Translations under genes and position numbers: made by a program
The notes under the pieces: model-generated
Databases searched by the model: none
Told to the model about the DNA's origin: nothing
Seen by the model: the letters and a program-made list of their open reading frames with translations, nothing else
Shown here: one piece after another, positions 1 to 55,773 of the stretch
How the letters are laid out: each line of letters begins with the position of its first letter
Position numbering within the stretch: position 1 is the stretch's first letter
IMG/VR virus record: IMGVR_UViG_3300020152_000027
Coordinates: 1-55,773 of that record
Strand: one strand, 5' to 3'
DNA: 55,773 nt
Origin: a virus

Positions 1-8
1 GTCCGAAA
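1..8. repeat. Terminal identity, left copy (possible circularisation overlap)
   Basis: The first eight bases, GTCCGAAA, are identical to the last eight bases of the window. Merging the two copies keeps the leftward gene at 1-193 in frame across the junction and gives an ATGA stop/start overlap with the next gene. This supports a circular or circularly permuted molecule, although eight bases alone is short. Confidence 0.6.
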
Positions 9-193
9 CCACCCCGCCGCCGCTTCACCTGCTCGATAGGTTCGCCGTTCGCCCGCTTGATCCTGTCCTCTATTAACTTGACCATGCGGAGAGCGTTGGA
101 GAGGTCATACCGATCAGCGTTGGCTACTTTGGCTTTCCAGTCTGCGAGAGCGGCTTGGTTGCGCTCCTGTTCGGTGGATGGGTGCGCGCTCAT
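1..193 (-). CDS. Small hypothetical protein, runs off the left end and probably continues at 55765-55743
   Basis: Sixty-four codons are visible from the ATG at 193, which overlaps the stop of the preceding gene as ATGA. The protein is charged and helical, with no recognised domain. If the shared terminal eight bases are merged, the frame continues for seven more residues (HWSRRAR) and stops at 55743-55745. That stop overlaps the ATG of the gene at 55746 as ATGA, which is how most genes of this leftward operon are joined. Its first residues (MSAHP) resemble the start of the neighbouring ASCH gene. Confidence 0.6.
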   Translation of the reverse strand, partial: MSAHPSTEQERNQAALADWKAKVANADRYDLSNALRMVKLIEDRIKRANGEPIEQVKRRRGGFG

Positions 194-864
194 TGTTCGA
201 TCCTCTTGAAACTGATAACCCATACCCACGGGTTAGAGTCCCATTCAAATCCACGTTTGCTGTTGAGATAATCCCATCCGCCTTTGAACACTTCGCGCAT
301 GAAGCCGGGGGCGATGGAGATAGATTCACATGTCGGGTCGTCGCAGCCTTCGGCAATCGCATCGGCGTCCGTGATGTCTTGCAACCTCTCGACTCTGACT
401 TCTGTTATTTCGAGTGTGAGGCGGGAAGCCCAGCGGGGCATGTAGATCGGGGATACGGGTTTATAAGCGTGTGCGGCGGGGTGATAATCTTCATCGGGTG
501 CGCGGTCTTTAACTCGACATACACCCGGAGTTGCGGCGTAGATGAATATGCGCTTACTGTCAGTGTCTAACTTGCCCGCCTCGCGCACCCACAGACAATC
601 TCCAACGTCACCGTAATGGTCAGTGAGTTCGACAGGCTTTGCGGCTAAAAGAGTCTCCAAAGTGTTTTTGCTCGCTGCGCCGTTCCGATGATTCCACCAC
701 CAATCCTTACCGTCATAAGTTGGCTGCGGTTTAATCACGCGCCGCGTCTGCGTCTTGTTGCCCGCCAGAATCGCCCGCACCATCTCACCTGAAAAGATGA
801 TCGGCCTTTCCTTGATCTGCGGCTTGAGGTCAGCGGGTTGAAATGTTTCAGGGTGCGCGCTCAT
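190..864 (-). CDS. ASCH-domain-like phage protein
   Basis: 224 aa. Residues about 19-45 (RPIIFSGEMVRAILAGNKTQ followed by TRRVIKPQ) and the C-terminal YMPRWASRLTLEITEV and NPWVWVISF stretches match the phage ASCH family as I know it. ASCH domains have a PUA-like fold and are thought to bind RNA or modified nucleic acid. The role in phages is not established. It lies in the leftward early operon, with a 4-bp overlap with the gene before (861-864) and the gene after (190-193), which implies translational coupling. Family assignment is from recognised motifs; function is inferred. Confidence 0.75.
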   Translation of the reverse strand: MSAHPETFQPADLKPQIKERPIIFSGEMVRAILAGNKTQTRRVIKPQPTYDGKDWWWNHRNGAASKNTLETLLAAKPVELTDHYGDVGDCLWVREAGKLDTDSKRIFIYAATPGVCRVKDRAPDEDYHPAAHAYKPVSPIYMPRWASRLTLEITEVRVERLQDITDADAIAEGCDDPTCESISIAPGFMREVFKGGWDYLNSKRGFEWDSNPWVWVISFKRIEQ

Positions 865-1253
865 TTGGCTTGACCTTTCACCTTGACGGCTTTTTGCTTC
901 CGCAGCTTCCAGCGCGACCCTTCGCCGGCTGGTTGCCAGTTGCGCGGCTTGCCGTCGCGGTACGTAGCTTTGGAGTGGGTGATTCGAGCGGCAGTGATGT
1001 AGCCGCCTTTGATGTCGTACATCACTCCGAACTTATAGACGGGCGTTACTTCCGAAATATGCGCGGAGCAATGAAGCGATTGCGTGCCGTCGGTGATATA
1101 GCGAGCGTGTACCGTTTCGCCTTCGATGTGGGTGACTTCTGCAATCAGGCGAGTACACGGCTTGTCGAACTCATTGATGATCACATATTCGCCAATCAAC
1201 TTGTCGGCGTCTTGCGTCTCCGTGGCGGGCGCGGTGGGGTGATTAGTGGTCAT
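861..1253 (-). CDS. Hypothetical protein, beta-rich, basic tail
   Basis: 130 aa, not recognised. The N-terminus (MTTNHPTAPATETQDADK) resembles that of the gene at 1608-1859, and the DNA of the two starts is nearly identical (22-bp match, 1216-1237 and 1819-1840). The middle alternates beta-type segments (EYVIINEF, TVHARYITDG, KFGVMYDIKGGYI) and the end is lysine-rich. ATGA overlaps at both ends place it in the coupled leftward operon. Confidence 0.65.
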   Translation of the reverse strand: MTTNHPTAPATETQDADKLIGEYVIINEFDKPCTRLIAEVTHIEGETVHARYITDGTQSLHCSAHISEVTPVYKFGVMYDIKGGYITAARITHSKATYRDGKPRNWQPAGEGSRWKLRKQKAVKVKGQAK

Positions 1254-1447
1254 TTGGAGTCTCCTAACGCCTCACGCAACAAAGCTGCTGAGGTGAGACA
1301 ATCGTTGATCAAGTCGTGCATAGCAGCCGTTCGCCCCGGCAACTTCTCGACCTCAAGCGCGATGCGGACTAAATTGCGCTCTGCGATGCGGGCTTGCGCT
1401 TTAAGGAAATCTATATCGGGCGCGGTGGATGGGGTGAATGGTGACAT
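1250..1447 (-). CDS. Small helical hypothetical protein
   Basis: 65 aa, not recognised. After a short Ser/Thr/Pro start it is predicted to be all helix (from FLKAQARIAERN on), and could be a small bundle or coiled coil. A clear Shine-Dalgarno (AAGGAG) precedes the ATG. The coding DNA over its first ten codons is almost the same as that of the gene at 1608-1859, suggesting duplication of a start cassette. Confidence 0.6.
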   Translation of the reverse strand: MSPFTPSTAPDIDFLKAQARIAERNLVRIALEVEKLPGRTAAMHDLINDCLTSAALLREALGDSK

Positions 1448-1456
1448 GGTTGCTCC

Positions 1457-1597
1457 TTAGAAATCTTCCGTTCCCACAGTCAGCACACCCGCCGCCCACT
1501 CTGCTTCAAGTTCCGCATACGCGCGCTCGGCCTGTTCGTCGTTGTAGGCTTGCTCGGCCATTTGCATCTCGTAATCCTGTTCGTCTGTAATCTGCAT
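1457..1597 (-). CDS. Acidic 46-aa mini-protein
   Basis: The ATG at 1597 was chosen because AAGGAGAGAACC lies directly upstream; longer forms lack a ribosome site. The 46-aa product is strongly acidic (many E/D, ITDEQDYEMQMAEQAYNDEQ) and helical. Acidic early phage mini-proteins often act as DNA mimics or inhibitors of host proteins; here that is only a possibility. It sits between two other small genes of the leftward operon. Confidence 0.6.
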   Translation of the reverse strand: MQITDEQDYEMQMAEQAYNDEQAERAYAELEAEWAAGVLTVGTEDF

Positions 1598-1607
1598 GGT
1601 TCTCTCC

Positions 1608-1859
1608 TTATCCGCAGTTGGCTTGGTGTCTCGTACCCTCGATTGCAAAACACGACTCGCACCGCATCGCCTCAACCCGCTCCTTCAAAGCGGCCACGGC
1701 GTAAGACTTGATACAGGCAAACTCGGCAATATTTGACTGGCCGTCGAGTGATGCCCAGTAGCCACGCCCGCAGCGCATGACCTGAATGATGTAGCCGTCA
1801 GCGACGATCGTCTCGTCCGTCTCCGTGGCGGGCGCGGTGGATGGGGTGGATGGTGACAT
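1608..1859 (-). CDS. Hypothetical Cys-containing protein, first gene of the leftward early operon
   Basis: 83 aa with a disordered Ser/Thr/Pro/Ala start, a middle that may be a small beta domain (GYIIQVMRCGRGYWASLDGQ) and a C-terminal CESC...HQANC metal-site-like pattern. The start at 1859 has AAGGAG upstream. It is the first gene after the operator-bearing promoter at 1893-1921. Function unknown. Confidence 0.65.
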   Translation of the reverse strand: MSPSTPSTAPATETDETIVADGYIIQVMRCGRGYWASLDGQSNIAEFACIKSYAVAALKERVEAMRCESCFAIEGTRHQANCG

Positions 1860-1884
1860 TGCGATTGACTCCTTAACTAAACTG

Positions 1885-1921
1885 TCTAGAGGATTCTAGA
1901 ATAATCTAGATAAGAAGTCAA
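1885..1921 (-). promoter_or_regulatory. Leftward early promoter with triple TCTAGA operator
   Basis: On the minus strand a -35 TTGACT (1921-1916), a 17-bp spacer and a -10 TAGAAT (1898-1893) are seen. Three TCTAGA boxes at 1885, 1895 and 1905 are exactly 10 bp apart and cover the spacer, the -10 and the start region. The same arrangement, including a 19-bp identical core, occurs at 4139-4175. Repeats in phase with one helical turn suit an oligomerising ribbon-helix-helix repressor. Confidence 0.8.
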
Positions 1922-1948
1922 GAGAGTTCTTGAAAATTATTTCAAACG

Positions 1949-1980
1949 CAAAAACGCCCGACCACGTTAATGATCGGGCG
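1949..1980 (-). terminator. Intrinsic terminator, leftward
   Basis: Read leftward, a stem of CGCCCGA pairs with TCGGGCG around a 12-base loop and is followed by a T-run (TTTTTGCGTTT). It closes the transcript of the genes at 2007-2994, just before the operator region. Confidence 0.85.
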
Positions 1981-2006
1981 TCCGACGGGCTTTCTATTAA
2001 AGGGCT

Positions 2007-2597
2007 TTAGGCGGGAACTAGCAGGCGGTCAATGTAACGTTGCGCCGCTTTGATGTCGGAGACGATGGGGTCTTTTCGCGCGCGCTTCCTTAACTTATCG
2101 GCCAGCCAGCGCAGCCGTCTTACTAGAAACAAGAGGATCGGCCTGAGCCGCCGCTTGTGCCTAACAGCTAACCGCCACCATACGCTGTAGTTAAAGATGA
2201 TGTAATCGAGGGATTGGCTGGTCTTACTGAGTACATCCTTCGTTCCTTGAGTCCACGACTCCCGCTCTATGTTTAAGTCGCTACCCTCCCCCTCTTCCAT
2301 GCTGTTCAGGAAGGCTTGACGGAGCGCGGCACTAATCGCCGTGTACTCATCAGGGCGTCGCATAATGGCGGTCGTGAGATGATAGACCCTGCGAAACGTC
2401 TGCGAGCGCACGTCTATCTCGCCGCTAACGGCAAGCCGCATTAAATCACAGCGGGCATCTCCAAAATTGGCTTGCGTTCGGAAGACGCGGATTTTATGAA
2501 CGATGTTCCGCCGATCCCGGTACGCGAGGGCGGTCAAGACAAAATTGCGTACAGTCCAGAGGACGGCACAGACGACGACGAAAGCTAGAAAACTCAT
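2007..2597 (-). CDS. Membrane-anchored hypothetical protein
   Basis: The ATG at 2597 (MSFLAFVVVCAVLWTVRNF) is preceded by GGAAGTG and gives 196 aa. Residues about 2-25 form one hydrophobic segment, followed by a long, very basic helical part (several RR/KR pairs). It therefore looks like an inner-membrane protein with a cytoplasmic helical body. It overlaps nothing and follows the gene at 2602-2994 closely, so the two are probably co-transcribed between the promoter near 3050 and the terminator at 1949. The family is not recognised. A location beside control genes would suit a lysogenic or exclusion function, which is inference. Confidence 0.6.
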   Translation of the reverse strand: MSFLAFVVVCAVLWTVRNFVLTALAYRDRRNIVHKIRVFRTQANFGDARCDLMRLAVSGEIDVRSQTFRRVYHLTTAIMRRPDEYTAISAALRQAFLNSMEEGEGSDLNIERESWTQGTKDVLSKTSQSLDYIIFNYSVWWRLAVRHKRRLRPILLFLVRRLRWLADKLRKRARKDPIVSDIKAAQRYIDRLLVPA

Positions 2598-2601
2598 GGT
2601 G

Positions 2602-2994
2602 TCACTTCCGTTCGTTAGATTTCTTTCGAGGAGACTTTGTTGCCTCACCTTCTAAGGCTCGGCGGGCAGTAGGGGCGTCGGGGAACTCGTTTTTCAAAAC
2701 GATGCGGTCTACTTCTTCGGGACTTAGCCCACACTTATCTTTCAGGAACAGCGCGCGCCACATCCTATTTTCTTCCGCCAGACGCTGGATGCTTCTTTCC
2801 TTCTCGTCTAACGCAGCATTAGCATCCCGATCTTTCCTGCGATCATTGTAACGCTTAAGTGCCCCGCTGGCAATTACCAGAAGAACGGCAACCGCGAGGG
2901 TTCCAGCTACACCTAAAGTGCCTATGAGCGTGTTCCAGAGGGCGGTAAAAGCCTTGACGAACTCCGTCGCCGCTTCCTGAATTATAAATGCCAT
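2602..2994 (-). CDS. Single-pass membrane protein with coiled coil
   Basis: 130 aa. A hydrophobic segment at about residues 20-45 (TLIGTLGVAGTLAVAVLLVI) is followed by a charged coiled-coil-like stretch (about 50-80) and a lysine-rich tail. This layout occurs in holin-accessory, exclusion and signalling proteins; nothing specific is recognised. It precedes another membrane-anchored protein by four bases, so the two may act together at the inner membrane. Confidence 0.6.
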   Translation of the reverse strand: MAFIIQEAATEFVKAFTALWNTLIGTLGVAGTLAVAVLLVIASGALKRYNDRRKDRDANAALDEKERSIQRLAEENRMWRALFLKDKCGLSPEEVDRIVLKNEFPDAPTARRALEGEATKSPRKKSNERK

Positions 2995-3026
2995 AAGAGG
3001 CCGGGCATGGGTGAGATGGCTTTCGG

Positions 3027-3075
3027 TTCTAGAAATTGCCTGCGGATATTATCAGTCATGCCAATTTATTAGCAA
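3027..3075 (-). promoter_or_regulatory. Probable leftward promoter with a single TTCTAGAA box
   Basis: Minus strand: TTGCTA (3075-3070), 18-bp spacer and TAATAT (3051-3046) with an upstream TG, then ATTTCTAGAA (3036-3027) in the early transcribed region. The same ten bases lie just before the start of the gene at 3741-4109, so this may be a second operator class with the TCTAGA core. Confidence 0.5.
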
Positions 3076-3081
3076 GCAAAT

Positions 3082-3108
3082 AAAAAACCCCGCCGGGAGT
3101 GCGGGGGC
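3082..3108 (-). terminator. Intrinsic terminator, leftward
   Basis: On the minus strand a GC-rich hairpin (CCCCCGC / GCGGGG type) is followed by TTTTTTATTT. It ends the transcript of the gene at 3145-3657. Confidence 0.9.
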
Positions 3109-3144
3109 AAGTTCTTTGTCGAGAGTTTTAAAGAATTAAGATTG

Positions 3145-3657
3145 TCAGCCAGCGATATTTCTCAGTGCTTTCGACTTCTTAAACCTGTGCGAGACGCCGG
3201 GTTCTTTAATGAGCGGGTATCTTTCATCGTCAGCAAGTTGTAACGAGTCGTCCCACCACACCCACCGACCGGCAACGTCGGCGCGCGGATAGAACTCAAG
3301 TAGCTTTCCGGCGATGTGTAATTTAGACAATTGAAACTCGCCTGACTCTGCTTCAGGATGAAAACTGTCAAGTCTGACCATGCCGGGACTTAGGCTTGTT
3401 AGCAAAGCAATTAGCAACTCTCCGTCGGGATACTCTATTCCGTAAACGCCGCATCCAACGAAGCCGCATTTGAGGAAAATTAGGATCGATCCGACTGAGA
3501 ATCTTGCGTAACCTTCATCTTCAATTTCAAGAAAAAAGCAGGTGTCCGTAGGAGAGTAACCTACAGGGACTCTAAGGTGTTGAACGTCGGGGGGGCTTCT
3601 TCGGGCGATTCGGCTGACACTACCCATATACAATGAGAGGCCAAAGCTGTACAGCAA
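3145..3657 (-). CDS. Hypothetical protein with possible hydrophobic core
   Basis: 170 aa from a TTG at 3657, or 160 aa from an ATG at 3627; no clear ribosome site supports either, so the start is open. The protein is mixed alpha/beta with several cysteines (FLKCGFVGCGVYGIEY) and a hydrophobic middle. It is monocistronic, bounded by its own terminator at 3082. Its place between the RHH-type gene and membrane genes suggests expression in the prophage state, but this is inference. Not recognised. Confidence 0.5.
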   Translation of the reverse strand: MLYSFGLSLYMGSVSRIARRSPPDVQHLRVPVGYSPTDTCFFLEIEDEGYARFSVGSILIFLKCGFVGCGVYGIEYPDGELLIALLTSLSPGMVRLDSFHPEAESGEFQLSKLHIAGKLLEFYPRADVAGRWVWWDDSLQLADDERYPLIKEPGVSHRFKKSKALRNIAG

Positions 3658-3740
3658 GGCGGTGAGTGGAATGCGAGTAACAAGCGTCGCGCCTTTTCCT
3701 TTCTTAGTTTCATACTAAAGCGTTTTTGGTACGTTTTATT

Positions 3741-4109
3741 TTAGCTTGCAGTTTTGCCTTTTTTCGGTTTGTAGGCTTTGCGCCTCTGCATAGGCATCAT
3801 TTGCTCAGGCTCAGATGGTACTTCCCTGATATTGGTTGGTAGTGAGGCGTCCATTTGTTGAAAGTTTAATTGCCGCTCTGCCCGCGCCCGCTCTCGTTGG
3901 CGTGCCCTGTATTCAATCTCGTCAAGTTGAGCATCTTCCCAGAACACGGCATATCTATCGAGTATCTCCACAGCTACTTCTGTCCGGTTCTTTTTGTCGC
4001 CTTTAAAGCGTTCCGCAAGCCGCTCCAATCGCTCCACAAGTTCTTTGGGGGCTTGGACGTTGAATTGCAATTTTCCTTTGTTTTCGCTCACAACAATCAT
4101 AGTAACCAT
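3741..4109 (-). CDS. Possible ribbon-helix-helix DNA-binding protein
   Basis: 122 aa from the ATG at 4109, with GGAG about ten bases upstream. Residues about 1-60 have a short strand (GKLQFNVQAP) followed by two helices (KELVERLERLAERF, NRTEVAVEILDRYAV), the order of a ribbon-helix-helix domain. The C-terminal half is Arg/Gln-rich with a basic tail (RRKAYKPKKGK). It is divergent from the small RHH gene at 4194, with the triple-TCTAGA operator between them, so it may be a second repressor or an antirepressor. A TTTCTAGAAA box sits directly before its start codon. Confidence 0.55.
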   Translation of the reverse strand: MVTMIVVSENKGKLQFNVQAPKELVERLERLAERFKGDKKNRTEVAVEILDRYAVFWEDAQLDEIEYRARQRERARAERQLNFQQMDASLPTNIREVPSEPEQMMPMQRRKAYKPKKGKTAS

Positions 4110-4129
4110 TTCTAGAAATCTCCACAACT

Positions 4130-4175
4130 ATTTTATCCTTGACAGCCCCGCTAGAATCTTCTAGAATCCTCTAGA
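4130..4175. promoter_or_regulatory. Divergent promoter region with triple CTAGA operator
   Basis: Rightward: TTGACA (4139-4144), a 17-bp spacer and TAGAAT (4162-4167). Boxes GCTAGA (4150), TCTAGA (4160) and TCTAGA (4170) are 10 bp apart and cover the spacer and the -10. Leftward: a TAAAAT (4135-4130) could serve the gene at 4109. The operator is the mirror copy of that at 1885-1910; the 19-bp core TCTAGAATCCTCTAGACAG is shared. Confidence 0.8.
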
Positions 4176-4193
4176 CAGATTGGAGGAAAGCAG

Positions 4194-4373
4194 ATGCCGA
4201 AGTTAAAAAAGGGGCAAGTCGGGCGCTACGTTGTTTGGCCTAAAGACCTCGACAAGTGGCTACAGGACAAAGCCAAAGAGCATGGCCTTAACTCACCCCA
4301 AAAGTTTGCGGTGATGTCTCTTATGGGCGACATGCAGCGCACTGACGACGTTCCACAAAAACGCGCCTCATAA
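4194..4373 (+). CDS. 59-aa Arc/CopG-like ribbon-helix-helix repressor candidate
   Basis: A short gene with a strong ribosome site (GGAGGAAAGC). The protein is very basic at its N-terminus, then has a probable strand (GRYVVWP) and two helices (KDLDKWLQDKAKEHGL, SPQKFAVMSLMGDM), the fold order of Arc/CopG/ParG-type dimers. Such proteins bind short DNA repeats cooperatively. It is the only gene directly after the promoter at 4139-4167, whose three CTAGA boxes recur at the leftward early promoter. The simplest reading is an autoregulated repressor of both promoters. The fold is inferred from pattern, not from a search. Confidence 0.65.
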   Translation: MPKLKKGQVGRYVVWPKDLDKWLQDKAKEHGLNSPQKFAVMSLMGDMQRTDDVPQKRAS

Positions 4374-4451
4374 CTCTCCGGCTTTGGGGCGGGAGAAACG
4401 TACCAAGAAACCCCCGCCCCTCCACCGTGCGCCGCGACGCGAAACGGAGAG
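4374..4451 (+). promoter_or_regulatory. Nested inverted repeats between repressor and next gene
   Basis: An outer pair CTCTCCG (4374) / CGGAGAG (4445) encloses a strong inner pair GGGGCGGG (4386) / CCCGCCCC (4413). There is no T-run, so it is not a textbook terminator. It could be a processing or attenuating structure after the repressor gene. Confidence 0.5.
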
Positions 4452-4500
4452 TAGCAAGTTCACTTGACCATTGAAATCACGACTTGCACGGAATTGTGCT

Positions 4501-4992
4501 ATGAGACCACAAAGCATCCCGCCGCCGTCACAAATCGAAGTTGAGGCCGAGCTACGCGACCAATTCAAGCACGGCGACATCACGGCTGTCTCGATCTGGC
4601 TCGGCCACCGAGACCACACGACGCTCTCTAGGGAGTTGAACTCCGAAGAACCGGCAGAGTCGTCCGCTTACGCTTTCCTCCGCTTTCTGGATGCCTGCTA
4701 CAAGACGCGGTTTGAGCTAGGCACAGCCGTATGGGCTTTGGTCGAACGCTTCAACGCCCGCTACCAGCAGAAGGCCGTAGAGACGCAGACGTTCAGCCCC
4801 GTTGCGGAAACATTCCACACCTTAAACATCGCTGAATTAAACGATCTGCCTGTGAGGGATCGCCTACGCGTGGCGCAGCAGCTTTACTCCGATCTAGGGA
4901 AGTACATCGCGGGTTTGTATCACTTGGACATGGACGCCGACGAAGAAGAGACGCAGTATCCCCGACCCGCCAAAACGGCGGGCGGGAGATAG
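4501..4992 (+). CDS. Possible CII/Cro-like regulator
   Basis: 163 aa from the ATG at 4501 (a TTG at 4471 is possible). Residues about 20-60 (ELRDQFKHGDITAVSIWLGH, then DHTTLSRELNSEEP) look like a helix-turn-helix in which the second helix reads a target, as in phage CII-type activators. The rest is helical. It follows the RHH gene and precedes the divergent peptide/TPR pair, a position typical of lysis-lysogeny regulators. Assignment is by pattern only. Confidence 0.45.
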   Translation: MRPQSIPPPSQIEVEAELRDQFKHGDITAVSIWLGHRDHTTLSRELNSEEPAESSAYAFLRFLDACYKTRFELGTAVWALVERFNARYQQKAVETQTFSPVAETFHTLNIAELNDLPVRDRLRVAQQLYSDLGKYIAGLYHLDMDADEEETQYPRPAKTAGGR

Positions 4993-5007
4993 GCTTTTGA
5001 TTGGTTG

Positions 5008-5229
5008 CTAGGGAATCAGTTGAACGATGAACTCGCCAAACCACACCAGCGCAATGTTCCACTCCGAAGCTTCCGCTTCTGGATCGGTAGTCGCAGGGGG
5101 CGCGGCGGGCGGCGGGTTACAGCCGTACACGGTCGTCCAGATCGTGCCGTCTTTACAAGTGGGGTTGTTGGCCTCGACCGGGAGGTATAAGGCCAGCACA
5201 AGGGCAAGGGAGACGAGTAGCTTTTTCAT
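5008..5229 (-). CDS. Small secreted peptide precursor (73 aa)
   Basis: The ATG at 5229 gives a textbook signal peptide: MKK, a hydrophobic LLVSLALVLALYL core and a VEA-like cleavage site near residue 20. The mature part is about 50 aa, with two cysteines, a Pro/Ala-rich stretch and a hydrophobic C-terminus (FIVQLIP). No ribosome site is obvious. It is transcribed leftward, only 12 bases from the divergent TPR gene at 5242, so their promoters must overlap. A secreted peptide next to a TPR protein recalls peptide-receptor pairs; see findings. Confidence 0.55.
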   Translation of the reverse strand: MKKLLVSLALVLALYLPVEANNPTCKDGTIWTTVYGCNPPPAAPPATTDPEAEASEWNIALVWFGEFIVQLIP

Positions 5230-5241
5230 ACACATAGTTTA

Positions 5242-6120
5242 ATGAACGAAATCAAAACAATCAAACTTCAACTCGCAAGCGTGCCGTCGAATCTTCCCGC
5301 GTGGGGAGATTGGAACGAGCAGGCGAACTGGCGTTTGAGGCTTGGTGAGTTTGACGCCGCGCTTTCGATTCTACGGGTGGCACTTTCGGAGACGGAAGAT
5401 GTCAACGGGCGCGCGGCACTGACCGCAACTCTGGCGCGAACACTCTGCGTTAGCAACCGCAAATCGCTCGCCTATCAGTTGCTATCCGAGTTTGATCAAT
5501 GTGCCATCTCCGATCCCCTCATTCTCGCCAAGTTTCAGCACACGAAGGCGAACGTCTTGGACGAGTCCGGTGAATACGGGAAAGCGTTGATAGAACTTGC
5601 CGGAGCAAGTGCTTATTTCGAGGTGGCAGGGCATCCAGATCGCGCAGAGGTCGCAGCCAACACGGCGAGCGTCTACGTCAAGATAGGTAAGCCCGAAAAG
5701 GCGCACCCCGAACTCGACAAAGCAGAATCCTACTTCCGCTCCATCTCCGATCAGGTTGCACTAGCCCAAACCTTAGAGACCCGCGCACGCGCTTACCTCG
5801 CAGAGAACAGGTGCGATGAAGCGTATGCGGCGATTAAAGAATCCCGTTCATACCTGACAGACGAAGCCCCTTTAATTCTCGAATCTTTGGCGACTGAGGT
5901 TCAGATATTGGATCGGATGAAGAGTATTGCGGAGAGGGAGCGCACCAGACTTGCGCTGTTATTGAGCGCAGGGAACTACAAGGCGGCTGGCAGGTTGTTG
6001 GACATAACGGGAACAGCAGTAAAGAACAGAGTCAAAGCAGACCCGACGCTAAACGCCTTTGAGTCCGGTAGTCATACCGCCGTAGCCAGTATGGATGATG
6101 CCCTTGAGGTCAGGCCATAA
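5242..6120 (+). CDS. TPR-repeat protein
   Basis: 292 aa, predicted all-helical, with tetratricopeptide-like pairs (for example residues about 22-55, 95-135 and 138-175: EYGKALIELAGASAYFE, GKPEKAHPELDKAESYF, ENRCDEAYAAIKESRSYL). TPR domains bind peptides or partner proteins in the cytoplasm. There is no DNA-binding domain, so it resembles Rap-type or chaperone-type TPR proteins more than a repressor. It sits in the control region next to a secreted mini-protein. The last 72 bases overlap the leftward gene at 6049-6309. Confidence 0.6.
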   Translation: MNEIKTIKLQLASVPSNLPAWGDWNEQANWRLRLGEFDAALSILRVALSETEDVNGRAALTATLARTLCVSNRKSLAYQLLSEFDQCAISDPLILAKFQHTKANVLDESGEYGKALIELAGASAYFEVAGHPDRAEVAANTASVYVKIGKPEKAHPELDKAESYFRSISDQVALAQTLETRARAYLAENRCDEAYAAIKESRSYLTDEAPLILESLATEVQILDRMKSIAERERTRLALLLSAGNYKAAGRLLDITGTAVKNRVKADPTLNAFESGSHTAVASMDDALEVRP

Positions 6121-6309
6121 GACACCGAAGCGAGAAACGACCCACGGGATGAGGATGCCCTTGCAATCACCACTCGTTCCGATAGTGCCGAAGAAGTCAG
6201 AGCCAGTGCCGATGATGCCGAAGAAGTTCAACCCGCAGACGATGACACCTTTGAACATCGGGATGATGACACCGAAGCAAGCAATGATGATGCCAAAAAG
6301 TTTTTTCAT
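6049..6309 (-). CDS. Hydrophobic glycine-repeat mini-protein
   Basis: 86 aa from the ATG at 6309 (MKKLFGIIIACFGVII). The whole chain is made of imperfect units around F/K-G-I/V-I/L followed by a short polar linker (FFGIIGTGSD, FFGTIGTSGD, CKGILIPW, LKGIIHTG, LKGV). This gives about eight regularly spaced hydrophobic patches, unlike a normal transmembrane protein. No ribosome site is obvious. It overlaps the end of the TPR gene on the other strand, so its reality rests on the regular repeats and the signal-like start. Confidence 0.4.
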   Translation of the reverse strand: MKKLFGIIIACFGVIIPMFKGVIVCGLNFFGIIGTGSDFFGTIGTSGDCKGILIPWVVSRFGVLWPDLKGIIHTGYGGMTTGLKGV

Positions 6310-6351
6310 AGCGGGAGATTCTAGCAGAAGGGAACAAGACGGCAAATATTT

Positions 6352-6732
6352 TCACGCGTCGGGCTTCGACTCGTTTTTCAGGAGTTCATATTCAACGCTC
6401 CATCTGGCGCAAACCTTGACCAGTCCTACAAGCGAGTTCCATGTGAGGAAGACATAGACACAGATGAGCAACACATCCAGACGCGAGGCCGCACCGGCGG
6501 GCGATACCAGAAGCCAAAGGACGAATATGTTGATGCACGCCAGAAACAACTGGCCTAACACTATCGCCGTCGTCTTGCCGAATATCTGTCTGTATATGGG
6601 CTTGTACGTGATCTTGCGCGGGTCGGGATGGTCGGACTGGATAGCGTTTCTCTTAACGATGTCCGCCCAGATGGGAGTAACGGCCATCACGATCATGCCG
6701 ATTATCGCAAAAACCAACTCACGAAAAGTCAT
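6352..6732 (-). CDS. Three-pass membrane protein
   Basis: 126 aa with three hydrophobic segments (about residues 5-25, 55-78 and 85-105) and charged ends. No family is recognised. It is the first leftward gene facing the early rightward operon across the 6733-6925 gap. Small multi-pass membrane proteins in the control region of temperate phages often act in superinfection exclusion; that role is only a suggestion here. Confidence 0.6.
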   Translation of the reverse strand: MTFRELVFAIIGMIVMAVTPIWADIVKRNAIQSDHPDPRKITYKPIYRQIFGKTTAIVLGQLFLACINIFVLWLLVSPAGAASRLDVLLICVYVFLTWNSLVGLVKVCARWSVEYELLKNESKPDA

Positions 6733-6925
6733 AACTAGCCAATCGGATCGGGTGTGAGAAATCGGCGGTGAGTCTATCAGAGCAAAGTACTAACACAAAG
6801 GCTTTTCCCCCCTTGATCAGATAGTCAAGAGGGCAGACGAAAAGGATTAGTTCGATGATCCTACTTATCAAAAATCTACTCTCCATACTCTCCCATGAAG
6901 GTCTATGGCTGGAGGAAACGGTGTT
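6733..6925. promoter_or_regulatory. Divergent intergenic region with inverted repeat
   Basis: No gene is seen. CTTGA and TCAAG (6812-6829) form an inverted repeat with an 8-base centre, inside a longer near-symmetric CCCTTGA / TCAAGAGGG. It lies between the leftward membrane gene and the first rightward early gene, so it is the likely site of the early rightward promoter and an operator. I could not assign a clear -35/-10 pair. Confidence 0.4.
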
Positions 6926-7192
6926 ATGAGCGCGCTATTAAAAGTCGTTCCCACGGAACCGGACATCGAGCGGCTGGCTGCAATCCGCAACGAACAGGCG
7001 ACCTTAGCCCAGCGGATGGCGATGCACCTGAAGCACATGGAGCGGGCGCGTGCGGAGTGGACGGCTTTAGGAGATGAGGGGCGGGAACTGGAAGAGGGCT
7101 TCGAGCGGAGACGCAGAGCAAGGCTGCGCGACGAACTGCCGGTGATGGCCGCACCTATCAGGATTGAATTAGTGGAGGGGATGGGATGCTGA
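6926..7192 (+). CDS. Coiled-coil hypothetical protein, first early rightward gene
   Basis: 88 aa from the ATG at 6926, which has GGAGG ten bases upstream. It is highly charged and helical through residues 15-75 (RNEQATLAQRMAMHLKHMER), so probably a coiled coil. Its stop overlaps the start of the next mini-gene. Not recognised. Confidence 0.55.
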   Translation: MSALLKVVPTEPDIERLAAIRNEQATLAQRMAMHLKHMERARAEWTALGDEGRELEEGFERRRRARLRDELPVMAAPIRIELVEGMGC

Positions 7193-7305
7193 AAACGATT
7201 GTGAGCGTGTTGGCCTATCACTTGAGCAAGGGACTGGAGGCCGCATTCGACAGTGTGGAGATGAAGCTGCGGCTACGCGCACGGCGTAAGGAGGCGAGAC
7301 GGTGA
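7186..7305 (+). CDS. 39-aa basic mini-protein
   Basis: A short reading frame with GGAGGGG upstream. It overlaps the preceding stop and, as GTGA, the next start. The product is amphipathic with an Arg/Lys-rich end (RLRARRKEARR). Coupling on both sides supports translation; function unknown. Confidence 0.5.
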   Translation: MLKTIVSVLAYHLSKGLEAAFDSVEMKLRLRARRKEARR

Positions 7306-7826
7306 ACTGGCGAGAATCACACCGGGCAGACAGGCGGGCTAATCGGCTTGCTAAGAGGCACTACACCTGCCAGACGCCCGCAAGCAACCAGTTCGTCAAG
7401 CCGGGGGGATGTTTAGTGCTGGTGACGAAGAACGCGGACGCTCTGTGGGTGACGAGCAGGCAGAAAGCGGAGTTCACCGATCACGCATGGGCGGGAGCAT
7501 GGGAATGCAGTTTATTCAGGAACGAGGGCAGGCTGCTTTCTTCAACTCTAATCTCAGAGGCAGTGGCAGCGACGGTCGCTTACTACGGCGCGCCTCCCCC
7601 GCTAGGCATGATCACGATGATCGATCCGCGCAAGGTAACAGGGTTTCTCAGGCGCACGGCGAAGGGCGTTGAAATGTCGTGGGGTTATTCATTCCAGCGC
7701 GCCGGGTTTGAGTTCGCGGGATGGACTAAAAGCGGGAAGTACGTCTTGCAGCTGCTACCGGAGAAGATGCCAGCAGCTTCCCCGCATGTCGTCCTTCAAG
7801 CTTCCATGTTCTCGGAGGCGGCATAA
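7302..7826 (+). CDS. GNAT-like hypothetical phage protein
   Basis: 174 aa from a GTG with GGAGG upstream. The stretches KRHYTCQTPASNQFVKPGG, CLVLVTKNADALWVTS, AWAGAWECSLFRNEG and LGMITMIDPRKV match a family I know from phages and actinobacterial genomes, annotated as hypothetical and sometimes as acetyltransferase-like. FRNEG followed by LLSSTLISEAVAA resembles the acetyl-CoA-binding turn and helix of GNAT folds. Substrate unknown. It is expressed early with the replication genes, so modification of a host factor is one possible role. Confidence 0.55.
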   Translation: MNWRESHRADRRANRLAKRHYTCQTPASNQFVKPGGCLVLVTKNADALWVTSRQKAEFTDHAWAGAWECSLFRNEGRLLSSTLISEAVAATVAYYGAPPPLGMITMIDPRKVTGFLRRTAKGVEMSWGYSFQRAGFEFAGWTKSGKYVLQLLPEKMPAASPHVVLQASMFSEAA

Positions 7827-7871
7827 CCGGATAAATAGTTTTCGTCCGCTACAGGAGAAAGAGAAGGACAG

Positions 7872-8237
7872 ATGAATCAGCCCAGCCTCAACTTTCATAA
7901 GCCGAGAGCGGATAAGAACGTTACCGAGACTTCGCGGGAGTCATACGCAGAGGTCAAGGTCAATCTTCGCGGGAAGTATCTGACTGTTCTATCCGCGCTC
8001 GCAAATTACATCCGCTGGAAGCAGCAGGAGCCGACGGCAAAAGAGTTGATGGAGTACATGGCGGTGACCGATCCGAACCTAGTCCGTCCAAGACTTTCCG
8101 AGATGAAGGACGAGGAACATGCGATGCGCTTCGTCGAGGCGAGCGAGACGCCCCGGAAGTGTTCAGTGACGGGCAAAAACGTCTCGACTTGGCGTTTGAC
8201 GCCGCGGGGCGAGGCTTTCTTGAGGGGGCAGAAATAG
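7872..8237 (+). CDS. Winged-helix DNA-binding protein
   Basis: 121 aa. After a 25-residue tail, helices with a turn (YLTVLSALANYIRW, TAKELMEYMAVTDPNLVRPRL) are followed by a beta-wing-like part ending TWRLTPRGEAFLRG, the usual end of a winged helix. Similar small proteins sit upstream of phage replication genes and act as regulators or accessory initiators. It follows a 45-bp gap with an AGGAGA-type site. Confidence 0.6.
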   Translation: MNQPSLNFHKPRADKNVTETSRESYAEVKVNLRGKYLTVLSALANYIRWKQQEPTAKELMEYMAVTDPNLVRPRLSEMKDEEHAMRFVEASETPRKCSVTGKNVSTWRLTPRGEAFLRGQK

Positions 8238-8621
8238 ATGGACAACGCAGCCTTTCAGATGCGGATCATCAAGATCGAGCGGGAGTATCAGACGGCACTC
8301 GAACGCGTCACAGCCGAGAGGATGCAAGCCCTCAACACTCTCTACGCAGAGATTGGCGCAGACGAAACCCCTCAAGACGAACCGGCTGATATTCCCTTTG
8401 ACCGCCCGCCCCGCTCGTCGGCTGAAACGCTCGAAGGAAAGATTCTGGCCGCGCTGCAAAAACTAGGTTACTCGGAAGAAGCATTGAACCGCTGGTGCGG
8501 TCGCCAGTTCCCCGACTTCCAGCCTGACAAGCATGATTGGTCGGAGATGGCACATGAGCGGAAGTTGATGGTGCTGGCAACGTTTGAGGCGAAAGTGACG
8601 GAGAAAGCAGCGGCGAAGTAA
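8238..8621 (+). CDS. Helical hypothetical protein of the replication cluster
   Basis: 127 aa. The N-terminal 40 residues are a coiled-coil-like helix (IIKIEREYQTALERVTAERM), then an acidic linker, then a compact C-terminal helical domain (ILAALQKLGYSEEALNRWC). It starts one base after the winged-helix gene stops. Not recognised; an accessory role in replication or recombination is plausible from location. Confidence 0.55.
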   Translation: MDNAAFQMRIIKIEREYQTALERVTAERMQALNTLYAEIGADETPQDEPADIPFDRPPRSSAETLEGKILAALQKLGYSEEALNRWCGRQFPDFQPDKHDWSEMAHERKLMVLATFEAKVTEKAAAK

Positions 8622-8897
8622 ATGACCACGCGAAGTTACACGATCAAGCCTGCTCAGACCTACACCATGCCCGGCGTGCAGGACGAGAGGCGTGGGTTGA
8701 TAGGCGAAATCAGCGCGATGTACCGCAGATATTTCCAGAGGGAAGTTCGTCATGCGCTCTTGGCGAGCTGGATTGATAAATCACCGGCAGAGTTACGGCA
8801 TATCAGGGATTGCTGGGCGAAGGTCAAAGGGCAGGCTCCGGCAATCACCCCGCAGCCAATAGTACGGACACCTGTAGCAATGGGGCTTTTTGAGTAA
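8622..8897 (+). CDS. Hypothetical protein of the replication cluster
   Basis: 91 aa, basic, with a helical centre (EISAMYRRYFQREVRHALLA). It abuts the previous gene with no gap and precedes the O-like initiator by five bases. Not recognised. Confidence 0.55.
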   Translation: MTTRSYTIKPAQTYTMPGVQDERRGLIGEISAMYRRYFQREVRHALLASWIDKSPAELRHIRDCWAKVKGQAPAITPQPIVRTPVAMGLFE

Positions 8898-8902
8898 CAG
8901 AT

Positions 8903-9928
8903 ATGAGCAAGATCATTCCTAACAGCTTCCAGACCCCGAACGCCTACATAGACGAGTTTATGGCGTTCCTCACGCCTGAAGAGAATGTAGTACTGACCTA
9001 CACGGCGCGGCGCATCTTCGGCTTTCATAAGGATGAGGATCGTATCAGCCTGTCACAGTACGCGGAGGGCATCAAGGCGCACGACGGCTCTATTTTGGAC
9101 TACGGGACAGGGTTAAATAAGAAAGCCGTCCGGCGCGCTCTGGATGCCCTGATCGCCTTCGGACTCATTATCGAAGTCGAGCCTTACGTTATAGAGACAA
9201 GCACCCCGGCCTGCTACGCGCTCCAACTCGACCCCGAAAAGATAGACTCCAGCGGTCTCCACGCGCGCCGTGCTGCTCGCGTGGCGATGGACTCACGACG
9301 GACGGCCAAAGGTAGAAACGTCGCCACACTTAACCGCGCCGAACGGTCAGACCCTAGTGTGTCCGATAACACACCCCCTGTTCTATCCCATACAACAGCC
9401 CCCCCTGTGTTATCGGACACTACACCCCCTGTTCTATCGGATAGCATACCCCCTGTTGTATCCGACACCACTACAAAAGCCAGAGAGAAACAAAGTAGAA
9501 AACCAGAAGAACCTTTAGGCGAGTCGGCTCACGCCTCCCCGCAAAGCCCCTCGCCAAAATCGAGGACTTCAAAGTCTCCACCCGACCCCCGTTCTCAACA
9601 CCCTGCAATCCAACTCGTCAAGAAATTGATGAGCCGTTACCCAGACAAGATTTGGTACGACGACATCATCGAGATCGTCGGAGAAGAACCAGACGTTGGA
9701 AAACTGACAGCCTGTCGCAAGGATTGGATCGGTAGGGGTTGGAACTCAAATTCGCTCGATTGGATACCGTGGTACAGAGACGGCATCCCCGAAAGGAACG
9801 GCAATGGAAAACAGAGCAACGGCAGCGGATCACATGGAAAATCTGGCGAGTCATCGGAAGTTTCTGACGCTACTCGAAAAGTGTCTGGACGCTTCCAACC
9901 TACCGAAACAGTCGGAAGTTCCCTATGA
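8903..9928 (+). CDS. Lambda O-like replication initiator
   Basis: 341 aa. Residues about 10-110 form a winged-helix domain (TPEENVVLTYTARRIFGFHK, KAVRRALDALIAFGLIIEVE), as in phage O/DnaD-type initiators. Residues about 150-190 are a low-complexity linker of PPVLSDTT-like repeats, and the DNA coding for it is a set of iterons (9359-9470). The C-terminal part (about 240-300, QLVKKLMSRYPDKIWYDDII) would recruit the helicase loader encoded next door. The last 125 bases overlap the DnaC-like gene. Order, size and internal iterons match lambda O. The domain call is from pattern. Confidence 0.75.
   Translation: MSKIIPNSFQTPNAYIDEFMAFLTPEENVVLTYTARRIFGFHKDEDRISLSQYAEGIKAHDGSILDYGTGLNKKAVRRALDALIAFGLIIEVEPYVIETSTPACYALQLDPEKIDSSGLHARRAARVAMDSRRTAKGRNVATLNRAERSDPSVSDNTPPVLSHTTAPPVLSDTTPPVLSDSIPPVVSDTTTKAREKQSRKPEEPLGESAHASPQSPSPKSRTSKSPPDPRSQHPAIQLVKKLMSRYPDKIWYDDIIEIVGEEPDVGKLTACRKDWIGRGWNSNSLDWIPWYRDGIPERNGNGKQSNGSGSHGKSGESSEVSDATRKVSGRFQPTETVGSSL
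9359..9470 (+). repeat. Iterons inside the O-like gene, candidate replication origin
   Basis: Four copies of a CCCCCTGTNNTATC unit begin at 9374, 9401, 9425 and 9449 (spacing 27, 24, 24 bp). A perfect 15-bp inverted repeat, GTGTCCGATAACACA (9359-9373) and its complement (9406-9420), overlaps the first two. They encode the repeated linker of the initiator. Lambda ori has the same layout: iterons in the O gene bound by O. Confidence 0.75.
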
Positions 9929-10658
9929 CTGCGACGACTGCTCGGATATGGGCGTCGTGTTCGGGAAGCATGAAGTGGACGGCAGACAGTACACCCATGC
10001 CAAGCCCTGCGTCTGCCGTCGGCGCAAGGCCGTCGAGTATTTGATGGAGACCATTGACCAGAGATTCAAACGGTTCGCGCCTCCCCGGCTGGCCGACCTC
10101 TCTCCCCGATATGACTGCTTCCGCGATGACCCGGCAGGCTCGAAATGGGTAGGCGACGCACAGGCTGAAGCGATTGCCTTGATGTGCGCGAATCCCTTCA
10201 GTTCTTTCGTGTTCGGGGGAGACAACGACACCGGGAAAACTCACATGGCCTATTCGCTGCTGGTCAATGCGTGTGAGACGGGGCGCACCTGCGTCCATAT
10301 CAAGCTGAGAGACCTTTTGGACGAGTGGGGCAAGGAAGCCAGAGGGGAGGCGGGGAAGGACGGTAAGGCGTTCCGTTCTACCGTTAGGGCAAGCGACCTC
10401 GCGCGAGGTCAATGGTCAATCCTGCTCGACGAGTTCGACAAGACGGGCGTGACGGAGTTCAGGAGCGCGGAACTCTATAACTTCCTTGATGAAATCTGGC
10501 GCAAAGGCCATCAACTGATCGTGACGGTCAACTTGCGTAAAGATCGGGTGATCGAGAAGTGGTCTCGGATTGATGAGACCTACGGAGCGTCCATCGCCAA
10601 AAGGCTGTACTCGGAAGCTAGAGGCGTCGGCCTGTTCGTTGACGAGATTAAGAAATGA
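9804..10658 (+). CDS. DnaC-like replicative helicase loader (lambda P role)
   Basis: 284 aa. A cysteine cluster (residues 43, 46, 69, 71) suggests a zinc site in the N-terminal helicase-binding part. An AAA+ core follows: Walker A GGDNDTGKT (about 138-146), Walker B ILLDE (about 206-210) and a sensor-like TVNLRK. Loaders of this type place the host DnaB helicase on the origin melted by the initiator. The ATG at 9804 has AAGGA six bases upstream and overlaps the O-like gene by 125 bases, so the pair is tightly co-expressed. The Walker A carries Asn-Asp where many loaders have Gly/Pro, a minor variation. Confidence 0.85.
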   Translation: MENRATAADHMENLASHRKFLTLLEKCLDASNLPKQSEVPYDCDDCSDMGVVFGKHEVDGRQYTHAKPCVCRRRKAVEYLMETIDQRFKRFAPPRLADLSPRYDCFRDDPAGSKWVGDAQAEAIALMCANPFSSFVFGGDNDTGKTHMAYSLLVNACETGRTCVHIKLRDLLDEWGKEARGEAGKDGKAFRSTVRASDLARGQWSILLDEFDKTGVTEFRSAELYNFLDEIWRKGHQLIVTVNLRKDRVIEKWSRIDETYGASIAKRLYSEARGVGLFVDEIKK

Positions 10659-10668
10659 CAGTTTCCGT

Positions 10669-10772
10669 CCGCCACTCAGGGCGGAGATAGAAAGGGACAA
10701 ACAAGATCAGGTAATGAGGCGAACAGGTGATCTTGACGAATTTAATTTGAGTGTGTGAGCGCGTTACCGCGC
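10669..10772 (+). promoter_or_regulatory. Conserved intergenic element, copy 1
   Basis: Three parts in order: a short CCGCC / GGCGG hairpin; the motif TAATGAGGCGAAC (10712-10724) in the loop of a perfect 8-bp stem CAAGATCA / TGATCTTG (10702-10709, 10728-10735); and the GCGCG-TTAC-CGCGC hairpin (10759-10772) just before the ribosome site of the methyltransferase gene. The motif recurs at 12139 and 13964. It could be an RNA leader or a protein-binding site. Confidence 0.65.
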
Positions 10773-10782
10773 AAGTGAAAAG

Positions 10783-12099
10783 ATGAAGCCATTTTATCAA
10801 GACCAAGATCGGACGGTGTACGCGGGCGACAATCGCTTGGTGCTGCCTCTGTTGCCGTCTGACTTCTACGATTCGTGCGTGACCGATCCCCCGGCTGGCA
10901 TCGGCTTCATGAACAAGGAATGGGACAAGGCCAAAGGCGGGCGCGACTCTTGGATCGCGTGGATGGCCGAAGTGATGAAGGAGGTCAAGCGCACGCTCAA
11001 GCCGGGGGCGCACGCGCTTGTATGGGCATTGCCTAGAACCTCTCATTGGACGGCGACCGCGCTAGAAGATGCGGGCTTTGAAATCCGTGACATCGTGAAC
11101 CATTTGTTCGGCACAGGCTTCCCTAAAAGTCTCGACGTGTCGAAAGCGATTGACAAGATGAAGGGCGCGGAGCGGGATGTTATCGGGCAAAAGAATATCG
11201 GGTTAGGTAATCGGCGCGGTAATGGATTCCGACATGCTGGCGATGGTGAAGGCGTCCCGGTGACGCTTCCGGCGACGGAAGATGCCGCCCGCTGGCAAGG
11301 CTGGGGTACTGCCTTAAAGCCTGCCGTCGAGCATTGGATTCTATGTCGCAAGCCTCTTTCTGAAACCTCTGTTGCCGGGAATGTTATTGAGCATGGTACG
11401 GGCGCATTGAATATTGACGGTTGCCGAATAGAAACAGGGGAAAGTCTGTCAAGTGGGCGACATATTCAAGCAGCCCGCACTTATCCAAGTGGGTATAAAG
11501 ATACACACCGAACTGAATATCAGCAGTCCTCTCTGGGTCGCTGGCCTGCCAACCTAATCTTAGACGACTACACGGCAGAGCTACTTGACGAGCAGAGCGG
11601 GCAATTAACAAGTGGGACGGGTGCGGTTAAGCGGGTGACATCTGCAGGCTATCAGTCAAACGCCTATGGGAAAGAAAGTCGCGCCATCGGCACGCCCAAT
11701 GTTGAATATGGAGATACGGGCGGTGCGTCGAGATATTTCTACGTTGCCAAGCCTTCACGGGCAGAGCGCAACGAAGGTCTGGAAGATCGCTCACGCGTCA
11801 ACGTCAACGACGGTCGCAAGACTTCGATAGACAACCCTTTCCAGCGCGGCGACACGCCCCGGCAAAACACACACCCGACGGTCAAACCCATTGAGCTAAT
11901 GCGCTACTTGGTGCGCCTTGTGACGCCCGAAGGCGGGACGGTGCTCGATCCGTTCATGGGTTCGGGTACGACCGGAATAGCGTGTGAGATAGAAGCCCGT
12001 AACTTCGTCGGCATTGAGCTAGATGAGACTTACTGCGACATAGCAGTTAAGCGCATGACGGCCAGATGCCTACCTTTAATGCTGAATGTCGCCCCTTAA
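10783..12099 (+). CDS. DNA adenine/cytosine-N4 methyltransferase
   Basis: 438 aa. The catalytic motif IV is TDPPA (residues about 34-38) in place of the usual DPPY, and the AdoMet-binding motif FMGSGT (about 391-396) lies near the C-terminus with GIELDE after it. Catalytic motif first and AdoMet motif last is the beta-class order. The middle 200 residues would hold the target recognition domain. It would methylate adenine-N6 or cytosine-N4, probably to protect the phage genome. No restriction enzyme gene is adjacent. The gene has its own structured leader. Confidence 0.85.
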   Translation: MKPFYQDQDRTVYAGDNRLVLPLLPSDFYDSCVTDPPAGIGFMNKEWDKAKGGRDSWIAWMAEVMKEVKRTLKPGAHALVWALPRTSHWTATALEDAGFEIRDIVNHLFGTGFPKSLDVSKAIDKMKGAERDVIGQKNIGLGNRRGNGFRHAGDGEGVPVTLPATEDAARWQGWGTALKPAVEHWILCRKPLSETSVAGNVIEHGTGALNIDGCRIETGESLSSGRHIQAARTYPSGYKDTHRTEYQQSSLGRWPANLILDDYTAELLDEQSGQLTSGTGAVKRVTSAGYQSNAYGKESRAIGTPNVEYGDTGGASRYFYVAKPSRAERNEGLEDRSRVNVNDGRKTSIDNPFQRGDTPRQNTHPTVKPIELMRYLVRLVTPEGGTVLDPFMGSGTTGIACEIEARNFVGIELDETYCDIAVKRMTARCLPLMLNVAP

Positions 12100-12160
12100 T
12101 CGCGTCAAGAAAGCGCAGAGGGGCGGGCACAGGTCAAGTAATGAAGCAAACAGTATCTTG
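12090..12160 (+). promoter_or_regulatory. Conserved intergenic element, copy 2
   Basis: CGCCCCT / AGGGGCG form a hairpin across the methyltransferase stop codon. TAATGAAGCAAAC (12139-12151) then sits in a loop closed by CAAG (12135) and CTTG (12157). Two base changes from copies 1 and 3 are in the motif, yet the closing pairs are kept. The GCGCG-TTAC-CGCGC hairpin is missing here. The rest of the gap to 12243 shows nothing I recognise. Confidence 0.55.
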
Positions 12161-12243
12161 GAAATGAAACGCACGAATCCTTTTTGATTGCAGGGGAGTT
12201 AAAGCTGATGAGGACGGCGATGGTGCTGTGAGAGGTAATAACA

Positions 12244-12537
12244 ATGCGACTTACATGTCCTGAATGTGGCGGCTTTGACATCATGTCCGACAGTGACTTG
12301 CGCGGCGTTTGCTCCTGCGGTTTCGCATGGGACAACACACCAGAGGATGCCGAGCAATCTCCCTTAGAAGGACACCCGATTGACCGTGAAGCGGCAAAGG
12401 GCTGTGGTTTCTGTTACGGACGTGGGCTTGCCGGTTATCAGGATTATTGGGAGAAGCCGTGTCCACGTTGCCAGAGGCAGCATTACCCAAGGCCAAAGGG
12501 CGAATTGGATGAGGTGGAAAATGTTGAACTTTATTAA
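12244..12537 (+). CDS. Zinc-ribbon mini-protein
   Basis: 97 aa with three cysteine pairs: CPEC (5-8), CSC (about 23-25) and a C-terminal CGFC...CPRC, spaced as in two zinc ribbons or a DnaJ-like CxxCxGxG module (CGFCYGRG). These proteins bind nucleic acid or protein partners. One of a long run of such genes in the early operon. Its last 17 bases overlap the next gene. Confidence 0.6.
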   Translation: MRLTCPECGGFDIMSDSDLRGVCSCGFAWDNTPEDAEQSPLEGHPIDREAAKGCGFCYGRGLAGYQDYWEKPCPRCQRQHYPRPKGELDEVENVELY

Positions 12538-12733
12538 GTGTTTAATTTGCATCGTTACTGACGGGCACGACCCCGCGCCTACGGGGAGAATAAAACTCCT
12601 GCATCAAGTGGGGGCGGACGAAGGGTTTGCCGCGATGCTTCATTCTGAGTGTATGTTCTGTGGCAAGAAGTTGGGTGACTGGAAGCCGATGGAGGAATGT
12701 CCAGAACGAAAGGAGGAACAGCATGACAGCTAA
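12521..12733 (+). CDS. Small Cys-containing protein
   Basis: 70 aa from the ATG at 12521 (GAGGTGGAAA upstream). CLIC near the N-terminus and CMFC further on, plus a His between, suggest one zinc site (MLNFIKCLICIVTDGHD, HSECMFCGKKLGDW). Overlaps its neighbours at both ends. Function unknown. Confidence 0.5.
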   Translation: MLNFIKCLICIVTDGHDPAPTGRIKLLHQVGADEGFAAMLHSECMFCGKKLGDWKPMEECPERKEEQHDS

Positions 12734-12977
12734 AGAATGGGGAGAATACATAGTCGGGCAATTGCACATCCCTGACCCCAAGCAGCGCGAGTGGTTGAAG
12801 CGTCAGATCGCGCAAGTTGCGGAAGATAGCTTTGAGGCATCCCGTAAAGTCGCCCATCGCTACATGGACATGTACCCGACTCCTGCGAATAAGTTTCAGG
12901 AAGGGTACAAGTTGGCAGCAACTAATATCGCCTCTGGCATCTGCCTGATAGGGGTTGAAGATGAACCGGCAAAGTAA
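12723..12977 (+). CDS. Helical hypothetical protein
   Basis: 84 aa, GGAGGAACAGC before the ATG. Predicted mainly helical and fairly charged, with RQIAQVAEDSFEASRKVAHRY as the core. Overlaps the previous stop by 11 bases and the next mini-gene by 17. Not recognised. Confidence 0.55.
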   Translation: MTAKEWGEYIVGQLHIPDPKQREWLKRQIAQVAEDSFEASRKVAHRYMDMYPTPANKFQEGYKLAATNIASGICLIGVEDEPAK

Positions 12978-13044
12978 GTTTGCGTTTGTCCTCTTTTTGT
13001 TGGCCTGCGCGTACTGGGTTTACTTCGTGCTAACGAATTTTTAG
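12961..13044 (+). CDS. 27-aa single-pass membrane peptide
   Basis: A very short frame starting inside the preceding gene, after GGGGTTGAAG. The product is a short basic head followed by one hydrophobic helix (FAFVLFLLACAYWVYFVL). Such peptides are often missed; overlap and ribosome site support it, but proof is lacking. Confidence 0.45.
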   Translation: MNRQSKFAFVLFLLACAYWVYFVLTNF

Positions 13045-13063
13045 AGACGTAGAAAGGAAAACT

Positions 13064-13267
13064 ATGCAAATTGATTTCACGCCTGACGGACGGATTAAAG
13101 CGGACATGACGCCCGATGAACTAACAATGCTGATGATCATGGTAACGAATAACATCTCGCCTTCAAGCATTCTTGAGAAGTCGGATGATCTTGCGAACGA
13201 TGGCACGACCAAATCGGATGCGGGAAGCGGAGATTCGATAGGTCAAGCGGCGGGCATCGTGGCCTGA
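13064..13267 (+). CDS. Small hypothetical protein
   Basis: 67 aa, GAAAGGAAAACT before the ATG. A beta-like start (MQIDFTPDGRIKADM), a helix (PDELTMLMIMVTNNI) and a disordered Ser/Gly/Asp tail. Not recognised. Confidence 0.5.
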   Translation: MQIDFTPDGRIKADMTPDELTMLMIMVTNNISPSSILEKSDDLANDGTTKSDAGSGDSIGQAAGIVA

Positions 13268-13311
13268 ATAGTTTTCAGAGATGGGAAACGGATATTGAGA
13301 GGGGGAGAGAA

Positions 13312-13491
13312 ATGGTCAATATCATGGAAGCAAACGGCCAGTTGTTTGAAGGTAAAACCGTGATCTGTTCCGGGTGCGGCCAAGAGCATGAATCTTACGA
13401 CCCACATACGCCCGAAGGTGGCTATGAATACTGTGACGATTGCGTTGAAAGTGATCGTGAAGATGAAGCGCGGGAAAGGGCTGATCGCTGA
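13312..13491 (+). CDS. 59-aa zinc-ribbon protein
   Basis: Starts after GAGGGGGAGAGAA. CSGC (about 20-23) and CDDC (about 43-46) form a single four-cysteine zinc ribbon; the tail is acidic and then basic. Its TGA overlaps the ATG of the DUF1064 gene (TGATG), so the two are coupled. Function unknown. Confidence 0.6.
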   Translation: MVNIMEANGQLFEGKTVICSGCGQEHESYDPHTPEGGYEYCDDCVESDREDEARERADR

Positions 13492-13925
13492 TGGGATTGC
13501 AGATGACACCGCAGGAAGTCGAAGCGCACAACGCCAGAGTCATAGCAGGGCGGAGAGGCGTGTCTCAGGTCAATTCTGCGCAAGTACGGCCTAAGCGAGA
13601 GGGGCGCGTCAAAGGTGCGAAGCAGACGGAAGTGGACGGCATCAAGTTCCCGTCGAAGAAAGAGGCGCGCAGGTATCAGGAATTAAAGATCATTCAACGC
13701 GCCGAAGGTATCCGGCGACTGAGGCGGCAGATCACCTTTCCTTTGGTTGTGAAAGGCTGGCCTGTTTATGAAGAGGGCTATCGCGCTGATTTTACTTACT
13801 ACGAACTTGAGCGCGGTGAATGGTTTTATGTTGTCGAAGATACCAAAGGCCACAAGACGGAAACCTACTTAAACAAGAAACGGTTGATGAAGGCTATCTA
13901 CGGCATTGAAATCCGCGAATCGTGA
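13491..13925 (+). CDS. DUF1064 family nuclease-like protein
   Basis: 144 aa. The stretches GIKFPSKKEARRYQELKI, ITFPLVVKGWPVYEEGYRAD and VVEDTKGHKTETYLNKKRLM match DUF1064, a phage family of the PD-(D/E)XK nuclease fold. A Glu in the first helix, Asp after YRA and E-D-x-K (VEDTKG) form the expected catalytic set. Such proteins may resolve branched DNA during replication or recombination. It couples to the zinc-ribbon gene before it. Confidence 0.75.
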   Translation: MGLQMTPQEVEAHNARVIAGRRGVSQVNSAQVRPKREGRVKGAKQTEVDGIKFPSKKEARRYQELKIIQRAEGIRRLRRQITFPLVVKGWPVYEEGYRADFTYYELERGEWFYVVEDTKGHKTETYLNKKRLMKAIYGIEIRES

Positions 13926-14025
13926 GTCTCCGCCCGTTCGGGTGGAGGGGGAGCAGGATTTGATAATGAGGCGAACGACGAGCCTTGAGTAGTTTTACTG
14001 GTTCTATTGCAGCGCGTTACCGCGC
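13926..14025 (+). promoter_or_regulatory. Conserved intergenic element, copy 3
   Basis: CCGCCC-GTTC-GGGTGG hairpin, then TAATGAGGCGAAC (13964-13976, identical to copy 1) between AGG and CCT arms, a possible TTGAGT...TATTGC promoter, and the same GCGCG-TTAC-CGCGC hairpin (14012-14025) right before the ribosome site of the next gene. Confidence 0.65.
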
Positions 14026-14045
14026 GAGGTGAAGGAGAAGCACTT

Positions 14046-14504
14046 ATGTCAACGCAAGCACCAATTCCAGAAGGCCACCCCCTGCGCGCGGCGTGGGATG
14101 CCTATGCGGCTACAGATGAATTTGCGAATAGCCTTAGATGGGCTGAGACGGCGAAGGTGGAAGTAACGCACCCTCATACCCTCGGGTCGATGTGGGCTGT
14201 TTTCGAGGCAGGATTCCGAGCCGGAAATGAGCAAGCCACGGAAAGAAGTAGCGAAGCGATTGACGGACAGTTGAACGAGCCGGGGTCAGCTTCAAGCGGC
14301 AGCATTCAGGGTGCGGACGTGGGGATTCAATTCTTAGAAGAATGCGCTGTGCGAGCAGAGGCGGGCGGGCAGATGACATTAGACCAAGCCCTCAGTCATT
14401 ACGTTTCTGGCAACGAATGGCTAAAGCGAAGGATTGAACAGGGTACGCCGTGTGGATGTGGCGGTTGTCACTACTGCGCCTACAACTACCTCCGCACCAG
14501 ATGA
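14046..14504 (+). CDS. Hypothetical protein with Cys-rich C-terminus
   Basis: 152 aa, GAAGGAGAAGCACTT before the ATG. The N-terminal half contains HPLRAAWDAYAATDEFANSLRWA and GSMWAVFEAGFRAG, which resemble small phage domains seen near exonuclease genes. The end CGCGGCHYCAYN is a compact metal-site candidate. Not recognised as a whole. Confidence 0.55.
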   Translation: MSTQAPIPEGHPLRAAWDAYAATDEFANSLRWAETAKVEVTHPHTLGSMWAVFEAGFRAGNEQATERSSEAIDGQLNEPGSASSGSIQGADVGIQFLEECAVRAEAGGQMTLDQALSHYVSGNEWLKRRIEQGTPCGCGGCHYCAYNYLRTR

Positions 14505-14529
14505 ACGCGCAAATTGAAGGAGTAAGCAG

Positions 14530-14838
14530 ATGAAACAGAGGACAGCAAAATCATTGAACTGTGAAGATGCATTGGTTGACTTTACTGCTGCCGTGAATAA
14601 GCGGGATGCGGCGCAGAGCCTAGCTAACAGGATAGCCAATGGCGAAGTTGAGCCTATTGAGGCGCGGGCGATTGCGGGCTATGTCGAGAAACTTTTCATG
14701 TTTATGTCTGAGTTCGTGCCTGAAGATGTGATCCGCGAACACGCAATCAGGAATGGCAAGACGGGCGAGGCGGATAGCTACGAAGAGATGGGCAAGCGGT
14801 TAGTTCCCGTGCCCTCATCTCCGACTTTTTACGCATAG
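14530..14838 (+). CDS. Helical hypothetical protein
   Basis: 102 aa, AAGGAGTAAGCAG upstream. Almost entirely helical and charged, with a Met/Phe-rich middle (EKLFMFMSEFVPEDVI). No domain recognised. A GC-rich hairpin-like stretch (CCACGCGGCAGGGGGTGGG) follows it, before 14879. Confidence 0.5.
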   Translation: MKQRTAKSLNCEDALVDFTAAVNKRDAAQSLANRIANGEVEPIEARAIAGYVEKLFMFMSEFVPEDVIREHAIRNGKTGEADSYEEMGKRLVPVPSSPTFYA

Positions 14839-14878
14839 TTGATTTCTTAATCTCTGCCACGCGGCAGGGGGTGGGTAA

Positions 14879-15295
14879 ATGAAGACTCAAAGCCTCAAAG
14901 GTAAGCGATACGGAGACCTCGTAGTCGTGAGAACGTACAAGGTACTGCGTCGCTCTTGGGTGCGCGCCCGCTGCGTTCGCGTGCTGCCGGACGGCGAACA
15001 GTGCGGAAAACTCCGTCACGTCGAAGCCAGAAGGCTGCGTCAGGCCAATGCCTGTGAAGAGTGCTCTGGCAAAGTCTGGCGGACGGGGCAGGTGGTCAGG
15101 AATGAAACGCTATACCTGAACGGGCAAGAGGTAGTTACCCAGTCGAACTACAAGGAAAGGTTCTGGACGCTGGGGATTGAGTACAGAATCGAAGTGTTGA
15201 GGATGATTTATAAGAGGCAGTTGGATAGTGATAACGAATGGGAAGCGGTTGAAGCAGTGGTACAGATGCTTGAGCCTGCCCGACGTTGCGCATAA
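14879..15295 (+). CDS. Zinc-binding hypothetical protein
   Basis: 138 aa. A beta-rich, Arg/Cys-rich N-terminal domain with C...C and CEEC patterns (RARCVRVLPDGEQCGKLRH, ACEECSGK) resembles the zinc domain of phage regulators annotated next to HNH endonucleases. The C-terminal half is helical. GGGGGTGGGTAA precedes the ATG. Its neighbours are two more zinc proteins. Confidence 0.55.
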   Translation: MKTQSLKGKRYGDLVVVRTYKVLRRSWVRARCVRVLPDGEQCGKLRHVEARRLRQANACEECSGKVWRTGQVVRNETLYLNGQEVVTQSNYKERFWTLGIEYRIEVLRMIYKRQLDSDNEWEAVEAVVQMLEPARRCA

Positions 15296-15310
15296 AGAGA
15301 GAGGGAAGCG

Positions 15311-15538
15311 ATGGACGAAGCGACGTTGAGCCACTTGAAGGCTACATGCGAGCGACGGGAAATGCTCGGCACGCTTCGACCCGTGTGCGGGAAGTGCGGG
15401 GAGGCGTTCCAGATTCAGCTACGTGAGTACTTAGGTACACCTGCTAAGTGGAAGTGTCGGACGTGTGGCTACAAGTGGGAATACGAGCCGCCCGCCGCTG
15501 CGCATGAAAGGGTGGTCGCGGTACATAGAGAAGGGTGA
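15311..15538 (+). CDS. Zinc-ribbon protein
   Basis: 75 aa with CGKC (26-29) and CRTC (about 49-52) around a beta segment ending YKWEYEPP, a classic zinc ribbon. It may bind nucleic acid. Its stop overlaps the region of the HNH gene start. Confidence 0.6.
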   Translation: MDEATLSHLKATCERREMLGTLRPVCGKCGEAFQIQLREYLGTPAKWKCRTCGYKWEYEPPAAAHERVVAVHREG

Positions 15539-15543
15539 GGGAG

Positions 15544-16077
15544 ATGGCTAGGCATCCGACAATTAGAGATTATCCCGTAGGTCGTGACGCGGCGGGCAAG
15601 CCTCTGTGTCGCTGGTGCAGGGGTGCTGTGAAGCCGCCACGTCGAACGATGTGTTCCGCTGCCTGTGTTGCCGAATTAGAGCTTAGAACTAATCCCAATA
15701 TTCTACGCGACAAGATATTGAAGCGCGATAAGGGCATCTGTGCGGCGTGCGGGTGTGACACGTTGAAGATCGGGCGAGTGCTGCGATTCGCGGCCATGTC
15801 AAAGTATCGAACCGAAAGTGTAAATAACGTGTTTGTTGGCATGTTCCTTTACGGTGAAGGTAGTCCTATTCGCAGGATTCTCCACTACAACCCGTCGCGC
15901 TCCTACTGGGAAGCCGATCATATCTTGGAAGTCGTGAGAGGCGGAGAGTTTTCACTTGAGAACATGCAGACGCTTTGCGTGCCGTGCCACAAGCAAAAGA
16001 CAGCGAAGTTAGCAAGAGAGCGAGCGCAGGAGCGGAGAGCGTCAAAGGCTCGACCATTACTTGAAAACGTGGCTTGA
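15544..16077 (+). CDS. HNH endonuclease-like protein
   Basis: 177 aa from the ATG at 15544 (a GTG at 15535 is possible). A zinc-binding CRWCRG...CSAAC pair lies near the N-terminus and CAACGC in the middle. The HNH core is at about residues 120-150: WEADHILEVVRGGEFSLENM followed by LCVPCHKQK, giving the His, Asn and His residues of the motif. A 35-residue variable segment lies between the CAAC part and the core. It could be a packaging or homing-type nickase. Its place in the early operon fits DNA metabolism. Confidence 0.75.
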   Translation: MARHPTIRDYPVGRDAAGKPLCRWCRGAVKPPRRTMCSAACVAELELRTNPNILRDKILKRDKGICAACGCDTLKIGRVLRFAAMSKYRTESVNNVFVGMFLYGEGSPIRRILHYNPSRSYWEADHILEVVRGGEFSLENMQTLCVPCHKQKTAKLARERAQERRASKARPLLENVA

Positions 16078-16089
16078 GAAGGGTAGAGG

Positions 16090-16338
16090 ATGCCGATAAC
16101 TAAACTCTGTGCAAATTGCGATCATATAAAAACGCTTCACCATCTCGTCAAGGGTGAAAGTACCGGCTCATGCTCGGTCGCTACCTGTGGCTGTACGGGC
16201 TATAAAAACCGTGCGGAACGGGCAGGTAATCGTGCTATAGTGTCCACTACGGACGCGCGCGAAGAGTTACAAAATGTCCGTCGCACCTTAGTTGGATTGT
16301 TGAGCCGAGTAGATCGCGCGCTCGGGATAGAAAACTAA
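16090..16338 (+). CDS. Zinc-knuckle mini-protein with helical tail
   Basis: 82 aa. CANCDHIKTLHH, CSVATCGCTGY provide a compact Cys/His site in the first 40 residues; the tail is a helix with DAREELQNVRRTLVGLLS. Similar Cys-x-C-x-x-F/Y knuckles occur at 55075-55239 and 55250-55528. Function unknown. It is the last zinc gene before the terminator at 16360. Confidence 0.55.
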   Translation: MPITKLCANCDHIKTLHHLVKGESTGSCSVATCGCTGYKNRAERAGNRAIVSTTDAREELQNVRRTLVGLLSRVDRALGIEN

Positions 16339-16359
16339 ATCAGAGCCAAGACTCGTTCT

Positions 16360-16422
16360 CGCTCGCCTTATATGCTTCCCAAGACTCGTTCTCGGAAGAT
16401 AGGGCGAGCGTTTCGTCGTTTT
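16360..16422 (+). terminator. Probable terminator of the early operon
   Basis: CGCTCGCC (16360) pairs with GGCGAGCG (16403) around a loop, and the TTTCGTCGTTTT after it completes the signal. AAGACTCGTTCTCG occurs twice, at 16348 and 16381, once before and once inside the hairpin. Confidence 0.65.
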
Positions 16423-16466
16423 AGGCCAAGTTTATTTTGCTGCAAGCGCGGCGAAAGATAGTCAGC

Positions 16467-16580
16467 ATGAAACTGCAACTTGGAGTCTTACTGCTCACCG
16501 CATGGATCGGTCTGGTGCATCTTGAATTAGATGCGTGGCGGATCGTATTTCGCGGAAGGACGTGGTGCAGGTTGCCATAG
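16467..16580 (+). CDS. 37-aa hydrophobic peptide
   Basis: Signal-anchor-like start (MKLQLGVLLLTAWIGLVHLEL) with a basic tail. A GCGAAAG-type site lies far upstream, so translation is uncertain. A TTGCTGC-AAGC-GCAGCAA hairpin follows at 16583-16600. Confidence 0.35.
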   Translation: MKLQLGVLLLTAWIGLVHLELDAWRIVFRGRTWCRLP

Positions 16581-16611
16581 CGTTGCTGCAAGCGCAGCAA
16601 TAAGAGCCGAC

Positions 16612-16776
16612 ATGGTAGAGAGAGAAACACAGCTTGAGTTAGACCGCTTTGAGGATGCTTCAAAGGCGGTGTGCTACGACAGAGAAGGTCGTGAGCTGGT
16701 TTTAGATGAAAGCCTGTTGCCCGTCGAAGTTAAAGAGGGTGACGAGTTCATCTTGATTATTCGCACGATAGATTGA
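16612..16776 (+). CDS. DUF3006-like small protein
   Basis: 54 aa. LDRFEDASKAVCYDREGREL followed by LDESLLPVEVKEGDEF fits the short beta domain DUF3006 (DRFEg..Avl....g....vp...LP...keGd), known from Firmicutes and phages. Function is unknown for the family. It stands alone between two terminator-like structures. Confidence 0.55.
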   Translation: MVERETQLELDRFEDASKAVCYDREGRELVLDESLLPVEVKEGDEFILIIRTID

Positions 16777-16809
16777 TTCTCTGCGCGCTTCCCTTCCGTG
16801 CGCGAGATG

Positions 16810-16860
16810 GGGCGGTCAGGTAGAGGTTGAAGCACCTGTTGCTCGCCGCCCCTTTAAAAC
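16810..16860 (+). terminator. Terminator-like hairpin before the lysis cassette
   Basis: GGGGCGG pairs with CCGCCCC and encloses a second pair CAGGT / ACCTG; a TTTAAAAC follows. It ends just before the start codon at 16862, so it may be an attenuator of the lysis genes. Confidence 0.6.
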
Positions 16861-16861
16861 T

Positions 16862-17179
16862 ATGGACACGACAACCAACCAACAGATCGCCCGCATTGAG
16901 CCGCCAAAAGAGGGCACGGCCACATCGAGCTTCAAAGTCGTCATCGTCTCGGCTCTCGCGCCCGTCGCCTTACTGCTCGCGCTGATCATCGGACTGGCGT
17001 TGATAGACGATCCGGCAGTGAGGTCAATCTTGATCGACGCCCTTCGATATTTAGTGATGACGGGCATTATCGCCGGGGGTGCTATCGGCTGGAAATACGT
17101 AGACAAGCGGGGCGATGTCTCGGTGGCGAAAGTAGAAGCCCTCGCGCAAAGCGTGGCCGGTCAGATGGAGGATAAGTAG
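16862..17179 (+). CDS. Holin candidate
   Basis: 105 aa with two hydrophobic segments (about residues 25-48 and 62-82), a short connecting loop, and a charged C-terminal helix. Size, topology and position at the head of the lysis-type cluster fit a two-pass (class II) holin, which would open the inner membrane at lysis. No sequence family is recognised, so the call is from topology and context. Confidence 0.6.
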   Translation: MDTTTNQQIARIEPPKEGTATSSFKVVIVSALAPVALLLALIIGLALIDDPAVRSILIDALRYLVMTGIIAGGAIGWKYVDKRGDVSVAKVEALAQSVAGQMEDK

Positions 17180-17210
17180 TGAAATGGCGACGAAAGGCGG
17201 GTGAAAAAGA

Positions 17211-17291
17211 ATGACCCTTTTACTCATACTTATCGCCTGCGCATTGATCGTCTTGCTGATCGCAAAAACGGTCGGAGGCTCGCACGATTGA
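17211..17291 (+). CDS. 26-aa membrane peptide of the lysis cluster
   Basis: MTLLLILIACALIVLLIAK is one hydrophobic helix with a short GGSHD tail. Its TGA overlaps the TTG start of the next gene as TTGA, which is the local style of coupling. It may assist the holin or be a lysis pinholin; size alone supports that. Confidence 0.5.
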   Translation: MTLLLILIACALIVLLIAKTVGGSHD

Positions 17292-17713
17292 ACCGCTACA
17301 TCAACAACGTGATCGCATTCGTGACCGCCCGCCCGGTGTGGCTCGTCGCCCTGCTCGTGCTCGTCGCGGCTCTCTCCATCGGCGGTTACTCCAGTTGCCA
17401 ATCAGCCCGCTACGACCGCACGGACGCGAAGCATGAAGCGGAAAAGGCAACATTACGCGCTGAACGGGATGCGGCACTAAAGCAAGCCAACGATGCGGAA
17501 GCGCGTGCAGTGTTTGCGGAGGCCAAGAATGCGCAGACTGACCAACTCATTGAAGCGAGCACGGGCAAGATTAAAGAAGCGGAGGCACAACTTGAGGTAC
17601 GCATTGAAGAAGCGAAGCGCGGGGCAGGTAGCTGTAGCGGCATTGTTGACGCTATTGCTCACCGGAGTTGCGTTTGCGCAAAACTCACCGCCGCCGGTTT
17701 CCCCTGCGCCTGA
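17288..17713 (+). CDS. Inner-membrane coiled-coil protein, i-spanin (Rz-like) candidate
   Basis: 141 aa from a TTG at 17288 with GGAGG nine bases upstream; a GTG at 17201 is possible but lacks this site. One membrane segment (about residues 15-38, PVWLVALLVLVAALSIGGY) is followed by a long periplasmic coiled coil (ARYDRTDAKHEAEKATLRAE onward). The C-terminus has Cys residues (GAGSCSGIVDA, SCVCAKL). The 3-prime end overlaps an exported coiled-coil gene in another frame. This is the Rz/Rz1 pattern: an i-spanin spanning the periplasm to the outer-membrane partner. Confidence 0.6.
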   Translation: MNRYINNVIAFVTARPVWLVALLVLVAALSIGGYSSCQSARYDRTDAKHEAEKATLRAERDAALKQANDAEARAVFAEAKNAQTDQLIEASTGKIKEAEAQLEVRIEEAKRGAGSCSGIVDAIAHRSCVCAKLTAAGFPCA

Positions 17714-18062
17714 CGATCTGGTCGTCGCGTGCGAGCGATGCGTGGACGAACTCAAGGTGCTGCGCGTCGAGGTGTCCGGCCTGCGCGAGCAGTTGCGGAT
17801 GAAGGACGAACTGATTGCCATGCAAGCCAGGTCGCTTGCGGAGAAGGCGGAGATCATCGGCTTCTGGAAAGATGCGGCGACGGCGCGGAAAGAGGCGATC
17901 TCGATTGACAGCCGCATCGAGCAGATACAGAGCGCGCAACTCGTGGAGTGCAAGTTGGAAGTGAGCAGATTGAGAAACCCCGGCTTCTTTCGTTCGCTGT
18001 TTTCGAGGGAAACCATCACGGGCGCGGTGGTGGGGTACGGGGTTGGACGAGTTCAAAGGTAG
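17604..18062 (+). CDS. Exported coiled-coil protein, o-spanin-like partner
   Basis: 152 aa from a TTG at 17604 with GAGG six bases upstream. A signal peptide (MKKRSAGQVAVAALLTLLLT, cleavage after AFA) leads into a Pro-rich NSPPPVSPAPDD, then a coiled coil (ELKVLRVEVSGLREQLRMKD) and a C-terminal Gly/Val stretch. Its first 110 bases overlap the i-spanin candidate in another frame. There is no lipobox cysteine, unlike Rz1, so it is either soluble or anchored by the C-terminus. An inferred call from layout. Confidence 0.5.
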   Translation: MKKRSAGQVAVAALLTLLLTGVAFAQNSPPPVSPAPDDLVVACERCVDELKVLRVEVSGLREQLRMKDELIAMQARSLAEKAEIIGFWKDAATARKEAISIDSRIEQIQSAQLVECKLEVSRLRNPGFFRSLFSRETITGAVVGYGVGRVQR

Positions 18063-18216
18063 GGAGTTTGACAATTTGGGGCTGTCACAACGGACAAGGC
18101 TAAGGCCGGTCAAGTTGCCGCCTGTATGGAGGGAGCCGAAAGGCGTTCGTACCTCGGAGTGGCGCGTCAAACCGGATGGGAAGCGAGTGGTTGACCAGAC
18201 AGCCCTAATTCACTAA
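18043..18216 (+). CDS. 57-aa basic hypothetical protein
   Basis: Begins at a TTG inside the end of the exported coiled-coil gene. Basic, with a Pro-rich middle (LRPVKLPPVWREPKG). No strong ribosome site. The 160 bases after it (18217-18377) hold no gene that I can support. Confidence 0.35.
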   Translation: MDEFKGREFDNLGLSQRTRLRPVKLPPVWREPKGVRTSEWRVKPDGKRVVDQTALIH

Positions 18217-18377
18217 CGGAGCGGCGACGAGCAAGTGGTTTCGAGCAGCTTGCCCGCCGCCGGATCAAGACGGCAAGTAAACAGCCCACCGTCCCGACCG
18301 CGCGAAGGATAGCCGACGCGCTGGAGGGGCAGCAAGTGGAATATCAGCAACCACCGGAAATAAGGAGACCGCAAAAG

Positions 18378-18539
18378 ATGAGTGAAGAGAAGGACAGCCC
18401 GAAAGAGAAAGAACCCAAACCGAAAGATGGCGTGATTCTACCCGGCAGCCCCGAGCAGGCTGAACCGGAGGCCGAAGCCGAGCAGGGCGGCGTGATTCTG
18501 CCGGGCAAGGCCGATCCGCCATCTGGTGGGGGTGAATAG
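18378..18539 (+). CDS. Acidic/Pro-rich 53-aa protein with GVILPG repeat
   Basis: ATG at 18378 with AAGGAGA nine bases upstream. Disordered (Lys/Glu/Pro), containing GVILPG twice (about 20-25 and 41-46) as the only hydrophobic islands. Such short repeats may be docking motifs. Its stop overlaps the next start (TAGATG). Confidence 0.5.
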   Translation: MSEEKDSPKEKEPKPKDGVILPGSPEQAEPEAEAEQGGVILPGKADPPSGGGE

Positions 18540-19049
18540 ATGAGCGCGGCAGTGATGGTCGGGCGGATTGAACCGCGCCCGCGCACCGTCTTGAAAGAAG
18601 AGGCGCGCGACGTGGCATCCGCCCCCGCGTATAAATGGCTTGTCACCCGCCGGTTGGACTTGAAACAACTGGCGTGGTGGCAACGCCCGCTCTACAGCCT
18701 GCTTGTCCGGCGGTTAGGACTCCCGCCGAAGCCTCCGACCGTGAGAGGTCTGTTCGACTCGCGGGCAGAGGCGGTCGCCTTTTGCTGTACCAGAGACGAC
18801 CAGATTCAAATGATCCCCTACGGGTGGGCTTATGGATTAGAGCTAGACGAGTTGCAGGGTTATTGCAGGCCGCTTGACCCCCTATTTCGGGCGCAGAACG
18901 AGCGAGAGGCGAAACTGTACGCTGATCCGAACGCGCCCGCCCCGGCTTCAGGCGACCCGACGCTTTGCCGCCTGAGCCAAGTTATTTGCCTGCTTGAGTC
19001 CCTCATTGCGGAACTGCACCGGCTCAAGCTGCCGAGTGAAGGGAAATAA
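18540..19049 (+). CDS. Hypothetical protein
   Basis: 169 aa. The N-terminus is unstructured, then a Trp/Leu/Arg-rich segment (KQLAWWQRPLYSLLVRRLGL) that may be amphipathic, and a compact part with Cys residues (AFCCTRDDQIQMIPYGWAYG). The C-terminus is a helix. It is not recognised and does not match known endolysin families, although it lies in the region where one would be expected. Confidence 0.55.
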   Translation: MSAAVMVGRIEPRPRTVLKEEARDVASAPAYKWLVTRRLDLKQLAWWQRPLYSLLVRRLGLPPKPPTVRGLFDSRAEAVAFCCTRDDQIQMIPYGWAYGLELDELQGYCRPLDPLFRAQNEREAKLYADPNAPAPASGDPTLCRLSQVICLLESLIAELHRLKLPSEGK

Positions 19050-19054
19050 GCCTC

Positions 19055-19438
19055 ATGGTAGATGAGCGGGACAGCCTGTGGCAGAAGGTGACGGAACTGC
19101 AATCCTCCGTTCGTCTGCTGGAGACAAAAGTTGACGGAGAAGTGAAAAGCCTTGCCCCCCGTGATTGGGTGCATCAGGTAATGCAACCGATTCAACAATC
19201 CATTACCAGAATGGAGGCATCCGTCTCGCAACTGACCGAAGACGCAAAAGACCTTTTCAACGCCCACAGCACGATGCTGAAAGAGAAGGCCGACCGGGAA
19301 AAGCAGGAGTGGGCGGAGAAGACGCCTTTAGGGCTGATTAAGAAGTACGGCCCGGTAATCGGTTTCATGGCGGGCATCGTCGCGCTGTATCGCGCGCTCG
19401 GGTCGCTATTTGAGGTGTGGCTGCAACAGTACAAGTAA
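19055..19438 (+). CDS. XhlA-like coiled-coil/membrane protein
   Basis: 127 aa. Residues 1-80 are a heptad-type coiled coil (SLWQKVTELQSSVRLLETKV), and the C-terminal 30 contain one membrane segment (GPVIGFMAGIVALYRALGSL). That order is typical of haemolysin XhlA-like holin-associated proteins of phages. The stop overlaps the start of the response-regulator gene (TAATG). Confidence 0.55.
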   Translation: MVDERDSLWQKVTELQSSVRLLETKVDGEVKSLAPRDWVHQVMQPIQQSITRMEASVSQLTEDAKDLFNAHSTMLKEKADREKQEWAEKTPLGLIKKYGPVIGFMAGIVALYRALGSLFEVWLQQYK

Positions 19439-19824
19439 TGGCGAAAATACTAATCGCAGAGGACAGGGACGATGCAGCCGAACTCCTGCGCCAGTTGTTG
19501 ACGCGACAAGGCCACGGGGTAGACGTAACAGATGATGGACAAGAGGCGGTAGCGCGACATGCAGAAGGTGGCTATCAACTCGTCATACTCGACGCGGCGA
19601 TGCCGAATGTTGATGGCTTTACCGCTGCGGGAGAGATCAGAAAGGTAGACGCGGAGACGCCCATTCTGATGATCACCGCGCACACCGATCCGATCACAAG
19701 GGCGCACGCGAGACGAGTAGAAATTGACCACCTTATGTTTAAGCCCTATGAACCGGCGGACGTGATAGAGGCGGTCGAGTATTTGTTGAAGCACGGCAGG
19801 AAGTGGTTGCCGCCGCGCCCCTGA
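19438..19824 (+). CDS. CheY-like response regulator receiver
   Basis: 128 aa, a single receiver domain with no output domain. The acidic pair is E8/D9, the phospho-acceptor is D52 in LVILDAAMPNVDG, followed by T80 (MITAHT) and K102 (MFKPYEP). All key residues of the family are kept, so it should take phosphate from a histidine kinase. No kinase is encoded in the window, so a host kinase would be the donor. It is coupled (TAATG) to the XhlA-like gene and lies just upstream of the terminase genes, an odd place for a signalling protein. Very secure as a family; the role in phage biology is unknown. Confidence 0.9.
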   Translation: MAKILIAEDRDDAAELLRQLLTRQGHGVDVTDDGQEAVARHAEGGYQLVILDAAMPNVDGFTAAGEIRKVDAETPILMITAHTDPITRAHARRVEIDHLMFKPYEPADVIEAVEYLLKHGRKWLPPRP

Positions 19825-19842
19825 AGGAGAGAGGGGCATCCG

Positions 19843-19866
19843 ATGAAAGGTTTTGAAAGGTTTTGA
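19843..19866 (+). promoter_or_regulatory. Seven-codon leader ORF and decamer repeat before the small terminase
   Basis: A strong ribosome site (AAGGAGAGAGGGG) precedes an ATG at 19843 that reads MKGFERF and stops at 19864-19866. That stop overlaps the TTG start of the small terminase (TTGA). The stretch contains three copies of GAAAGGTTTT/TCT at 19845, 19855 and 19865. Terminase translation probably depends on reinitiation. Confidence 0.6.
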
Positions 19867-20249
19867 AAGGTTCTACGGAAATTCTAGCACCAAAACAGGA
19901 GCGAGCCATTGCCGCGCTCCTGTCAGAGCCGACTATTAGAGAGGCGAGCAAGGCTGCCAAAGTGTCTGAGGTGACCTTGTGGCGATGGCTGCGCGAGGAA
20001 TTATTTCAGACAAGGTATAGGGCAGCGCGACGGGATGCGGTAGAGGCTGCTATAGCCAGTCTACAAGCCAGTAGCTCGGTTGCGGTCAGGGTGCTAATGG
20101 AAATCGCGGAAGATACTCAAGCACCCGGCACGGCAAGGGTGGCCGCTGCGCGAGCTATCCTCGATCAAGCGATTGAAGCTGTGCAAGTCACGGACATGAT
20201 TGAACGTTTAGAGAAGATTGAGGCCATAGTAGCAGGGCAAAATAAATAA
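19863..20249 (+). CDS. Terminase small subunit
   Basis: 128 aa from a TTG at 19863. A helix-turn-helix lies at about residues 24-50 (IREASKAAKVSEVTLWRWLR), then helical oligomerisation segments. Small terminases bind the packaging site on phage DNA and pass it to the large subunit. It overlaps the large-subunit ATG by one base (TAATG). The call is from HTH plus position. Confidence 0.8.
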   Translation: MKGSTEILAPKQERAIAALLSEPTIREASKAAKVSEVTLWRWLREELFQTRYRAARRDAVEAAIASLQASSSVAVRVLMEIAEDTQAPGTARVAAARAILDQAIEAVQVTDMIERLEKIEAIVAGQNK

Positions 20250-21712
20250 TGGTCGCGCTAGAGAAAAGGCTTGAAAAGGCACATGCGGCGGTCTTGGCTT
20301 ATAGCGTCGGAAACGCATCTGGCGCATGGCCGGAGACGTATGTAAATGCCGATACGGGCAAGCCGTACAAGCCGCACCACGCCGACGAGGAGGCGTTTGT
20401 CTATAGCGACTCCCCTAGATACTGTCTCGCCAAAGGCGGCGAGGGTGGCGGTAAGTCCGTCGCTGGGATAGTCAAGTCTCTTGATCGTCTGAAACGCGGG
20501 ATGTCGGGCATCATGGGATCGTCCGACTTGCAGCACTTCAAAAAGTCCCTCTGGTCGGAGTTCCGCCGCTGGTGCAAGCCCGAGATGGTCATTCCTTCGC
20601 AGCGTTACAGGCTCAAGAAGGAATGGGAGCCGCAGCAGATGTTCACCCTGACGTTTACGACGGGGGCGCAACTCATCTGCGGCGGTTTCGATGATCCGTC
20701 CGGCTGGGAAGGTCCCAACGTCTCCTTTGCACACTGGGATGAAGCGCGACGGCATAAAACTCCGGCGATGCTCAAAGTCTTGGATGGCCGTTGCCGCATC
20801 CCCGGCGCGAACGGCGAGCCGCCGCAACTGTACTTGACCACGACCCCGGCGAAGCACTGGCTTTATGAATACTTCGGGGATGTGCAGGAAGACGATCCGT
20901 TTCGCAGCTTCAAGGCCGATGCGCTGGTCATTTCCCTGTTGACCCGTGACAACGAAGCGGCGGGCAACCTCTCGAAAGGCTTTACCGCGCAGCGTGGACA
21001 GAGTTTGACGGAAGCGGAGAAGCGCGTCCTTCTGGAAGCCGCGTGGGAAGACATCGAAGATGCGACGCGGTTCCTTGAATCAATATTGCTGTGGGATGCC
21101 TGTAAAGATGGCGACCTACCCCCTCTGACAAAGCACGAACCTTTGATACTCGCCCTTGACGGCGCGTGGGCGGCGAAGGGCGATGTATTCGGCGGCGTGG
21201 CCGTGGGCAGGCATCCGGCACGGTCAGACGGCCTTGCGGTGCGCGAAGTGATGGCGTGGGAGGCCGAAGGTAAGCCGCGCGACTTCGAGCAAATCCAAGA
21301 CGATATTAAGAACTTCTGCCTTAACTGGAACGTGCGGAAGATCGTCTACGACCCCATGCAGTTAGTACAGATGATGCAGCACTTGAGCAAACCGTCCAAG
21401 ACTGAGAGCGGGCGGTCGTTCCCCGGCGTCGAGACGGAAGAGTTTAAGCAGGGCGGGGATCGTGCAGCAGCCGATAAGGGATTGCTTGATCTTATCGTCG
21501 CCAGATACATCGCACACTCCGGCGAGCCGCTGCTGAGAAAGCATCTCGATAACGCGGACAAGAAAGTTGACCAGAACAGGAAGCTGCGGATCGTGAAGCG
21601 GACAGAGAGCCAGAAGATTGATCTGGCGGTGTGCTTGAGCATGGCGAGCGCGGCTTATCTAAGTTATGTCGAAGTGGATCGGGCAGTCCACATTTTCAGG
21701 AGGCGCAATTGA
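20249..21712 (+). CDS. Terminase large subunit
   Basis: 487 aa, the usual size. Walker A GEGGGKS at about 64-70, a Walker B-like WDEA at about 163-166, and a C-terminal RNase H-type nuclease beginning with LALDGAW (D304) with a later acidic residue. It pumps DNA into the capsid and cuts it. It overlaps the portal start as TTGA. The short N-terminal tail is normal. The family is certain by motif and context; whether packaging is by pac or cos cannot be read here. Confidence 0.9.
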   Translation: MVALEKRLEKAHAAVLAYSVGNASGAWPETYVNADTGKPYKPHHADEEAFVYSDSPRYCLAKGGEGGGKSVAGIVKSLDRLKRGMSGIMGSSDLQHFKKSLWSEFRRWCKPEMVIPSQRYRLKKEWEPQQMFTLTFTTGAQLICGGFDDPSGWEGPNVSFAHWDEARRHKTPAMLKVLDGRCRIPGANGEPPQLYLTTTPAKHWLYEYFGDVQEDDPFRSFKADALVISLLTRDNEAAGNLSKGFTAQRGQSLTEAEKRVLLEAAWEDIEDATRFLESILLWDACKDGDLPPLTKHEPLILALDGAWAAKGDVFGGVAVGRHPARSDGLAVREVMAWEAEGKPRDFEQIQDDIKNFCLNWNVRKIVYDPMQLVQMMQHLSKPSKTESGRSFPGVETEEFKQGGDRAAADKGLLDLIVARYIAHSGEPLLRKHLDNADKKVDQNRKLRIVKRTESQKIDLAVCLSMASAAYLSYVEVDRAVHIFRRRN

Positions 21713-23061
21713 ATCCAGACATCCAGTGGGCGTTAGACGCTATCTCTGCGCGCTCCGCAGACTACGACCTTGCGCGGGCTTACTACGACGGCCAGCACCG
21801 CCTCGACTTCGTGCCGTCGGAGTTTCGCCACGAGTTCGCGGCACTGCTTCGCCGCGCCCGCCTCAACATGTGCCCGGCGGTCGTGACGAGCGTGCGGGAC
21901 AGGTTGAAGCTGACCGGTCTGACTCACAACGGAGAGGTCAAAAAGGAGACGGAAGAAGGCCGTGAGCGGATTGTGAGCGACCCCGTGGGCGAACGCTTGA
22001 ACGCGCTCTGGCGACGTAACCGGATGGAGCAGAGAGCCGGGGAGATACACCTTGAGTCCCTGACGGTCGGAGACGCCTACGCTATCGTCTGGCCGTCTGC
22101 TCGAACCGGGGAAGTGACCATCTATCCGAACTTCGCCCACATGGTCGCGGTGCAGTATGACGACGAAGAGCCGGACATGATCGTCAAGGCCGCCCGCAAG
22201 TGGGCTGAACCTGACAAACGTGTCGCCTTGAACCTCTACTACCCCGACCGCATTGAAAAGTACCTGACCGTTAATCCTCTCGCGCAGGGCGGGCAACTTA
22301 AGGCCAAGATGTTTGCTCCTGTCGCGGGTGAAGAGGTTGTTTTCAACCCTTACGATCAAGTGCCCGTCTTCCACTTCGGCAACGGCGCGGGGTGTGGGCG
22401 GCTTGGGACTTCCGAGTTGAAAGAGGCGATCCCGGTTCAGGATGCGTTGAATAAGACCCTGCGCGACATGCTGATCGGAGGGGAAGAGCAGGCGTTCAAG
22501 CAGAGGTACGCAACAGGCGTAGAACTCCCGACCGACCCCGAAACAGGGCAGAAGATCAACCCGTTCGTCGCTAATGAGTTTTGGGCGACGGCTGCTAAAG
22601 ATGCCACGTTCGGGGAGTTGGAGGCCGCTAATCTTGAGCAGCTACAGACGGTCAAGGACGGCTACAAGATGGACATGGCGATGGTGACAGGTTTACCTCC
22701 GCATCACTTCTTCGCCGGGGGCGGGACGCCACCGAGCGGTGAATCTCTCAAGACTCTGGAGCAACGCCTGACCTCGAAGGTCGAAGACCGGCAGACGGCC
22801 TTTGGGGCGACGTGGGAGTCGCTGTTCAAGTTCGCCCTGCGACTTGATTCCGAAGTTGAAGATGTCGAGTTAGACGCTCTCTGGCGCGATACGACCCCGC
22901 GAAACGAGCAGGAGCAGCAGGGCATGGTGTTGGAGCGGGTGGAGAAGTTAGGCGTGCCGCCGGAGCAGGGGTTGAAGGAGTTAGGTTATACCGGGGAGGA
23001 AGTGGCGAAGTTTGCGGAGTGGAAACGTACTCAGGGCGTGCAGCCGGGGGGAGCGCAATAA
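21709..23061 (+). CDS. Portal protein (SPP1 Gp6-type)
   Basis: 450 aa from a TTG at 21709 with AGGAGG upstream, overlapping the terminase stop. Features that match Gp6-type portals are the helical start (AISARSADYDLARAYYDGQH), the core strands around VGDAYAIVWPS, the long helix ELKEAIPVQDALNKTLRDML, and the late VTGLPPHHFFAGGGTPPSGE motif. Portals form the dodecameric DNA channel. Its stop overlaps the next start (TAATG). Confidence 0.9.
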   Translation: MNPDIQWALDAISARSADYDLARAYYDGQHRLDFVPSEFRHEFAALLRRARLNMCPAVVTSVRDRLKLTGLTHNGEVKKETEEGRERIVSDPVGERLNALWRRNRMEQRAGEIHLESLTVGDAYAIVWPSARTGEVTIYPNFAHMVAVQYDDEEPDMIVKAARKWAEPDKRVALNLYYPDRIEKYLTVNPLAQGGQLKAKMFAPVAGEEVVFNPYDQVPVFHFGNGAGCGRLGTSELKEAIPVQDALNKTLRDMLIGGEEQAFKQRYATGVELPTDPETGQKINPFVANEFWATAAKDATFGELEAANLEQLQTVKDGYKMDMAMVTGLPPHHFFAGGGTPPSGESLKTLEQRLTSKVEDRQTAFGATWESLFKFALRLDSEVEDVELDALWRDTTPRNEQEQQGMVLERVEKLGVPPEQGLKELGYTGEEVAKFAEWKRTQGVQPGGAQ

Positions 23062-23597
23062 TGACGGCCATCGTGGGCATCGCAGAAAAGGGAAAGGTCT
23101 GGATCGGCGGTGACAGTCAGGGCACACGCGGGGGAACGAAGGTCAGGCTTGCGGAGGGGAAAGTTACATTTAACGGAGAGTTTCTAATAGGCACTTGCGG
23201 GACGCACCGGCTGGCTAATCTTGCTCGCCACATCTTCGTGCCGCCGCCGCTGGTAGCCGCCGCCGATCTTGATGGCTACATGGCGAGAGAGTTTTCCGAC
23301 GCTTGGCGAGAGTGCGTTCGCTCAAGTGGGCAGTTAAACGTAGAGAATGGTTATGAATCCTGCGACGGCAACATGCTAGTCGGCGTGAGAGGTCGTTTGT
23401 ACGAACTTGATAGTAGTTTCGGGGCTGTGCGCTCTCTTGACTGTTACGCGGCCATCGGGAGCGGCGACAACATCGCACTTGGGGCACTGCACGTCACCAA
23501 AGGCACGAAGCCTGAGAAGCGCGTCAGACTGGCACTGGAAGCTGCCGCGAAGTGGAATGATGGGGTTAGTGCCCCGTTTCATATTAAACACATCTGA
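23061..23597 (+). CDS. Proteasome/HslV-like Ntn hydrolase, possible prohead protease
   Basis: 178 aa. After removal of the first Met, Thr becomes residue 1 and the chain reads TAIVGIAEKGKVWIGGDSQG. D17 and K33 fall at exactly the positions of the catalytic Asp17 and Lys33 of proteasome beta subunits and HslV. LIGTCGTHRLAN resembles the strand with Gly47. These enzymes cleave peptide bonds using the N-terminal Thr. The gene sits between portal and scaffold/capsid, where other phages carry their maturation protease, and no other protease gene is seen there. A capsid maturation role is inferred. Confidence 0.75.
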   Translation: MTAIVGIAEKGKVWIGGDSQGTRGGTKVRLAEGKVTFNGEFLIGTCGTHRLANLARHIFVPPPLVAAADLDGYMAREFSDAWRECVRSSGQLNVENGYESCDGNMLVGVRGRLYELDSSFGAVRSLDCYAAIGSGDNIALGALHVTKGTKPEKRVRLALEAAAKWNDGVSAPFHIKHI

Positions 23598-23611
23598 GAG
23601 GGCGTGAAAGC

Positions 23612-23887
23612 ATGAACAGTTATGGAGACGCGATTGCGTGGTGTATCCAAAACGAGGCGGTGATGCGCTTCGTTAATCGTGACGTGCGGCCTGAGTTCTA
23701 CAGGGAGTTGAAATCAGGAGAGATAGCGTTAGAACTTGCCGTGACGATAGGCGGCAAGGTGCGGGTTGCCCACTACCCTATAGACAAGTCCATTGAGCCG
23801 GGGAAGTCCATCGGCTTGGCTATGATGGGCTGCGTTAAATACTTCATAGAGAAGGGGGCGGCACTTGCGGCGGCGAGCAGCAATTGA
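23612..23887 (+). CDS. Small hypothetical protein
   Basis: 91 aa, GAGGGCGTGAAAGC upstream. Mixed alpha/beta, with YPIDKSIEPGKSIGLAMMG as its most distinctive part. It lies in a run of small genes between the Ntn hydrolase and the scaffold. Not recognised. Confidence 0.5.
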   Translation: MNSYGDAIAWCIQNEAVMRFVNRDVRPEFYRELKSGEIALELAVTIGGKVRVAHYPIDKSIEPGKSIGLAMMGCVKYFIEKGAALAAASSN

Positions 23888-23890
23888 CCT

Positions 23891-24094
23891 ATGAAGCACC
23901 TCAAAACACTTGAACAGGCGGTAGTAACAGACCAGAAGGGGCGTATCCTTCATACATCGGCAACGGTGGAGATTTATCTGTGCGAGTGCGGGGAACAACT
24001 TGGCCGCATACCCGAACTCTCCTACCAAACCGAGCATAACGAGTGTCCGTCCGATACAGGTTTATTAAATGAAGAAACAAAAGAACGCGCCTGA
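23891..24094 (+). CDS. Small zinc-binding hypothetical protein
   Basis: 67 aa with CECGEQ and HNEC that could share one metal ion. Beta-rich N-terminus (EIYLCECGEQLG). Overlaps the next gene by 26 bases. Function unknown. Confidence 0.45.
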   Translation: MKHLKTLEQAVVTDQKGRILHTSATVEIYLCECGEQLGRIPELSYQTEHNECPSDTGLLNEETKERA

Positions 24095-24281
24095 CCCCGC
24101 ACGTCTTACCGATGACGAGTGCGATTTCATTCTCCAACGCATCTGTTGGAAACTCCGCGATGCCGTCAACCCCGTGGAGTTCTTTCGCGCTACGGGGCGC
24201 GGGGCGGTGTTTGAGCCGACGGATAGAGAAAAGGCCAGGGGGTTGGTCAGATTGTTTGTGAGTGCCGAGAACGGTAAATGA
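24069..24281 (+). CDS. Small hypothetical protein
   Basis: 70 aa with a helix (LTDDECDFILQRICWKLRDA) and a basic end. It starts inside the preceding gene; its ATG follows GTTTATTAA, a poor ribosome site, so coupling is likely. Not recognised. Confidence 0.45.
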   Translation: MKKQKNAPDPARLTDDECDFILQRICWKLRDAVNPVEFFRATGRGAVFEPTDREKARGLVRLFVSAENGK

Positions 24282-24284
24282 CAT

Positions 24285-24440
24285 ATGGAACATGAACACA
24301 ATTGCGCCATCTGCATCGCCACGTTTGAATGTGCCGCGCTAAAGCACTGGCTTCAGGAGCCGTGGAGTTTTGTTTGTAGCGGGTGCTGGCAACTTCATGC
24401 TGCGAAAAGGTTGGTAGTGAAGAAACTGCGATTGAGATAA
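24285..24440 (+). CDS. 51-aa Cys/His-rich mini-protein
   Basis: MEHEHNCAICIATFECAA and CSGCWQLH give six cysteines and three histidines in 45 residues, a probable zinc finger with a basic tail (KRLVVKKLRLR). It begins three bases after the previous stop. Function unknown. Confidence 0.5.
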   Translation: MEHEHNCAICIATFECAALKHWLQEPWSFVCSGCWQLHAAKRLVVKKLRLR

Positions 24441-24460
24441 TTTTAGTGTCAAGTACTCCA

Positions 24461-24703
24461 ATGAAGCACGCAGCCTCAAGTATCAACATCACCACGACGA
24501 ACGCGCACGAGTTCAAGGCGGGCAGAACAACCGTCTTTACGATGGTCGGTAGGCTTATCGCTGGCGTCGCCCGCGCCGATGGTTCTAACGTTCCCTACTC
24601 CATTCAGGCGTTGTCGGTGGTTAGAGTGTTCATCATGGAGCAGGCGAACCCGCAGGAGTTAGATATGGTGGAGAAGTTAATTAAAGAGCGGCGCGGTGTG
24701 TAG
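24461..24703 (+). CDS. Small hypothetical protein
   Basis: 80 aa from the ATG at 24461; no ribosome site is clear. Possible beta domain (KAGRTTVFTMVGRLIAGVAR) and a C-terminal helix (PQELDMVEKLIKERR). Not recognised. Confidence 0.4.
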   Translation: MKHAASSINITTTNAHEFKAGRTTVFTMVGRLIAGVARADGSNVPYSIQALSVVRVFIMEQANPQELDMVEKLIKERRGV

Positions 24704-24705
24704 TT

Positions 24706-24714
24706 TGGTATAAT
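24706..24714 (+). promoter_or_regulatory. Extended -10 promoter, near-leaderless
   Basis: TG-G-TATAAT with its -10 hexamer at 24709-24714 is followed by six bases and then the ATG at 24721. There is no -35 and no ribosome site, so the mRNA should start at or next to the start codon. Confidence 0.6.
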
Positions 24715-24720
24715 GAACGC

Positions 24721-25065
24721 ATGACCAAGCGAATGCTCACCTTGCTCAAAACGGGCAACCATATTGCCATAGTAGGCGACAGAAGCGGCAAGCCGATGGT
24801 TACAAGTATGTCCGTTGTCCGTCAAGCACAAAAGGGCTTCTATGATGCGCCCATCACTGTATTGCAATCTTATACCGTCATTAGGAGAATCGTGCGGGTA
24901 GGCACGGAGACGATGGGCATTAATGATGAACTTTATTTACAGACGGCGCGATTTGAAGGCGCGGGAGAAGTGTTAGAGGTTGAATGCGCTTTTGATGAGA
25001 TAGAGCATGTTTGGTATGTGCAAGACAGCGCGCTTGTCGGTAGTGACGTAGATTCTAGAGTTTGA
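24721..25065 (+). CDS. Hypothetical protein, probably leaderless mRNA
   Basis: 114 aa, beta-rich in the middle (ITVLQSYTVIRRIVRVG) with an acidic C-terminal half (VLEVECAFDEIEHVWYVQD). Translation has to start within a few bases of the 5-prime end if the promoter at 24706 is used. Not recognised. It is the last gene before the capsid promoter region. Confidence 0.5.
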   Translation: MTKRMLTLLKTGNHIAIVGDRSGKPMVTSMSVVRQAQKGFYDAPITVLQSYTVIRRIVRVGTETMGINDELYLQTARFEGAGEVLEVECAFDEIEHVWYVQDSALVGSDVDSRV

Positions 25066-25075
25066 GTGAAAATAC

Positions 25076-25106
25076 TTGCGCACAGAAACGAAATGTGCTG
25101 TATAAT
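25076..25106 (+). promoter_or_regulatory. Promoter of the capsid operon or its leader RNA
   Basis: TATAAT at 25101-25106 with TTGCGC at 25076-25081 (19-bp spacing). A GATTCTAGAG box (25051-25060) of the TCTAGA type lies just upstream. Transcripts would begin near 25113. Confidence 0.6.
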
Positions 25107-25112
25107 GTGCCC

Positions 25113-25251
25113 CGTGTTTGAAAGCTGAATTTACGGGAAGGTAAGGCCAGAAACCCCCGACCCATTCATTCAGCCAGACACTTAAAATTTAACGCTTCGA
25201 TTAAGAGGCCGATTGTTTGAACCTTCACTGGTTCGCAATCGGCCTCTTTTT
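25113..25251 (+). ncRNA. Structured leader A with attenuator
   Basis: GTGTTTG (25114) pairs with CAGACAC (25175) and GCTGAAT (25124) with ATTCAGC (25168), forming a 14-bp bulged stem. A strong terminator follows: AAGAGGCCGATTG pairs with CAATCGGCCTCTT (25203-25248), then TTTTTCG. GAAGGT in the first loop is complementary to ACCTTC in the terminator loop. The scaffold start codon is 21 bases downstream. Confidence 0.6.
25203..25251 (+). terminator. Intrinsic terminator directly before the scaffold gene
   Basis: Thirteen-base-pair stem, 20-base loop with a small inner GAACC / GGTTC hairpin, and a T-run. It would stop read-through from 24721-25065 as well as most transcripts from the promoter at 25101, so capsid expression must rely on antitermination or partial read-through. 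Confidence 0.85.
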
Positions 25252-25272
25252 CGTTTCCCCAAAAAGGATTTT

Positions 25273-25854
25273 ATGGCAGAAGAAACCATCACCGATCAAA
25301 CTGCTACCACGTCCGAGACGACGGAAGAAACTACCACCGGCAGCGAATCGGGCGCGGACACTCAGGCCGCTTCAACCACTGAGGGCGAGAAGCAATTCTC
25401 ACAAGCCGAACTTAACCGCATCGTCAGGCGCGAGACCGAGAAGGCCGTCAAAAAGGCTCAACAGGACGCGCAAACAGCCGCACAACAGGCGGCGATGACC
25501 GAGGCGGAAAAATTGAAGCTCAGGGCAGAAGCGGCTGAAAAGGAACGCGACGACGCGCGCACCGAAGTCCTCCGGCAAAAGGCGCGCTCGAAAGTGCTCG
25601 ATTATTTGACCGACCCGAAAGAGAAAGTCGGGGCGCGAAACGCACGGGCGGTGCTGCGCATGATCGAGCCTTCCTTCGAGTACGAAGACGACGGGGAGAT
25701 TTCCAACCTGAAAGAACTCGTCGCCCAAGTCAAGCGTGAAGCTCCTGAGTTGTTTATGACCAGTACGGGTTCGGCCAACGGCGGATCGGGTCGCACGACC
25801 CAGACCCACGTTGACATGAACGCCGCTATCAGGCGAGCAGCCGGGAGACAGTAA
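25273..25854 (+). CDS. Capsid scaffolding protein
   Basis: 193 aa from the ATG at 25273, AAAAAGGA upstream. A Thr/Glu-rich disordered start, a long charged coiled coil at about residues 45-110 (AELNRIVRRETEKAVKKAQQ) and a C-terminal helix region match the GP20/DUF4355-type scaffolds that sit directly before the major capsid gene. It would guide capsid assembly and then leave, perhaps cleaved by the Ntn hydrolase. Confidence 0.8.
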   Translation: MAEETITDQTATTSETTEETTTGSESGADTQAASTTEGEKQFSQAELNRIVRRETEKAVKKAQQDAQTAAQQAAMTEAEKLKLRAEAAEKERDDARTEVLRQKARSKVLDYLTDPKEKVGARNARAVLRMIEPSFEYEDDGEISNLKELVAQVKREAPELFMTSTGSANGGSGRTTQTHVDMNAAIRRAAGRQ

Positions 25855-25856
25855 AC

Positions 25857-26795
25857 ATGGCTTACGACAACATCATCTCGCGCACCGACGCGCAGGCCAC
25901 GATCCCCGAAGACGTGGCGCAGGGCATCATCGGAAACATGCCCAAGCAGTCGGCGGCGATGACCCTTTTCCGCCGCGCGACGATGGCGACGAACCAGCAG
26001 CGGATGCCCGTCATGGCCGCCCTGCCCGTCGCCTACTTCGTCAACGGCGACACGGGACTCAAGCAGACGACCGAGATCAACTGGGCGAACAAGTATCTGA
26101 ACGCCGAAGAGATCGCGTGCATCGTTCCGATCCCCGAAAACGTCCTCGACGACTCCAGTTTCGACATCTGGGCGGAAGTGCAGCCCCGCATCGAAGAGGC
26201 CGTCGGGCGCACGCTCGACGCCGCGATCTTCTTCGGGACGAACAAGCCCGCTTCGTGGCCTACCGACATCGCGGCATCCGCCGTTTCTGCCGGGAACGTC
26301 ATTGCACGTGGTACGAACAACGCCGCCGCCGGGGGCATCGCCACCGACATCAGCGACACGATGGGCACAGTGGAGACGGACGGCTTCGACGTGAACGGCT
26401 TCGTCACTTCTCGCTCGTATCGTCGCTTCCTCCGCAACGCCAGAGACACGCAAGGCCAGAAGTTGCTCGACATCGCCCTGAGCACTATTGAAGGCGAGCA
26501 GGTGGTCTACGCCCTGAACGGCCTCTGGCCTTCGGGCGCGAGCGCGGCGGAGTTGTTCGCGGGAGACTGGACGCAGTTCGTGTTGGCCGTCCGCAAGGAC
26601 ATGACCTACAAGATTCTGACCGAGGCGGTCATTCAGGACAACACGGGCGCGATCATCTACAACCTCGCGCAGCAGGACATGGTGGCGATGCGCCTCACGT
26701 TCCGCGCGGCGTGGCAGACTTCCAACAACATCACCTATGACCAGCCGACGGAAGCTAACCGCTATCCCATCGGCGTGCTCAGAAGCCCGGCGTAA
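25857..26795 (+). CDS. Major capsid protein, HK97 fold
   Basis: 312 aa. The N-terminus (SRTDAQATIPEDVAQGII), the E-loop region (ALPVAYFVNGDTGLKQT), NAEEIACIVPIPENVLDDSS, and the P-domain helix VQPRIEEAVGRTLDAAIFFG are typical of HK97-type (Phage_capsid) proteins. It starts two bases after the scaffold stop, in the codon-rich style of a highly expressed gene. There is no long N-terminal delta domain, consistent with a separate scaffold. Confidence 0.9.
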   Translation: MAYDNIISRTDAQATIPEDVAQGIIGNMPKQSAAMTLFRRATMATNQQRMPVMAALPVAYFVNGDTGLKQTTEINWANKYLNAEEIACIVPIPENVLDDSSFDIWAEVQPRIEEAVGRTLDAAIFFGTNKPASWPTDIAASAVSAGNVIARGTNNAAAGGIATDISDTMGTVETDGFDVNGFVTSRSYRRFLRNARDTQGQKLLDIALSTIEGEQVVYALNGLWPSGASAAELFAGDWTQFVLAVRKDMTYKILTEAVIQDNTGAIIYNLAQQDMVAMRLTFRAAWQTSNNITYDQPTEANRYPIGVLRSPA

Positions 26796-26945
26796 TGAGT
26801 CTGGCGGATGAAGAGACCCGCGCGCGAGCGTATCGCACGAGCCAACGGAGGCGGTGCGCCGCAGAGCGTGCGCGAGAGGCGAGTTTGCGCGGGTCAGGGT
26901 CGGCCTCTCAGGGGCTTTACGAACGCACAGAGGCGTTAAGGAGAG
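26796..26945 (+). terminator. Possible attenuating hairpin after the capsid gene
   Basis: GAGAGGC (26874) and GCCTCTC (26903) pair around a GC-rich loop; GGGGCTTT follows. A reading frame from 26795 covers this stretch but looks like low-complexity Arg/Glu-rich sequence, so I see no firm gene here. Confidence 0.35.
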
Positions 26946-27218
26946 ATGAAGGCTATGACGGATACGAAGAAGAGTGCCGGGAGCACCCGGAGCAGCAAGT
27001 CTGACGATCTCGGCGCGGACGAGGTGCAGGCGACGGTGGATGCCGAAAACGAGCAGGGGTTCAGGGGCACGAAGGTTGACCCGACGCCGAACGCTAACTA
27101 TTCGATGCAAACCCCGTCGGACGCGCCCACGCCGGAGACGGATGCGAAAGCCGCCGCCAAAGCGCGCGAGGCGACGAACATCGGCGGAACGAAGTTCGAG
27201 GCCGGAGGTGAGAAATGA
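26946..27218 (+). CDS. Small head-associated hypothetical protein
   Basis: 90 aa, AAGGAG before the ATG. Disordered and rich in Thr/Asp/Ala/Lys, with no strong secondary structure (TDTKKSAGSTRSSKSDDLGA). Proteins like this between capsid and connectors are often minor head components. Its stop overlaps the next start (ATGA). Confidence 0.5.
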   Translation: MKAMTDTKKSAGSTRSSKSDDLGADEVQATVDAENEQGFRGTKVDPTPNANYSMQTPSDAPTPETDAKAAAKAREATNIGGTKFEAGGEK

Positions 27219-27634
27219 GCGGAGAAGCCGTAGGACTGACAATGACTCTGGCGACGCCGATTGACGCCGCCGCTGCCAGTGCGGACAGTAGCGGGGCTTA
27301 TATCGTCGCCCCCTTCGACGGTGTAGTCACCGCCGCCGCCATCTTGGCCGCTGCCGCTCTGACCGGGGCGAACACGGAGAGCCGCACCTTCCAACTCCAC
27401 AACCGGGGGCAAGACGGGTCGGGCACGACGCTTATGGCAAGCAAAGCTATGACATCCGGGGTCAACGCCGCGGCGGACGACTCGACCTCTCTCACGCTGT
27501 CGGCCACTGCCGCCGATCTGGTAGTGGAAGAGGGCGACGTGTTGGAGTTCACCAGTCTGCACGTCGGGGCGACCGGCCTTGCCGCGCCGAAGGCTTTGGG
27601 GCGCGTTACGTTCAGCCGCACGGCGGGGGCTTAA
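27215..27634 (+). CDS. Head decoration/fibre-like protein
   Basis: 139 aa, Ala/Thr/Gly/Val-rich and beta-type throughout (TMTLATPIDAAAASADSSGA, GAYIVAPFDGVVTAAAIL). Size, composition and position just after the capsid gene fit a surface decoration or head-fibre protein. ATGA overlap with the gene before. Inferred by context. Confidence 0.55.
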   Translation: MSGEAVGLTMTLATPIDAAAASADSSGAYIVAPFDGVVTAAAILAAAALTGANTESRTFQLHNRGQDGSGTTLMASKAMTSGVNAAADDSTSLTLSATAADLVVEEGDVLEFTSLHVGATGLAAPKALGRVTFSRTAGA

Positions 27635-27637
27635 ATT

Positions 27638-27994
27638 GTGTTCGTCGGAACCGAAGAAGAGGCGCGGGCGGAATTGGAGACGATGGTATCGGCTTCGAGC
27701 GACCCCGCGCTCAGTTCCGACGAGGTTACGAGCCTGCTTCTCAAGTCAAAGCGCGCTGACCGCTTCGGCGTTCGTCCGGGTGATGACGGGTGGGAAGAGA
27801 CGTGGGACTTGGACTCCGCCGCTGCAAAGGGGTGGGAACGGAAAGCAGGGAAGGCTGCTAGTAGGGTGGATTTTTCTGCCGATGGCGCAAACATTCGAGG
27901 CTCGCAGACCTACGAAGCCTGCATGAAAATAGCGGCCACTTACGCAGCCAAAATAGTTACGTCTGCTCCAACACGGTTGCGAGCCAGATACTAG
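27638..27994 (+). CDS. Head-tail connector (adaptor) protein
   Basis: 118 aa from a GTG. Helical, with EVTSLLLKSKRADRFG near the middle and a C-terminal helix (SQTYEACMKIAATYAAKIV), as in Gp15-like connector proteins that extend the portal. Lies first in the block of four connector/completion genes. Confidence 0.6.
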   Translation: MFVGTEEEARAELETMVSASSDPALSSDEVTSLLLKSKRADRFGVRPGDDGWEETWDLDSAAAKGWERKAGKAASRVDFSADGANIRGSQTYEACMKIAATYAAKIVTSAPTRLRARY

Positions 27995-27998
27995 GCAT

Positions 27999-28382
27999 AT
28001 GAGCGTTAGCGAAGCGCAGATAGCGGAGATGCGGACAGCCTACGATCTGACGCTCCGCGATCTTGCAACAGTCAAAAAGCCCTCCAATACGGAGACGCGG
28101 GACGCTTACGGAGAGCTAACAACGGCTGACGAGACGGTAGTGTCAGGTGTTAAGTGTGGTTACCGCATTTTGAACGGCATGGAGCGGATCGTAGCAGGCG
28201 GGCAGGCTGCGGCGGGGGATGTTGAAATCAGGTTCGAGTCGTCTGTCGCGGGAGTCGTCAAGCCTGAAATGACTGTTGTGATAGAAGCGCGCGATCCATT
28301 GCCGGAAAGAACTTTCAAGGTAACTAGAGCACTGGAAACTTCGTTGACAGTAGGGGCAAGGGTCATAGCGGTAGAAGCCTAG
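27999..28382 (+). CDS. Head closure / stopper-type protein
   Basis: 127 aa. An N-terminal helix (EAQIAEMRTAYDLTLRD) leads into a beta barrel-like part with VVIEARDPLPERTFKVTRAL, the pattern of DUF6093/Gp16-type closure proteins that sit between adaptor and tail. Call is by position and pattern. Confidence 0.6.
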   Translation: MSVSEAQIAEMRTAYDLTLRDLATVKKPSNTETRDAYGELTTADETVVSGVKCGYRILNGMERIVAGGQAAAGDVEIRFESSVAGVVKPEMTVVIEARDPLPERTFKVTRALETSLTVGARVIAVEA

Positions 28383-28401
28383 CGATTCAAGGAGCTAATC
28401 A

Positions 28402-28707
28402 ATGGCGGACGTAAAAGAAAACACTGAGATTGTCTTAGGCGAGTTCAAAGCCCGCGATAACAGCGACCGCGAGGGCGTTGAGATTCGCCTTAGCGATGAA
28501 AAGCACAACAGCAACGGCGTGTTTCGCCTGAAGTCGCTACGGGGAGAGTTCGAGCGGGGAACGGTCTATGAGGTCGTGGCGCGCGTGAAAGAGGCTGCGC
28601 CGGAGACGCCTACCATCACGGCTGAACTGCCCGCCGAAGATCGCCAAGCCTTGCCCCGATCTGCGGAGATCGTAGGCCAATCGAGCAACGTGAAAGTAAA
28701 GAAATAA
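28402..28707 (+). CDS. Small beta-type protein of the connector block
   Basis: 101 aa. IEIRLSD and VFRLKSLRGEFERGTVYEVV suggest a small beta domain; the tail is Lys-rich. Its stop abuts the GTG of the tail-completion gene. Not recognised. Confidence 0.5.
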   Translation: MADVKENTEIVLGEFKARDNSDREGVEIRLSDEKHNSNGVFRLKSLRGEFERGTVYEVVARVKEAAPETPTITAELPAEDRQALPRSAEIVGQSSNVKVKK

Positions 28708-29043
28708 GTGGAAGTCGGCCTTAGAGTTAAGAGGATGCAAAACCGACGCCGCGAACTCTCCAGACAGGGGCGGCAGGCGGCGGCGACGTGGAACGCTAAG
28801 AACGCGGAAGAGGTTGCAAAGGACTACCGGGCAAACGTCCATGTGATCACCGGGGCGACGCGAGACAGTATCGCGGTTGAAATCGACAGGGCGACGGGCA
28901 GCGCGGCTGTAGTGGCGGGAGAGGGGGCGATATTTGAAGAGTTCGGCACGGTGAATCGCCCCGCACATCCGGCTTTAATCCCGGCCATTGAGCGGCAGAA
29001 GAAGAAGATGCGCAACCGCCGCGTCAACATCTTTAAGGGTTAA
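28708..29043 (+). CDS. HK97 gp10-like tail completion protein
   Basis: 111 aa from a GTG. NVHVITGATRDSIAVEIDRA and EEFGTVNRPAHPALIPAIER fit the HK97 gp10 family (the GTv..paHPflrPA motif). These proteins sit at the head-proximal end of the tail tube. Confidence 0.8.
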   Translation: MEVGLRVKRMQNRRRELSRQGRQAAATWNAKNAEEVAKDYRANVHVITGATRDSIAVEIDRATGSAAVVAGEGAIFEEFGTVNRPAHPALIPAIERQKKKMRNRRVNIFKG

Positions 29044-29048
29044 TCAAT

Positions 29049-29507
29049 GTGTTCGAGTCAATCTACTGTGACGCCTTTTTGGAGTTCGTGCTCAACGGCG
29101 ACGCGACCCTTATTGCCTCTGACGCCCTCAATGGTGAATACGTCTACAACTCCGTCGCTCCTGCTAATAAGCCTTTCCCACGGATCATCTATAACGTGCA
29201 GGCGGGAGGGGATGTAAATACTTTAAACGCCACCCGGCTTTTCGCCCGCCCGCTCTATCAGGTTCGTTTAGTGGCGAAGGTAAAAAACGGGGCGTTAGAA
29301 GATGCCGCAAGAGTTCGGAAAGCGGCTAACCGCATGGACGAGTTGTTGAGATCGATCAGGCGGCAGAGCTTCACGGTTGAAGGCGTAGAGATGAATTTCA
29401 ACGTGTGGCGGGAAGACGAGATACCCGTGAGGACGGAACCGGGGGAGACGGCGGATGTCAGTTACAGGAATTATGGCGGACTGTACCGCGTCGAAGCGTT
29501 CATGTAA
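29049..29507 (+). CDS. Tail terminator-like protein
   Basis: 152 aa from a GTG. PFPRIIYNVQAGGDVNTLNA and the strands around YQVRLVAKVKNGALEDA, then a helix (AARVRKAANRMDELLRSI), match the DUF3168/gpU-type fold that ends siphovirus tails. Position just before the tube gene agrees. Confidence 0.65.
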   Translation: MFESIYCDAFLEFVLNGDATLIASDALNGEYVYNSVAPANKPFPRIIYNVQAGGDVNTLNATRLFARPLYQVRLVAKVKNGALEDAARVRKAANRMDELLRSIRRQSFTVEGVEMNFNVWREDEIPVRTEPGETADVSYRNYGGLYRVEAFM

Positions 29508-29520
29508 GGAGCTAAGTTAA

Positions 29521-30507
29521 ATGGCGACCAATCCATCAGTCGGAGTAGTCAACCAATACGGCGCAGAGACGACGCGGGGCACGGGTGTAACTGCGGCTAA
29601 GAAGTGGGCGGCTGCTTCGATGACGTTCTCCCCACAGACGCAGAGCGACTTCTTCCGCCGCGCCGGTTCGCTGTTCCCGACATCCGCCGTCGGGCATCGT
29701 TCATGGTCTGCCGGTGCTCTCGACGGTCGCGCAAGCTATAACGAACTCCACACGTTCCTCGCTATGTATCGCGGGCATGAAACGGTGACTAACCCCGAGG
29801 CCGGGGCGTACCTCTGGCCTACGATCTTCGGGGCGTCCGCCAACGACGGGTTTAAAACCATCACCGGACAGCGCGGTAGCTCTCAGGCAGCATGGGAAGT
29901 CAACTACCTTGCACTTGCCTCCCTGTCCATGAGTTTTGGTCTGGACTCCATCACCATCGGAGGGGATGTTGTAGGGCGTTCGATAGATAACTCCGCCACG
30001 CTCGACACGGTGACGACGGAGATCGCCCCCGCTCAAATATCTATTGCCGATCTAAAGTGGTTCATTGACACAACTTCGGGCGGGCTTGGCACGACGCAAT
30101 GGAATACGGTCATGGAGGCCGAGCTTTCATTGCCGACCAATAAGGCGGCGCGCTTCGTGCAAAACGGCACGGCGACCTTTGACGAGTTGGTTGAGACGGC
30201 GATGGAGGATGGTCGCCTGACAATTCGGGCGCAGAACGACACGCAGAGCCGGGCGATCATGGATGCGATGTACGTTGATTCACGACCGATTCGCTACATC
30301 CGGTTCAATGCGGACGGCGAAATTATTGTCGGGTCAACTGTTCAACGACTACGGGGCAATTTCGCCGTTGCACTTGAATCGGTGACTGAGATTGCGGACT
30401 TGCAGGGCACGACCTATGGGCTGGAGTTCAATTTCCGCATCATGTACTCGACGACGTGGGGGCGTGCGGGAGATATGTCGGTCACTAACAATCAGGCCAC
30501 TTTGTAA
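29521..30507 (+). CDS. Major tail tube protein
   Basis: 328 aa. Located between terminator and chaperones, as in all siphoviruses. Beta-rich, with SLSMSFGLDSITIGGDVVG and a C-terminal half that alternates strands (RYIRFNADGEIIVGSTVQRL). It forms the tube around the tape measure. AAGGAGCTAAGTTAA precedes the ATG. The length is above the usual 200-250 aa, suggesting an extra surface domain. Confidence 0.75.
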   Translation: MATNPSVGVVNQYGAETTRGTGVTAAKKWAAASMTFSPQTQSDFFRRAGSLFPTSAVGHRSWSAGALDGRASYNELHTFLAMYRGHETVTNPEAGAYLWPTIFGASANDGFKTITGQRGSSQAAWEVNYLALASLSMSFGLDSITIGGDVVGRSIDNSATLDTVTTEIAPAQISIADLKWFIDTTSGGLGTTQWNTVMEAELSLPTNKAARFVQNGTATFDELVETAMEDGRLTIRAQNDTQSRAIMDAMYVDSRPIRYIRFNADGEIIVGSTVQRLRGNFAVALESVTEIADLQGTTYGLEFNFRIMYSTTWGRAGDMSVTNNQATL

Positions 30508-30516
30508 AAGGAACTT

Positions 30517-30816
30517 ATGAGCGAAGAATTAGATTTTAACGACGTAGAAGAGGCGCGCACCGATCTTGAGTTCAAAGTTGTCGTGACCTTGAACGTAAAG
30601 AACGGTGATGGCCAGTTTCATGCGAAGGAACATGAAATTTACTACCGCCCGATCACTAATGAGATGTTGCAGCTAGAGACCGCCCCCGCACTGGCCGCTG
30701 CGATCACCCGCTGGCCTTTCAAGGAGAAGCCGACAGTAAAGGTTTTGTCGAAACGCCCGCAGCCATTCCTTAACAAAATCCGCGACGCGATCATGTCTGA
30801 CTACTTCCCAAAGTAG
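30517..30816 (+). CDS. Tail assembly chaperone G
   Basis: 99 aa. Acidic start, small beta-type domain, helical end. The last codons contain a slippery heptamer CCCAAAG (30807-30813) one base before the TAG. A fraction of ribosomes should slip back one base and continue into the next frame to make the longer GT form. The same scheme is general in siphoviruses with a long tape measure. Confidence 0.8.
   Translation: MSEELDFNDVEEARTDLEFKVVVTLNVKNGDGQFHAKEHEIYYRPITNEMLQLETAPALAAAITRWPFKEKPTVKVLSKRPQPFLNKIRDAIMSDYFPK
30807..30813 (+). promoter_or_regulatory. -1 frameshift site CCCAAAG
   Basis: In the zero frame it reads C-CCA-AAG, the X-XXY-YYZ form, followed at once by the TAG stop. The -1 frame is open from 30801 to 31100. 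The next base after the heptamer lets GTA be read instead of TAG. Confidence 0.85.
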
Positions 30817-31100
30817 CAGAGGCGGCTTTGCTTCAGCGTTGGTATACCGAAGGCGGTAAGGTTGGACACGCGCCGGTTGACATCCATGTATTTGAGGCGG
30901 CGTTACGATTTAAGGTCAGCCCCGATGAAGTAAGGAAGCATCCGCCGGATGTATTGCAAGTGGCCGACATAATGAATAAGAAACCTGCTGAAGTGGCGAC
31001 GTGGCACAGACGAGATCGGGCACATTTAATTGTCACGCACACAGCGCAAACGGCTGCTGCTCCAGAGCTAGAGAGACGAGCGGCACAGAGAAACAGGTGA
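30813..31100 (+). CDS. T part of the frameshifted chaperone GT
   Basis: 95 residues read only after -1 slippage, giving a fused product of about 194 aa (30517-31100). The T domain is helical (DIHVFEAALRFKVSPDEVRK, DVLQVADIMNKKPAEVATWH). A TTG at 30828 could start it alone but lacks a ribosome site. It ends three bases before the tape-measure start. Confidence 0.8.
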   Translation, partial: VAEAALLQRWYTEGGKVGHAPVDIHVFEAALRFKVSPDEVRKHPPDVLQVADIMNKKPAEVATWHRRDRAHLIVTHTAQTAAAPELERRAAQRNR

Positions 31101-31103
31101 GAC

Positions 31104-33830
31104 GTGGCGCGACGCGTTGTAGAGACATTAGAGACGCAATTCACGTCAGACCTGCGGGGGCTGGACAGGGGCTTCCGCGATGCCGAGCAGAAGACTAATC
31201 AGTTCTACGGAAAGATGCGCGATGCGAGGGGGCGATTTGTTTCAGGTGCAGGGGCAATATCGTCAAACTCACTCCTTCCCGGCCTCGCAAATATCTCAAA
31301 CATAATTCAAGGGCTTCCGCAGATCGGCAACCTTGCCAGTGCCCTTATCTCTCCGCTGAAGGACGCCGCCGAGGAAGGCGTGCGCTTCAACATGCTTGTC
31401 GAGTCCGCACAAGTCGGATTCCGAGGCGTGACGGGGGGTGCAAAGGAATCTGTTAAATACGTCAAAGAGTTAACGGACTTCGCCGCCGCTAATCCCATCT
31501 TCAATACTCAAGGCACGATCCGCGCTGCGCGCATGATGTCCACCTTCGGCTTTGAAACCCGGCAGACCACCGGCTACCTCAAGGAGTGGGGCAGTGCGTT
31601 AGCCGCAGGCGGGCAGATGAACGATGAAGCCCTGCAAGGCGTCGTTAGAGCCTTCGGGCAGATGCGTAGTTTGGGGCGCGTTAATGCCGAAGAAATGAAT
31701 CAACTCGCAGAACGCGGGATACCTTCCTGGGAACTCTTGGCGAAGGCAATCGGCAAAACGGTTGCCGAAACTCGCAAGCTAGGCGAGCGCGGGCAGTTGA
31801 AGGGCGGCGCAGCGGTTGACGCCATCACGGCGATGCTCAAGGTTGATCCACGCTTCGCGGGGCAGGCCGACGCTTTTGCGGGAACGCTGGAGGGGCGTTT
31901 AGCGCAGTTACAAGACTTGCAGGAAGTGGCGCAGGGCAGAGCTACGGAAGGGCTAACCGGAAGCCTTAACCGCACGCTCGAAGCGGGCATGAAGGGGAGC
32001 GTACCCGACATTGTTAATTGGATGGCTGGCAATATCAACTCAGCCATTACTCCCGTTGCCGGAATTATCGAAGCGAGCGCGAAAGGATTATTAGGGGGCG
32101 GACTGACGAGCGGGCTGTCTCAGGGTATAGCGGCGGGGCGAGGGATGGTCGAGACGGCCATCACAGACTTAGCCAATGATAGCGTGATCGGCCTGTTTGG
32201 CAATCTTATTAAGTCTCACTCCCCCTCTCAGGTATTTCACAACTACGGACTCGACATAACGCAAGGTCTTTCTAATGGTTTTCAGGATGGAGCACGCCGC
32301 GCTACGCCATCAATGGTCGCAGATGCCGAAAGAATCATCGAAGCCTTAAGGCGTGCGATCATCGGGCAAGAGTCGGGCGGCGATAGCAGTGCGGTCAATC
32401 CTTTCAGCGGAGCAACCGGCATGGGTCAGGTGATGCCCGCTAACATCCCGGCATGGACGCGAGAAGCACTAGGCACGTCTATGAGCGTTGAAGCGTTCCG
32501 TAAAGACCCGGCAGCGCAAAATCAGACCATCACTTTCAAACTTCGGCAATACTTTAACGAAGAACTAGAGAAAGCAGGCGGAGATGCGGAATTAGCCATG
32601 CGCCGTGTTGCCTCCAGATGGTATTCGGGTCAAGGGGCTTGGCATACATCCACCCGCCCACAGAAAAATAACCACCCGTCCATTTCTGCTTACAGCACAA
32701 GCGTTGTTAATCGTGCGCGAAGTTTCATGTCGGACGACGGTGCATCGGCAGGTTTTGGCCTCGGTGCTAGTGCGGGCGACGCGCGGGGTCGAGTAGGTAT
32801 CGGGCTGGACGCGGGCGCGGCCTTCGGTGCTGGCGTTAGCGTGAACGCAGGGCGCGGCATACCCGTACAGGTCACGAATTGGGAACAGGCAAACGGGCTG
32901 CGCAACCGGGACAGGCGAGAGCACGGAAGTTTTGAGCCGTGGGTTGAAGTGCCGAAAAAAGAATCATGGTATGGGGAAATGTTTCTCGGCTACGACACGG
33001 ATTGGAGCGGGGGAGCGCAACAGGGGGCATTGTCTCGCGAGCAGATAGTTGCGGGACTTAGAGAAGCGTCCGCAAATCGCCTTGTCGAAACCACAGGACG
33101 CATCAATACGCATCTCTCCCGGCAGGTCACAACGCTTGCACAGACCGCCGATGGTTTTAAGAGTGCGGAAGCGGCAGCAGGGTCTTTCTATGATTCCGTT
33201 GTTGGTAAAGATGAAACCACGCGTTTTTTAGGCGCGAGAGTACAGGACATGGCTACGGGCTTTGAAAACGCTTTTGCGACTACGTTTTCAAATTGGGAGG
33301 GAGGCTTCAAGGGCGTCGCCTCTCGTATGGTTGTAACTTGGGCACAATCAGTCGCAGACATGGTGCTGCAAGCGCAAGCGGCGCGACTGACAACCGCCCT
33401 TTTTGGTGGATTCGATGAAGGGGGCAAGTCAACCGGCGGCGGCTTGCTTGGAGGCTTCCTTAAGATACTAGGAATAGGTGCAGGGGCGGCATCGGGTGGC
33501 GGTAGCAGTAGCTTCGGCGGTTACTCTTCCGGCTTCTACGCCGACGGAGGAAGTTACCCCGCTAATCGCCCGCGCATAGTTGGCGAAAAAGGCATTGAGT
33601 TGGACATTCCCCATTACCCCGGAGCGGTCGTTTCTAATCGTGATATTAGAGCCGCGTTAAGTGGCGGCGGGCAAAGCAACGCCCGACCGGAAAAGAGCGT
33701 TGTGATCCACTACGCGCCCGTCTTTCACGCGAACCCGCAAACCGGGAAGTATGATCGACAGTCGGCCACACAGTCGGCGCGCATGATGCTGGGCATGATA
33801 CAAAAAGAGATGGATAGGGGCGGTGCATAA
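31104..33830 (+). CDS. Tape measure protein with lysozyme-like domain
   Basis: 908 aa from a GTG. The N-terminal third has the tape-measure motif region (MNDEALQGVVRAFGQMRSLG, NQLAERGIPSWELLAKAIGK). A transglycosylase/lysozyme-like domain lies at about residues 415-540: IIGQESGGDSS (catalytic Glu about 423), NPFSGATGMGQVMP and AMRRVASRWYSGQGAW. The C-terminal part has helices and a Gly-rich stretch. It sets tail length and locally opens the cell wall during DNA entry. The C-terminal start of the next gene overlaps (TAATG). Confidence 0.9.
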   Translation: MARRVVETLETQFTSDLRGLDRGFRDAEQKTNQFYGKMRDARGRFVSGAGAISSNSLLPGLANISNIIQGLPQIGNLASALISPLKDAAEEGVRFNMLVESAQVGFRGVTGGAKESVKYVKELTDFAAANPIFNTQGTIRAARMMSTFGFETRQTTGYLKEWGSALAAGGQMNDEALQGVVRAFGQMRSLGRVNAEEMNQLAERGIPSWELLAKAIGKTVAETRKLGERGQLKGGAAVDAITAMLKVDPRFAGQADAFAGTLEGRLAQLQDLQEVAQGRATEGLTGSLNRTLEAGMKGSVPDIVNWMAGNINSAITPVAGIIEASAKGLLGGGLTSGLSQGIAAGRGMVETAITDLANDSVIGLFGNLIKSHSPSQVFHNYGLDITQGLSNGFQDGARRATPSMVADAERIIEALRRAIIGQESGGDSSAVNPFSGATGMGQVMPANIPAWTREALGTSMSVEAFRKDPAAQNQTITFKLRQYFNEELEKAGGDAELAMRRVASRWYSGQGAWHTSTRPQKNNHPSISAYSTSVVNRARSFMSDDGASAGFGLGASAGDARGRVGIGLDAGAAFGAGVSVNAGRGIPVQVTNWEQANGLRNRDRREHGSFEPWVEVPKKESWYGEMFLGYDTDWSGGAQQGALSREQIVAGLREASANRLVETTGRINTHLSRQVTTLAQTADGFKSAEAAAGSFYDSVVGKDETTRFLGARVQDMATGFENAFATTFSNWEGGFKGVASRMVVTWAQSVADMVLQAQAARLTTALFGGFDEGGKSTGGGLLGGFLKILGIGAGAASGGGSSSFGGYSSGFYADGGSYPANRPRIVGEKGIELDIPHYPGAVVSNRDIRAALSGGGQSNARPEKSVVIHYAPVFHANPQTGKYDRQSATQSARMMLGMIQKEMDRGGA

Positions 33831-34486
33831 TGGGCATTACATTCCACGAAATAGTGCTGCCACAAGAATACTCGCCGTCACCCTCCGGCGGGCCGGAGTT
33901 CTCCCATTCAGTGTTTCCTATTCCAAGATCGGGTGTCGAGGACATCAACGCCAACCGCGCCTCGGCACTTCATCGCTACACGATCCCCTTCACGATGATG
34001 ACCCCGGACAAGCAGGCGTGGCTCTACTCCTTTTTCTTGGCTGTAGGCGGGATCGGCGGCGCGTTTCGGATGCTCGCACCCGAACCTTTCAACCGATCTT
34101 TCAACAACGAACTGCTGGCAACGACGGACGGGACGGAGACTGATTTCAACTTGATCAAGACGCACTCCGTAACGGCAGCTACTTTCTATGGCGGCGCGAC
34201 GACGAGCTATGTGCAGCGCATCGTTAAGCCGGTATACAACGAAGTGGAGCTATATCTCGACGGGGCAGCGGTAGACCTTTCAGCGGACGGGGCGATGGAT
34301 TGGACAACAGGTAGATTTGCCTTTAACGATCCTCCCGACGAAGGGCTGGAATTGAGAGCGACCGGACGCTATCACTTGCCGGTCAGGTTTACGGATGACT
34401 GGTTCAGCGCAAGCTATGACGTGACGAGCGAAAGCCCGAACATCGGACTACAGGAGGTTTTACCGAAGACAATCGGCATAGACTAA
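33830..34486 (+). CDS. Distal tail protein, DUF2460-like
   Basis: 218 aa. ISFHEIVLPQEYSPSPSGGP-type start (here GITFHEIVLPQEYS), FEDINANRAS-like RSGVEDINANRAS and the strands after QAWLYSFFLAVGGIGGAF match the DUF2460 family found in gene-transfer-agent-like tails. It begins the tail-tip module with the next two genes. Confidence 0.75.
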   Translation: MGITFHEIVLPQEYSPSPSGGPEFSHSVFPIPRSGVEDINANRASALHRYTIPFTMMTPDKQAWLYSFFLAVGGIGGAFRMLAPEPFNRSFNNELLATTDGTETDFNLIKTHSVTAATFYGGATTSYVQRIVKPVYNEVELYLDGAAVDLSADGAMDWTTGRFAFNDPPDEGLELRATGRYHLPVRFTDDWFSASYDVTSESPNIGLQEVLPKTIGID

Positions 34487-34491
34487 TCGTG

Positions 34492-35298
34492 ATGGATCAC
34501 CTGATTACATTATGGAAGATCACCGCCCGCTCAGGGTTAGTCGTGCGCGTCTGTAATTATGAAAGTGACCTGACCTTTGAAGGCGAAGTTTATACGGCTG
34601 TCTCGCTTGACCCGACCGAGGTACAGCAGGCGTCCGGCCTCTCACCCGACAATGCGGAGATCACGATCCCACTGGCCGCGCCTTTCACGTCAACAAATCT
34701 CTTGGGCGGCTTCTGGCGCGGGGCGAAGGTAGTCATGCAGGTCGTGGACTTTACCGCGCTGGACGATCCGGCGGTAAGTAAACACGTCGGCTATCTGGGA
34801 GAGATCGGCGTGAACGATTTCGCGGCGACGCCGGAATATCGCAGCCAATCTCAACTTCTAAATCAGGTAATCGGGGATCAATATTCCGAGACGTGCAGGG
34901 TGAAGCGGTTTGGCGATTCGTTGTGTAAAGCCCCGCTCGAACCTTACACACACGCCGCAACGGTCACGGCGGTAACGGACGAGCAGCGGTTTACTGTTTC
35001 AGGTACGTACACGAACAACATTCTGCATAAGGGATGGATCGTGTTCGACTCCGGCGAGAATGAGGGGCTGGAAGAAGAGATTTGGGCTAACGACGATGGC
35101 GATCTGACTCTCTTTAAACCGATGATCGGTGCGGTGGAGGTCGGTGACGCAGTAACGATAGTAGAAGGGTGCGACCGCAGTAAGGAGCGGTGCATGCAGA
35201 TCGTCAATCTCGCCAATCCATCGGGAACGAACATCGAAAACATGAGAGCGGAGCCTTACTTGCCGGGGCGCACTAAAGTATTCACATTCCCAAGCTGA
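34492..35298 (+). CDS. Tail-tip protein, DUF2163/BR0599-like
   Basis: 268 aa from the ATG at 34492. LWKITARSGLVVRVCNYESD, LTFEGEVYTAVSLDPTEVQQ, and the Cys-containing end (EGCDRSKERCMQIVNLANPS, YLPGR) are typical of the DUF2163/BR0599 tail proteins. The order DUF2460, DUF2163, NlpC/P60 is the same as in gene transfer agents of alphaproteobacteria. The product overlaps the next ATG by one base. Confidence 0.8.
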   Translation: MDHLITLWKITARSGLVVRVCNYESDLTFEGEVYTAVSLDPTEVQQASGLSPDNAEITIPLAAPFTSTNLLGGFWRGAKVVMQVVDFTALDDPAVSKHVGYLGEIGVNDFAATPEYRSQSQLLNQVIGDQYSETCRVKRFGDSLCKAPLEPYTHAATVTAVTDEQRFTVSGTYTNNILHKGWIVFDSGENEGLEEEIWANDDGDLTLFKPMIGAVEVGDAVTIVEGCDRSKERCMQIVNLANPSGTNIENMRAEPYLPGRTKVFTFPS

Positions 35299-35744
35299 TG
35301 ATTACACGACAACAAATCATTGACACGGCGCGCTCTTATATCGGCGTGCCATACGCGCAGCAGGGCAGATCGAGAGAGATCGGGCTTGATTGCGTCGGCC
35401 TCCTAATCAAGATCGCGCACGACACCGGATACTCCGACTTTGATTTTCTCGCTTACGGCAGCAACCCCGACGGGGAGACGATGGAGAGGCTGTTAGGGGA
35501 GCAGCTTGATCGGCTGGAATTTATTGATCAGGCTCAAGAGGGTGACGTTATCTCGATGGACTTCGGAGGCGGCGAGCAGCACGTCGGGGTGTTGAGCAAG
35601 ATGAGTCCGAAGGGAATTAAGTACAGTTACATGATCCACGCCTTACGCGATCACGGAGTCGTAGAGGGGCGTCCGTTTGGAAAGTATTTGCGTAGCATTA
35701 GAGGCGCGTATCGGTTGAAAGGCATCGTTGATGTGCAAGGTTAG
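35298..35744 (+). CDS. NlpC/P60-type peptidase of the tail tip
   Basis: 148 aa. Catalytic Cys32 in GLDCVGLL, His95 in QHVGVL and a third polar residue near His114 (MIHA) form the NlpC/P60 set. It would cut peptidoglycan cross-links during infection. It is smaller than host cell-wall peptidases, as usual for phage tail versions. Confidence 0.9.
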   Translation: MITRQQIIDTARSYIGVPYAQQGRSREIGLDCVGLLIKIAHDTGYSDFDFLAYGSNPDGETMERLLGEQLDRLEFIDQAQEGDVISMDFGGGEQHVGVLSKMSPKGIKYSYMIHALRDHGVVEGRPFGKYLRSIRGAYRLKGIVDVQG

Positions 35745-35940
35745 ATGTACAGAACATAATGCGGTGGTGGCCGAGAAGGTTGAACCATGCCCGGAGTATC
35801 CGCATGGAGCTATTCGCCTGCTTGATAAGCACCACGGCAAAAGATGTGAAACGGTGATCCCGCTTTCGGGTGCTGCCCAGTCGTTAGTAAAAAAGGTGCT
35901 CAAGGTTGAACATGGCGCACAGCCTCAGGCGACGATTTAA
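35731..35940 (+). CDS. Small Cys-containing hypothetical protein
   Basis: 69 aa from the ATG at 35731. MCKVRCTEH, CPEYPHG, HHGKRCE give a metal-site-like set in the first half; the second half is a helix. It overlaps the peptidase by 14 bases. Function unknown. Confidence 0.5.
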   Translation: MCKVRCTEHNAVVAEKVEPCPEYPHGAIRLLDKHHGKRCETVIPLSGAAQSLVKKVLKVEHGAQPQATI

Positions 35941-36115
35941 TGCAACTTCCGCCCCACCTAATTTCCGCCCGATGCCGCTACTTAGTCCCGCCTCAACGCT
36001 GCCTTGAATGAGGGGCGTGAGTTCTAGGACTTGCGCCCGCCTCATAGCGGGAAACTGGAGAGGATCGAAAGCGCAATAATTTGTGGACATAGCCGATCTT
36101 TTGCGCTTCATGTTG

Positions 36116-36124
36116 TGGTAAAAT
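36116..36124 (+). promoter_or_regulatory. Extended -10 promoter of leader B
   Basis: TG-G-TAAAAT (-10 at 36119-36124). GCGCAA and TTGCGC (36071-36076, 36101-36106) form an inverted pair upstream. The 36 kb gap (35941-36258) has no gene I can support on either strand. Confidence 0.55.
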
Positions 36125-36130
36125 AGCAGT

Positions 36131-36252
36131 GTTATTTGTTCGGTGGTTGGGGTGTATAGGGCATCGCAACTGCCCTTAAAACTCAATCACCGAAAAGCCA
36201 ACCCGCTCCGCTCTTGCCCTATACTTGAACGGCCAGCGGGTTTCGCTTTTTC
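36131..36252 (+). ncRNA. Structured leader B with possible kissing loops
   Basis: TCGGTGGTTG (36140) pairs with CAATCACCGA (36184) in a 10-bp stem. Inside its loop, AGGGCA / TGCCCT form a hairpin. The terminator AACCCGCT / AGCGGGTT (36200-36242) has a T-rich tail. GTATAGGGCA (36154-36163) in the first loop is fully complementary to TGCCCTATAC (36215-36224) in the terminator loop. Two exclusive pairings of this kind are typical of RNA switches. Confidence 0.6.
36200..36252 (+). terminator. Terminator of leader B
   Basis: Eight-base-pair stem AACCCGCT / AGCGGGTT, loop of 27 bases, then TTTCGCTTTTTCG. It lies only a few bases before the start codon of the next gene. Confidence 0.75.
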
Positions 36253-36270
36253 GCTTAGATGGATGATGCT

Positions 36271-36498
36271 ATGAAACTAAAGATAATCAGTGACGGCACG
36301 CCTTATGGTACTGAGGTTCAAGATGAGAGTGGGAACGTTATCGAAAACGTGACCGAGATTGTCTGGCGCATTGGTACACAGGGTCAGGCATCGGCAACCA
36401 TGACGATTGAGCATATTGCTATAGAAGCAAGCGTAAGTGATTTTGAGGTAGTTGAGCAGAAGACTACATACAAAGAGGTATCAACCCGATTCAAGTGA
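36271..36498 (+). CDS. Small hypothetical protein behind leader B
   Basis: 75 aa from the ATG at 36271 (an ATG at 36259 is also possible). One small beta domain (KLKIISDGTPYGTEVQDESG, EIVWRIGTQGQASATMTIEH). Its expression would require read-through of the terminator at 36200. Not recognised. Confidence 0.55.
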   Translation: MKLKIISDGTPYGTEVQDESGNVIENVTEIVWRIGTQGQASATMTIEHIAIEASVSDFEVVEQKTTYKEVSTRFK

Positions 36499-36585
36499 AA
36501 ATAATTTCGCACGCGCGTTGATTTTATATCTAGCAATCGCGGAGACGCCCCGGCATCTCAAGGGGAAAGGTAGGAAGGACGCGAA

Positions 36586-37023
36586 ATGGACAAAGCCAGC
36601 GCAACTAAAAGCGTCTTCGGATTTACCCGGGGCGATAGCAACGCAGAAATGCCGCCTCTGTCGCCTGCCCAGTACCGGAACTTAACCAGCATACTTAGCC
36701 TGTTAGATGAGGCCGATCCCCTCTATGATCACAAGGATACGAAACAATATGCGGCCAAGTTTGCCCAAGCCAGAGAATTAAATGAGCAGAGCGGCGATCT
36801 ATTTCCGCACCGCGATCTGCGCTTGAATCTGCTGAATGCGACCGTCCACGCCTATAGAGAGGTTGGAGTCTTATTGTTATCGGCAGACCTCAAGCAATAC
36901 GACGAATCCCCTGATCCGACGATGTTGGCCGGACGCATGAGAAAACTATTCCTCAGGAAAATTATTGAAGGCAAATTGGAGGCTGCGGAGCGAGATGCGC
37001 TGGATTTCTTGCTAGGCCAATGA
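36586..37023 (+). CDS. Helical hypothetical protein
   Basis: 145 aa, GGAAAGGTAGGAAGG upstream. Helices with a Leu-rich core (YRNLTSILSLLDEADPLYDH, VHAYREVGVLLLSADLKQYD). It lies between leader B and the leftward cargo genes, so it may be part of the same insertion. Not recognised. Confidence 0.55.
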   Translation: MDKASATKSVFGFTRGDSNAEMPPLSPAQYRNLTSILSLLDEADPLYDHKDTKQYAAKFAQARELNEQSGDLFPHRDLRLNLLNATVHAYREVGVLLLSADLKQYDESPDPTMLAGRMRKLFLRKIIEGKLEAAERDALDFLLGQ

Positions 37024-37032
37024 GGCTGCCTT

Positions 37033-37716
37033 TCATTGACTCTTTTTGTCTATAGAAAGCTTGAGTAGCTGCGCAGCTTTTGCAGAGTGACGCCCCGCCG
37101 ACCCCCAGATAACATCTAGGATGGCACTTCGCTTGATATACTCCCCGCTCTTAAATTTTGTTATCCCTAAGTTATACCTGCCATTTAAATAGAAGGCGGT
37201 ACTTGATTTGGCCGGAATCCCGTCCCGGTACTGAAGCGACTCACTCCACACCCTTCCCGCAATGGCATAGTCATCTAAGGCGAGTACGATTGAATGTTTA
37301 ATCTCCCCTTCAGGGACATAAATAAGAGCCTCGTCAACTTCTGTTTTCGCTTGAACCAAGAGAGTGCCGTATTGTGTATACGTTATTCCTACCTCAATCG
37401 CTCCGGCCAGCCTGGACAAAGATTTAAGAGCCTGAAAAGCTCGCTCACCTGCTTCACTTAGAGCATTGTTTTTCGTTGGCGTGTCGTTGGCAAATTCAAT
37501 GCGGGCTATGGAGTCAATTTTTATCGTCGCTTCAACCACGCCTTGCTGTATTTTTATGGAGTCTGCGGTTGCACCCAAGAATACTCCTTTAATCGGATCA
37601 CCTTCCTTCAAATTCACCTGAACTTGATACTTGTGCGATACGTCTTGACCATAGGCACTAGCAGCCAGAACGCACAACAATATGGCAAGTAAAAAGGCGT
37701 GAGAGGTTTTCATCAT
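37033..37716 (-). CDS. Secreted cargo protein (moron)
   Basis: 227 aa from the ATG at 37716, AAAGGA upstream. A clear signal peptide (MMKTSHAFLLAILLCVLAAS, cleavage near AYGQ). A small beta domain follows (YQVQVNLKEGDPIKGVFLGA), then a helical, partly TPR-like region. It is on the opposite strand to the late genes, with its own upstream region, as expected of lysogenic conversion cargo. It should be exported to the periplasm or surface. Not recognised beyond this. Confidence 0.65.
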   Translation of the reverse strand: MMKTSHAFLLAILLCVLAASAYGQDVSHKYQVQVNLKEGDPIKGVFLGATADSIKIQQGVVEATIKIDSIARIEFANDTPTKNNALSEAGERAFQALKSLSRLAGAIEVGITYTQYGTLLVQAKTEVDEALIYVPEGEIKHSIVLALDDYAIAGRVWSESLQYRDGIPAKSSTAFYLNGRYNLGITKFKSGEYIKRSAILDVIWGSAGRHSAKAAQLLKLSIDKKSQ

Positions 37717-37741
37717 TCTATCCTTTCGTGATGAAGAATTG

Positions 37742-37855
37742 TGGTAATATGTTCGCTGTCTAGAGCGTGAGCATATCACGCATGCTAATAATTTAGAGCG
37801 ACCTTGATCGCCCCAAAGCCGGACTCGATCCGTTGACTTTGGGGCGATTGTGTTT
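37742..37855 (+). ncRNA. Small RNA candidate C
   Basis: TG-G-TAATAT (-10 at 37745-37750) is followed by a GCGTGA-GCATA-TCACGC hairpin (37765-37781) and a 12-bp perfect stem ATCGCCCCAAAG / CTTTGGGGCGAT (37807-37848) with a weakly T-rich end. The RNA runs rightward between two leftward genes, so it has no open frame of its own and would be antisense to the leader of the gene at 37716. Confidence 0.5.
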
Positions 37856-37865
37856 GTGCATGAAC

Positions 37866-38303
37866 TCAATGAGATTGGATCGCAGGACGATCCTTTACCA
37901 CCTCAACCGTTTTGTTCTTTATGTTTTTATCTTCAAGGGGGCGCATTTCGCGCATTTGAAAAGTGGCCTGTTCAGGCGGCATTAAGTGGATTGATTGGTT
38001 GAAACCAAAGCCTGCCGGCACTTGGCTAACGCGCACATAGTAAGTTTTCCCCGCTTCAACTTTGAGCAGGGTTTCTGATTGCTTTTGGCGCAGCCGTAGG
38101 CCGTATTCACCTGATGGCAGGCGAAGGGCGATAAAGCTATCTTCGGGCATTTCAAGTAATGGCTTGTCGTTTAACTTCACTTTGACTTTGCGGCTGTCAA
38201 GTTTAGACGCTTCCTCAACCCGATAGATGTAGACAGTCGCTTGATCGGTAGTCTGCGGCACATGACTTAGAGCGAATAGCAGGAACACTAAAGCGAGTCG
38301 CAT
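37866..38303 (-). CDS. Secreted DUF2846-like protein (moron)
   Basis: 145 aa, AAAGGAGAGCC before the ATG. A signal peptide (MRLALVFLLFALSHV) precedes a beta domain with TVYIYRVEE, VKVKLNDKPLLEMPEDSF, EYGLRLRQKQ and KTYYVRVSQ, matching DUF2846. These are envelope proteins of Gram-negative bacteria with unknown function. Encoded leftward next to another secreted protein inside the rightward tail module, it is a likely lysogenic conversion gene. Confidence 0.75.
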   Translation of the reverse strand: MRLALVFLLFALSHVPQTTDQATVYIYRVEEASKLDSRKVKVKLNDKPLLEMPEDSFIALRLPSGEYGLRLRQKQSETLLKVEAGKTYYVRVSQVPAGFGFNQSIHLMPPEQATFQMREMRPLEDKNIKNKTVEVVKDRPAIQSH

Positions 38304-38324
38304 ACGGCTCTCCTTTCGTTGGCG

Positions 38325-40688
38325 ATGATACTACTACTCTTCATTATTTGGTTGCTACTTTTGGTAGCTACGTTTTCGCAGTCAGCCCGATGCGGCGTCG
38401 CCAACTATACACTACGGGGCTATCTTCACGATCCTATCTCCGGCACTGCGATCTTAACCTCGCTCCTTATTTCAGCGGCCACGAGTGCTGCAACTTACGG
38501 CCTTCAAAGGCTGCTAATCAAACCTAAACCGATTAAGCAGAACCGCGCTGGCGATCACCTTCTCATTCAAGATTCCGAGTGGGGGTTATTCATACCAGAG
38601 ATATACGGCGCACGCCCCGCAGACGGGAAAGGCGGAATTAAACTAGCAGGCAATATCATTGATGCCTCTACCATTCGCGCACAAACCACCACATCAACAG
38701 TCGAGAGTGGAGGTAAGGGTGCGCCCAAGCAAACGGTGGATAAAACCTCGTATTATCAAGACTTGGACATCTCGTTTGGCCGTGGCCGCCTTCGCTTCCT
38801 CAAGTTGTGGGCGATAGGCAGCGCAGGCGCGAAGGTCATCTATGACATCACGGCAACGGGAGCGACCGGGATCATAGATGCCACATACGATCCGCCCGAC
38901 CCGCAAGACTACTTTCTCTTGGATGATCCCCGCGATCCTGATCCTACCCCGGCAGGCCGTTACGGGTTTATGCCTGTGCCGGACTTTGAGGGGATGATTG
39001 ACGCTCAGATAGTTGGCGGTGGATATGCCAACGTTCGCGTTTATGACGGAGGGGAGGATCAACTACCCGACCCGTTGTTTGAGTCAATCCACGGCGTCGG
39101 CACGGTTCCTGCCTATCGCGGGCTGGCACACGTCGTTCTCGAAAATTATGACATCACAGACGGGCATCCGACGTTCCTTGCGCTCGTAGAAAACATGGAC
39201 TGCCAGACGCTCGACGAGATCGTGGAAGCTCGCGCCCTTCGAGCGGGTCTGGAAGCAACAGACGTTGACTTCTCCGCTCTGGCGACGAAAGAGGTCAGGG
39301 GCTTTCTTATCTCACAACTCCAGCCACCGCGAACCGACATGGAATTGTTAGGCAGAGTCTACGATGCCGACTTTTACGAAGGCGCAAATGGCAAAGTCAA
39401 CGGCGTGCTGCTCGATGAAACCATAGTCGTCACGCTTGATGAAGATTATTTAGGAGCCGGAGAGACTAACGGCGGGCTGTCCGCATCGGTTCAGTTCAAA
39501 GGCCGTGATGTTGCCGATCTGCCTTTTCGTCTCGACATTTCGTGCTTCGACGTGGACAACAATTTCGAGACGGCGACGCGCCACGCTACCCGGCAGATCA
39601 CCTCAAGCCAGAAACACGAGCCGCTTGATCTGCCTCTCGCCCTGACCACTGAAGAGTTACAGAGACTAGCGAACCGTGAGTTACAGGAGAGGTGGCGGGC
39701 GGACGGTTCCTACACCTTCACAACCACACATCAATATAAACACCTGATGCCGACACAGAAGATCAAAGTGCCTTTCAAGGGAACTTTGAAAGAGATGCGG
39801 ATCAAGGAAATTCAAGGTTCCATTCCCGGCATCCGCACCTTCACTTGCATCCCCGCGAGCGGAGTAGTCCTAGATTCGGTGGGCGATGCGGTCGCCGTGA
39901 GCACCAGCCAAACTCCTGCTGTCCCGGCCAATACCGTACTGATTTTAATTGACGTGCCCCGCCTGTACTCCCCGCAAGACACTCCCGGCTTCATGTGGGC
40001 GGCTGCTCCGCGCGATCCGTTGTCGGGTGAATGGTCACGCGCTGCTCTCTACATGGAGAAAGGTTCGGGCACGCAGTTCGTTGACACGACCGACGGCGCG
40101 GCCACGATGGGGCGGGTGGTTATAAGTGCCCTCTCTGACGTTCCGGTCGGATGGGCAGAAGGTGAGTGGGATGACGACTCGACGATCACGGCTGACCTCT
40201 TCTATGGCGAACTAGAAACGTTGACGGACGCAGAAGTGCTGGATGGGGGTAATGTTTTCGTCGTCGGTAATGAAGTCGTCGGCGTAGCGACTTGGGTACG
40301 AGTGGAGGGGGAGCCTAACCGCTGGACGGGTTCACGCTTGCAACGTCGGCTCAAGGGCACGTCTTCGGCGGGACACCTACTTAATGAACGCATCGTGCTT
40401 TTAAACAATGCCGTCCGTTTTGTCAGGGTTGACGAATCGGAAAAAGACATCCCCCGAACCTATAGAGCGGCCACCCTTGCCCCATCCGCTTCACAGTCCG
40501 TAGCAGACGCCGCGCCGGTTGATTTTACTTGGACGGGGCAGACCATCACCGACCCGCAAGGCTCTTTTGCTGTCATCGAAGGCGATACGATCATCATCAA
40601 TAACGAGTTGAACTTCGATTCGGATGCGGCACGCGATCTGTCTCGAAAGAATCTAGGCGCGGCTGACGAGATTTCACAATGGCTGTAA
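38325..40688 (+). CDS. Central tail hub / tip protein (J-like)
   Basis: 787 aa from the ATG at 38325; no ribosome site is seen and the first 30 residues are very hydrophobic (MILLLFIIWLLLLVATFS), so the true start is uncertain. The body has KQNRAGDHLLIQDSEWGLFI, EIYGARPADGKGGIKLAGN and later fibronectin-like beta parts, as in the GTA/lambda J-type hubs. The short distance to the leftward cargo (38303) suggests that the inserted cassette altered the original 5-prime end. Confidence 0.7.
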   Translation: MILLLFIIWLLLLVATFSQSARCGVANYTLRGYLHDPISGTAILTSLLISAATSAATYGLQRLLIKPKPIKQNRAGDHLLIQDSEWGLFIPEIYGARPADGKGGIKLAGNIIDASTIRAQTTTSTVESGGKGAPKQTVDKTSYYQDLDISFGRGRLRFLKLWAIGSAGAKVIYDITATGATGIIDATYDPPDPQDYFLLDDPRDPDPTPAGRYGFMPVPDFEGMIDAQIVGGGYANVRVYDGGEDQLPDPLFESIHGVGTVPAYRGLAHVVLENYDITDGHPTFLALVENMDCQTLDEIVEARALRAGLEATDVDFSALATKEVRGFLISQLQPPRTDMELLGRVYDADFYEGANGKVNGVLLDETIVVTLDEDYLGAGETNGGLSASVQFKGRDVADLPFRLDISCFDVDNNFETATRHATRQITSSQKHEPLDLPLALTTEELQRLANRELQERWRADGSYTFTTTHQYKHLMPTQKIKVPFKGTLKEMRIKEIQGSIPGIRTFTCIPASGVVLDSVGDAVAVSTSQTPAVPANTVLILIDVPRLYSPQDTPGFMWAAAPRDPLSGEWSRAALYMEKGSGTQFVDTTDGAATMGRVVISALSDVPVGWAEGEWDDDSTITADLFYGELETLTDAEVLDGGNVFVVGNEVVGVATWVRVEGEPNRWTGSRLQRRLKGTSSAGHLLNERIVLLNNAVRFVRVDESEKDIPRTYRAATLAPSASQSVADAAPVDFTWTGQTITDPQGSFAVIEGDTIIINNELNFDSDAARDLSRKNLGAADEISQWL

Positions 40689-40969
40689 CACCTAAACCGC
40701 TGGGCGATGGTCAACTCCCCACCACTAAGGCGACGCTCTACCAATGCCCGGCTGATACGCGGGCAATCGTCAAACTCGTCTCGCTCGTCAACGTCTCGGC
40801 TTCCCTGCGCACGGTCAATATTTACGTCAACGTGTCGGGTACGAGTCGGAGGGTAGTGCCGAAAGATTGGCCGATAGCAGTGGGGGAGCAGGTGTTGATT
40901 GAAGACATCGGCCTGTACTTGGACGCGGGAGATTTACTTGAGGGCCGCATCGGCGGCGACTTCGATTGA
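40679..40969 (+). CDS. Small tail-tip accessory protein
   Basis: 96 aa, overlapping the hub gene by ten bases. Beta-rich (YQCPADTRAIVKLVSLVNVS, TVNIYVNVSGTSRRVVPK), resembling small virion proteins found between hub and fibres. Not recognised by family name. Confidence 0.6.
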   Translation: MAVTPKPLGDGQLPTTKATLYQCPADTRAIVKLVSLVNVSASLRTVNIYVNVSGTSRRVVPKDWPIAVGEQVLIEDIGLYLDAGDLLEGRIGGDFD

Positions 40970-41010
40970 CTTCGTAGTTTGCGGAGTGGAGTACACGGAG
41001 AGTTAAAGAT

Positions 41011-41997
41011 ATGCCGATCACCAGATTGCCAGTGCCGGTAGAGACGTTCTACCAACCGGGCGGGACGGACGTAGCCGTGGCCGACGGTGGTACGGGTGCG
41101 TCTACGGCGGCGGACGCGCGCACTAACCTCGGATTAGGGAATGTTAACAACACTTCAGACGCTAATAAGCCTATCTCTACGGCCACACAGACGGCTTTAG
41201 ACGGCAAGCAGCCGCTAGATGGAGACCTCACGACCATCGCCGCCCTGACGCCCTCCAACGACGATATTATTCAACGCAAGGCAGGGTCATGGGTCAGCCG
41301 TACTCTCGCGCAACTGAAGGCCGATCTAGCCCTGGCGTGGGGGGACATTAGCAAGGCCGGATCATCACTTGCCGACCTCGCCACCCGTTCCGCCTCAGAC
41401 CTCAATAGCGGCACGCTTCCGGCTGGCCGGATGCCCGCCCTGACCGGCGACGTGACTTCCGTAGCCGGGGGCGTGGCTACCACACTTGCGAACTCCGGCG
41501 CGGCAGCCGGGACATATACCGGGCTGCTCGCAATCACGGTTGACGCCAAAGGGCGTATTACCTCTATTTCGGCATCTCCTGACCCGGAAGGGGCGCACGT
41601 CACGAACAGCACCGATACGCCCATCCCCGACACGACGCGCACGGTGCTCAACTGGAACACGGAAACAAAGGACGTGGGCGGGGTGCATAGCACAGCCTCA
41701 AACACCTCACGCCTGACTGCTCCGGTCTCAGGCTGGTACACGATCTTCTGTGCCGTGGTTTTCTACCCGAACTCTGCCGGGATCAGGCAGGTCACGATCA
41801 AGTTGAACGGCACAACCGATCTGCCAACGGAGTCAATCATCAGCAATTCAGCAACGCTGGGCACTTACGTCAGCGCGGGCACGCTCTACTACTTGAGCGC
41901 GGGGCATTATGTGGAGGCGGACGTTAAACAGACGAGCGGTGCGCCGCTCAGTATTTACGCCCCTTCAAGTTCTTTCTCAATGGTGCGAAACAGGTAA
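41011..41997 (+). CDS. Tail fibre with C1q-like tip
   Basis: 328 aa. Collar-type repeats near the start (VADGGTGASTAADARTNLGL, NTSDANKPIS) match tail-fibre T4 gp37-type linkers. The C-terminal 110 residues (GWYTIFCAVVFYPNSAGIRQ, YYLSAGHYVEADVKQ) look like a C1q/TNF jelly roll, a common receptor-binding tip. It would bind the host surface. Confidence 0.75.
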   Translation: MPITRLPVPVETFYQPGGTDVAVADGGTGASTAADARTNLGLGNVNNTSDANKPISTATQTALDGKQPLDGDLTTIAALTPSNDDIIQRKAGSWVSRTLAQLKADLALAWGDISKAGSSLADLATRSASDLNSGTLPAGRMPALTGDVTSVAGGVATTLANSGAAAGTYTGLLAITVDAKGRITSISASPDPEGAHVTNSTDTPIPDTTRTVLNWNTETKDVGGVHSTASNTSRLTAPVSGWYTIFCAVVFYPNSAGIRQVTIKLNGTTDLPTESIISNSATLGTYVSAGTLYYLSAGHYVEADVKQTSGAPLSIYAPSSSFSMVRNR

Positions 41998-42003
41998 ATA
42001 AAG

Positions 42004-43866
42004 ATGGCTACAATCACGATTGCAAGCAGCACGGTAGAACCGGCATGGCATGGCGGAACGCCGCCGCGGTTACGAATCTTTGCAAACATCCCCTTTATGA
42101 CCGCGGACGGCTCGCCCGTCCAACAAGGCAGCCCATCGTCCGGCCTTGCATACCTTGATGCTGCGTGCACGCTCGACGAGGAGGGGCGGGTCGTCGTGCC
42201 GGAGATCGAGCTACCGTCTACCACGGATTCTACTGCTCCGAATGCACGTCCATACACCGCCTATCTCTACAGTCTAGGTGCAGATCAGAGCGGGCAGTAT
42301 TCAGAGTTCGCCACTTTCGGCGCGGGCTTCGCGCTGGATCATACCGATCTGACTCAGACGTGGGAAGACATCCGGGCGTTCAATGACGGTACGCTCCCGA
42401 TGAACGCGACCGACTACAGCATGTCCGGCGATCTGGATATAGGCGGTGGCCTAGACGTAGGCGGATCGGGCACGTTCGGAGGGGCATTGACCGCCGCCAG
42501 CCTCCACATCACCGGCGGGGCGCAGATAGACGGTGCGATTACCTCCAATGACACCCTTCTGGTAAACGACGACGCCCAGATTAACGGGATCGTGACCGCG
42601 CAAGCCTTCGTCGGCAACGGAGCGGGGATCACAGGATTAACCGGAGCTACCGGGGGAGTCGCCAACACCGGCTCTACTACCATCGGTGCTGACACGAATG
42701 CGGACGGGATCGGCGTCATTGACTTCCAGATCGGCCTCGCAACCAAAGCCAGACTGAACAACGACGGTACGTTCGAGGCCATCGGCGGGCTGAACGTGTC
42801 GGGCGGGGCGATGGCCTTGAATGGCGCGTATGGCGCGTTCACTGCCAACAGTTCGCACTTACAGACCTTCAATCAGGTCAATACCGGGCTTGGCCTGACG
42901 TATCCGGTTTATGCCGGGTTCATCTTCGACACGCCATCAAACTCCGGCGCGCAGTTCGGGATCGTCTCGAAGGTCAACACTGGCACAAGCACGCAAATCA
43001 ACCGTCCGGCTGCGCATCAGGCGTTGTACAAGGTGGCGATCTACGGCGAGTGTGTGACGATTCCCGGCAACAACTCGGATAGCCTGTGCTATGGGGGCAA
43101 CGTCTTGGCCGAGGTCAACACAGGTCATCTAGCTTTCAGTTGGGGATTTGAAATCGATCATAACAACAGCATGATCCTCAAGCCCGATTCGTATGCCAGC
43201 CAGACGGTTGATCCCACGTTTACGGGCGCACTTCACGTCGCAACAGGGGGTATCTATCCAACGCAAGTTGGTATCCAGACCTACGCGCTCGCCGGTTCGG
43301 AGTTCAATTGGGCTATTGACATCAACCGCGCGTCCTATTCCAGATTCGGGATCGCGGTCGGTGCAACCAACATCTTCAACACGACGACGGCAGCAGGCGG
43401 GCAGGCAGCAGAGTTAGCTATCGGCCACGTCAACACGCGCACAGCCCTCCTGATCCAAGAGAACGGGGCGACGGGTGCGTTAATCAAACTGCGCAACGCA
43501 GCCAACAACGGAGACTGGGGGCGCGTCGAGCGTGACGGCACATTCCTCAGCATCACGTCGTCAGGTGGTTTCACGGTTCTCAAGGATGAAGCACCGGGAG
43601 CGACGCGAGGTTTCCAGATGACGGCCACGGACACGGCCAATCTGGTAGGCGAGGACTTGCTTTTCAATTCAATCAGGGACGGGGTACGCACCGAGAGGTT
43701 GCGTCTCTACAACAACGATCAAGCCATCGTGCTTGGAGCGGCGGTCGTGCTGGGCTGGGGTTCGGGCGCACCGGCAGCGGCCTACCCGGACGGCTCGGTG
43801 TACTTCCGTACAGGTGCTGGGGGAATGTTCTACGTTCGACAATCGGGAGTTTGGACGGCTAAGTAA
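42004..43866 (+). CDS. Second tail fibre / receptor-binding protein
   Basis: 620 aa. A beta-type N-terminal head (PRLRIFANIPFMTADGSPVQ), then a collagen/trimeric-shaft-like part with GDLDIGGGLDVGGSGTFGGA, and a long C-terminal region in which FRTGAGGMFYVRQSGVW is the end. Gly/Asn/Thr-rich shafts of this kind form trimers. The N-terminal part would attach to the baseplate. It is the last structural gene. Confidence 0.7.
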   Translation: MATITIASSTVEPAWHGGTPPRLRIFANIPFMTADGSPVQQGSPSSGLAYLDAACTLDEEGRVVVPEIELPSTTDSTAPNARPYTAYLYSLGADQSGQYSEFATFGAGFALDHTDLTQTWEDIRAFNDGTLPMNATDYSMSGDLDIGGGLDVGGSGTFGGALTAASLHITGGAQIDGAITSNDTLLVNDDAQINGIVTAQAFVGNGAGITGLTGATGGVANTGSTTIGADTNADGIGVIDFQIGLATKARLNNDGTFEAIGGLNVSGGAMALNGAYGAFTANSSHLQTFNQVNTGLGLTYPVYAGFIFDTPSNSGAQFGIVSKVNTGTSTQINRPAAHQALYKVAIYGECVTIPGNNSDSLCYGGNVLAEVNTGHLAFSWGFEIDHNNSMILKPDSYASQTVDPTFTGALHVATGGIYPTQVGIQTYALAGSEFNWAIDINRASYSRFGIAVGATNIFNTTTAAGGQAAELAIGHVNTRTALLIQENGATGALIKLRNAANNGDWGRVERDGTFLSITSSGGFTVLKDEAPGATRGFQMTATDTANLVGEDLLFNSIRDGVRTERLRLYNNDQAIVLGAAVVLGWGSGAPAAAYPDGSVYFRTGAGGMFYVRQSGVWTAK

Positions 43867-43884
43867 TTTACTAAGGAGCGGATA

Positions 43885-44289
43885 ATGTCAAAAGTTACGA
43901 GGATTAGAGAGAAGCAGAAGGTGGGACAGCTTGAATTGACGGTGCAGCAGTTGGTTAATTCCAAACAGGCGTTATCGTCGCTGGTAAGTCAGCCCCTAGT
44001 TTTTGGGACATCGTTCAAACTGGCGAAAGTGGTGAAGGCGGTCAATGAGGAGCTGCAGACCTATGACGATCTGCGGCGGAAGCTTTGCGAGAAGTACGGA
44101 ACACTGACAGAGGACGAGTCGCAATACGACATCCCGGCGAACAAGCAGAAGGAGTTTAACGCGGAGTTCGCAGAGTTGCTTGCTACGCCGATCCAATTAC
44201 CGGGGTCGCCCCTGCGTCCGGCTGAGTTCGGGCGTGTGGAGATGAGCGCGGGCGATCTGCTTGCTCTGGAATGGCTGATAGTGGAGTGA
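43885..44289 (+). CDS. Hypothetical protein, DUF1617-like
   Basis: 134 aa, AAGGAGCGGATA upstream. A helical N-terminus (LELTVQQLVNSKQALSSLVS) and FKLAKVVKAVNEELQTYDDL recall DUF1617 proteins of phages. Lies at the end of the late region and before the convergent operon. Function unknown. Confidence 0.55.
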   Translation: MSKVTRIREKQKVGQLELTVQQLVNSKQALSSLVSQPLVFGTSFKLAKVVKAVNEELQTYDDLRRKLCEKYGTLTEDESQYDIPANKQKEFNAEFAELLATPIQLPGSPLRPAEFGRVEMSAGDLLALEWLIVE

Positions 44290-44322
44290 GGGAAGATGTG
44301 TTCAGATGAAGGTGAGGGGTGG

Positions 44323-44359
44323 GAAGTAGTGCGTTAGCCGAGAGGTTTAAGACTACTTC
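44323..44359. terminator. Hairpin between convergent genes
   Basis: GAAGTAGT (44323) and ACTACTTC (44352) form an 8-bp perfect stem between the end of the rightward late genes and the stop of the leftward gene at 44353. No T-run, so only a possible bidirectional terminator. Confidence 0.4.
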
Positions 44360-44595
44360 ACCCGATCAACCTTCAAAGCATCTTTTAGCGGTGCTATCTC
44401 ATAAGCGGAACACTCTTCTGCATGATTATCAGGATTGACCGTTCCCATCCAACATCTACAGACTGCCTTTTGAGACTCTTCATAGGCTTGAACTACAAGA
44501 GCGGTAATCATGCGGACTATGTATTCCCGTTCAGTAGGGACATTTAAACAATCTGCCAGAAATGCCGCTTTTGCTTCAACCTCTTCCCTAGTCAT
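44353..44595 (-). CDS. Small hypothetical protein with Cys/His site
   Basis: 80 aa, AGGAGAGAG before the ATG. A helical N-terminal half and a CRCWMGTVNPDNHAEEC site that could bind one zinc ion. Last gene of the second leftward operon. Confidence 0.55.
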   Translation of the reverse strand: MTREEVEAKAAFLADCLNVPTEREYIVRMITALVVQAYEESQKAVCRCWMGTVNPDNHAEECSAYEIAPLKDALKVDRVK

Positions 44596-44691
44596 TCTCT
44601 CTCCTAATCATATGCTAATCCTCTCCCCTCTCTACTATGAAGCAACCCCGGCATCATCCCAGATCGCCGGGGCGCGGCTCTAGTGAAGAGA

Positions 44692-45033
44692 TTAAGTGGA
44701 GGTTAAGATTTGCTGACGCCTCAGAGTTTTCTTGCCGCCCGCCTGTTGGCAATAGCTGTAAGCGCGGTTGTAACTTATACCCAGCATCTCTGCGACCCTT
44801 GTTATCTTGCCGCCCGCTATTACAAGTTCCAACACATGCCGCTTAGTGTGCTCAGATTCGTCGCATAAATTTAAGGTGGCATGGCAATACTGACACTTCC
44901 ACGAGTTGTCAAACGCCACGACGGGCGACAGCAGGACGCTACGCACCTGCCTTAATGCGTTAATGGCTTCATCAACAGCATCGCGGCGACGCTCCAGATC
45001 GTTTAAAACTGCCTCGTAGTCAGCACGCTTCAT
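44692..45033 (-). CDS. HTH protein with coiled coil and zinc site
   Basis: 113 aa, AAGGAGAGGC upstream. Residues 1-40 are a coiled coil (ERRRDAVDEAINALRQVRS). CQYCHATLNLCDESEH gives a zinc knuckle at about 47-65. A helix-turn-helix follows (GGKITRVAEMLGISYNRAYS). It may regulate this operon or the neighbouring ParA cassette. Confidence 0.6.
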   Translation of the reverse strand: MKRADYEAVLNDLERRRDAVDEAINALRQVRSVLLSPVVAFDNSWKCQYCHATLNLCDESEHTKRHVLELVIAGGKITRVAEMLGISYNRAYSYCQQAGGKKTLRRQQILTST

Positions 45034-45054
45034 GGTTGCGTCTGTGCCTCTCCT

Positions 45055-45255
45055 TTATAGTGTGGCGGGCGGCGGGGGAGATTCGATTTCCTTGACCATT
45101 GCCTGACAACATTCTCGAAAGGGACTAAACCCGCCGTCCTCATAAGTGAGTGCAACGGTTACGCCGCCTTGCGGTTTCCAGCCCAACGATATGTAGCGAC
45201 GACCCTCTTGTGTCAACTCATATACCGTGTCTGCTTTAAGTATCTCGTATTCCAC
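45055..45255 (-). CDS. Small hypothetical protein
   Basis: 66 aa from the GTG at 45255, AAAGGAG eight bases upstream; a GTG at 45264 lies on top of that site. Small beta protein (YEILKADTVYELTQEGRRYI, GVTVALTYEDGG) ending in a Pro run. Not recognised. Confidence 0.5.
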   Translation of the reverse strand: MEYEILKADTVYELTQEGRRYISLGWKPQGGVTVALTYEDGGFSPFRECCQAMVKEIESPPPPATL

Positions 45256-45294
45256 TTTTCCCACTCCTTTCTAAATCAGCCCACTCCCAGAAAC

Positions 45295-45717
45295 TTAAGA
45301 TTCAGGGGATGAGGTAGCACCCGCTTCCCCATCGGAATCTCCGCTGCTTACTTCCTTCGCGTTAGGTGCTGCTTGCAAGCCCAAGAAGAAGCCGCAGCCC
45401 GCAATCATGCAAACCATCCAGACTAAATCAAACCATCCGCCGCGCTGGCGGTAGACACCAAAAGCCAGCGTCGCGGACACTCCACACAGAATGATAGAAG
45501 GCCAGAATCCGACCTCGGAAGCGCGCACTTTTCCAGCCCCGCGCGATACCTTCAAGGAAGTCTCGCCGCGCCACAACACAGACCATGCACAAAAGGCCAA
45601 GACGTAGAAAATCTTAAAGCGGTCGGAGATGCTCTGCGGCTTTAATTGAAAGCCGTGCGTCTCCCCTTCTTCCAGCGGTCGCCATTCAGATGCCTTCACG
45701 TTCAACTCCTTCCCCAT
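45295..45717 (-). CDS. Three-pass membrane protein
   Basis: 140 aa from the ATG at 45717. Three hydrophobic segments (about residues 40-55, 75-95 and 102-120: WPSIILCGVSATLAFGVY, FDLVWMVCMIAGCGFFLG) follow an N-terminal cytoplasmic part; the tail is acidic and Ser-rich. May act in exclusion or plasmid-state maintenance; no family is recognised. Confidence 0.55.
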   Translation of the reverse strand: MGKELNVKASEWRPLEEGETHGFQLKPQSISDRFKIFYVLAFCAWSVLWRGETSLKVSRGAGKVRASEVGFWPSIILCGVSATLAFGVYRQRGGWFDLVWMVCMIAGCGFFLGLQAAPNAKEVSSGDSDGEAGATSSPES

Positions 45718-45750
45718 CGTCTGTTTCAATAGCGGGGCGGGCGGACGAAC

Positions 45751-46059
45751 TCAGGCGGCGCGCGACTCTTCTATCTCTTCCTCTTCAACGTCGCACCACT
45801 CTCCATCTTCAAACCTTTCGACGCCGCCCATGTTCGCGTAGTCCGGCTTGATTTTGTTCTCAAACTGGAAGAGGTCATAGTTAGCGAGCACGTCGGCAAC
45901 GATAGCGGCGGTTTCCATGTTCGGAACCGGCACATAGAACGGTGGAATATCCGCGCCAACTTGCGGCATCCACCAGACTCTAAGCGCACCCTCTGTAGCC
46001 TCGTCGCGGGCTTCATCGGGCGGCGTTGTTAGATACTCTTCAAGACCTTTAATAGACAT
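45751..46059 (-). CDS. Acidic hypothetical protein
   Basis: 102 aa from the ATG at 46059, AAAAAGGAGTCG upstream. Starts helical (SIKGLEEYLTTPPDEARDEA), has an aromatic-rich middle (VWWMPQVGADIPPFYVPVP) and a very acidic tail (DVEEEEIEESRAA). Not recognised. Confidence 0.55.
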   Translation of the reverse strand: MSIKGLEEYLTTPPDEARDEATEGALRVWWMPQVGADIPPFYVPVPNMETAAIVADVLANYDLFQFENKIKPDYANMGGVERFEDGEWCDVEEEEIEESRAA

Positions 46060-46122
46060 TTTCGACTCCTTTTTCGCCGCGCCTACCGCTGGGGAGAGGG
46101 CGGACAGACTCAAGACGTGCAA

Positions 46123-46494
46123 TTAGGTCTCACGCCCCGAACCTCTTCCCCGCCCACAACATTCCGCATGTGCTAGGTTGCCGCTTGTTTCCAGCGCGGT
46201 CTGACAGATCGTGCTTATCGCTCGCACCATGCGTGCCATCTCGCGCCGATACTCTGGATCATCCCACTCGTAGCAGCCGCGACTTTCAGCAACCCACGCA
46301 TAGCCACCAGCGGTGCGCCAGACCTCTTCTAAGGCGGCAGCGAGTCCCGAACGGTCTGTATGTAGAATGTCTTTAAGCCGCTCGACTTCGCTGTTAGCTG
46401 CGACCTCCTTCACGGCATCGGCATAGGTACAGCCGGGCGCGCACAGTGTTAAGGGCTTCGCGTCACACCCCGGACAACCTGCATAGTTGCTCAT
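46123..46494 (-). CDS. Small zinc-binding protein
   Basis: 123 aa. CPGCDAKPLTLCAPGC near the N-terminus is a compact Cys site; a helical body and a second Cys pair near the end (HAECCGRGRG) follow. Function unknown. Between it and the next gene upstream, 46495-46570 holds only a 16-codon frame that I do not support. Confidence 0.5.
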   Translation of the reverse strand: MSNYAGCPGCDAKPLTLCAPGCTYADAVKEVAANSEVERLKDILHTDRSGLAAALEEVWRTAGGYAWVAESRGCYEWDDPEYRREMARMVRAISTICQTALETSGNLAHAECCGRGRGSGRET

Positions 46495-46570
46495 CTGAAC
46501 CTCACTTTCTAGTCAACATTCCATTCCCACATGAAGCGCGATCCATCGGCAAACCGCATCCCTCTTGGGC

Positions 46571-46843
46571 TTACTTTGTTATCCCTTTGTCGCTGGTAGG
46601 CTGCTCTGCTATCTCTTCCTGCGCCTTTGCTATCAGATCGTTCCAATCACTTTCAGACTCGCACTCGAAAAACCTGAATAGCGCGTCCTTAAGTTCGGAG
46701 GCGGATTCGCGGTTAGATACATCTATCCAGCACCTTTCCAGCATGTCCCAAACAGGAATCGCGCCAAAGTGTTTGCGATACAATGCGCGCAGCTTTCTAT
46801 TGGTCAGGCTTGGGACATATCCGCAGTTAGGACACGCTTTCAT
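46571..46843 (-). CDS. Zinc-finger hypothetical protein
   Basis: 90 aa. MKACPNCGY forms half a zinc ribbon; the rest is helical (RKLRALYRKHFGAIPVWDML) and acidic at the end. Its ATG overlaps the stop of the gene before (ATGA at 46840-46843), so the two are coupled. Confidence 0.5.
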   Translation of the reverse strand: MKACPNCGYVPSLTNRKLRALYRKHFGAIPVWDMLERCWIDVSNRESASELKDALFRFFECESESDWNDLIAKAQEEIAEQPTSDKGITK

Positions 46844-47106
46844 CGCCGCCCTCTCTCCCGCGCACGACCTTGCTTGCCTTCATACAGCCATTTGGGATCG
46901 GGGCGTGGCTTATGGTCTGCCCGACCTCGCAACTTGACCTCTTGCCAAGCCGTGACGAGTCGCCCGTCCGGTAAACGCACTTCGATTTCAACGTCTGCCG
47001 TGATCGTCCAGTTGCCGTTAGCCGCGCGCTTCACTCCGACGACGCAAGCCTTTTTCTTGAGCGAGAGCGTTTCATTCAGCCCATAAGATTCTTTAGGTAC
47101 GGCCAT
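46840..47106 (-). CDS. Small beta-type hypothetical protein
   Basis: 88 aa. WTITADVEIEVRLPDGRLVT suggests a small beta sheet; both ends are basic, the last residues Arg-rich. Nucleic-acid binding is possible. ATGA overlap with the next gene. Confidence 0.5.
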   Translation of the reverse strand: MAVPKESYGLNETLSLKKKACVVGVKRAANGNWTITADVEIEVRLPDGRLVTAWQEVKLRGRADHKPRPDPKWLYEGKQGRARERGRR

Positions 47107-47115
47107 CGTTACACC

Positions 47116-47346
47116 TTAACTAACTTGCAATTCTGCCAGCCTTTCCTTTGCAGACTTGAGCGTGTATTCAGCATCTTCAATCTCTTCTTTCAGCCGCTCG
47201 ATTTCCTCGTCTCGCTCAATCTCCGCGCGCTCAATGTTGCCGCACCGTTCGCAGATGATGATGTTCGGAAACCACTTGTTACTCGTCAGCCCGTCGTTTA
47301 AGTCGAACCACTTTCCGCACTTTTCGCAGGGTGTTGGCATTTCCAT
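47116..47346 (-). CDS. Zinc-ribbon coiled-coil protein, first gene of the leftward operon
   Basis: 76 aa from the ATG at 47346, AAAGGAG nine bases upstream (longer frames use TTG). CEKC (7-10) and CERC (about 32-35) build a zinc ribbon in the first 35 residues; the last 40 are a highly charged coiled coil (ERDEEIERLKEEIEDAEYTL). First gene behind the strong promoter at 47376-47404, divergent from the ParA cassette. It could be a regulator or partition accessory, but nothing specific shows that. Confidence 0.6.
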   Translation of the reverse strand: MEMPTPCEKCGKWFDLNDGLTSNKWFPNIIICERCGNIERAEIERDEEIERLKEEIEDAEYTLKSAKERLAELQVS

Positions 47347-47375
47347 AAGAAACAATCTCCTTTCTACTCAAAACT

Positions 47376-47448
47376 ATTATACACGTCAAACCCTTTTAAC
47401 TCAAGGAAAAAGATTAGCCTTGTCAAACAGTTTAACGTGTGCTAAAAA
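47376..47448. promoter_or_regulatory. Divergent promoter pair with inverted operator
   Basis: Leftward: TTGAGT (47404-47399), 17 bp, TATAAT (47381-47376). Rightward: TTGTCA (47420-47425), 17 bp, TAAAAA (47443-47448). Each spacer or -10 edge is covered by one half of an inverted repeat: ACACGTCAAAC (47381-47391) and GTTTAACGTGT (47430-47440), one mismatch in eleven. The rightward start codon is seven bases after the -10, so that mRNA would be leaderless. Confidence 0.75.
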
Positions 47449-47455
47449 TCCGCGC

Positions 47456-47638
47456 ATGATACTGACCGTGCAAGAGGTAGCAAACCGTTTGGGCGTGACG
47501 CGAGAGCGCGTCTATAAGCTCATCACCGATAAGCGGCTGCCAGCTACAAAGTTCGGGCGCGACTGGCAGATACAAGAGAAGCATTTAAAACTCGTCCAAA
47601 ATCGTAGAGTCGGCAGACCCCGTAAAGAGGCCGCATAA
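47456..47638 (+). CDS. Excisionase/MerR-like HTH protein
   Basis: 60 aa. TVQEVANRLGVTRERVYKLI followed by DKRLPATKFGRDWQIQEKHL is the complete DNA-binding (HTH_17/Xis-like) domain, with a basic tail (RRVGRPRKEA). Proteins like this regulate or recombine mobile elements; here no recombinase is present, so control of the ParA cassette through the inverted operator just upstream is more likely. Probably leaderless. ParA starts two bases after it. Confidence 0.8.
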   Translation: MILTVQEVANRLGVTRERVYKLITDKRLPATKFGRDWQIQEKHLKLVQNRRVGRPRKEAA

Positions 47639-47639
47639 C

Positions 47640-48440
47640 ATGAAGACTATCGCCATCGCAAATCAGAAGGGCGGCGTAGGTAAAACGACTACCGCTGTTA
47701 ATCTTGCCGCTGCCCTACAGTCGCAAGGCCGGAGGGTGCTGGTGCTCGACCTAGACCCGCAGGCAACCGCCACCCGCTTCCTGCTCGACCGCTACGGGGC
47801 TGACGGGGAGACGATGTATGAAGTCCTCTTGAACAGTAAACCTCTCTCCGAAGTCATCCAGAAATCCCCCGCCGGTATCCCCATCGCGCCCAGCAACTTC
47901 AATCTGGCGTCGCTCGACCTCGACCTGAACAACGCCCTGAACCGCGAGCACCGCCTGACCGCCGCGCTGGAAGAGATTCCCGGCTACGACTACACGCTGA
48001 TTGACTGCCCGACGTTCTTAGGCTTCGCCAACATCAACGCCTTTGCCGCATCCCAAAGCGTGCTGATACCGATTGAATGCGCGCCGGAATCATGGGAAGC
48101 AGTTCCCTACTTGATGCAGACCTTACGCAAGATCATCACGCAGCTTAAACACCCGTTGAAGGTGTTCGCGCTGCCGACGTTCTTAGAGCGCACTAACATC
48201 GCCAGAGACATCCACGAAGAAATCAAAGAGCATTTTGAGGCGTACACCCTCAGTCCGATCAACAAGAACGTGAAACTGAAAGAGGCTTTCAACGCGAGAA
48301 AGCCGATCACTCAATACGACCCGGCGGCGTCGGGTGCTATGGACTACCTGAGAGCGGCTAAGGAGATCATTAGTGAACACGAAACCGAAAAGGAAATACG
48401 GCGAAGTAAAGAAGGGCGCGGAAACGACGCTCGGAACTAA
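47640..48440 (+). CDS. parA: ParA-type partition ATPase
   Basis: 266 aa. Deviant Walker A KGGVGKTT (10-17), Walker A-prime DLDPQ (about 37-41) and Walker B LIDCPTF are those of ParA/Soj-type ATPases, which place plasmid copies in dividing cells by moving on the nucleoid. There is no N-terminal HTH extension, so it resembles type Ib/chromosomal-style ParA; the separate HTH gene upstream may supply DNA binding. No ParB homologue is recognised; the winged-helix protein encoded next, overlapping by 68 bases, is the candidate partner. This gene is the main argument for plasmid maintenance. Confidence 0.9.
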   Translation: MKTIAIANQKGGVGKTTTAVNLAAALQSQGRRVLVLDLDPQATATRFLLDRYGADGETMYEVLLNSKPLSEVIQKSPAGIPIAPSNFNLASLDLDLNNALNREHRLTAALEEIPGYDYTLIDCPTFLGFANINAFAASQSVLIPIECAPESWEAVPYLMQTLRKIITQLKHPLKVFALPTFLERTNIARDIHEEIKEHFEAYTLSPINKNVKLKEAFNARKPITQYDPAASGAMDYLRAAKEIISEHETEKEIRRSKEGRGNDARN

Positions 48441-49446
48441 TCAGTCGGTATTCGATAAGTTCCTGCCCTCCACAGATACGACCGTACCTAGCACCCCTCC
48501 TAGCCCCCGTCCTAGTACCCCTGCTAGGCAGCCTAGCCCCCGCGACGTAGCTCCGAACCGCGACTTTCAGAAGGTGGCGAACTCAATCACGCGAGATGCC
48601 ATCCCTTCGGGGATGTTCAACGGCAAGGCCAAGCAGTTGTATGACTGCCTCTACAGCCTGACGAGAGGCGCGATAGTTCCCTCCATGACCGTCCGTATCA
48701 GCCGCGCCGCCTTGATGAAGAAATCAGGCATCGGCGCAAAGGTCACGCTCGAACAGAATCTAAGACGCCTCGCGCTCTCCGGCCTCGTCTCCATTAAAAC
48801 CATCGGAGGCGTACAGGGCGGCAACGAGTACACAGTGAGATTGCCGGAAGAAGCCATACCTAGTACCCCTCCTAGTACGGGTACTAGCCTACCTAGCCCT
48901 CCTAGCAGTGGCGAGAATGTAGGAGTCCTAGCCCCCCTAGAAAGTAGCCCTCCTAGCCACGGTTTAAGTGCTGATTATCAAACAACTTCTGACGATCCCA
49001 AGACTCTTATTAAAGACAGAGAAAGAATTGATGATGAGGCTGCGCCGCTTCGAACGAAAGCCTTCGAAAAGTTCGAAGTTTTCACAAACGCAATAGAATC
49101 ACTAGATGTAGTTGTCAAAGAGCTAACAGGCAAGGGAATCAGTAAATCAGACGCTTCGAAGTGGTCTGAATTGTTCGAACTTCTCGCCACGGAACTCAAG
49201 ATCGCCGCTGCTCGCACAACCGTTTCCAGCGTGCCCGCATTTCTCACGGAACACTTGCGTAGAAGGCTCTTTAAACGCTCGGCAGACGAGATGCGAGTAG
49301 AGAGCAGGGAAGCGGTAAATTCGCCCGCTGCACAGCCCGTAGACGCAAGCAAATGCCTCGACTGTGGAAATACCGGCTGGTGGTATCCTGAAGGGCCGGA
49401 GAAGGGTGTGGCCCGCTGCGCGCACGCAAGGTTAGGGGCCGAATAA
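48373..49446 (+). CDS. Winged-helix replication or partition protein with repeat linkers
   Basis: 357 aa from a GTG with AAGGAG upstream, inside the end of parA. Residues about 39-56 and 163-195 are Pro/Ser/Thr repeats (PSTPPSPRPSTPAR type) coded by CCTAG-rich DNA. Between them (about 62-160) is a winged-helix domain (NRDFQKVANSITRDAIPSGM, LMKKSGIGAKVTLEQNLRRL, GGNEYTVRLPEE). The C-terminus has a zinc-site-like CLDCGNTGWWYPEG...CAH. I recall similar proteins beside ParA in acidobacterial mobile elements, often with varied repeat linkers, but cannot verify this here. It is the likely initiator or centromere-binding protein of the plasmid state. Confidence 0.65.
   Translation: MNTKPKRKYGEVKKGAETTLGTNQSVFDKFLPSTDTTVPSTPPSPRPSTPARQPSPRDVAPNRDFQKVANSITRDAIPSGMFNGKAKQLYDCLYSLTRGAIVPSMTVRISRAALMKKSGIGAKVTLEQNLRRLALSGLVSIKTIGGVQGGNEYTVRLPEEAIPSTPPSTGTSLPSPPSSGENVGVLAPLESSPPSHGLSADYQTTSDDPKTLIKDRERIDDEAAPLRTKAFEKFEVFTNAIESLDVVVKELTGKGISKSDASKWSELFELLATELKIAAARTTVSSVPAFLTEHLRRRLFKRSADEMRVESREAVNSPAAQPVDASKCLDCGNTGWWYPEGPEKGVARCAHARLGAE
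48487..48536 (+). repeat. CCTAG iterons, cluster 1
   Basis: CCTAG at 48487, 48499, 48511 and 48532 and GCTAG at 48523; the first four lie exactly 12 bp apart. They encode the first PSTP-type linker. CTAG is normally one of the rarest four-base words in bacterial DNA. Confidence 0.7.
48859..48956 (+). repeat. CCTAG iterons, cluster 2
   Basis: CCTAG (once ACTAG) at 48859, 48871, 48883, 48892, 48901, 48927, 48936 and 48952, spaced mostly by 9 or 12 bp. They code for the second linker of the same protein. Density of CTAG here far exceeds that of the surrounding gene. Confidence 0.7.
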
Positions 49447-49451
49447 CGTGC

Positions 49452-49537
49452 GGTCCCGAAACCCCCTGTTTTAGCCGCTGGACCAAGTATAAATGTTGAA
49501 AGTGTGTGATTTAACATTGGTCCCAAGTATTAGGACC
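49452..49537 (+). repeat. Repeats after the winged-helix gene, possible origin or centromere
   Basis: GGTCC/GGACC occurs four times (49452, 49480, 49519, 49533). CCAAGTAT occurs at 49483 and 49523, and TTTTAGCC twice around the same stretch. The pair at 49519 and 49533 forms a small hairpin. The region 49447-49660 carries no gene that I can support and is AT-richer than its neighbours in part. Confidence 0.45.
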
Positions 49538-49658
49538 GCAAGGTGGCCATTTTAGCCCTCTAACGTGTCCCATTCTCTCTATTCACAACGTTTAATGCCG
49601 GGCCAGCGACTTCTCCCGCGCTTGAATCGCTGACAGGGAAGTGCACAACCTCAATCCA

Positions 49659-49772
49659 TGCTATACTTCTCTTTACAATCATCCCGTTAAGGCGGTTTAC
49701 GTCTGACGGCCACCGCAAGGTTGCGACCTGCGGATAACGGAAGCCCTTCGCTCAGGTGAGGGGCTTTCGGTT
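49659..49772 (+). ncRNA. Small RNA candidate D with own promoter and terminator
   Basis: TG-C-TATACT (-10 at 49662-49667). The RNA then has CCGTTA (49684) paired to TAACGG (49735) around an inner hairpin CCGCAAGGT-TGCG-ACCTGCGG (49713-49733) and a CGT/ACG arm, giving a three-way junction. AAGCCCTTCGC-TCAG-GTGAGGGGCTT (49741-49766) and TTTCGGTTT form the terminator. Downstream is a convergent gene, so this RNA stands alone. Confidence 0.6.
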
Positions 49773-50015
49773 TAAGTAGAGACGAAGGAAGGCCGCTGCA
49801 TGATCGTCGCTCGGAAGCATGTCAGCGGCAGCGATAACGCGGCACGCTTCGCCAATCTCTCGATGAAGCATAACGATCCGGTCGAAGAGATGCACCTTTG
49901 TTTTCTGCTGAGTTCTTCTGTCATAATCGTGTCGCAGGATTGACTCCTGTTCAGCGATTAATCTTTCCAGTATCGCCGTACACTCAGCCCGCAAACTCGC
50001 GCGCCCATCTCCCAT
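49752..50015 (-). CDS. Small helical hypothetical protein, last of the leftward operon
   Basis: 87 aa, AGGAGAAGATATG-type start. All-helical and charged (LRAECTAILERLIAEQESIL). Its stop lies in the stem of the terminator at 49741-49766, which belongs to the opposite strand. Not recognised. Confidence 0.5.
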   Translation of the reverse strand: MGDGRASLRAECTAILERLIAEQESILRHDYDRRTQQKTKVHLFDRIVMLHREIGEACRVIAAADMLPSDDHAAAFLRLYLNRKPLT

Positions 50016-50030
50016 ATCTTCTCCTGCCTT

Positions 50031-50246
50031 TTACCCGACGAACTGATCCGGCAGAGTCCGCATCACTGCTAAGATCGCCTCTTCCGGTAACTCATAATCA
50101 TCTGCCAGCACCGTTACGCTCTCCCCGGCCTGAAAGCGTTCCGCAATCGCATCAATGACACGATGCCGGGCATCCCCGGCGCAGCACAGGGCGCACTCTC
50201 CAAGCAGAGGGAAGTAGCGATCAAGTTCATTGTTCGATTCACTCAT
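50031..50246 (-). CDS. DUF433-like protein with Cys site
   Basis: 71 aa. RFQAGESVTVLADDYELPEE followed by AILAVMRTL fits the HTH of DUF433 (VapB-like antitoxin-family) proteins; upstream, CALCC adds a metal or redox site. AAAGGCAGGGGAAAAG precedes the ATG. Function of phage members unknown. Confidence 0.6.
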   Translation of the reverse strand: MSESNNELDRYFPLLGECALCCAGDARHRVIDAIAERFQAGESVTVLADDYELPEEAILAVMRTLPDQFVG

Positions 50247-50266
50247 CTTTTCCCCTGCCTTTCACC

Positions 50267-50479
50267 CTATCGTTGCCAGACTTTCTCCCCGAACTGCGCG
50301 TAGAACTCTTCCGGCGTCAACTCTTCGGCCTTCTCGCAGATCGGACAGAACCGACCGGGCTTATCCTTCACGCGCGCAGGGCGAAACGAATGAGGACAGG
50401 TGCGGCGGTCATACCAGAGACGGAGCGAGTCTAAGCGCGCTCGCCACGTGTTGAGCCATAGCTTGAATGTTCGTCTCAT
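50267..50479 (-). CDS. Small zinc-binding basic protein
   Basis: 70 aa from the ATG at 50479 (AGAGGAAAGAT upstream). Basic, Trp/Arg-rich start (RRTFKLWLNTWRARLDSLRL); CPHSFRP and CPIC form a probable zinc site. Not recognised. Confidence 0.5.
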   Translation of the reverse strand: MRRTFKLWLNTWRARLDSLRLWYDRRTCPHSFRPARVKDKPGRFCPICEKAEELTPEEFYAQFGEKVWQR

Positions 50480-50510
50480 ATCTTTCCTCTCACCAGATGC
50501 CGGGACGCGG

Positions 50511-50696
50511 CTAGGGCTTTTCAACCACCCGTTTGAGATATACCTTATTCTGCTCCCGCCAACCCTTACGCCACGCCCGCACTTGCTTGGAGTCGCTGTA
50601 AGGACATTTTCGGTAAGGTATGTTGTTCACACGCGCGTCCATACCTTGCATCTTAGCCAGCAGCACCTCCGTTCGCGTGATAGTGTTGTCGCCCAT
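50511..50696 (-). CDS. Rmf/CrpP-like small protein
   Basis: 61 aa from the ATG at 50696. CPYSDSKQVRAWRKGWREQN resembles the Rmf/CrpP family core (NPY...AW..GW), small proteins that bind ribosomes or are found on plasmids and phages. Assignment is by a short motif only. Confidence 0.5.
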   Translation of the reverse strand: MGDNTITRTEVLLAKMQGMDARVNNIPYRKCPYSDSKQVRAWRKGWREQNKVYLKRVVEKP

Positions 50697-50861
50697 CTTT
50701 TCTCTCCCTGCGTCCCGTTCCCCGGCGACGGCATACAATTCAGCGAAGGTTACACACCCTGTTTCACACCCGTTAATCCAAGTCTGACAGTGATTGGAGG
50801 CTGATATGTGCGCTTAGTTACAGTGTTTCCGATAATACCCCTTTGACGAACCTGCGATCTG

Positions 50862-51113
50862 CTACCTCAATAGGTCGAGCCGCATTAACTCGCGCCTTGC
50901 GACCTCTTGCGCTCGCATCACGGCGTACAGCTTGGCGTCCTCAATGTCGCCGTCGAATCGTTCCCGTAACAGCGTGACGTAATAGCCCGCGTTGGCGACC
51001 CGTACATTCCAACCGCCGCTTGCGGGCGTGAGTTGGATATTTATCAGGTCGGTTTTTAACAGGTGCTCCCCGTTCCCACCGTTGACCGACCATGCGATCT
51101 GTTTCTTGCCCAT
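50862..51113 (-). CDS. Small hypothetical protein
   Basis: 83 aa, GGAGGGTAGACG before the ATG, three bases after the DUF4326 stop. Beta-type first half, helical second half (DAKLYAVMRAQEVARRELMR). The gap 50739-50861 contains a further rightward-looking stretch without a supported gene. Not recognised. Confidence 0.5.
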   Translation of the reverse strand: MGKKQIAWSVNGGNGEHLLKTDLINIQLTPASGGWNVRVANAGYYVTLLRERFDGDIEDAKLYAVMRAQEVARRELMRLDLLR

Positions 51114-51116
51114 CGT

Positions 51117-51485
51117 CTACCCTCCCTCTCCTGTGTCGTGTACCGGCGGAAACTCGGCCAACAGCTTCAGGTAGATGTCTACATGGCATGGCTGGCTCAA
51201 AGGACACCAGCAGGCTAAGAACTCATAATCCCGCAGAGGTTCTAGCCAGTTCGGAGCGGTAGCCAGAATCTTGCGGCAGTAAGCCTCGAACGCCACCAAA
51301 CAGTTGTCCGCAGTCACCAGACCGTCATCGAGATACTGGCCGTAGTGCTTCAGGAAACTATCGCCTTCATCGAACCTATGCCCGACTACAAAGGGATTGC
51401 CGCGCACGCCCGGTCTGCCGACGTAGAGCGCACCTTCAGGCATCCGCCAACCTTTGACCCTTTGGCGTTGTATCCTTTTCGGCAT
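51117..51485 (-). CDS. DUF4326 protein
   Basis: 122 aa from the ATG at 51485. GRPGVRGNPFVVGHRFDEGD and the C-terminal FLACWCPLSQPCHVDIYLKL, with the CWC...CHVD motif, identify DUF4326, a small phage family of unknown function with probable metal binding. GGAGGAAAAGTAAG is upstream; the start lies one base after the stop of the gene before. Confidence 0.8.
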   Translation of the reverse strand: MPKRIQRQRVKGWRMPEGALYVGRPGVRGNPFVVGHRFDEGDSFLKHYGQYLDDGLVTADNCLVAFEAYCRKILATAPNWLEPLRDYEFLACWCPLSQPCHVDIYLKLLAEFPPVHDTGEGG

Positions 51486-51486
51486 C

Positions 51487-52146
51487 TTACTTTTCCTCCA
51501 CGGCCTCAACTGAAGCGGCGGCAAATAAATCTTTCATGCGTTGGAACGTCTTAGGGGCTGCAAGACCGTTTGACCAATCCCAGCCGACTTCACCGATAAA
51601 CAACTCTTTAAGTTCATCCCAGTGGTCAATGATCGCAGCCCACTTCGGGGAGAGAGCGCGGATGCGGGGAAACGCATCTCTGACTTCCGGCACTTCGTCA
51701 ACCAGCAACAGGCATCTATTAAAGTCAGAGGGGTCGGATGGTGCGCTTGCATACCTCCGGCTCACACCTAGAGCGGTAAAGGCCATCGTCTCTGACGAAA
51801 CGCCGGGCTGACCTTGAGCGAGCCAGTCGAGAATCTTGTCTCGCTTCTCGACCTCTGCGACTAACCAATCAACGTCTTGAGGGGCGGACTCGATGAACTT
51901 GAAGTGCGGCGTCTCGTTTAAAGGCGTGCCGCCGATGTCCGTCGGGGAAGATGACAGGATGACTAGAAAATAGTTCACGACGCGCGCGATTCTATCGCCT
52001 ACGCCCCCGTCTCGATTGTCGGGGTCGCTTAACGCCCAGTGTCGAGTGCGCCCTGATAGGTAGTCACGCCCCCACTTCCAGCGTTTCAGCCCCAGCCCCA
52101 GCCCCGCCCGCCGCTCTTTAATCTCTGCTAATAGTTTGTTGTCCAT
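51487..52146 (-). CDS. Hypothetical protein
   Basis: 219 aa from the ATG at 52146, AGAGGAAAGC upstream. Mixed alpha/beta; stretches such as RIARVVNYFLVILSSSPTD and DVDWLVAEVEKRDKILDWLA are helical, and the end has WDELKELFIGEVGWDWSNG. No recognised motif. It lies between the radical SAM and DUF4326 genes, tightly spaced on both sides. Confidence 0.55.
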   Translation of the reverse strand: MDNKLLAEIKERRAGLGLGLKRWKWGRDYLSGRTRHWALSDPDNRDGGVGDRIARVVNYFLVILSSSPTDIGGTPLNETPHFKFIESAPQDVDWLVAEVEKRDKILDWLAQGQPGVSSETMAFTALGVSRRYASAPSDPSDFNRCLLLVDEVPEVRDAFPRIRALSPKWAAIIDHWDELKELFIGEVGWDWSNGLAAPKTFQRMKDLFAAASVEAVEEK

Positions 52147-52160
52147 AGATATGCTTTCCT

Positions 52161-53021
52161 CTAACTGGAAGGGAACTCGTCCCATGTGCGACCCGAGCCT
52201 TTTACCTGTCGGCGGTATTTGACGTTGACATAATCTGTGGGTAGGTATTGCTGCAAATCTTCCTTGATGTAGTGATCGTTTCCGGTCTCTGCGAGCAGTT
52301 CGATAACCTGCTTGGTGAACGCCTTCCAGTCCGTGCGCTTCGTCAGCGTCGAGTAGTTGATACGCCCGATCTTGTACAGGTCAACGAAGGTGTGAGTCTG
52401 GCGGATGATTTCGAGCGTCACGTCAGGGTCAATCACAGGTTCAAGGCTGACCCATGTATACAGCCCGGCTTCGTGGAAACGTTTCAACGTCTCAATGCGG
52501 TCTGCCGGGGAAGCCGCGCCCGCCTCCATCCTCATTGATGTCGCTTCATCCAAGAGCGTCAGGCTTGAGGCGAAAGCATCGCGGTCAGGGCGAAACAGAT
52601 CGAGGTCGCGAAGCGCGCGGCTCCCGCCTTTGGTGAGCGTGCAGAAGGCCATCCCGTGCTGGATGAGTGTTTGAATCGTCTCGCGCGTCAAGGACGTGTC
52701 GAACGGGTGATACGGATCGGTGGTGAAACAGAGCAAGACCTGTTCGGTAATGCCGAGTGATTGGTATTTGCGTGCATCTTTTGGAAGTTGTTCGCGGTAG
52801 ATCGCCCGATCTTTCGCGCCTGCGTCGAACTCTGCGCGGCTCATCTTCAAGACGCTCGGAACATAGCAGTAAAAACACTTATGGCCGCACCCTCGGTACA
52901 TGTTGGTCGCAAGTCGCGCATACTCTCCGGCCTGACCAGCGGGCGCGTAGATAATCGAACAGTTTTTGACGGAGTACCCGTCAGCGTTGAGCGTTGGTTT
53001 CATTGCAATTTTATTTGGCAT
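52161..53021 (-). CDS. Radical SAM protein, spore photoproduct lyase-like
   Basis: 286 aa from the ATG at 53021 (AAGGA eight bases upstream). YRGCGHKCFYCYVP has Cys45, Cys49 and Cys52, the CX3CX2C signature for a 4Fe-4S cluster that splits S-adenosylmethionine into a radical. The context GCxHxCxYCYVP and the later FTTDPYHPFD and WVSLEPVID match the SplB-type (COG1533) branch. Known relatives repair thymine dimers or act on unknown substrates. A phage copy in an early operon could modify or repair DNA; the substrate is unknown. Confidence 0.85.
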   Translation of the reverse strand: MPNKIAMKPTLNADGYSVKNCSIIYAPAGQAGEYARLATNMYRGCGHKCFYCYVPSVLKMSRAEFDAGAKDRAIYREQLPKDARKYQSLGITEQVLLCFTTDPYHPFDTSLTRETIQTLIQHGMAFCTLTKGGSRALRDLDLFRPDRDAFASSLTLLDEATSMRMEAGAASPADRIETLKRFHEAGLYTWVSLEPVIDPDVTLEIIRQTHTFVDLYKIGRINYSTLTKRTDWKAFTKQVIELLAETGNDHYIKEDLQQYLPTDYVNVKYRRQVKGSGRTWDEFPSS

Positions 53022-53090
53022 GTGCGTTTTCCTTAAATTACTTTCCTCTGTCATAGGGAATTTAGGTTGATGAAATTGCACCCTCTTGAG

Positions 53091-53663
53091 CTACGTTTGC
53101 ATCCCCGCTAGACGCGCTACCTCAACCAGCCACTTAGCGAACTCAATCGGGGTATGCTCGCGCTCTGGCTTTGGAATCTCAGGCTTGTAGTTGCGCTTGA
53201 TGCCCTTCGCGTGGTTCTGTGTCAGCACATATTCCGGCTCTCCGATTCTGTAGGGGATGGCCGGTAGATTTTCCGGTTCAATCCCTACGACATAGAGCCA
53301 AGTCAACTTGTCCGCTTTATGCCCCCACCACCATTGAGAGACGACCAAAGTGAAGCCGCCGAAAGCATCCCGCTCGCCCGGCTTGGGCAATCCGGCCTCC
53401 GCCCACAGTTTCGAGCGTGAAGGATGCTCCAACACGCCGCCCCATGTTCGGACTTGCTCAACCGCCCACACTGCTAACTGCCGCTCGCTCTCTGGCCGGT
53501 TCGACAAGTGCGACATCTGCCCCCACGCCGCGCACGGGGGATGCGCCACGACGGAACACCCGCCCGGCCACCTGAGCGCATCCCGCTCCGCATCCCACAC
53601 GTCACAGCCGGGGAGCGTCTTGTAGATTGAATCGCGCCGTGCGAATAGAATTGCGACTGTCAT
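53091..53663 (-). CDS. PPC-motif protein, cytosine methyltransferase-like fold
   Basis: 190 aa from the ATG at 53663. VVAHPPCAAWGQMSHLSNRP contains a Pro-Pro-Cys like the catalytic loop of C5-cytosine methyltransferases. Upstream, FARRDSIYKTLPGCDVWDAE resembles a shortened AdoMet region, but the usual ENV and QRR motifs are absent. The family is known to me from many phages as hypothetical or methyltransferase. It could be an altered enzyme acting on free nucleotides or an inhibitor. Confidence 0.6.
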   Translation of the reverse strand: MTVAILFARRDSIYKTLPGCDVWDAERDALRWPGGCSVVAHPPCAAWGQMSHLSNRPESERQLAVWAVEQVRTWGGVLEHPSRSKLWAEAGLPKPGERDAFGGFTLVVSQWWWGHKADKLTWLYVVGIEPENLPAIPYRIGEPEYVLTQNHAKGIKRNYKPEIPKPEREHTPIEFAKWLVEVARLAGMQT

Positions 53664-53736
53664 TACTTTTGCTTTCTCACCCTCTACGCCGATACCCGCC
53701 CCTCTCCCGCAGATAGCTAATGAGGGGCGGACAGAT

Positions 53737-53976
53737 TCAGTTGACATATTCCCCTGCCATCTCAAGCATGATGTTGCGCCAGTTGATCAACATCCGCGCT
53801 CCGCAACGGGAGCAGAGTATTTCCGGCATGTCGGCCACAGCCGCATCGAAGGGGTGCAGCGGGCGTTCACCTTCGGGCAGTTCGATGATCTGTCCACATG
53901 GACGGCAACTAGCGCGATAGCCTTCCAGATATTCCGCTTCCTTGCTCATTCGTTTGTCGTCTAGTGAGAGCATCAT
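53737..53976 (-). CDS. Small zinc-binding protein
   Basis: 79 aa from the ATG at 53976, ten bases after the previous stop. CRPCGQ and CSRCGAR are 40 residues apart and form a probable zinc ribbon. Function unknown. Confidence 0.55.
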   Translation of the reverse strand: MMLSLDDKRMSKEAEYLEGYRASCRPCGQIIELPEGERPLHPFDAAVADMPEILCSRCGARMLINWRNIMLEMAGEYVN

Positions 53977-53986
53977 TTGAAACTCT

Positions 53987-54214
53987 TTATTGATTCTCTC
54001 CCGTAGAGGCGGCAGCACGGTCAGCAAAAACATCTTTAACGACCTGCTCTACTCTTGCTTTAGCCAAGCCGCTCGCAATGAAAATCTCGCAAACATGCCG
54101 GCAGTAGCTCAGATCAAACTTTCGATTGACAAGCAACGTTTTGAGCCGGCTAGCTTGCCCGTCAGCGATTTCCTCTCCCGCTTGGGCGGCGCGGTCGCCT
54201 GAATATTTGCTCAT
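53987..54214 (-). CDS. Small helical hypothetical protein
   Basis: 75 aa, AGAGGAAACT upstream. Helical, with RHVCEIFIASGLAKARVEQV as a possible HTH-like turn. Not recognised. Confidence 0.5.
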   Translation of the reverse strand: MSKYSGDRAAQAGEEIADGQASRLKTLLVNRKFDLSYCRHVCEIFIASGLAKARVEQVVKDVFADRAAASTGENQ

Positions 54215-54245
54215 TAAAGTTTCCTCTGTGTAGGGTCAAGATGGG

Positions 54246-54401
54246 CTATTGGGAAAACTCCAACCTGAACCGTATAGGCGACACCGATAGCTCGGCATCA
54301 AAGCGCGCGATGAATGTGCGCGCCTCTTGCGGTAGGCGAGCGACGCGCGTTGCGCTTCTCGCGGTTGGCTGAACCCCTGCATAGGTCTCTACGACATACA
54401 A
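54246..54401 (-). CDS. Possible 51-aa protein from a TTG start
   Basis: A TTG at 54401 has AAGGA six bases upstream. The product (YVVETYAGVQPTARSA..., ending VSPIRFRLEFSQ) looks like ordinary coding sequence. It fills most of an otherwise empty 280-base gap in a tightly packed operon. A 34-codon frame at 54488-54387 overlaps it and is less convincing. Confidence 0.4.
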   Translation of the reverse strand: MYVVETYAGVQPTARSATRVARLPQEARTFIARFDAELSVSPIRFRLEFSQ

Positions 54402-54494
54402 AAGGTATCCTTGTGATACGGTTTCGGTTTCAGCCCCTTACCGCGATTCATCGGCTTCGAGGGATGGGGCATGGGAGAGCGGCGCAGCATGGCG

Positions 54495-55004
54495 TTAGTC
54501 CGTGTAGATGGTGACGATAGCTTTGTTTCCATCTATCCCAACGCCACCGCCGAAGTGGCCGGGATGCCCTTCGAGCGTCGGCACGCGACCATCTATCAGC
54601 ATCATCAACTCGCGGTCAGACGGCCACTCGCCATCATCCAAGACGACAACGGAGGTCTTGGTGGCGCGCGTGCTGCTTGCGCCCTTGATCGTCAACTTCG
54701 CGCCCTTCCATGAAATCCGTTTGCCGTACTGCGACCAGTTCGGAGGCAACTTGACCTTGCCCCATTCTTCGACCGGGATGTGATCGTAAGGCGGCAGGAG
54801 CAGTGCCTTGCCTTCCGCATCCGCTTCAACACGCATCACTGCTCCTTGCGGGTACACGTCGCGGCGAAACAAGCCCCACTGTGTTTGTTTAAGCGACACT
54901 GAATGCTTTTCGGACTCCTTGCGATAGGCGTATTCAGTCGGGTCATAAGGGAAGATGAACGTCTCACCTATCGCCAACTCGTCATATCTGATTTCTTCGC
55001 TCAC
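54495..55004 (-). CDS. Hypothetical beta-type protein
   Basis: 169 aa from a GTG at 55004 with AAAGGAGA seven bases upstream; the ATG further on lacks such a site. Residues about 4-60 (EIRYDELAIGETFIFPYDPT) and the rest are predicted beta strands with a Lys-rich middle. The end HFGGGVGIDGNKAIVTIYTD is characteristic but not recognised. Early leftward operon. Confidence 0.55.
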   Translation of the reverse strand: MSEEIRYDELAIGETFIFPYDPTEYAYRKESEKHSVSLKQTQWGLFRRDVYPQGAVMRVEADAEGKALLLPPYDHIPVEEWGKVKLPPNWSQYGKRISWKGAKLTIKGASSTRATKTSVVVLDDGEWPSDRELMMLIDGRVPTLEGHPGHFGGGVGIDGNKAIVTIYTD

Positions 55005-55074
55005 GTCCGTTTCTCCTTTTAAGTGTCGCGCCCCTCGCTTTATGTAGTGACGTGCGCCGGGGATCATGGTCAAT

Positions 55075-55239
55075 TCACCAATCGCCTTCGTCGGCAACTT
55101 CTCTAAACTCAGGGCAGTTGCAATCTAGACGGCAGCATTTGTGCGGCTCTTTCTGACCGTGATTGCCCCACTTGTGGGCGCACGTCGCACACTTCTCAGA
55201 AGCGCGCCGCCCATTGATGATCGGGTCTCGTTTTGCCAT
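55075..55239 (-). CDS. 54-aa zinc-knuckle mini-protein
   Basis: GAGGAGAAGGAA precedes the ATG. CATCAHKWGNHG and CCRLDCNCPEF supply six cysteines and three histidines. The last part, CNCPEF, is shared in style with the ICECPGF of the next gene, and the pattern CxCxxF also occurs at 16090. Too short for many gene finders; the ribosome site and Cys pattern support it. Confidence 0.6.
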   Translation of the reverse strand: MAKRDPIINGRRASEKCATCAHKWGNHGQKEPHKCCRLDCNCPEFREVADEGDW

Positions 55240-55249
55240 TTCCTTCTCC

Positions 55250-55528
55250 TCACTCGCTAATCAATTCAGCGCAATCAAGACATCGTTCAGTGATCGCGTC
55301 GTAGCCCGTCCCGCGCACGTCTCCACCGGCACGCTCGACAACTACCGTTTGTTCATGGGCGCATTCTCTGAAACCGGGGCATTCGCAGATGCCGAGAGGT
55401 TCGTTAGACCAGCAGCTATCACCGTCGCTACTGTGTTCGCTTCTATCGTGGCCGCACTTGCACCTGCGTTCATCGAAGAGGTGAGGCATGGGAGTCCAGC
55501 GGGGTTTGGTTATGGTTGGTGCGCTCAT
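55250..55528 (-). CDS. Zinc-knuckle protein
   Basis: 92 aa. CKCGHDRSEHSSDGDSC, ICECPGFREC and C-terminal CLDC make an extended Cys/His site; the CGHDRSEH...CxCxxF layout is common in phage and actinobacterial mini-proteins of unknown role. ATGA overlap with the gene before it (55525-55528). Confidence 0.6.
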   Translation of the reverse strand: MSAPTITKPRWTPMPHLFDERRCKCGHDRSEHSSDGDSCWSNEPLGICECPGFRECAHEQTVVVERAGGDVRGTGYDAITERCLDCAELISE

Positions 55529-55746
55529 GCTGCCTCGCTTTCCGCTGTGTATTCAGCTTCGCACCTGACACAGAGAGGAAAGCCTTTACCGACCTCAGCA
55601 TCGCGCTTGATGGAAGCGATCTGTTCAGGCGTCGGCTCGACGACATACGCGCCCGTCAGGTTTCCACACGGCGAGTAGTCCATGTGCGGAGATTGACCAT
55701 CTGCGCGTCTCCGCTTGATGTGGCAGTCGTTGATGGAATCTTTCAT
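55525..55746 (-). CDS. Small Cys-containing hypothetical protein
   Basis: 73 aa. VVEPTPEQIASIKRDAEVGK is a helix, followed by CVRCEAEY; CHIKRR and CGN lie in the first part. One zinc site is possible. Its ATG (55744-55746) overlaps the predicted stop (55743-55745) of the gene running in from the left end of the window if the molecule is circular. Confidence 0.55.
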   Translation of the reverse strand: MKDSINDCHIKRRRADGQSPHMDYSPCGNLTGAYVVEPTPEQIASIKRDAEVGKGFPLCVRCEAEYTAESEAA

Positions 55747-55765
55747 CTCGCTCTCCTGCTCCAGT

Positions 55766-55773
55766 GTCCGAAA
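55766..55773. repeat. Terminal identity, right copy
   Basis: GTCCGAAA, the same as bases 1-8. See the left copy for the argument for a circular or circularly permuted molecule. Confidence 0.6.

Follow-up and report, generated by a model that had tools for sequence, protein, structure and literature searches.

The locus considered here raises the question of what three evenly spaced TCTAGA boxes over a leftward promoter of a viral genome may control, and which protein may read them. The genome, record IMGVR_UViG_3300020152_000027, is siphovirus-like and 55.8 kb long; the whole stretch of DNA analysed, called the window in the following, comprises 55,773 nt. Its gene content includes TerL, an SPP1-type portal, an HK97-type capsid, O-like and DnaC-like replication genes and ParA, whereas integrase, CII-like and N-like proteins were not identified in this genome, and Rfam and tRNA scans of the sequence were empty. 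The ends of the record overlap by 8 bp, GTCCGAAA, and one ORF runs over the left edge, both of which fit a circular map, albeit without proving it. The product of the ParA gene (47640-48440) has no N-terminal HTH. The presence of ParA suggests plasmid-like lysogeny, and the best reading of the phage is that it is temperate and probably plasmid-like.

Two further features of the genome are recorded here as observations in their own right. Downstream of parA, a 357-aa ORF contains a dense CTAG array (48488-48953), with 14 CTAG in the ORF, whereas synonymous resampling leads to an expectation of 2.6 and never exceeded 10 in 3000 rounds; the spacing is mostly 9 or 12 bp, and the array lies in proline-serine-rich stretches. 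It is possibly a DNA-level iteron or centromere hidden in coding sequence, or a simple repeat expansion. A gene situated shortly before that of the terminase (19438-19824) has a product that begins MAKILIAEDRDDAAELLRQLL and resembles a receiver domain of response regulators (Pfam Response_reg, 4e-25 in a pooled scan), which is unusual for a phage at this place.

Two mirrored arrays of TCTAGA boxes

The left, OL-like array (1885-1910) consists of TCTAGA boxes at 1885, 1895 and 1905, exactly 10 bp, or one helical turn, apart. It lies over a PL-like promoter on the minus strand, TTGACT-N17-TAGAAT (1921-1893), a 10/12 match to sigma-70, which confirms the arrangement described in the first-pass annotation. 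The mirror copy reported there is real as well and covers TTGACA-N17-TAGAAT on the plus strand (4139-4167; 11/12), but the identical core is 20 bp long (1882-1901 versus 4159-4178) and not 19 bp as had been stated. Taken at full length, the mirror copy spans 44 nt (4138-4181) and is 80% complementary to 1879-1922. The right, OR-like array (4150-4175) is built of GCTAGA at 4150 and TCTAGA at 4160 and 4170, its outer box differing from TCTAGA by one mismatch. The PR-like promoter is the best sigma-70 match of the window, and the PL-like promoter is among the five that reach at least 10/12. On both promoters, one box is located in the spacer, one overlaps the -10 element and one is found at the expected start site. 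The promoters face outward and carry three sites each, as in a lambda-type arrangement, if the outer right box is counted with its mismatch. Since the boxes occupy the same positions on both outward-facing promoters, control of the two by one regulator, which had been proposed from the start, is the natural reading.

The box arrays are not due to chance. For the window, ~2e-7 occurrences of an exact TCTAGA triplet at 10/10 spacing would be expected, and 30 first-order simulated sequences contained zero exact 6-mer triplets of period 8-12, whatever the hexamer. The window itself has only one other such triplet, a GAAAGGTTTT tandem repeat of three units at 19844-19869. Among all 64 hexamer palindromes, tandem pairs at spacing 8-12 are formed by TCTAGA (3 pairs) and TTCGAA (1 pair) only. 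A genome-wide scan for the box, with up to three mismatches allowed, yielded no further composite site above background, and the equal triplets at unrelated sites that had been named as an argument against an operator occur nowhere else in the genome. In 2.9 million viral contigs, exact TCTAGA triplets were found in five stretches, mostly simple period-10 repeats; at the three of these loci that were inspected, no RHH gene was recognised among the nearby ORFs.

By count, bare TCTAGA is not enriched (10 versus 9.0 expected), and single boxes consequently mean little. Its distribution sets it apart from all other hexamer palindromes, as TCTAGA alone is concentrated between genes: nine of the ten sites were scored as intergenic, compared with 12% of bases, although eight of ten is the better count because the site at 55124 lies within a plausible 54-aa gene, and binomial p-values are only indicative given the clustering of the sites. 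The TTCTAGAA box occurs four times, as opposed to 0.56 times expected, and all four sites fall within 1894-4166, in promoter or leader DNA. Two leftward genes (37033-38303), inserted among the late genes in opposite orientation to these, come with a TCTAGA just upstream, at 37759; this moron-like pair includes at least one gene with a signal-peptide-like start.

Genes around the arrays and candidate binders

We take the order of the region to correspond to that of the lambda immunity region; the comparison is positional and draws on what is generally known of lambda. The DNA between the arrays carries leftward genes and two terminators. Closest to the right array is the gene of a 122-aa RHH candidate at the cI position (3741-4109, minus strand), which has a weak leftward promoter and carries a single TTCTAGAA box (4110-4117) between its ribosome-binding site and its ATG. 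Downstream of it, a minus-strand gene (3145-3657) encodes a protein of up to 170 aa without a family match and is followed by a terminator-like hairpin (3088-3106, minus strand). Another single TTCTAGAA box (3027-3034) is positioned ~14 nt downstream of the -10 element of a leftward promoter-like site (3075-3048). Two putative membrane proteins of 130 aa (2602-2994, minus strand; KD19 2.51) and 196 aa (2007-2597, minus strand; KD19 2.18) occupy rex-like positions, and a strong terminator-like hairpin of 14 pairs (1952-1983, minus strand), just upstream of the leftward promoter, closes the central leftward genes.

On the right, the PR-like promoter is followed by a gene in the cro position that encodes a 59-aa RHH-like protein (4194-4373, plus strand; GGAGG before the ATG) and by the gene of a 163-aa protein (4501-4992, plus strand), which NCBIfam and Pfam gave no name, so that its cII assignment is a purely positional one. 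Further downstream of this promoter are the genes of an O-like replication protein (8903-9928, plus strand) and a DnaC-like helicase loader (9804-10658, plus strand). On the left, the leftward operon begins with an 83-aa gene (1608-1859, minus strand), which has AAGGAG ~10 nt before its ATG. The suggestion that this operon spans the record ends, from 1859 to 49752, is plausible in view of the GTCCGAAA overlap, the edge-crossing ORF and the finding of no strong leftward terminator within 1-1859 or 52000-55773. The left operator had been regarded as the main switch of this operon; it is half of a pair flanking an immunity-like region rather than the switch of one operon alone. The leftward operon also contains the gene of a radical SAM protein (52161-53081; E 1e-13), with a weak match to the phage DNA repair photolyase family. 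The neighbouring product (53091-53765) is related, at up to 57% identity, to hypothetical proteins of Pseudomonas, Caulobacter and even microvirus records, one relative being annotated as adenine methyltransferase.

The Arc repressor of phage P22 uses Gln9, Asn11 and Arg13 to read TAGA, its contacts extending over six adjacent base pairs (PMC12645479). When compared with the Arc sequence taken from the P22 record, the 122-aa protein aligns as QFNVQAPKE with QFNLRWPRE, its Q15 and N17 being matched to Q9 and N11 of Arc; the strand Q-F-N-V-Q holds two of the three Arc contact residues (Gln-x-Asn-x-Arg). The similarity has a shuffle p of ~0.003 for the whole protein and 0.0015 for the first 60 residues, and it ranks the protein first of 98 gene products. 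Its RHH_1 match, the sole one across 16 records, scores 13.7 bits and is below the curated cut-off of 20.5 (E 0.11 in another scan). The Pfam profile of Arc (PF03869) gave no match at E<=1, and the 122-aa protein is not a member of that family. The 59-aa protein resembles Arc in the first helix only (WPREV..AEENG; p ~0.03), and its strand is devoid of the Q9 and N11 residues. Both structure models display a strand-helix-helix order at low confidence (pLDDT 62 for the 122-aa and 67 for the 59-aa protein). The 59-aa model retrieves mostly RHH chains (CopG, Arc, AmrZ, CdbA and NikR; Z 2-3.7); with the 122-aa model, no RHH structures were retrieved, and Foldseek gave nothing useful. As judged from sequences and models, both proteins may be of the RHH type. 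Because the 122-aa protein keeps the QFN reading strand, and Arc reads TAGA, it is the likelier predicted reader of TCTAGA. The 59-aa protein, which the first-pass annotation had put forward as the binder, is retained as a candidate second regulator. Palindromic boxes of 6 bp that recur at every helical turn would suit one RHH dimer each.

A possible early switch and its rivals

It is on balance probable that the two arrays belong to a lambda-shaped early/immunity switch of a temperate phage, run by RHH repressors with predicted binding to the boxes. In such a switch, the two triple-box sites would serve as left and right operators, each 6-bp box being occupied by a dimer of a single RHH repressor, for which the 122-aa protein is the most likely candidate. 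Dimers on adjacent boxes would be separated by one turn, on the same face of the DNA, and could bind cooperatively, and occupation of the spacer, -10 and start-site boxes would exclude RNA polymerase from PL and PR. PL would drive the leftward operon from 1859; PR would drive the 59-aa gene and then transcription towards the O/DnaC-like replication genes. The TTCTAGAA boxes over the start of the 122-aa gene and at 3027 may provide negative feedback on the central leftward genes, and the 59-aa RHH-like protein, as the first PR product, may act as a second regulator resembling Cro or Arc.

Other binders and other functions have to be weighed against this switch. The main binder could be the 59-aa protein; as an Arc-like autorepressor expressed from PR, it would turn off both early promoters once the cell is infected and would not be part of a lysogeny switch. 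Its size is Arc-like, its gene comes first on PR, like arc in P22, whose Arc operator sits between -35 and -10, and the helix A match as well as the RHH-dominated fold list of its model point the same way; nevertheless, this assignment is unlikely, given the missing Q9/N11 pair, the Arc similarity of p ~0.03 and the single box that covers the beginning of the 122-aa gene, for which autoregulation of that gene is a simpler explanation than binding of the 59-aa protein. Binding by an HTH-type regulator of the host or the phage, which would read pairs of boxes as one 16-bp palindrome, could be imagined because TCTAGA-N4-TCTAGA is also a near-palindrome and an HTH_17 protein is encoded at 47489. 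Three equal boxes together with isolated single TTCTAGAA boxes are better suited to one dimer per box, and the capsid relatives do not have any TTCTAGAA, which makes this idea a long shot.

Alternatively, the arrays might be centromeres that also control promoters, bound by the 122-aa protein as a ParB/Omega-like partner of the ParA at 47640-48440. That ParA has no N-terminal HTH is in keeping with this view, and so is the RHH protein Omega, which binds parS arrays overlapping promoters (PMC9499535). We consider partition decidedly improbable nonetheless: the RHH gene lies outside the parA operon, ~11 kb away on the circle, three boxes are spaced at 10 bp, whereas ParA activation by Omega needs at least four contiguous repeats, and it is the separate CTAG-rich array that adjoins parA. 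RHH antitoxins commonly repress their own operon, and the 122-aa gene is adjacent to and co-directional with the gene at 3145-3657, so that the two might form an antitoxin-toxin pair, the boxes being its autoregulatory operator and reused at 1885. However, the 3145-3657 product matches no toxin family, and the strongest operators belong to other transcription units; a toxin-antitoxin origin of the boxes is accordingly very hard to credit.

The RHH repressor switch, which remains the preferred reading, was also viewed against related genomes. No homologues of the 122-aa protein were found in viral contigs, genome contigs, phages or plasmids, and no relatives of the early genes at 7302-7826, 190-864 and 9804-10658. 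For the 59-aa protein, a match of 16 residues (63%) to locus L009 was rejected, as no plausible gene for such a protein covers it. With no homologue of either regulator, comparison lends no support to the RHH reading, and with no close immunity relative there is no covariation of box and protein to lean on. Five terminase relatives have little in common with the genome beyond the terminase and are therefore uninformative; in nine phage records, either related or sharing the terminase, TTCTAGAA does not occur.

The search with the capsid returned many relatives, with up to 91% capsid identity. Among the 32 examined, no mismatch-free copy of the paired box occurs (a single relative shows an unrelated match with one mismatch), and both the 122-aa and the 59-aa regulator are absent from all; as several of these records are fragmentary, a missing feature says little about any individual record. 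A CI/Cro-type HTH (HTH_3) scores over threshold in 8 of 15 capsid relatives and not in the present genome, which has only a weak match at 47462-47545; capsid relatives without such a match also exist. No inverted operator pair was found when capsid relatives, G007 and G013 among them, were inspected for the paired layout. Since the relatives share the capsid and have neither the boxes nor the two regulators, the virion genes are shared while the regulatory module differs. Shared virion genes with a different regulatory module are usual for temperate phages of different immunity, and the pattern is as expected of a swappable immunity module. In G013, an HTH gene lies beside a promoter. G007 contains a near-perfect palindrome at 43860-43900 (L112 3860-3900), with two TTCATGAA boxes 8 bp apart between divergent promoters, which adjoins a HigA-like HTH gene.

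Comparison with known systems

In lambda, six operator sites are distributed over two operators with three sites each (PMC10742460). The present region resembles lambda in having (i) two triple-site operators on outward-facing early promoters, (ii) a leftward regulator-type gene between them, that of the 122-aa protein at the cI position with its presumed repressor role, and (iii) a small regulator first on PR, the 59-aa protein at the cro position, the O- and DnaC-like replication genes coming farther along PR. It differs from lambda in its 6-bp palindromes 10 bp apart, compared with 17-bp operators, in the additional box covering the start of the gene for the candidate repressor and in its regulators, which look like RHH proteins, no CI/Cro HTH being over threshold. 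The region is thus not lambda-type in the strict sense, but it appears to work like one.

A more far-reaching version, to be taken only tentatively, is that of a temperate phage-plasmid with a primary lysis-lysogeny switch of lambda geometry and RHH proteins at both the cI and the cro position. Jointly with this all-RHH switch, and at the same somewhat doubtful level, the lambda circuit might have arisen convergently here, or its DNA-binding parts might have been replaced. Should this hold, the lambda geometry, in which a repressor gene is flanked by two triple operators, would be independent of HTH repressors and could also be reached with Arc-fold dimers on 6-bp boxes, offering a clean comparison of how cooperativity and dual operators lead to bistability. 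Triplets of palindromic hexamers at 10 bp on paired early promoters would then be a search signature for switches in phages without a recognisable CI.

The immI region of P22 with Arc and Mnt shares with the present region TAGA subsites in an early promoter between -35 and -10; its RHH repressor and the autoregulation of its first gene have predicted counterparts here. However, immI is a secondary immunity region with one antirepressor promoter, whereas here two distant early promoters share an operator; Arc uses two half-sites ~11 bp apart rather than a series of perfect palindromes, and the sequence similarity to Arc is marginal, the Arc Pfam model being unmatched. Omega of pSM19035, an RHH ParB whose parS arrays overlap promoters, is similar in binding one RHH dimer per short repeat, as predicted here, in arrays that overlap several promoters and in the presence of ParA in the same replicon (PMC9499535). 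Its repeats are seven-bp, non-palindromic and contiguous, in arrays of 7-10 that belong to a dedicated partition system, in contrast to the three spaced palindromes on early phage promoters seen here. An RHH-based primary phage switch of this layout was not found in the literature searched. In filamentous Pf phages, Arc-family proteins have been discussed as possible regulators, and some prophages carry an Arc-type gene that has taken the place of the repressor gene (PMC7549136); the broader notion therefore has some precedent.

Follow-up and report, generated by a model that had tools for sequence, protein, structure and literature searches.

A winged-helix gene overlapping parA, with repeats inside it, as a candidate maintenance replicon of a phage

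Introduction

The locus described here raises the question of how a phage that carries a ParA ATPase would be maintained in its host, and which protein would start its replication and connect its DNA to ParA. An earlier note on this DNA had proposed a plasmid-maintenance cassette consisting of a ParA ATPase, an HTH gene before it, an overlapping winged-helix (WH) gene with internal repeats, and further repeats behind it. This description holds in part, the repeats behind the WH gene being its weak element.

The window analysed is the whole IMG/VR virus record IMGVR_UViG_3300020152_000027 (55,773 bases). A terminal repeat reaching 12 bp is missing from it, and the record may be incomplete. Terminase, portal, scaffold, major head, and tape-measure genes were identified, in agreement with the terminase, capsid, and tail genes noted earlier. 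Structural and plasmid maintenance genes, a combination expected of a phage-plasmid, occur together in the window.

Integrase genes and plasmid lysogeny

The earlier note had found no integrase, resolvase, or transposase and had suggested a profile search for integrases. In that search the window gave no matches to PF00589 (tyrosine recombinase) or PF00239 (serine recombinase), bearing in mind that the record is possibly incomplete, and an integrase or site-specific resolvase was rejected on these two profiles. The window does contain, at 13491-13925, a gene of the Holliday-junction resolvase type (phrog_190), distinct from site-specific resolvases, and for transposases the statement covers the scanned ORFs. 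A PF00589 match is also missing from 14 of 17 major-head relatives. Six of these relatives were read; none contains the cassette by tblastn, and four have terminal repeats of 120-127 bp. PF00589 recombinases are present in 5 of 16 cassette-bearing viral records, which speaks against the cassette and an integrase being mutually exclusive. As the record is possibly incomplete and relatives without the cassette mostly have no PF00589 match either, the absence of an integrase is weak evidence. Plasmid lysogeny of the phage is plausible and consistent with the presence of ParA and the lack of an integrase; no extrachromosomal copy was encountered.

Layout of the cassette

The cassette consists of a promoter-like site and three genes, all with open frames:

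47420 to 47449, plus strand: promoter-like site before the HTH gene, TTGTCA-18-AAAAAT (consensus scan only, 9/12)
47456 to 47638, plus strand: small HTH_17 protein (PF12728, E=1.2e-11)
47640 to 48440, plus strand: ParA ATPase, 266 aa (PF13614, E=2.8e-45; phrog_164, 6e-57)
48373 to 49446, plus strand: WH initiator-like protein, 357 aa, overlapping parA by 68 nt (gene prediction and model)

Both the HTH gene and the ParA ATPase of the earlier description are thereby recovered by profile. The small HTH_17 protein, a relative of which (42% identical) precedes ParA in cassette L002, is likely an autoregulator. ParA has the deviant Walker A motif KGGVGKTT of type I ParABS ATPases. Of the Par system claimed earlier ParA is thus clear, but there is no recognisable ParB, as its partner, the WH protein, matches no ParB family in Pfam or PHROG. 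The only candidate for a ParA adaptor is this WH protein, a role supported by the co-variation of its first residues with the ATPase.

The winged-helix protein

Four segments can be distinguished in the WH protein:

48373 to 48468, plus strand: N-terminal tail of 32 residues, possible site of contact with ParA (co-variation with the upstream ATPase)
48625 to 48840, plus strand: WH domain, residues 85-156 (AlphaFold2 model, pLDDT mostly 67-89)
49048 to 49317, plus strand: conserved helical C-terminal region (model and relatives)
49354 to 49425, plus strand: C-terminal Cys/His motif, common to O-like initiators of two cassette-bearing phages

The model, built from six relatives, has a mean pLDDT of 53.7, with the WH fold at about residues 85-156 flanked by two linkers of pLDDT below 50. 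In sequence searches the window protein has no Pfam match above cut-off and, at E 0.1, none in PHROG or NCBIfam; Phage_rep_O (PF04492)/phage_O_Nterm does not match it, nor does the RepA_N domain (PF06970) at E up to 1. A PDB sequence search likewise gave no match, and tblastn found none at E up to 0.01 in named phages or plasmids; the WH protein of L133 had none in named plasmids. By structure, the best Foldseek rank for the WH model is the RepA_N NTD, a weak similarity (E 0.025) with which other WH folds score on par, and the C-terminal region matches no PDB fold under E 0.001.

Resemblance to O-type initiators is instead found among relatives. The phrog_678 matches of phages G007 and G017 are the cassette WH gene itself, as a comparison of positions revealed, and the WH proteins of L143 (TIGR01610, 1.2e-4) and L003 (Phage_rep_O-type, E=0.021) have matches below cut-off. 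The Cys/His motif of the cassette proteins also closes the O-like proteins of two of these phages, G013 and G009. As the WH part of G007, G017, and L143 matches O families and the Cys/His tail is common, the cassette protein may be read as an O-like initiator. The check for ParB/Rep families proposed earlier thus left the window protein unmatched and linked some of its relatives to O families. L003 lacks both the C-terminal region and the Cys/His tail, while L002 and L006 retain the tail only, which means that not every member has a domain for contact with helicase or primase.

Repeats inside the winged-helix gene

Two clusters of CTAG-cored repeats, followed by an AT-rich stretch, lie within the WH gene:

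48487 to 48537, plus strand: repeat cluster 1, CTAG cores at 48488, 48500, 48512, 48524, and 48533 (repeat analysis)
48859 to 48957, plus strand: repeat cluster 2, CTAG cores at 48860, 48872, 48884, 48893, 48902, 48928, 48937, and 48953
48972 to 49016, plus strand: AT-rich segment behind cluster 2, possible unwinding element (67% AT vs 45% for the gene)

The cores are spaced by 12, 12, 12, and 9 nt in cluster 1 and by 12, 12, 9, 9, 26, 9, and 16 nt in cluster 2, and the repeats map to the two segments of the protein model with pLDDT below 50. This 1.07-kb gene holds 14 of the 90 CTAGs of the window and all five exact matches to CCCYCCTAG; with one mismatch allowed the window has 16 matches vs 16.65 expected by chance. 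The overlapping WH gene with internal repeats is confirmed by the 68-nt parA overlap, the WH model, and the CTAG clusters.

Whether a proline/serine-rich peptide alone explains such repeats was asked by shuffling codons among synonymous positions so that the protein is unchanged, with 300 shuffles scored for 8-mer repetition. None of the 300 shuffles reached the repetition of the window WH gene (z 7.8). Among 20 control genes of the window, 19 lay between z -1.0 and 3.6, the other being the separate O-like gene of the window at 7.2. Further scans raised the number of cassettes whose third gene is of the WH type to 22, counting that of the window, and all of these WH genes except that of L153 beat every shuffle. 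For 87 genes following ParA in other loci the median z was 0.67, with three above 3 and none above 5. The best-counting 9-mer differs from WH gene to WH gene, and its sites (0/207 in the WH part across 21 genes) sit in the two flanking linkers, in most of the 21 with both strands and more than one frame represented; these 9-mer seeds were picked to maximise counts and significance was tested by the codon shuffles. In 21 of the 22 WH genes, the in-gene repeats are a feature of the DNA, beyond the sequence imposed by the protein. The window WH gene thus has iterons inside itself, as lambda O-type genes do.

The further repeats placed after the WH gene fared less well, as 49440-49540 contains nested inverted repeats and not copies of the in-gene repeats. 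A structured RNA here was also considered and rejected: the window has no Rfam match and the segment folds with z -1.62, 13 of 200 shuffles being equally good.

An AT-rich stretch past the winged-helix domain

The most AT-rich 45 nt lie 36-179 nt past the WH domain in 18 of 22 WH genes, the exceptions being L150, L152, L153, and L156, which have no AT-rich peak following the domain. The stretch of the window, matched by 53 of 200 same-protein shuffles, is not significant alone. Across 13 WH relatives its DNA sequence is itself under constraint: where residues are identical, the same codon is used in 518/734 cases in the AT-rich stretch vs 1891/4662 in the remaining C-terminal region, and third-position AT is 0.62 vs 0.28 for the rest of that region (Wilcoxon p=1.2e-4). 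No perfect DnaA box (TTWTNCACA) occurs in the window. Because the repeats and the constrained AT-rich stretch lie inside the WH gene family-wide, they can be read as an in-gene origin. The proposal that the WH protein starts replication gains indirect support from this anatomy and from the O-like resemblance, the window protein itself being unmatched.

A second replication module

A further module, overlooked in the earlier note, lies elsewhere in the window:

8903 to 9928, plus strand: separate O-like replication initiator (phrog_678, 2e-11; PF04492, 1e-5, below cut-off)
9352 to 9516, plus strand: iterons (9352-9471), then the stretch of highest AT content within the O-like gene (9472-9516)
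9804 to 10658, plus strand: DnaC-like helicase loader (phrog_50, 2.2e-9)

Iterons followed by an AT-rich stretch are seen in this O-like gene as in most of the WH cassette genes. Five further O-like genes of other cassette-bearing phages have repeat z scores of 3.1-10, with an AT peak among or after the repeats in all but that of G009. Separate phrog_678 matches occur in G000, G004, G006, G009, G013, G016, and G018, although that of G006 is a short protein of 151 aa and perhaps no initiator. In the window the DnaC-like gene lies next to the O-like gene at 8903-9928, while the neighbour of the WH gene is ParA. Given this separate O-like/DnaC module, the cassette probably serves maintenance. Set against an O-like reading of the WH protein is the observation that the phage already owns an initiator at 8903-9928.

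Relatives and exchange of parts

The ATPase upstream of the WH gene is a ParA in 16 of the 22 cassettes. In the other six (L136, L143, L144, L150, L151, L156) it is a different ATPase, with PF13401 (AAA_22) found in all four tested. A single ParA-family match was obtained in 13 of the 16 viral cassette records and no match in three, which belong to the six cassettes with another ATPase. Three viral records (L002, L003, L004) carry a ParA 85-89% identical to that of the window; their third proteins have only the start in common with the window protein in two cases and are ~41% identical over the whole length in one. The genomes concerned (G004, G005, G006) have no match to the terminase, portal, or major head of the window at E 1e-4. 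Conversely, G007 has a head protein 91% and a portal 71% identical to those of the window, while its ParA is 38% identical and its third protein is different.

When all 22 cassettes are compared, variation in the first 32 residues follows that in the ATPase (Mantel r 0.33, 0/2000), whereas variation in the WH domain does not (r -0.09, 1694/2000). Repeat content follows the WH domain modestly (0.21, 59/2000) and the ATPase not at all (382/2000). The N-terminal conservation within the window's group comes partly from coding overlap with parA. Since gene overlap could confound the comparison, it was repeated on residues 9-32 in the 11 cassettes overlapping by 23 nt or less, where the N-terminus still followed the ATPase (r 0.585, 0/2000; WH domain 0.098, 395/2000).

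The module is not confined to phages, as the cassettes L174, L175, and L176 lie on bacterial contigs amid ordinary-looking genes. In L176 the ParA-WH pair is immediately followed by a second pair, made up of another ParA and a ParB-like protein, the ParB being read from its motif. Matches to the A3 profile were found in at least 6 of 396 genomes from the phylum to which an Acidobacteria MAG belongs and in 0 of 299 from another phylum, counts from a scan that scored few candidates per genome and that serve as a lead rather than a host assignment.

A comparable design was seen in G081, an 8.3-Mb genome of the phylum of an Acidobacteria MAG, in which 28 ParA loci were read. Eleven are followed by a ribbon-helix-helix (RHH)-looking protein with in-gene repeats (z 10.5-33), each with its own different 9-mer, and most others by ParB-like genes. 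Three further loci at z 3.4-4.4 are ParB-like or unrelated and were excluded from the 11. An AT-rich peak past the last site is present in only five of the 11 RHH-like genes, none of them beyond shuffles. Common ancestry of the WH and RHH-like partners was considered and profile comparison shows none, so the G081 design is to be taken as an analogy only.

Comparison with known systems

Initiators of the lambda O type (Phage_rep_O, PF04492), whose gene contains the origin, resemble the cassette proteins in their WH DNA-binding domain, in having iterons in the linker-coding part of their own gene and, for the family as a whole, in an AT-rich stretch alongside. However, the cassette repeats flank the WH domain on both sides, the neighbouring gene encodes ParA or another ATPase rather than a DnaC/P loader, and PF04492 does not match the window protein. 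According to the accessible text of PMC5703833, boxes within the rep gene of the RepA_N plasmid pSK41 encode a linker, and in pPR9 the NTD plus origin was swapped with the CTD kept. The WH NTD, the linker-encoding boxes in rep, and the joint exchange of NTD and origin all parallel the cassette. The window protein differs in lacking a PF06970 match and having only weak fold similarity, and that text describes no overlapping ParA for pSK41 or pPR9.

In the cluster A mycobacteriophages RedRock and Miko, as portrayed in the accessible part of PMC7157519, ParA replaces the integrase, parS consists of repeated 8-bp units, and a conserved ParA is paired with a diversified partner, an arrangement suggested there to avoid incompatibility. 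Their partner is a ParB, however, with parS loci apart from the parB coding sequence, and replication uses a separate repA or an RNA-based origin; the window cassette has no ParB and its repeats are inside the gene. In the SCP2 system ParA-ParT-parS of Streptomyces, the partner is ParB-like, contacts ParA through an N-terminal peptide, and has a parS inside its own coding sequence (PMC12260392, accessible part). It differs in having one 18-bp inverted-repeat site and an HTH clamp protein, and neither an AT-rich element nor an initiator-like tail is described in that part. No account of an initiator gene that overlaps parA and contains its own origin was found in the literature searched, which excluded most subscription journals. 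Within that literature the parts are individually precedented and their combination was not found.

Proposed function and alternatives

The reading preferred here, with confidence a shade above even, is that the cassette encodes an O-like initiator which is coupled to ParA, has its origin inside its own gene, and is probably also the ParA adaptor, and that the cassette forms a compact maintenance replicon. The WH domain would bind the repeats in those parts of its own gene that code for the two disordered linkers, and replication would start by opening of the AT-rich stretch past cluster 2. The first ~30 residues, partly encoded within the parA overlap, would contact ParA, by virtue of which the initiator-bound array could double as the partition complex and make ParB unneeded. 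The small HTH protein would probably regulate the operon, while lytic replication would probably be run by the module at 8903-10658. A broader form of the idea is somewhat less likely than not. In it, a single protein with a single DNA array would provide origin and centromere alike, the tail would be matched to the upstream ATPase, whether ParA or an AAA_22 ATPase, and the WH domain would be exchanged with its repeats as a specificity unit, yielding many replicons compatible with one another.

A purely partitioning cassette, with ParA and a WH centromere-binder whose centromere lies in its own gene and with the prophage replicating from 8903-10658 or another origin, is unlikely but carries real weight. 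Gene order and overlap resemble parA-parB, the operon has no ParB elsewhere, and the WH protein's N-terminus tracks the ATPase. The N-termini of L142 (LGRGI) and L133 (LQRGL) even recall the ParB LG-R/K-GL motif given in the accessible part of PMC12260392, where the parS inside parT is a precedent. The L003 protein consists of N-terminal tail, repeats, and WH domain only, and the cassette ParA is the sole one in 13 of 16 viral records. Such a system would nonetheless leave the conserved AT-rich stretch and the initiator-like C-terminus unexplained, and it sits poorly with the six cassettes that carry another ATPase (AAA_22 in the four tested) and with L176, whose pair precedes a separate ParA and ParB-like pair.

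The origin anatomy and the exchangeable type of ATPase would also fit a WH protein that starts replication in its own gene and does not dock ParA, the latter acting elsewhere, in copy control or on a host target. This is improbable given that the tail co-varies with the ATPase even where the genes overlap little or not at all. Least probable, with only a slight chance, is that the cassette is a remnant or passenger island on a phage that is lytic or integrates via genes missing from the record. The lack of a terminal repeat, the PF00589 recombinases in 5 of 16 cassette-bearing records, and the L174 and L175 cassettes among ordinary-looking genes on bacterial contigs would be compatible with this. 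All three cassette genes are open, however, and an identity of 85-89% in ParA is retained between phages whose terminase, portal, and head proteins do not match those of the window.

If the ParA-coupled initiator is correct, replication control, partition, and incompatibility would be packed into two overlapping genes, and specificity would change by swapping one domain plus its linker repeats. This would provide a testable model for the coexistence of many related phages and plasmids in one cell and would suggest vectors for soil bacteria that are hard to engineer. It would also raise the question of whether an AAA+ ATPase can replace ParA.

ATPases and repeat-bearing partner genes at other loci

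Among the 22 cassettes with a winged-helix gene, the ParA position 5' of that gene is taken by another ATPase in six (L136, L143, L144, L150, L151 and L156), and this ATPase is AAA_22 in all four of the six that were tested. Short genes 3' of ParA in two further viral records also carry repetition in excess of same-protein codon shuffles (L047:6440-6874, z 4.8; L033:10767-11264, z 3.3). The bacterial genome G081 (8.3 Mb) has 45 PF13614 matches, and partner genes bearing repeats accompany ParA at 11 of its loci (L187, L188, L190-L197 and L209), with the repeat differing from locus to locus.

Other features of the window

49444-49560, nested inverted repeats downstream of the cassette
8903-10658, gene for an initiator resembling the lambda O type, followed by a DnaC-like loader gene
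23019-23597, + strand, HslV-like peptidase (phrog_1040 match), with the portal gene immediately 5'
52161-53081, - strand, Radical SAM protein (PF04055, 1.1e-13) in the right-hand gene block

The folding of the nested inverted repeats was equalled by 13 of 200 shuffles. Within the O-like initiator gene of the second module lie both iterons spaced 24 bp and an AT-rich stretch. The HslV-like peptidase is possibly the head protease. A PHROG named photolyase also matches the Radical SAM protein, weakly.

CTAGA repeats at promoter-like sites

Two promoter-like sites with a triple CTAGA repeat are present in the window:

4132-4175, + strand
1880-1925, - strand

In both, the three CTAGA copies are spaced 10 bp and cover the -10 region, and the sites share the core TCTAGAATCCTCTAGA. 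Allowing up to 3 mismatches, this core has eight matches vs. 0.96 expected, all eight within the two sites, which are candidate operators for a single phage regulator.

Follow-up and report, generated by a model that had tools for sequence, protein, structure and literature searches.

A candidate plasmid-type replication origin inside an initiator-type gene next to parA of a phage, with repeat words that change along with the winged helix

That a replication origin can reside within the gene of its own initiator is an established principle, known from lambda O, pSK41 Rep, pPR9 and RepC. In lambda O, iterons and an AT-rich region lie mid-gene, in the stretch that encodes a linker (PMC7466680). 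The Rep boxes of pSK41 are located centrally in rep, and in the chimeric pPR9 the N-domain and the origin have been replaced as a block, the result being compatible with pSK41 (PMC5703833). RepC of the repABC plasmids is encoded together with ParA and has oriV inside its own gene, where an AT-rich region is needed (PMC3155836). Extrachromosomal mycobacterial prophages possess a ParABS module, and some of them also have RepA for replication in the plasmid state, with the origin possibly located within repA (PMC7157519).

Here we analyse a 55,773-bp stretch of DNA that comprises a virus record (hereinafter, the window), so that the rest of the genome is the phage itself. The gene that follows parA in the window (Table 1) contains two arrays of CTAG words, and we put at roughly two in three the probability that it is a plasmid-type replication initiator that carries iterons and an unwinding element within the gene encoding it and shares an operon with ParA (or, in other members of its family, with an AAA+ protein). 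Such a protein would resemble lambda O in being an initiator of the winged-helix class with iterons and an AT-rich region in its own gene, the sites in the window being candidates identified by sequence; however, lambda O has one mid-gene array, whereas in the present family arrays of short words (5-7 bp) flank the winged helix and ParA or an AAA+ protein is the upstream partner. With the pSK41-type RepA_N proteins and pPR9, the family shares in-gene sites, putative ones here, and block replacement, and RepA_N is the closest structural match of the modelled domain; but the winged helix of RepA_N lies at the very N-terminus and is only followed by the boxes, whereas here the arrays are on both sides and the replacement extends across dozens of members. 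Like RepC, the protein is encoded with ParA and is proposed to have the origin in its own gene, but RepC has no iterons and is accompanied by a separate ParB (RepB), in contrast to the arrays and the operon without ParB found here. Finally, the mycobacterial prophages have a separate parB and parS, whereas in the window one gene, with the arrays inside, may cover both roles. In the literature searched, which consisted of open-licence texts only, we found no description of this family, of two-sided arrays, of cassette exchange on this scale or of the alternation of ParA and AAA proteins, and no close precedent for centromeres inside parB genes.

Table 1. Features of the initiator/parA locus and of the O-like gene in the window
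Feature	Position	Strand	Evidence or remark
O-like initiator gene; linker repeats ~9370-9466, AT-rich stretch from 9473 on	8903..9928	+	PHROG 678, 2e-11
Small helix-turn-helix gene (HTH_17) upstream of parA	47459..47638	+	Pfam PF12728, 1.2e-11; comparable gene ahead of parA at several homologous loci
parA, Walker-type ATPase, overlaps next gene	47640..48440	+	Pfam AAA_31, 2.8e-45; PHROG 164, ParA-like
Initiator-type gene, 357 aa, holds both arrays	48373..49446	+	Translation; family of ~65 members
Block 1, five CTAG, candidate iteron array in linker 1	48487..48540	+	Other words at the same place in homologues
Part coding for the winged-helix domain, residues ~61-160	48553..48852	+	AlphaFold2; best structural matches are RepA initiator N-domains
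Block 2, eight CTAG, candidate iteron array in linker 2	48859..48957	+	Two in another codon phase; in homologues whose words are asymmetric, forward copies precede reverse ones
AT-rich segment, candidate unwinding element	48978..49040	+	62% AT vs 45%
Helical domain, residues 224-315, candidate replisome contact	49042..49317	+	AlphaFold2; conserved across the family
C-terminal CxxC...CxH motif, zinc-binding-like	49354..49425	+	Also found where the winged helix is dissimilar

The tetranucleotide CTAG is depleted in the window as a whole, with 90 occurrences against 145 expected from dinucleotide shuffles, and outside the two blocks it is found about 1.4 times per kb, so that the density within the blocks, some 60-fold that of the rest of the window, does not reflect a word that is equally common elsewhere. 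The 13 copies that the initial annotation had reported in two clusters of the gene after parA are indeed there, five at 48488-48536 and eight at 48860-48956, mostly as CCTAG (11 copies, along with one GCTAG and one ACTAG), and the spacing of 9 or 12 bp that it had described applies to most of the steps (12, 12, 12 and 9 in block 1; 12, 12, 9, 9, 26, 9 and 16 in block 2). The further claim that this density goes beyond the needs of coding stands in part. Under the codon usage of the phage, the gene would be expected to contain 2.3 +/- 1.5 CTAG (at most 10 in 5000 simulations) compared to the actual 14, counting the copy at 49102, and the 8 copies of CCTAGC exceed the number in every one of 200 synonymous permutations; when the synonymous codons of the gene itself are permuted, 7.3 +/- 2.0 CTAG are obtained, with a maximum of 15, so that for CTAG alone this stricter null is not quite excluded. 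Two of the CTAG in block 2, at 48928 and 48937, differ in codon phase from the other 11 copies in the blocks, which implies that selection acts on the DNA. Both blocks fall in predicted disordered linkers that flank a winged helix confidently modelled by AlphaFold2, in agreement with the arrangement originally proposed.

The protein encoded in the window shows no significant match to families in Pfam, PHROG, NCBIfam or PDB, and a sequence search against solved structures likewise yielded nothing significant. The model of the winged helix is most similar to the RepA initiator N-domains 4pql and 4pt7 (Z of 10.6 and 10.4 over 88-92 residues) and to 5kbj (9.4), within a common fold for which unrelated winged-helix regulators reach a Z of 9.8 over 65-68 residues in the same comparison. 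The RepA_N profile (PF06970) does not match the protein at E-values up to 1, and hence we do not classify it as a RepA_N member; the similarity to O-like profiles is weak (0.18 to phrog_18020). Replication-initiation PHROGs, O-like ones among them, are matched by family members whose winged helices differ: L094, L130 and L138 match phrog_678 at 1e-7 to 4e-6, and the match of L094 to PF04492 (1.8e-5) falls short of the curated cut-off. A reading as a defence system was also considered and dropped, PADLOC giving no match for the window protein.

The full-length protein retrieved no relatives from phage or plasmid records, nor did a word scan of viral contigs, and three further family members used as queries found nothing in plasmids or phages. 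Relatives were recovered with the winged helix alone, with ParA and then with alignments, which led to viral loci and loci of Acidobacteriota/Pyrinomonadaceae; in all, there are ~65 homologues, mostly from Acidobacteriota genomes and phages. Members are present in 19 of the 162 genomes of the class that includes G001, and this single genome bin contains up to ~19 family matches with ~15 different words, although strain mixing is possible given that these genomes are metagenome bins. ParA is encoded directly upstream at ~38 loci, with no ParB within the operon, whereas ~23 members have an AAA_22 ATPase in its place. Considered as a known helicase loader, the AAA protein has a Pfam match to AAA_22 and a PHROG match of the MuB-like transposition type only. 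The N-terminus of the initiator-type protein varies with the type of the upstream ATPase, which suggests that this segment might contact the ATPase of the operon. A MuB/TniB-like AAA_22 ATPase together with a different N-terminus is seen in L061, L068, L094-L096, L102, L103, L111, L112, L117, L125, L141-L144 and others. A weak ParB-HTH match was found in a gene near L064, L097, L100, L101, L109 and L110, which could be a separate partner of ParA at these loci. In two pairs, L092/L104 and L105/L134, members in two genomes have common chromosome-like neighbours, which we take to be an AMP-ligase-like gene and a presumably RNase D-like gene, and accordingly some members may occupy stable chromosomal or chromid sites.

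Nearly every member contains a short word that is repeated in both linkers, and this word varies from gene to gene, examples besides the CTAG types being GTAC in L002 and L068, CTACC in L005, CACCAC in L059 and L105, CAACCCA in L063, ACTCAAC in L092, CCCTGTC or CCCCTGT in L089 and L109, CGGTA in L138, GGAACA in L139 and CTTAC in L143. For 46 of 69 genes, the most frequent 6-mer is more abundant than in synonymous permutations at a level of 1% or less; a clear word is absent from L065 (by the permutation test), L098, L100 and L132. Thus, homologues that lack CTAG do not simply have linkers devoid of repeats but carry another word instead, and the comparison for covarying repeats that had been suggested at the outset gave a positive answer across ~60 homologues, whose words differ but occupy the same pair of linkers and track the winged helix. 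Across 43 genes, similarity of the linker words correlates with the identity of the winged helix (r=0.58) and of the recognition helix (r=0.60; Mantel P=2e-4), and the correlation persists when the similarity of the ATPase is controlled for (partial r=0.505, P=5e-4), with the ATPase retaining a weaker partial link to the word (r=0.22). The word is common to all 31 pairs above 70% identity and to almost none of those below 60%. The motif G[AS][RKM][VAIT]T[FLIV][DE] in the recognition helix, GAKVTLE in the window, is accompanied by at least 5 CTAG in the linkers in 13 of the 13 genes that have it versus 1 of 30 others; the Fisher P of 4e-10 should not be taken at face value, the genes being related and the motif picked after looking.

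Individual pairs show the same dissociation from the ATPase. The ParA proteins of L128 and L002 are 92% identical, and those of L109 and L064 91%, with a word similarity of 0 in both cases; conversely, L140 and L105 (ParA 21%, winged helix 78%) have a word similarity of 0.96 and L109 and L104 (28% and 84%) one of 0.89, and L068 of the AAA type has both its winged helix and GTAC in common with L002 of the ParA type. In the nearest phages, L003 and L004, the N-terminus and ParA are kept, and the winged helix and the words are replaced wholesale. Among relatives, the winged helix and its putative sites are swapped together, as one cassette. The phage in the window and three others (G163, G164 and G165) have ParA proteins that are 85-89% identical and almost no other proteins in common, each with its own, differing replication genes and a different address cassette, and the ParA common to such otherwise unlike phages points to recent exchange of a maintenance module.

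The layout of the arrays is equally regular. Where the word is asymmetric, the copies in block 1 are overwhelmingly forward (95 to 10); the forward copies of block 2 precede the reverse ones in all 18 genes that have both orientations. An AT-rich stretch directly follows block 2 in 46 of the 46 genes with the next domain, the AT excess being +14%, +24% and +7% in three consecutive 30-bp bins, and its DNA is conserved (e.g. CTAAGACTTCTTTTAAGACT...GATGATGA): the same residue is encoded by the same codon in 74% of the pairs against 38% expected, compared to 34% against 32% in the winged helix. In L003 and L004, as in the O-like gene of the window, the repeats are likewise followed by an AT peak. 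Minima of the cumulative GC skew fall inside the gene in two contigs, G001:C29 and G069:C62, and 28 loci taken together show a step in the skew (P=0.001, mean rank 0.30), the skew being confounded by gene direction; the window itself showed no such step. DnaA boxes near the family genes are at 0.10 versus 0.035 per kb, but with merely 8 versus 9 matches they were set aside. Directly downstream of the initiator-type gene, an imperfect inverted repeat, GGACCAAGTATAAAT / ATTTAACATTGGTCC, is located at 49480-49523.

How else could these arrays be explained? The least probable alternative holds that the words are a by-product of Pro/Ser/Thr linkers expanding by slippage. Every array does encode a disordered linker rich in Pro, Ser, Thr, Gln or Gly, and codon permutation within the gene alone already gives 7.3 CTAG; nevertheless, this is highly implausible given that the words are not confined to one reading phase, are inverted at fixed places in other members, show conservation at synonymous sites and track a winged-helix domain that they do not encode. 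It is also very improbable that the arrays serve only as operators for repression of their own operon. Autoregulation is common among partition and initiator proteins, and the sites are within a transcribed operon, but the arrays lie inside the second gene and not at a promoter, and their presence on both sides of the domain in a fixed inverted layout, together with a conserved AT-rich segment, is not what simple operators would suggest.

A weightier alternative, albeit one we deem unlikely, is that the protein is solely the ParB-like partner of ParA, with the arrays in its gene serving as parS, such that the module would segregate a prophage plasmid but start no replication. At the gene level, the layout is that of a type I partition locus, with the ParA ATPase gene sharing an operon with the gene of a DNA-binding protein; the position of ParA immediately upstream at so many loci in operons without ParB, the near-identical ParA in four otherwise unlike phages with their own replication genes and different cassettes, and the lack of a detected integrase or serine recombinase in the window all fit. 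A pure centromere, however, leaves unexplained the members with an AAA_22 ATPase instead of ParA, and an AT-rich segment with synonymous conservation beside the array is a feature of origins; the matches of some members to replication initiators and the steps in GC skew also speak against it. The initial annotation had offered iterons or a centromere bound by the same protein, and the covariation of word and winged helix supports this joint claim, binding being inferred from sequence. Between the two, the weight of evidence, namely the AT-rich segment, the skew minima and step, the structural matches to RepA N-domains and the members that match replication-initiation PHROGs, favours an origin, with a dual role possible. 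Against an initiator, an operon that has ParA but no ParB would fit partition, and the phage already has an O-like replicon. Quite tentatively, one embedded array may be both origin and centromere, with the C-terminus starting replication and the N-terminus recruiting ParA for ParB-free segregation; the cassette would then be an exchangeable address unit that is diversified in hosts with many plasmids and phages to escape incompatibility.

Under the preferred reading, that of an initiator with an embedded origin, the winged helix would bind CCTAG iterons that lie in the coding sequence of the disordered linkers on its two sides, the strands would open at the AT-rich segment just past block 2, and the C-terminal part would recruit replication proteins, with the N-terminus probably contacting the ATPase of the same operon, ParA here and the AAA+ protein elsewhere. 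As the domain and the sites form one contiguous cassette, recombination would exchange both together and could create a new incompatibility group. If correct, this would provide a natural set of protein-DNA specificity pairs in which the target sites are carried in the gene of the protein itself, and a recognition code of this winged helix readable from sequence alone; a single recombination event might suffice for a new plasmid or phage incompatibility group, each replicon having its own address. Little is known of the plasmids and phages of Acidobacteriota, to which this would be relevant, and such soil bacteria could thereby gain origins as well as compatible vectors.

Through the initiator/ParA module the prophage would be maintained in plasmid form, apart from the O/DnaC-type replicon of the lytic phase. 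The window encodes terminase, portal and tape measure proteins along with ParA, that is, virion genes beside a plasmid maintenance gene, and no match to PF00589 (integrase) or PF00239 (serine recombinase) was found in the window, although the record may be incomplete and a tyrosine recombinase is encoded by the related phage G165; this combination is the one by which phage-plasmids are recognised. The O-like gene has linker repeats of the CCCCCTGTT.TATC.GATA type and is followed by a DnaC-like loader gene (8903-10658 together), and by sequence this replicon at 8.9-10.7 kb is lambda-like and predicted to be lytic. The design common to two initiators of one genome, as initially surmised, is thus real, the O-like gene having both linker repeats and an AT-rich stretch, but it is a design already known from lambda O. 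Elsewhere in the window, three TCTAGA-like words at exact 10-bp steps are present at 1885-1910 and again at 4150-4175, upstream of outward-facing small genes, and these triplets look like candidate repressor operators.
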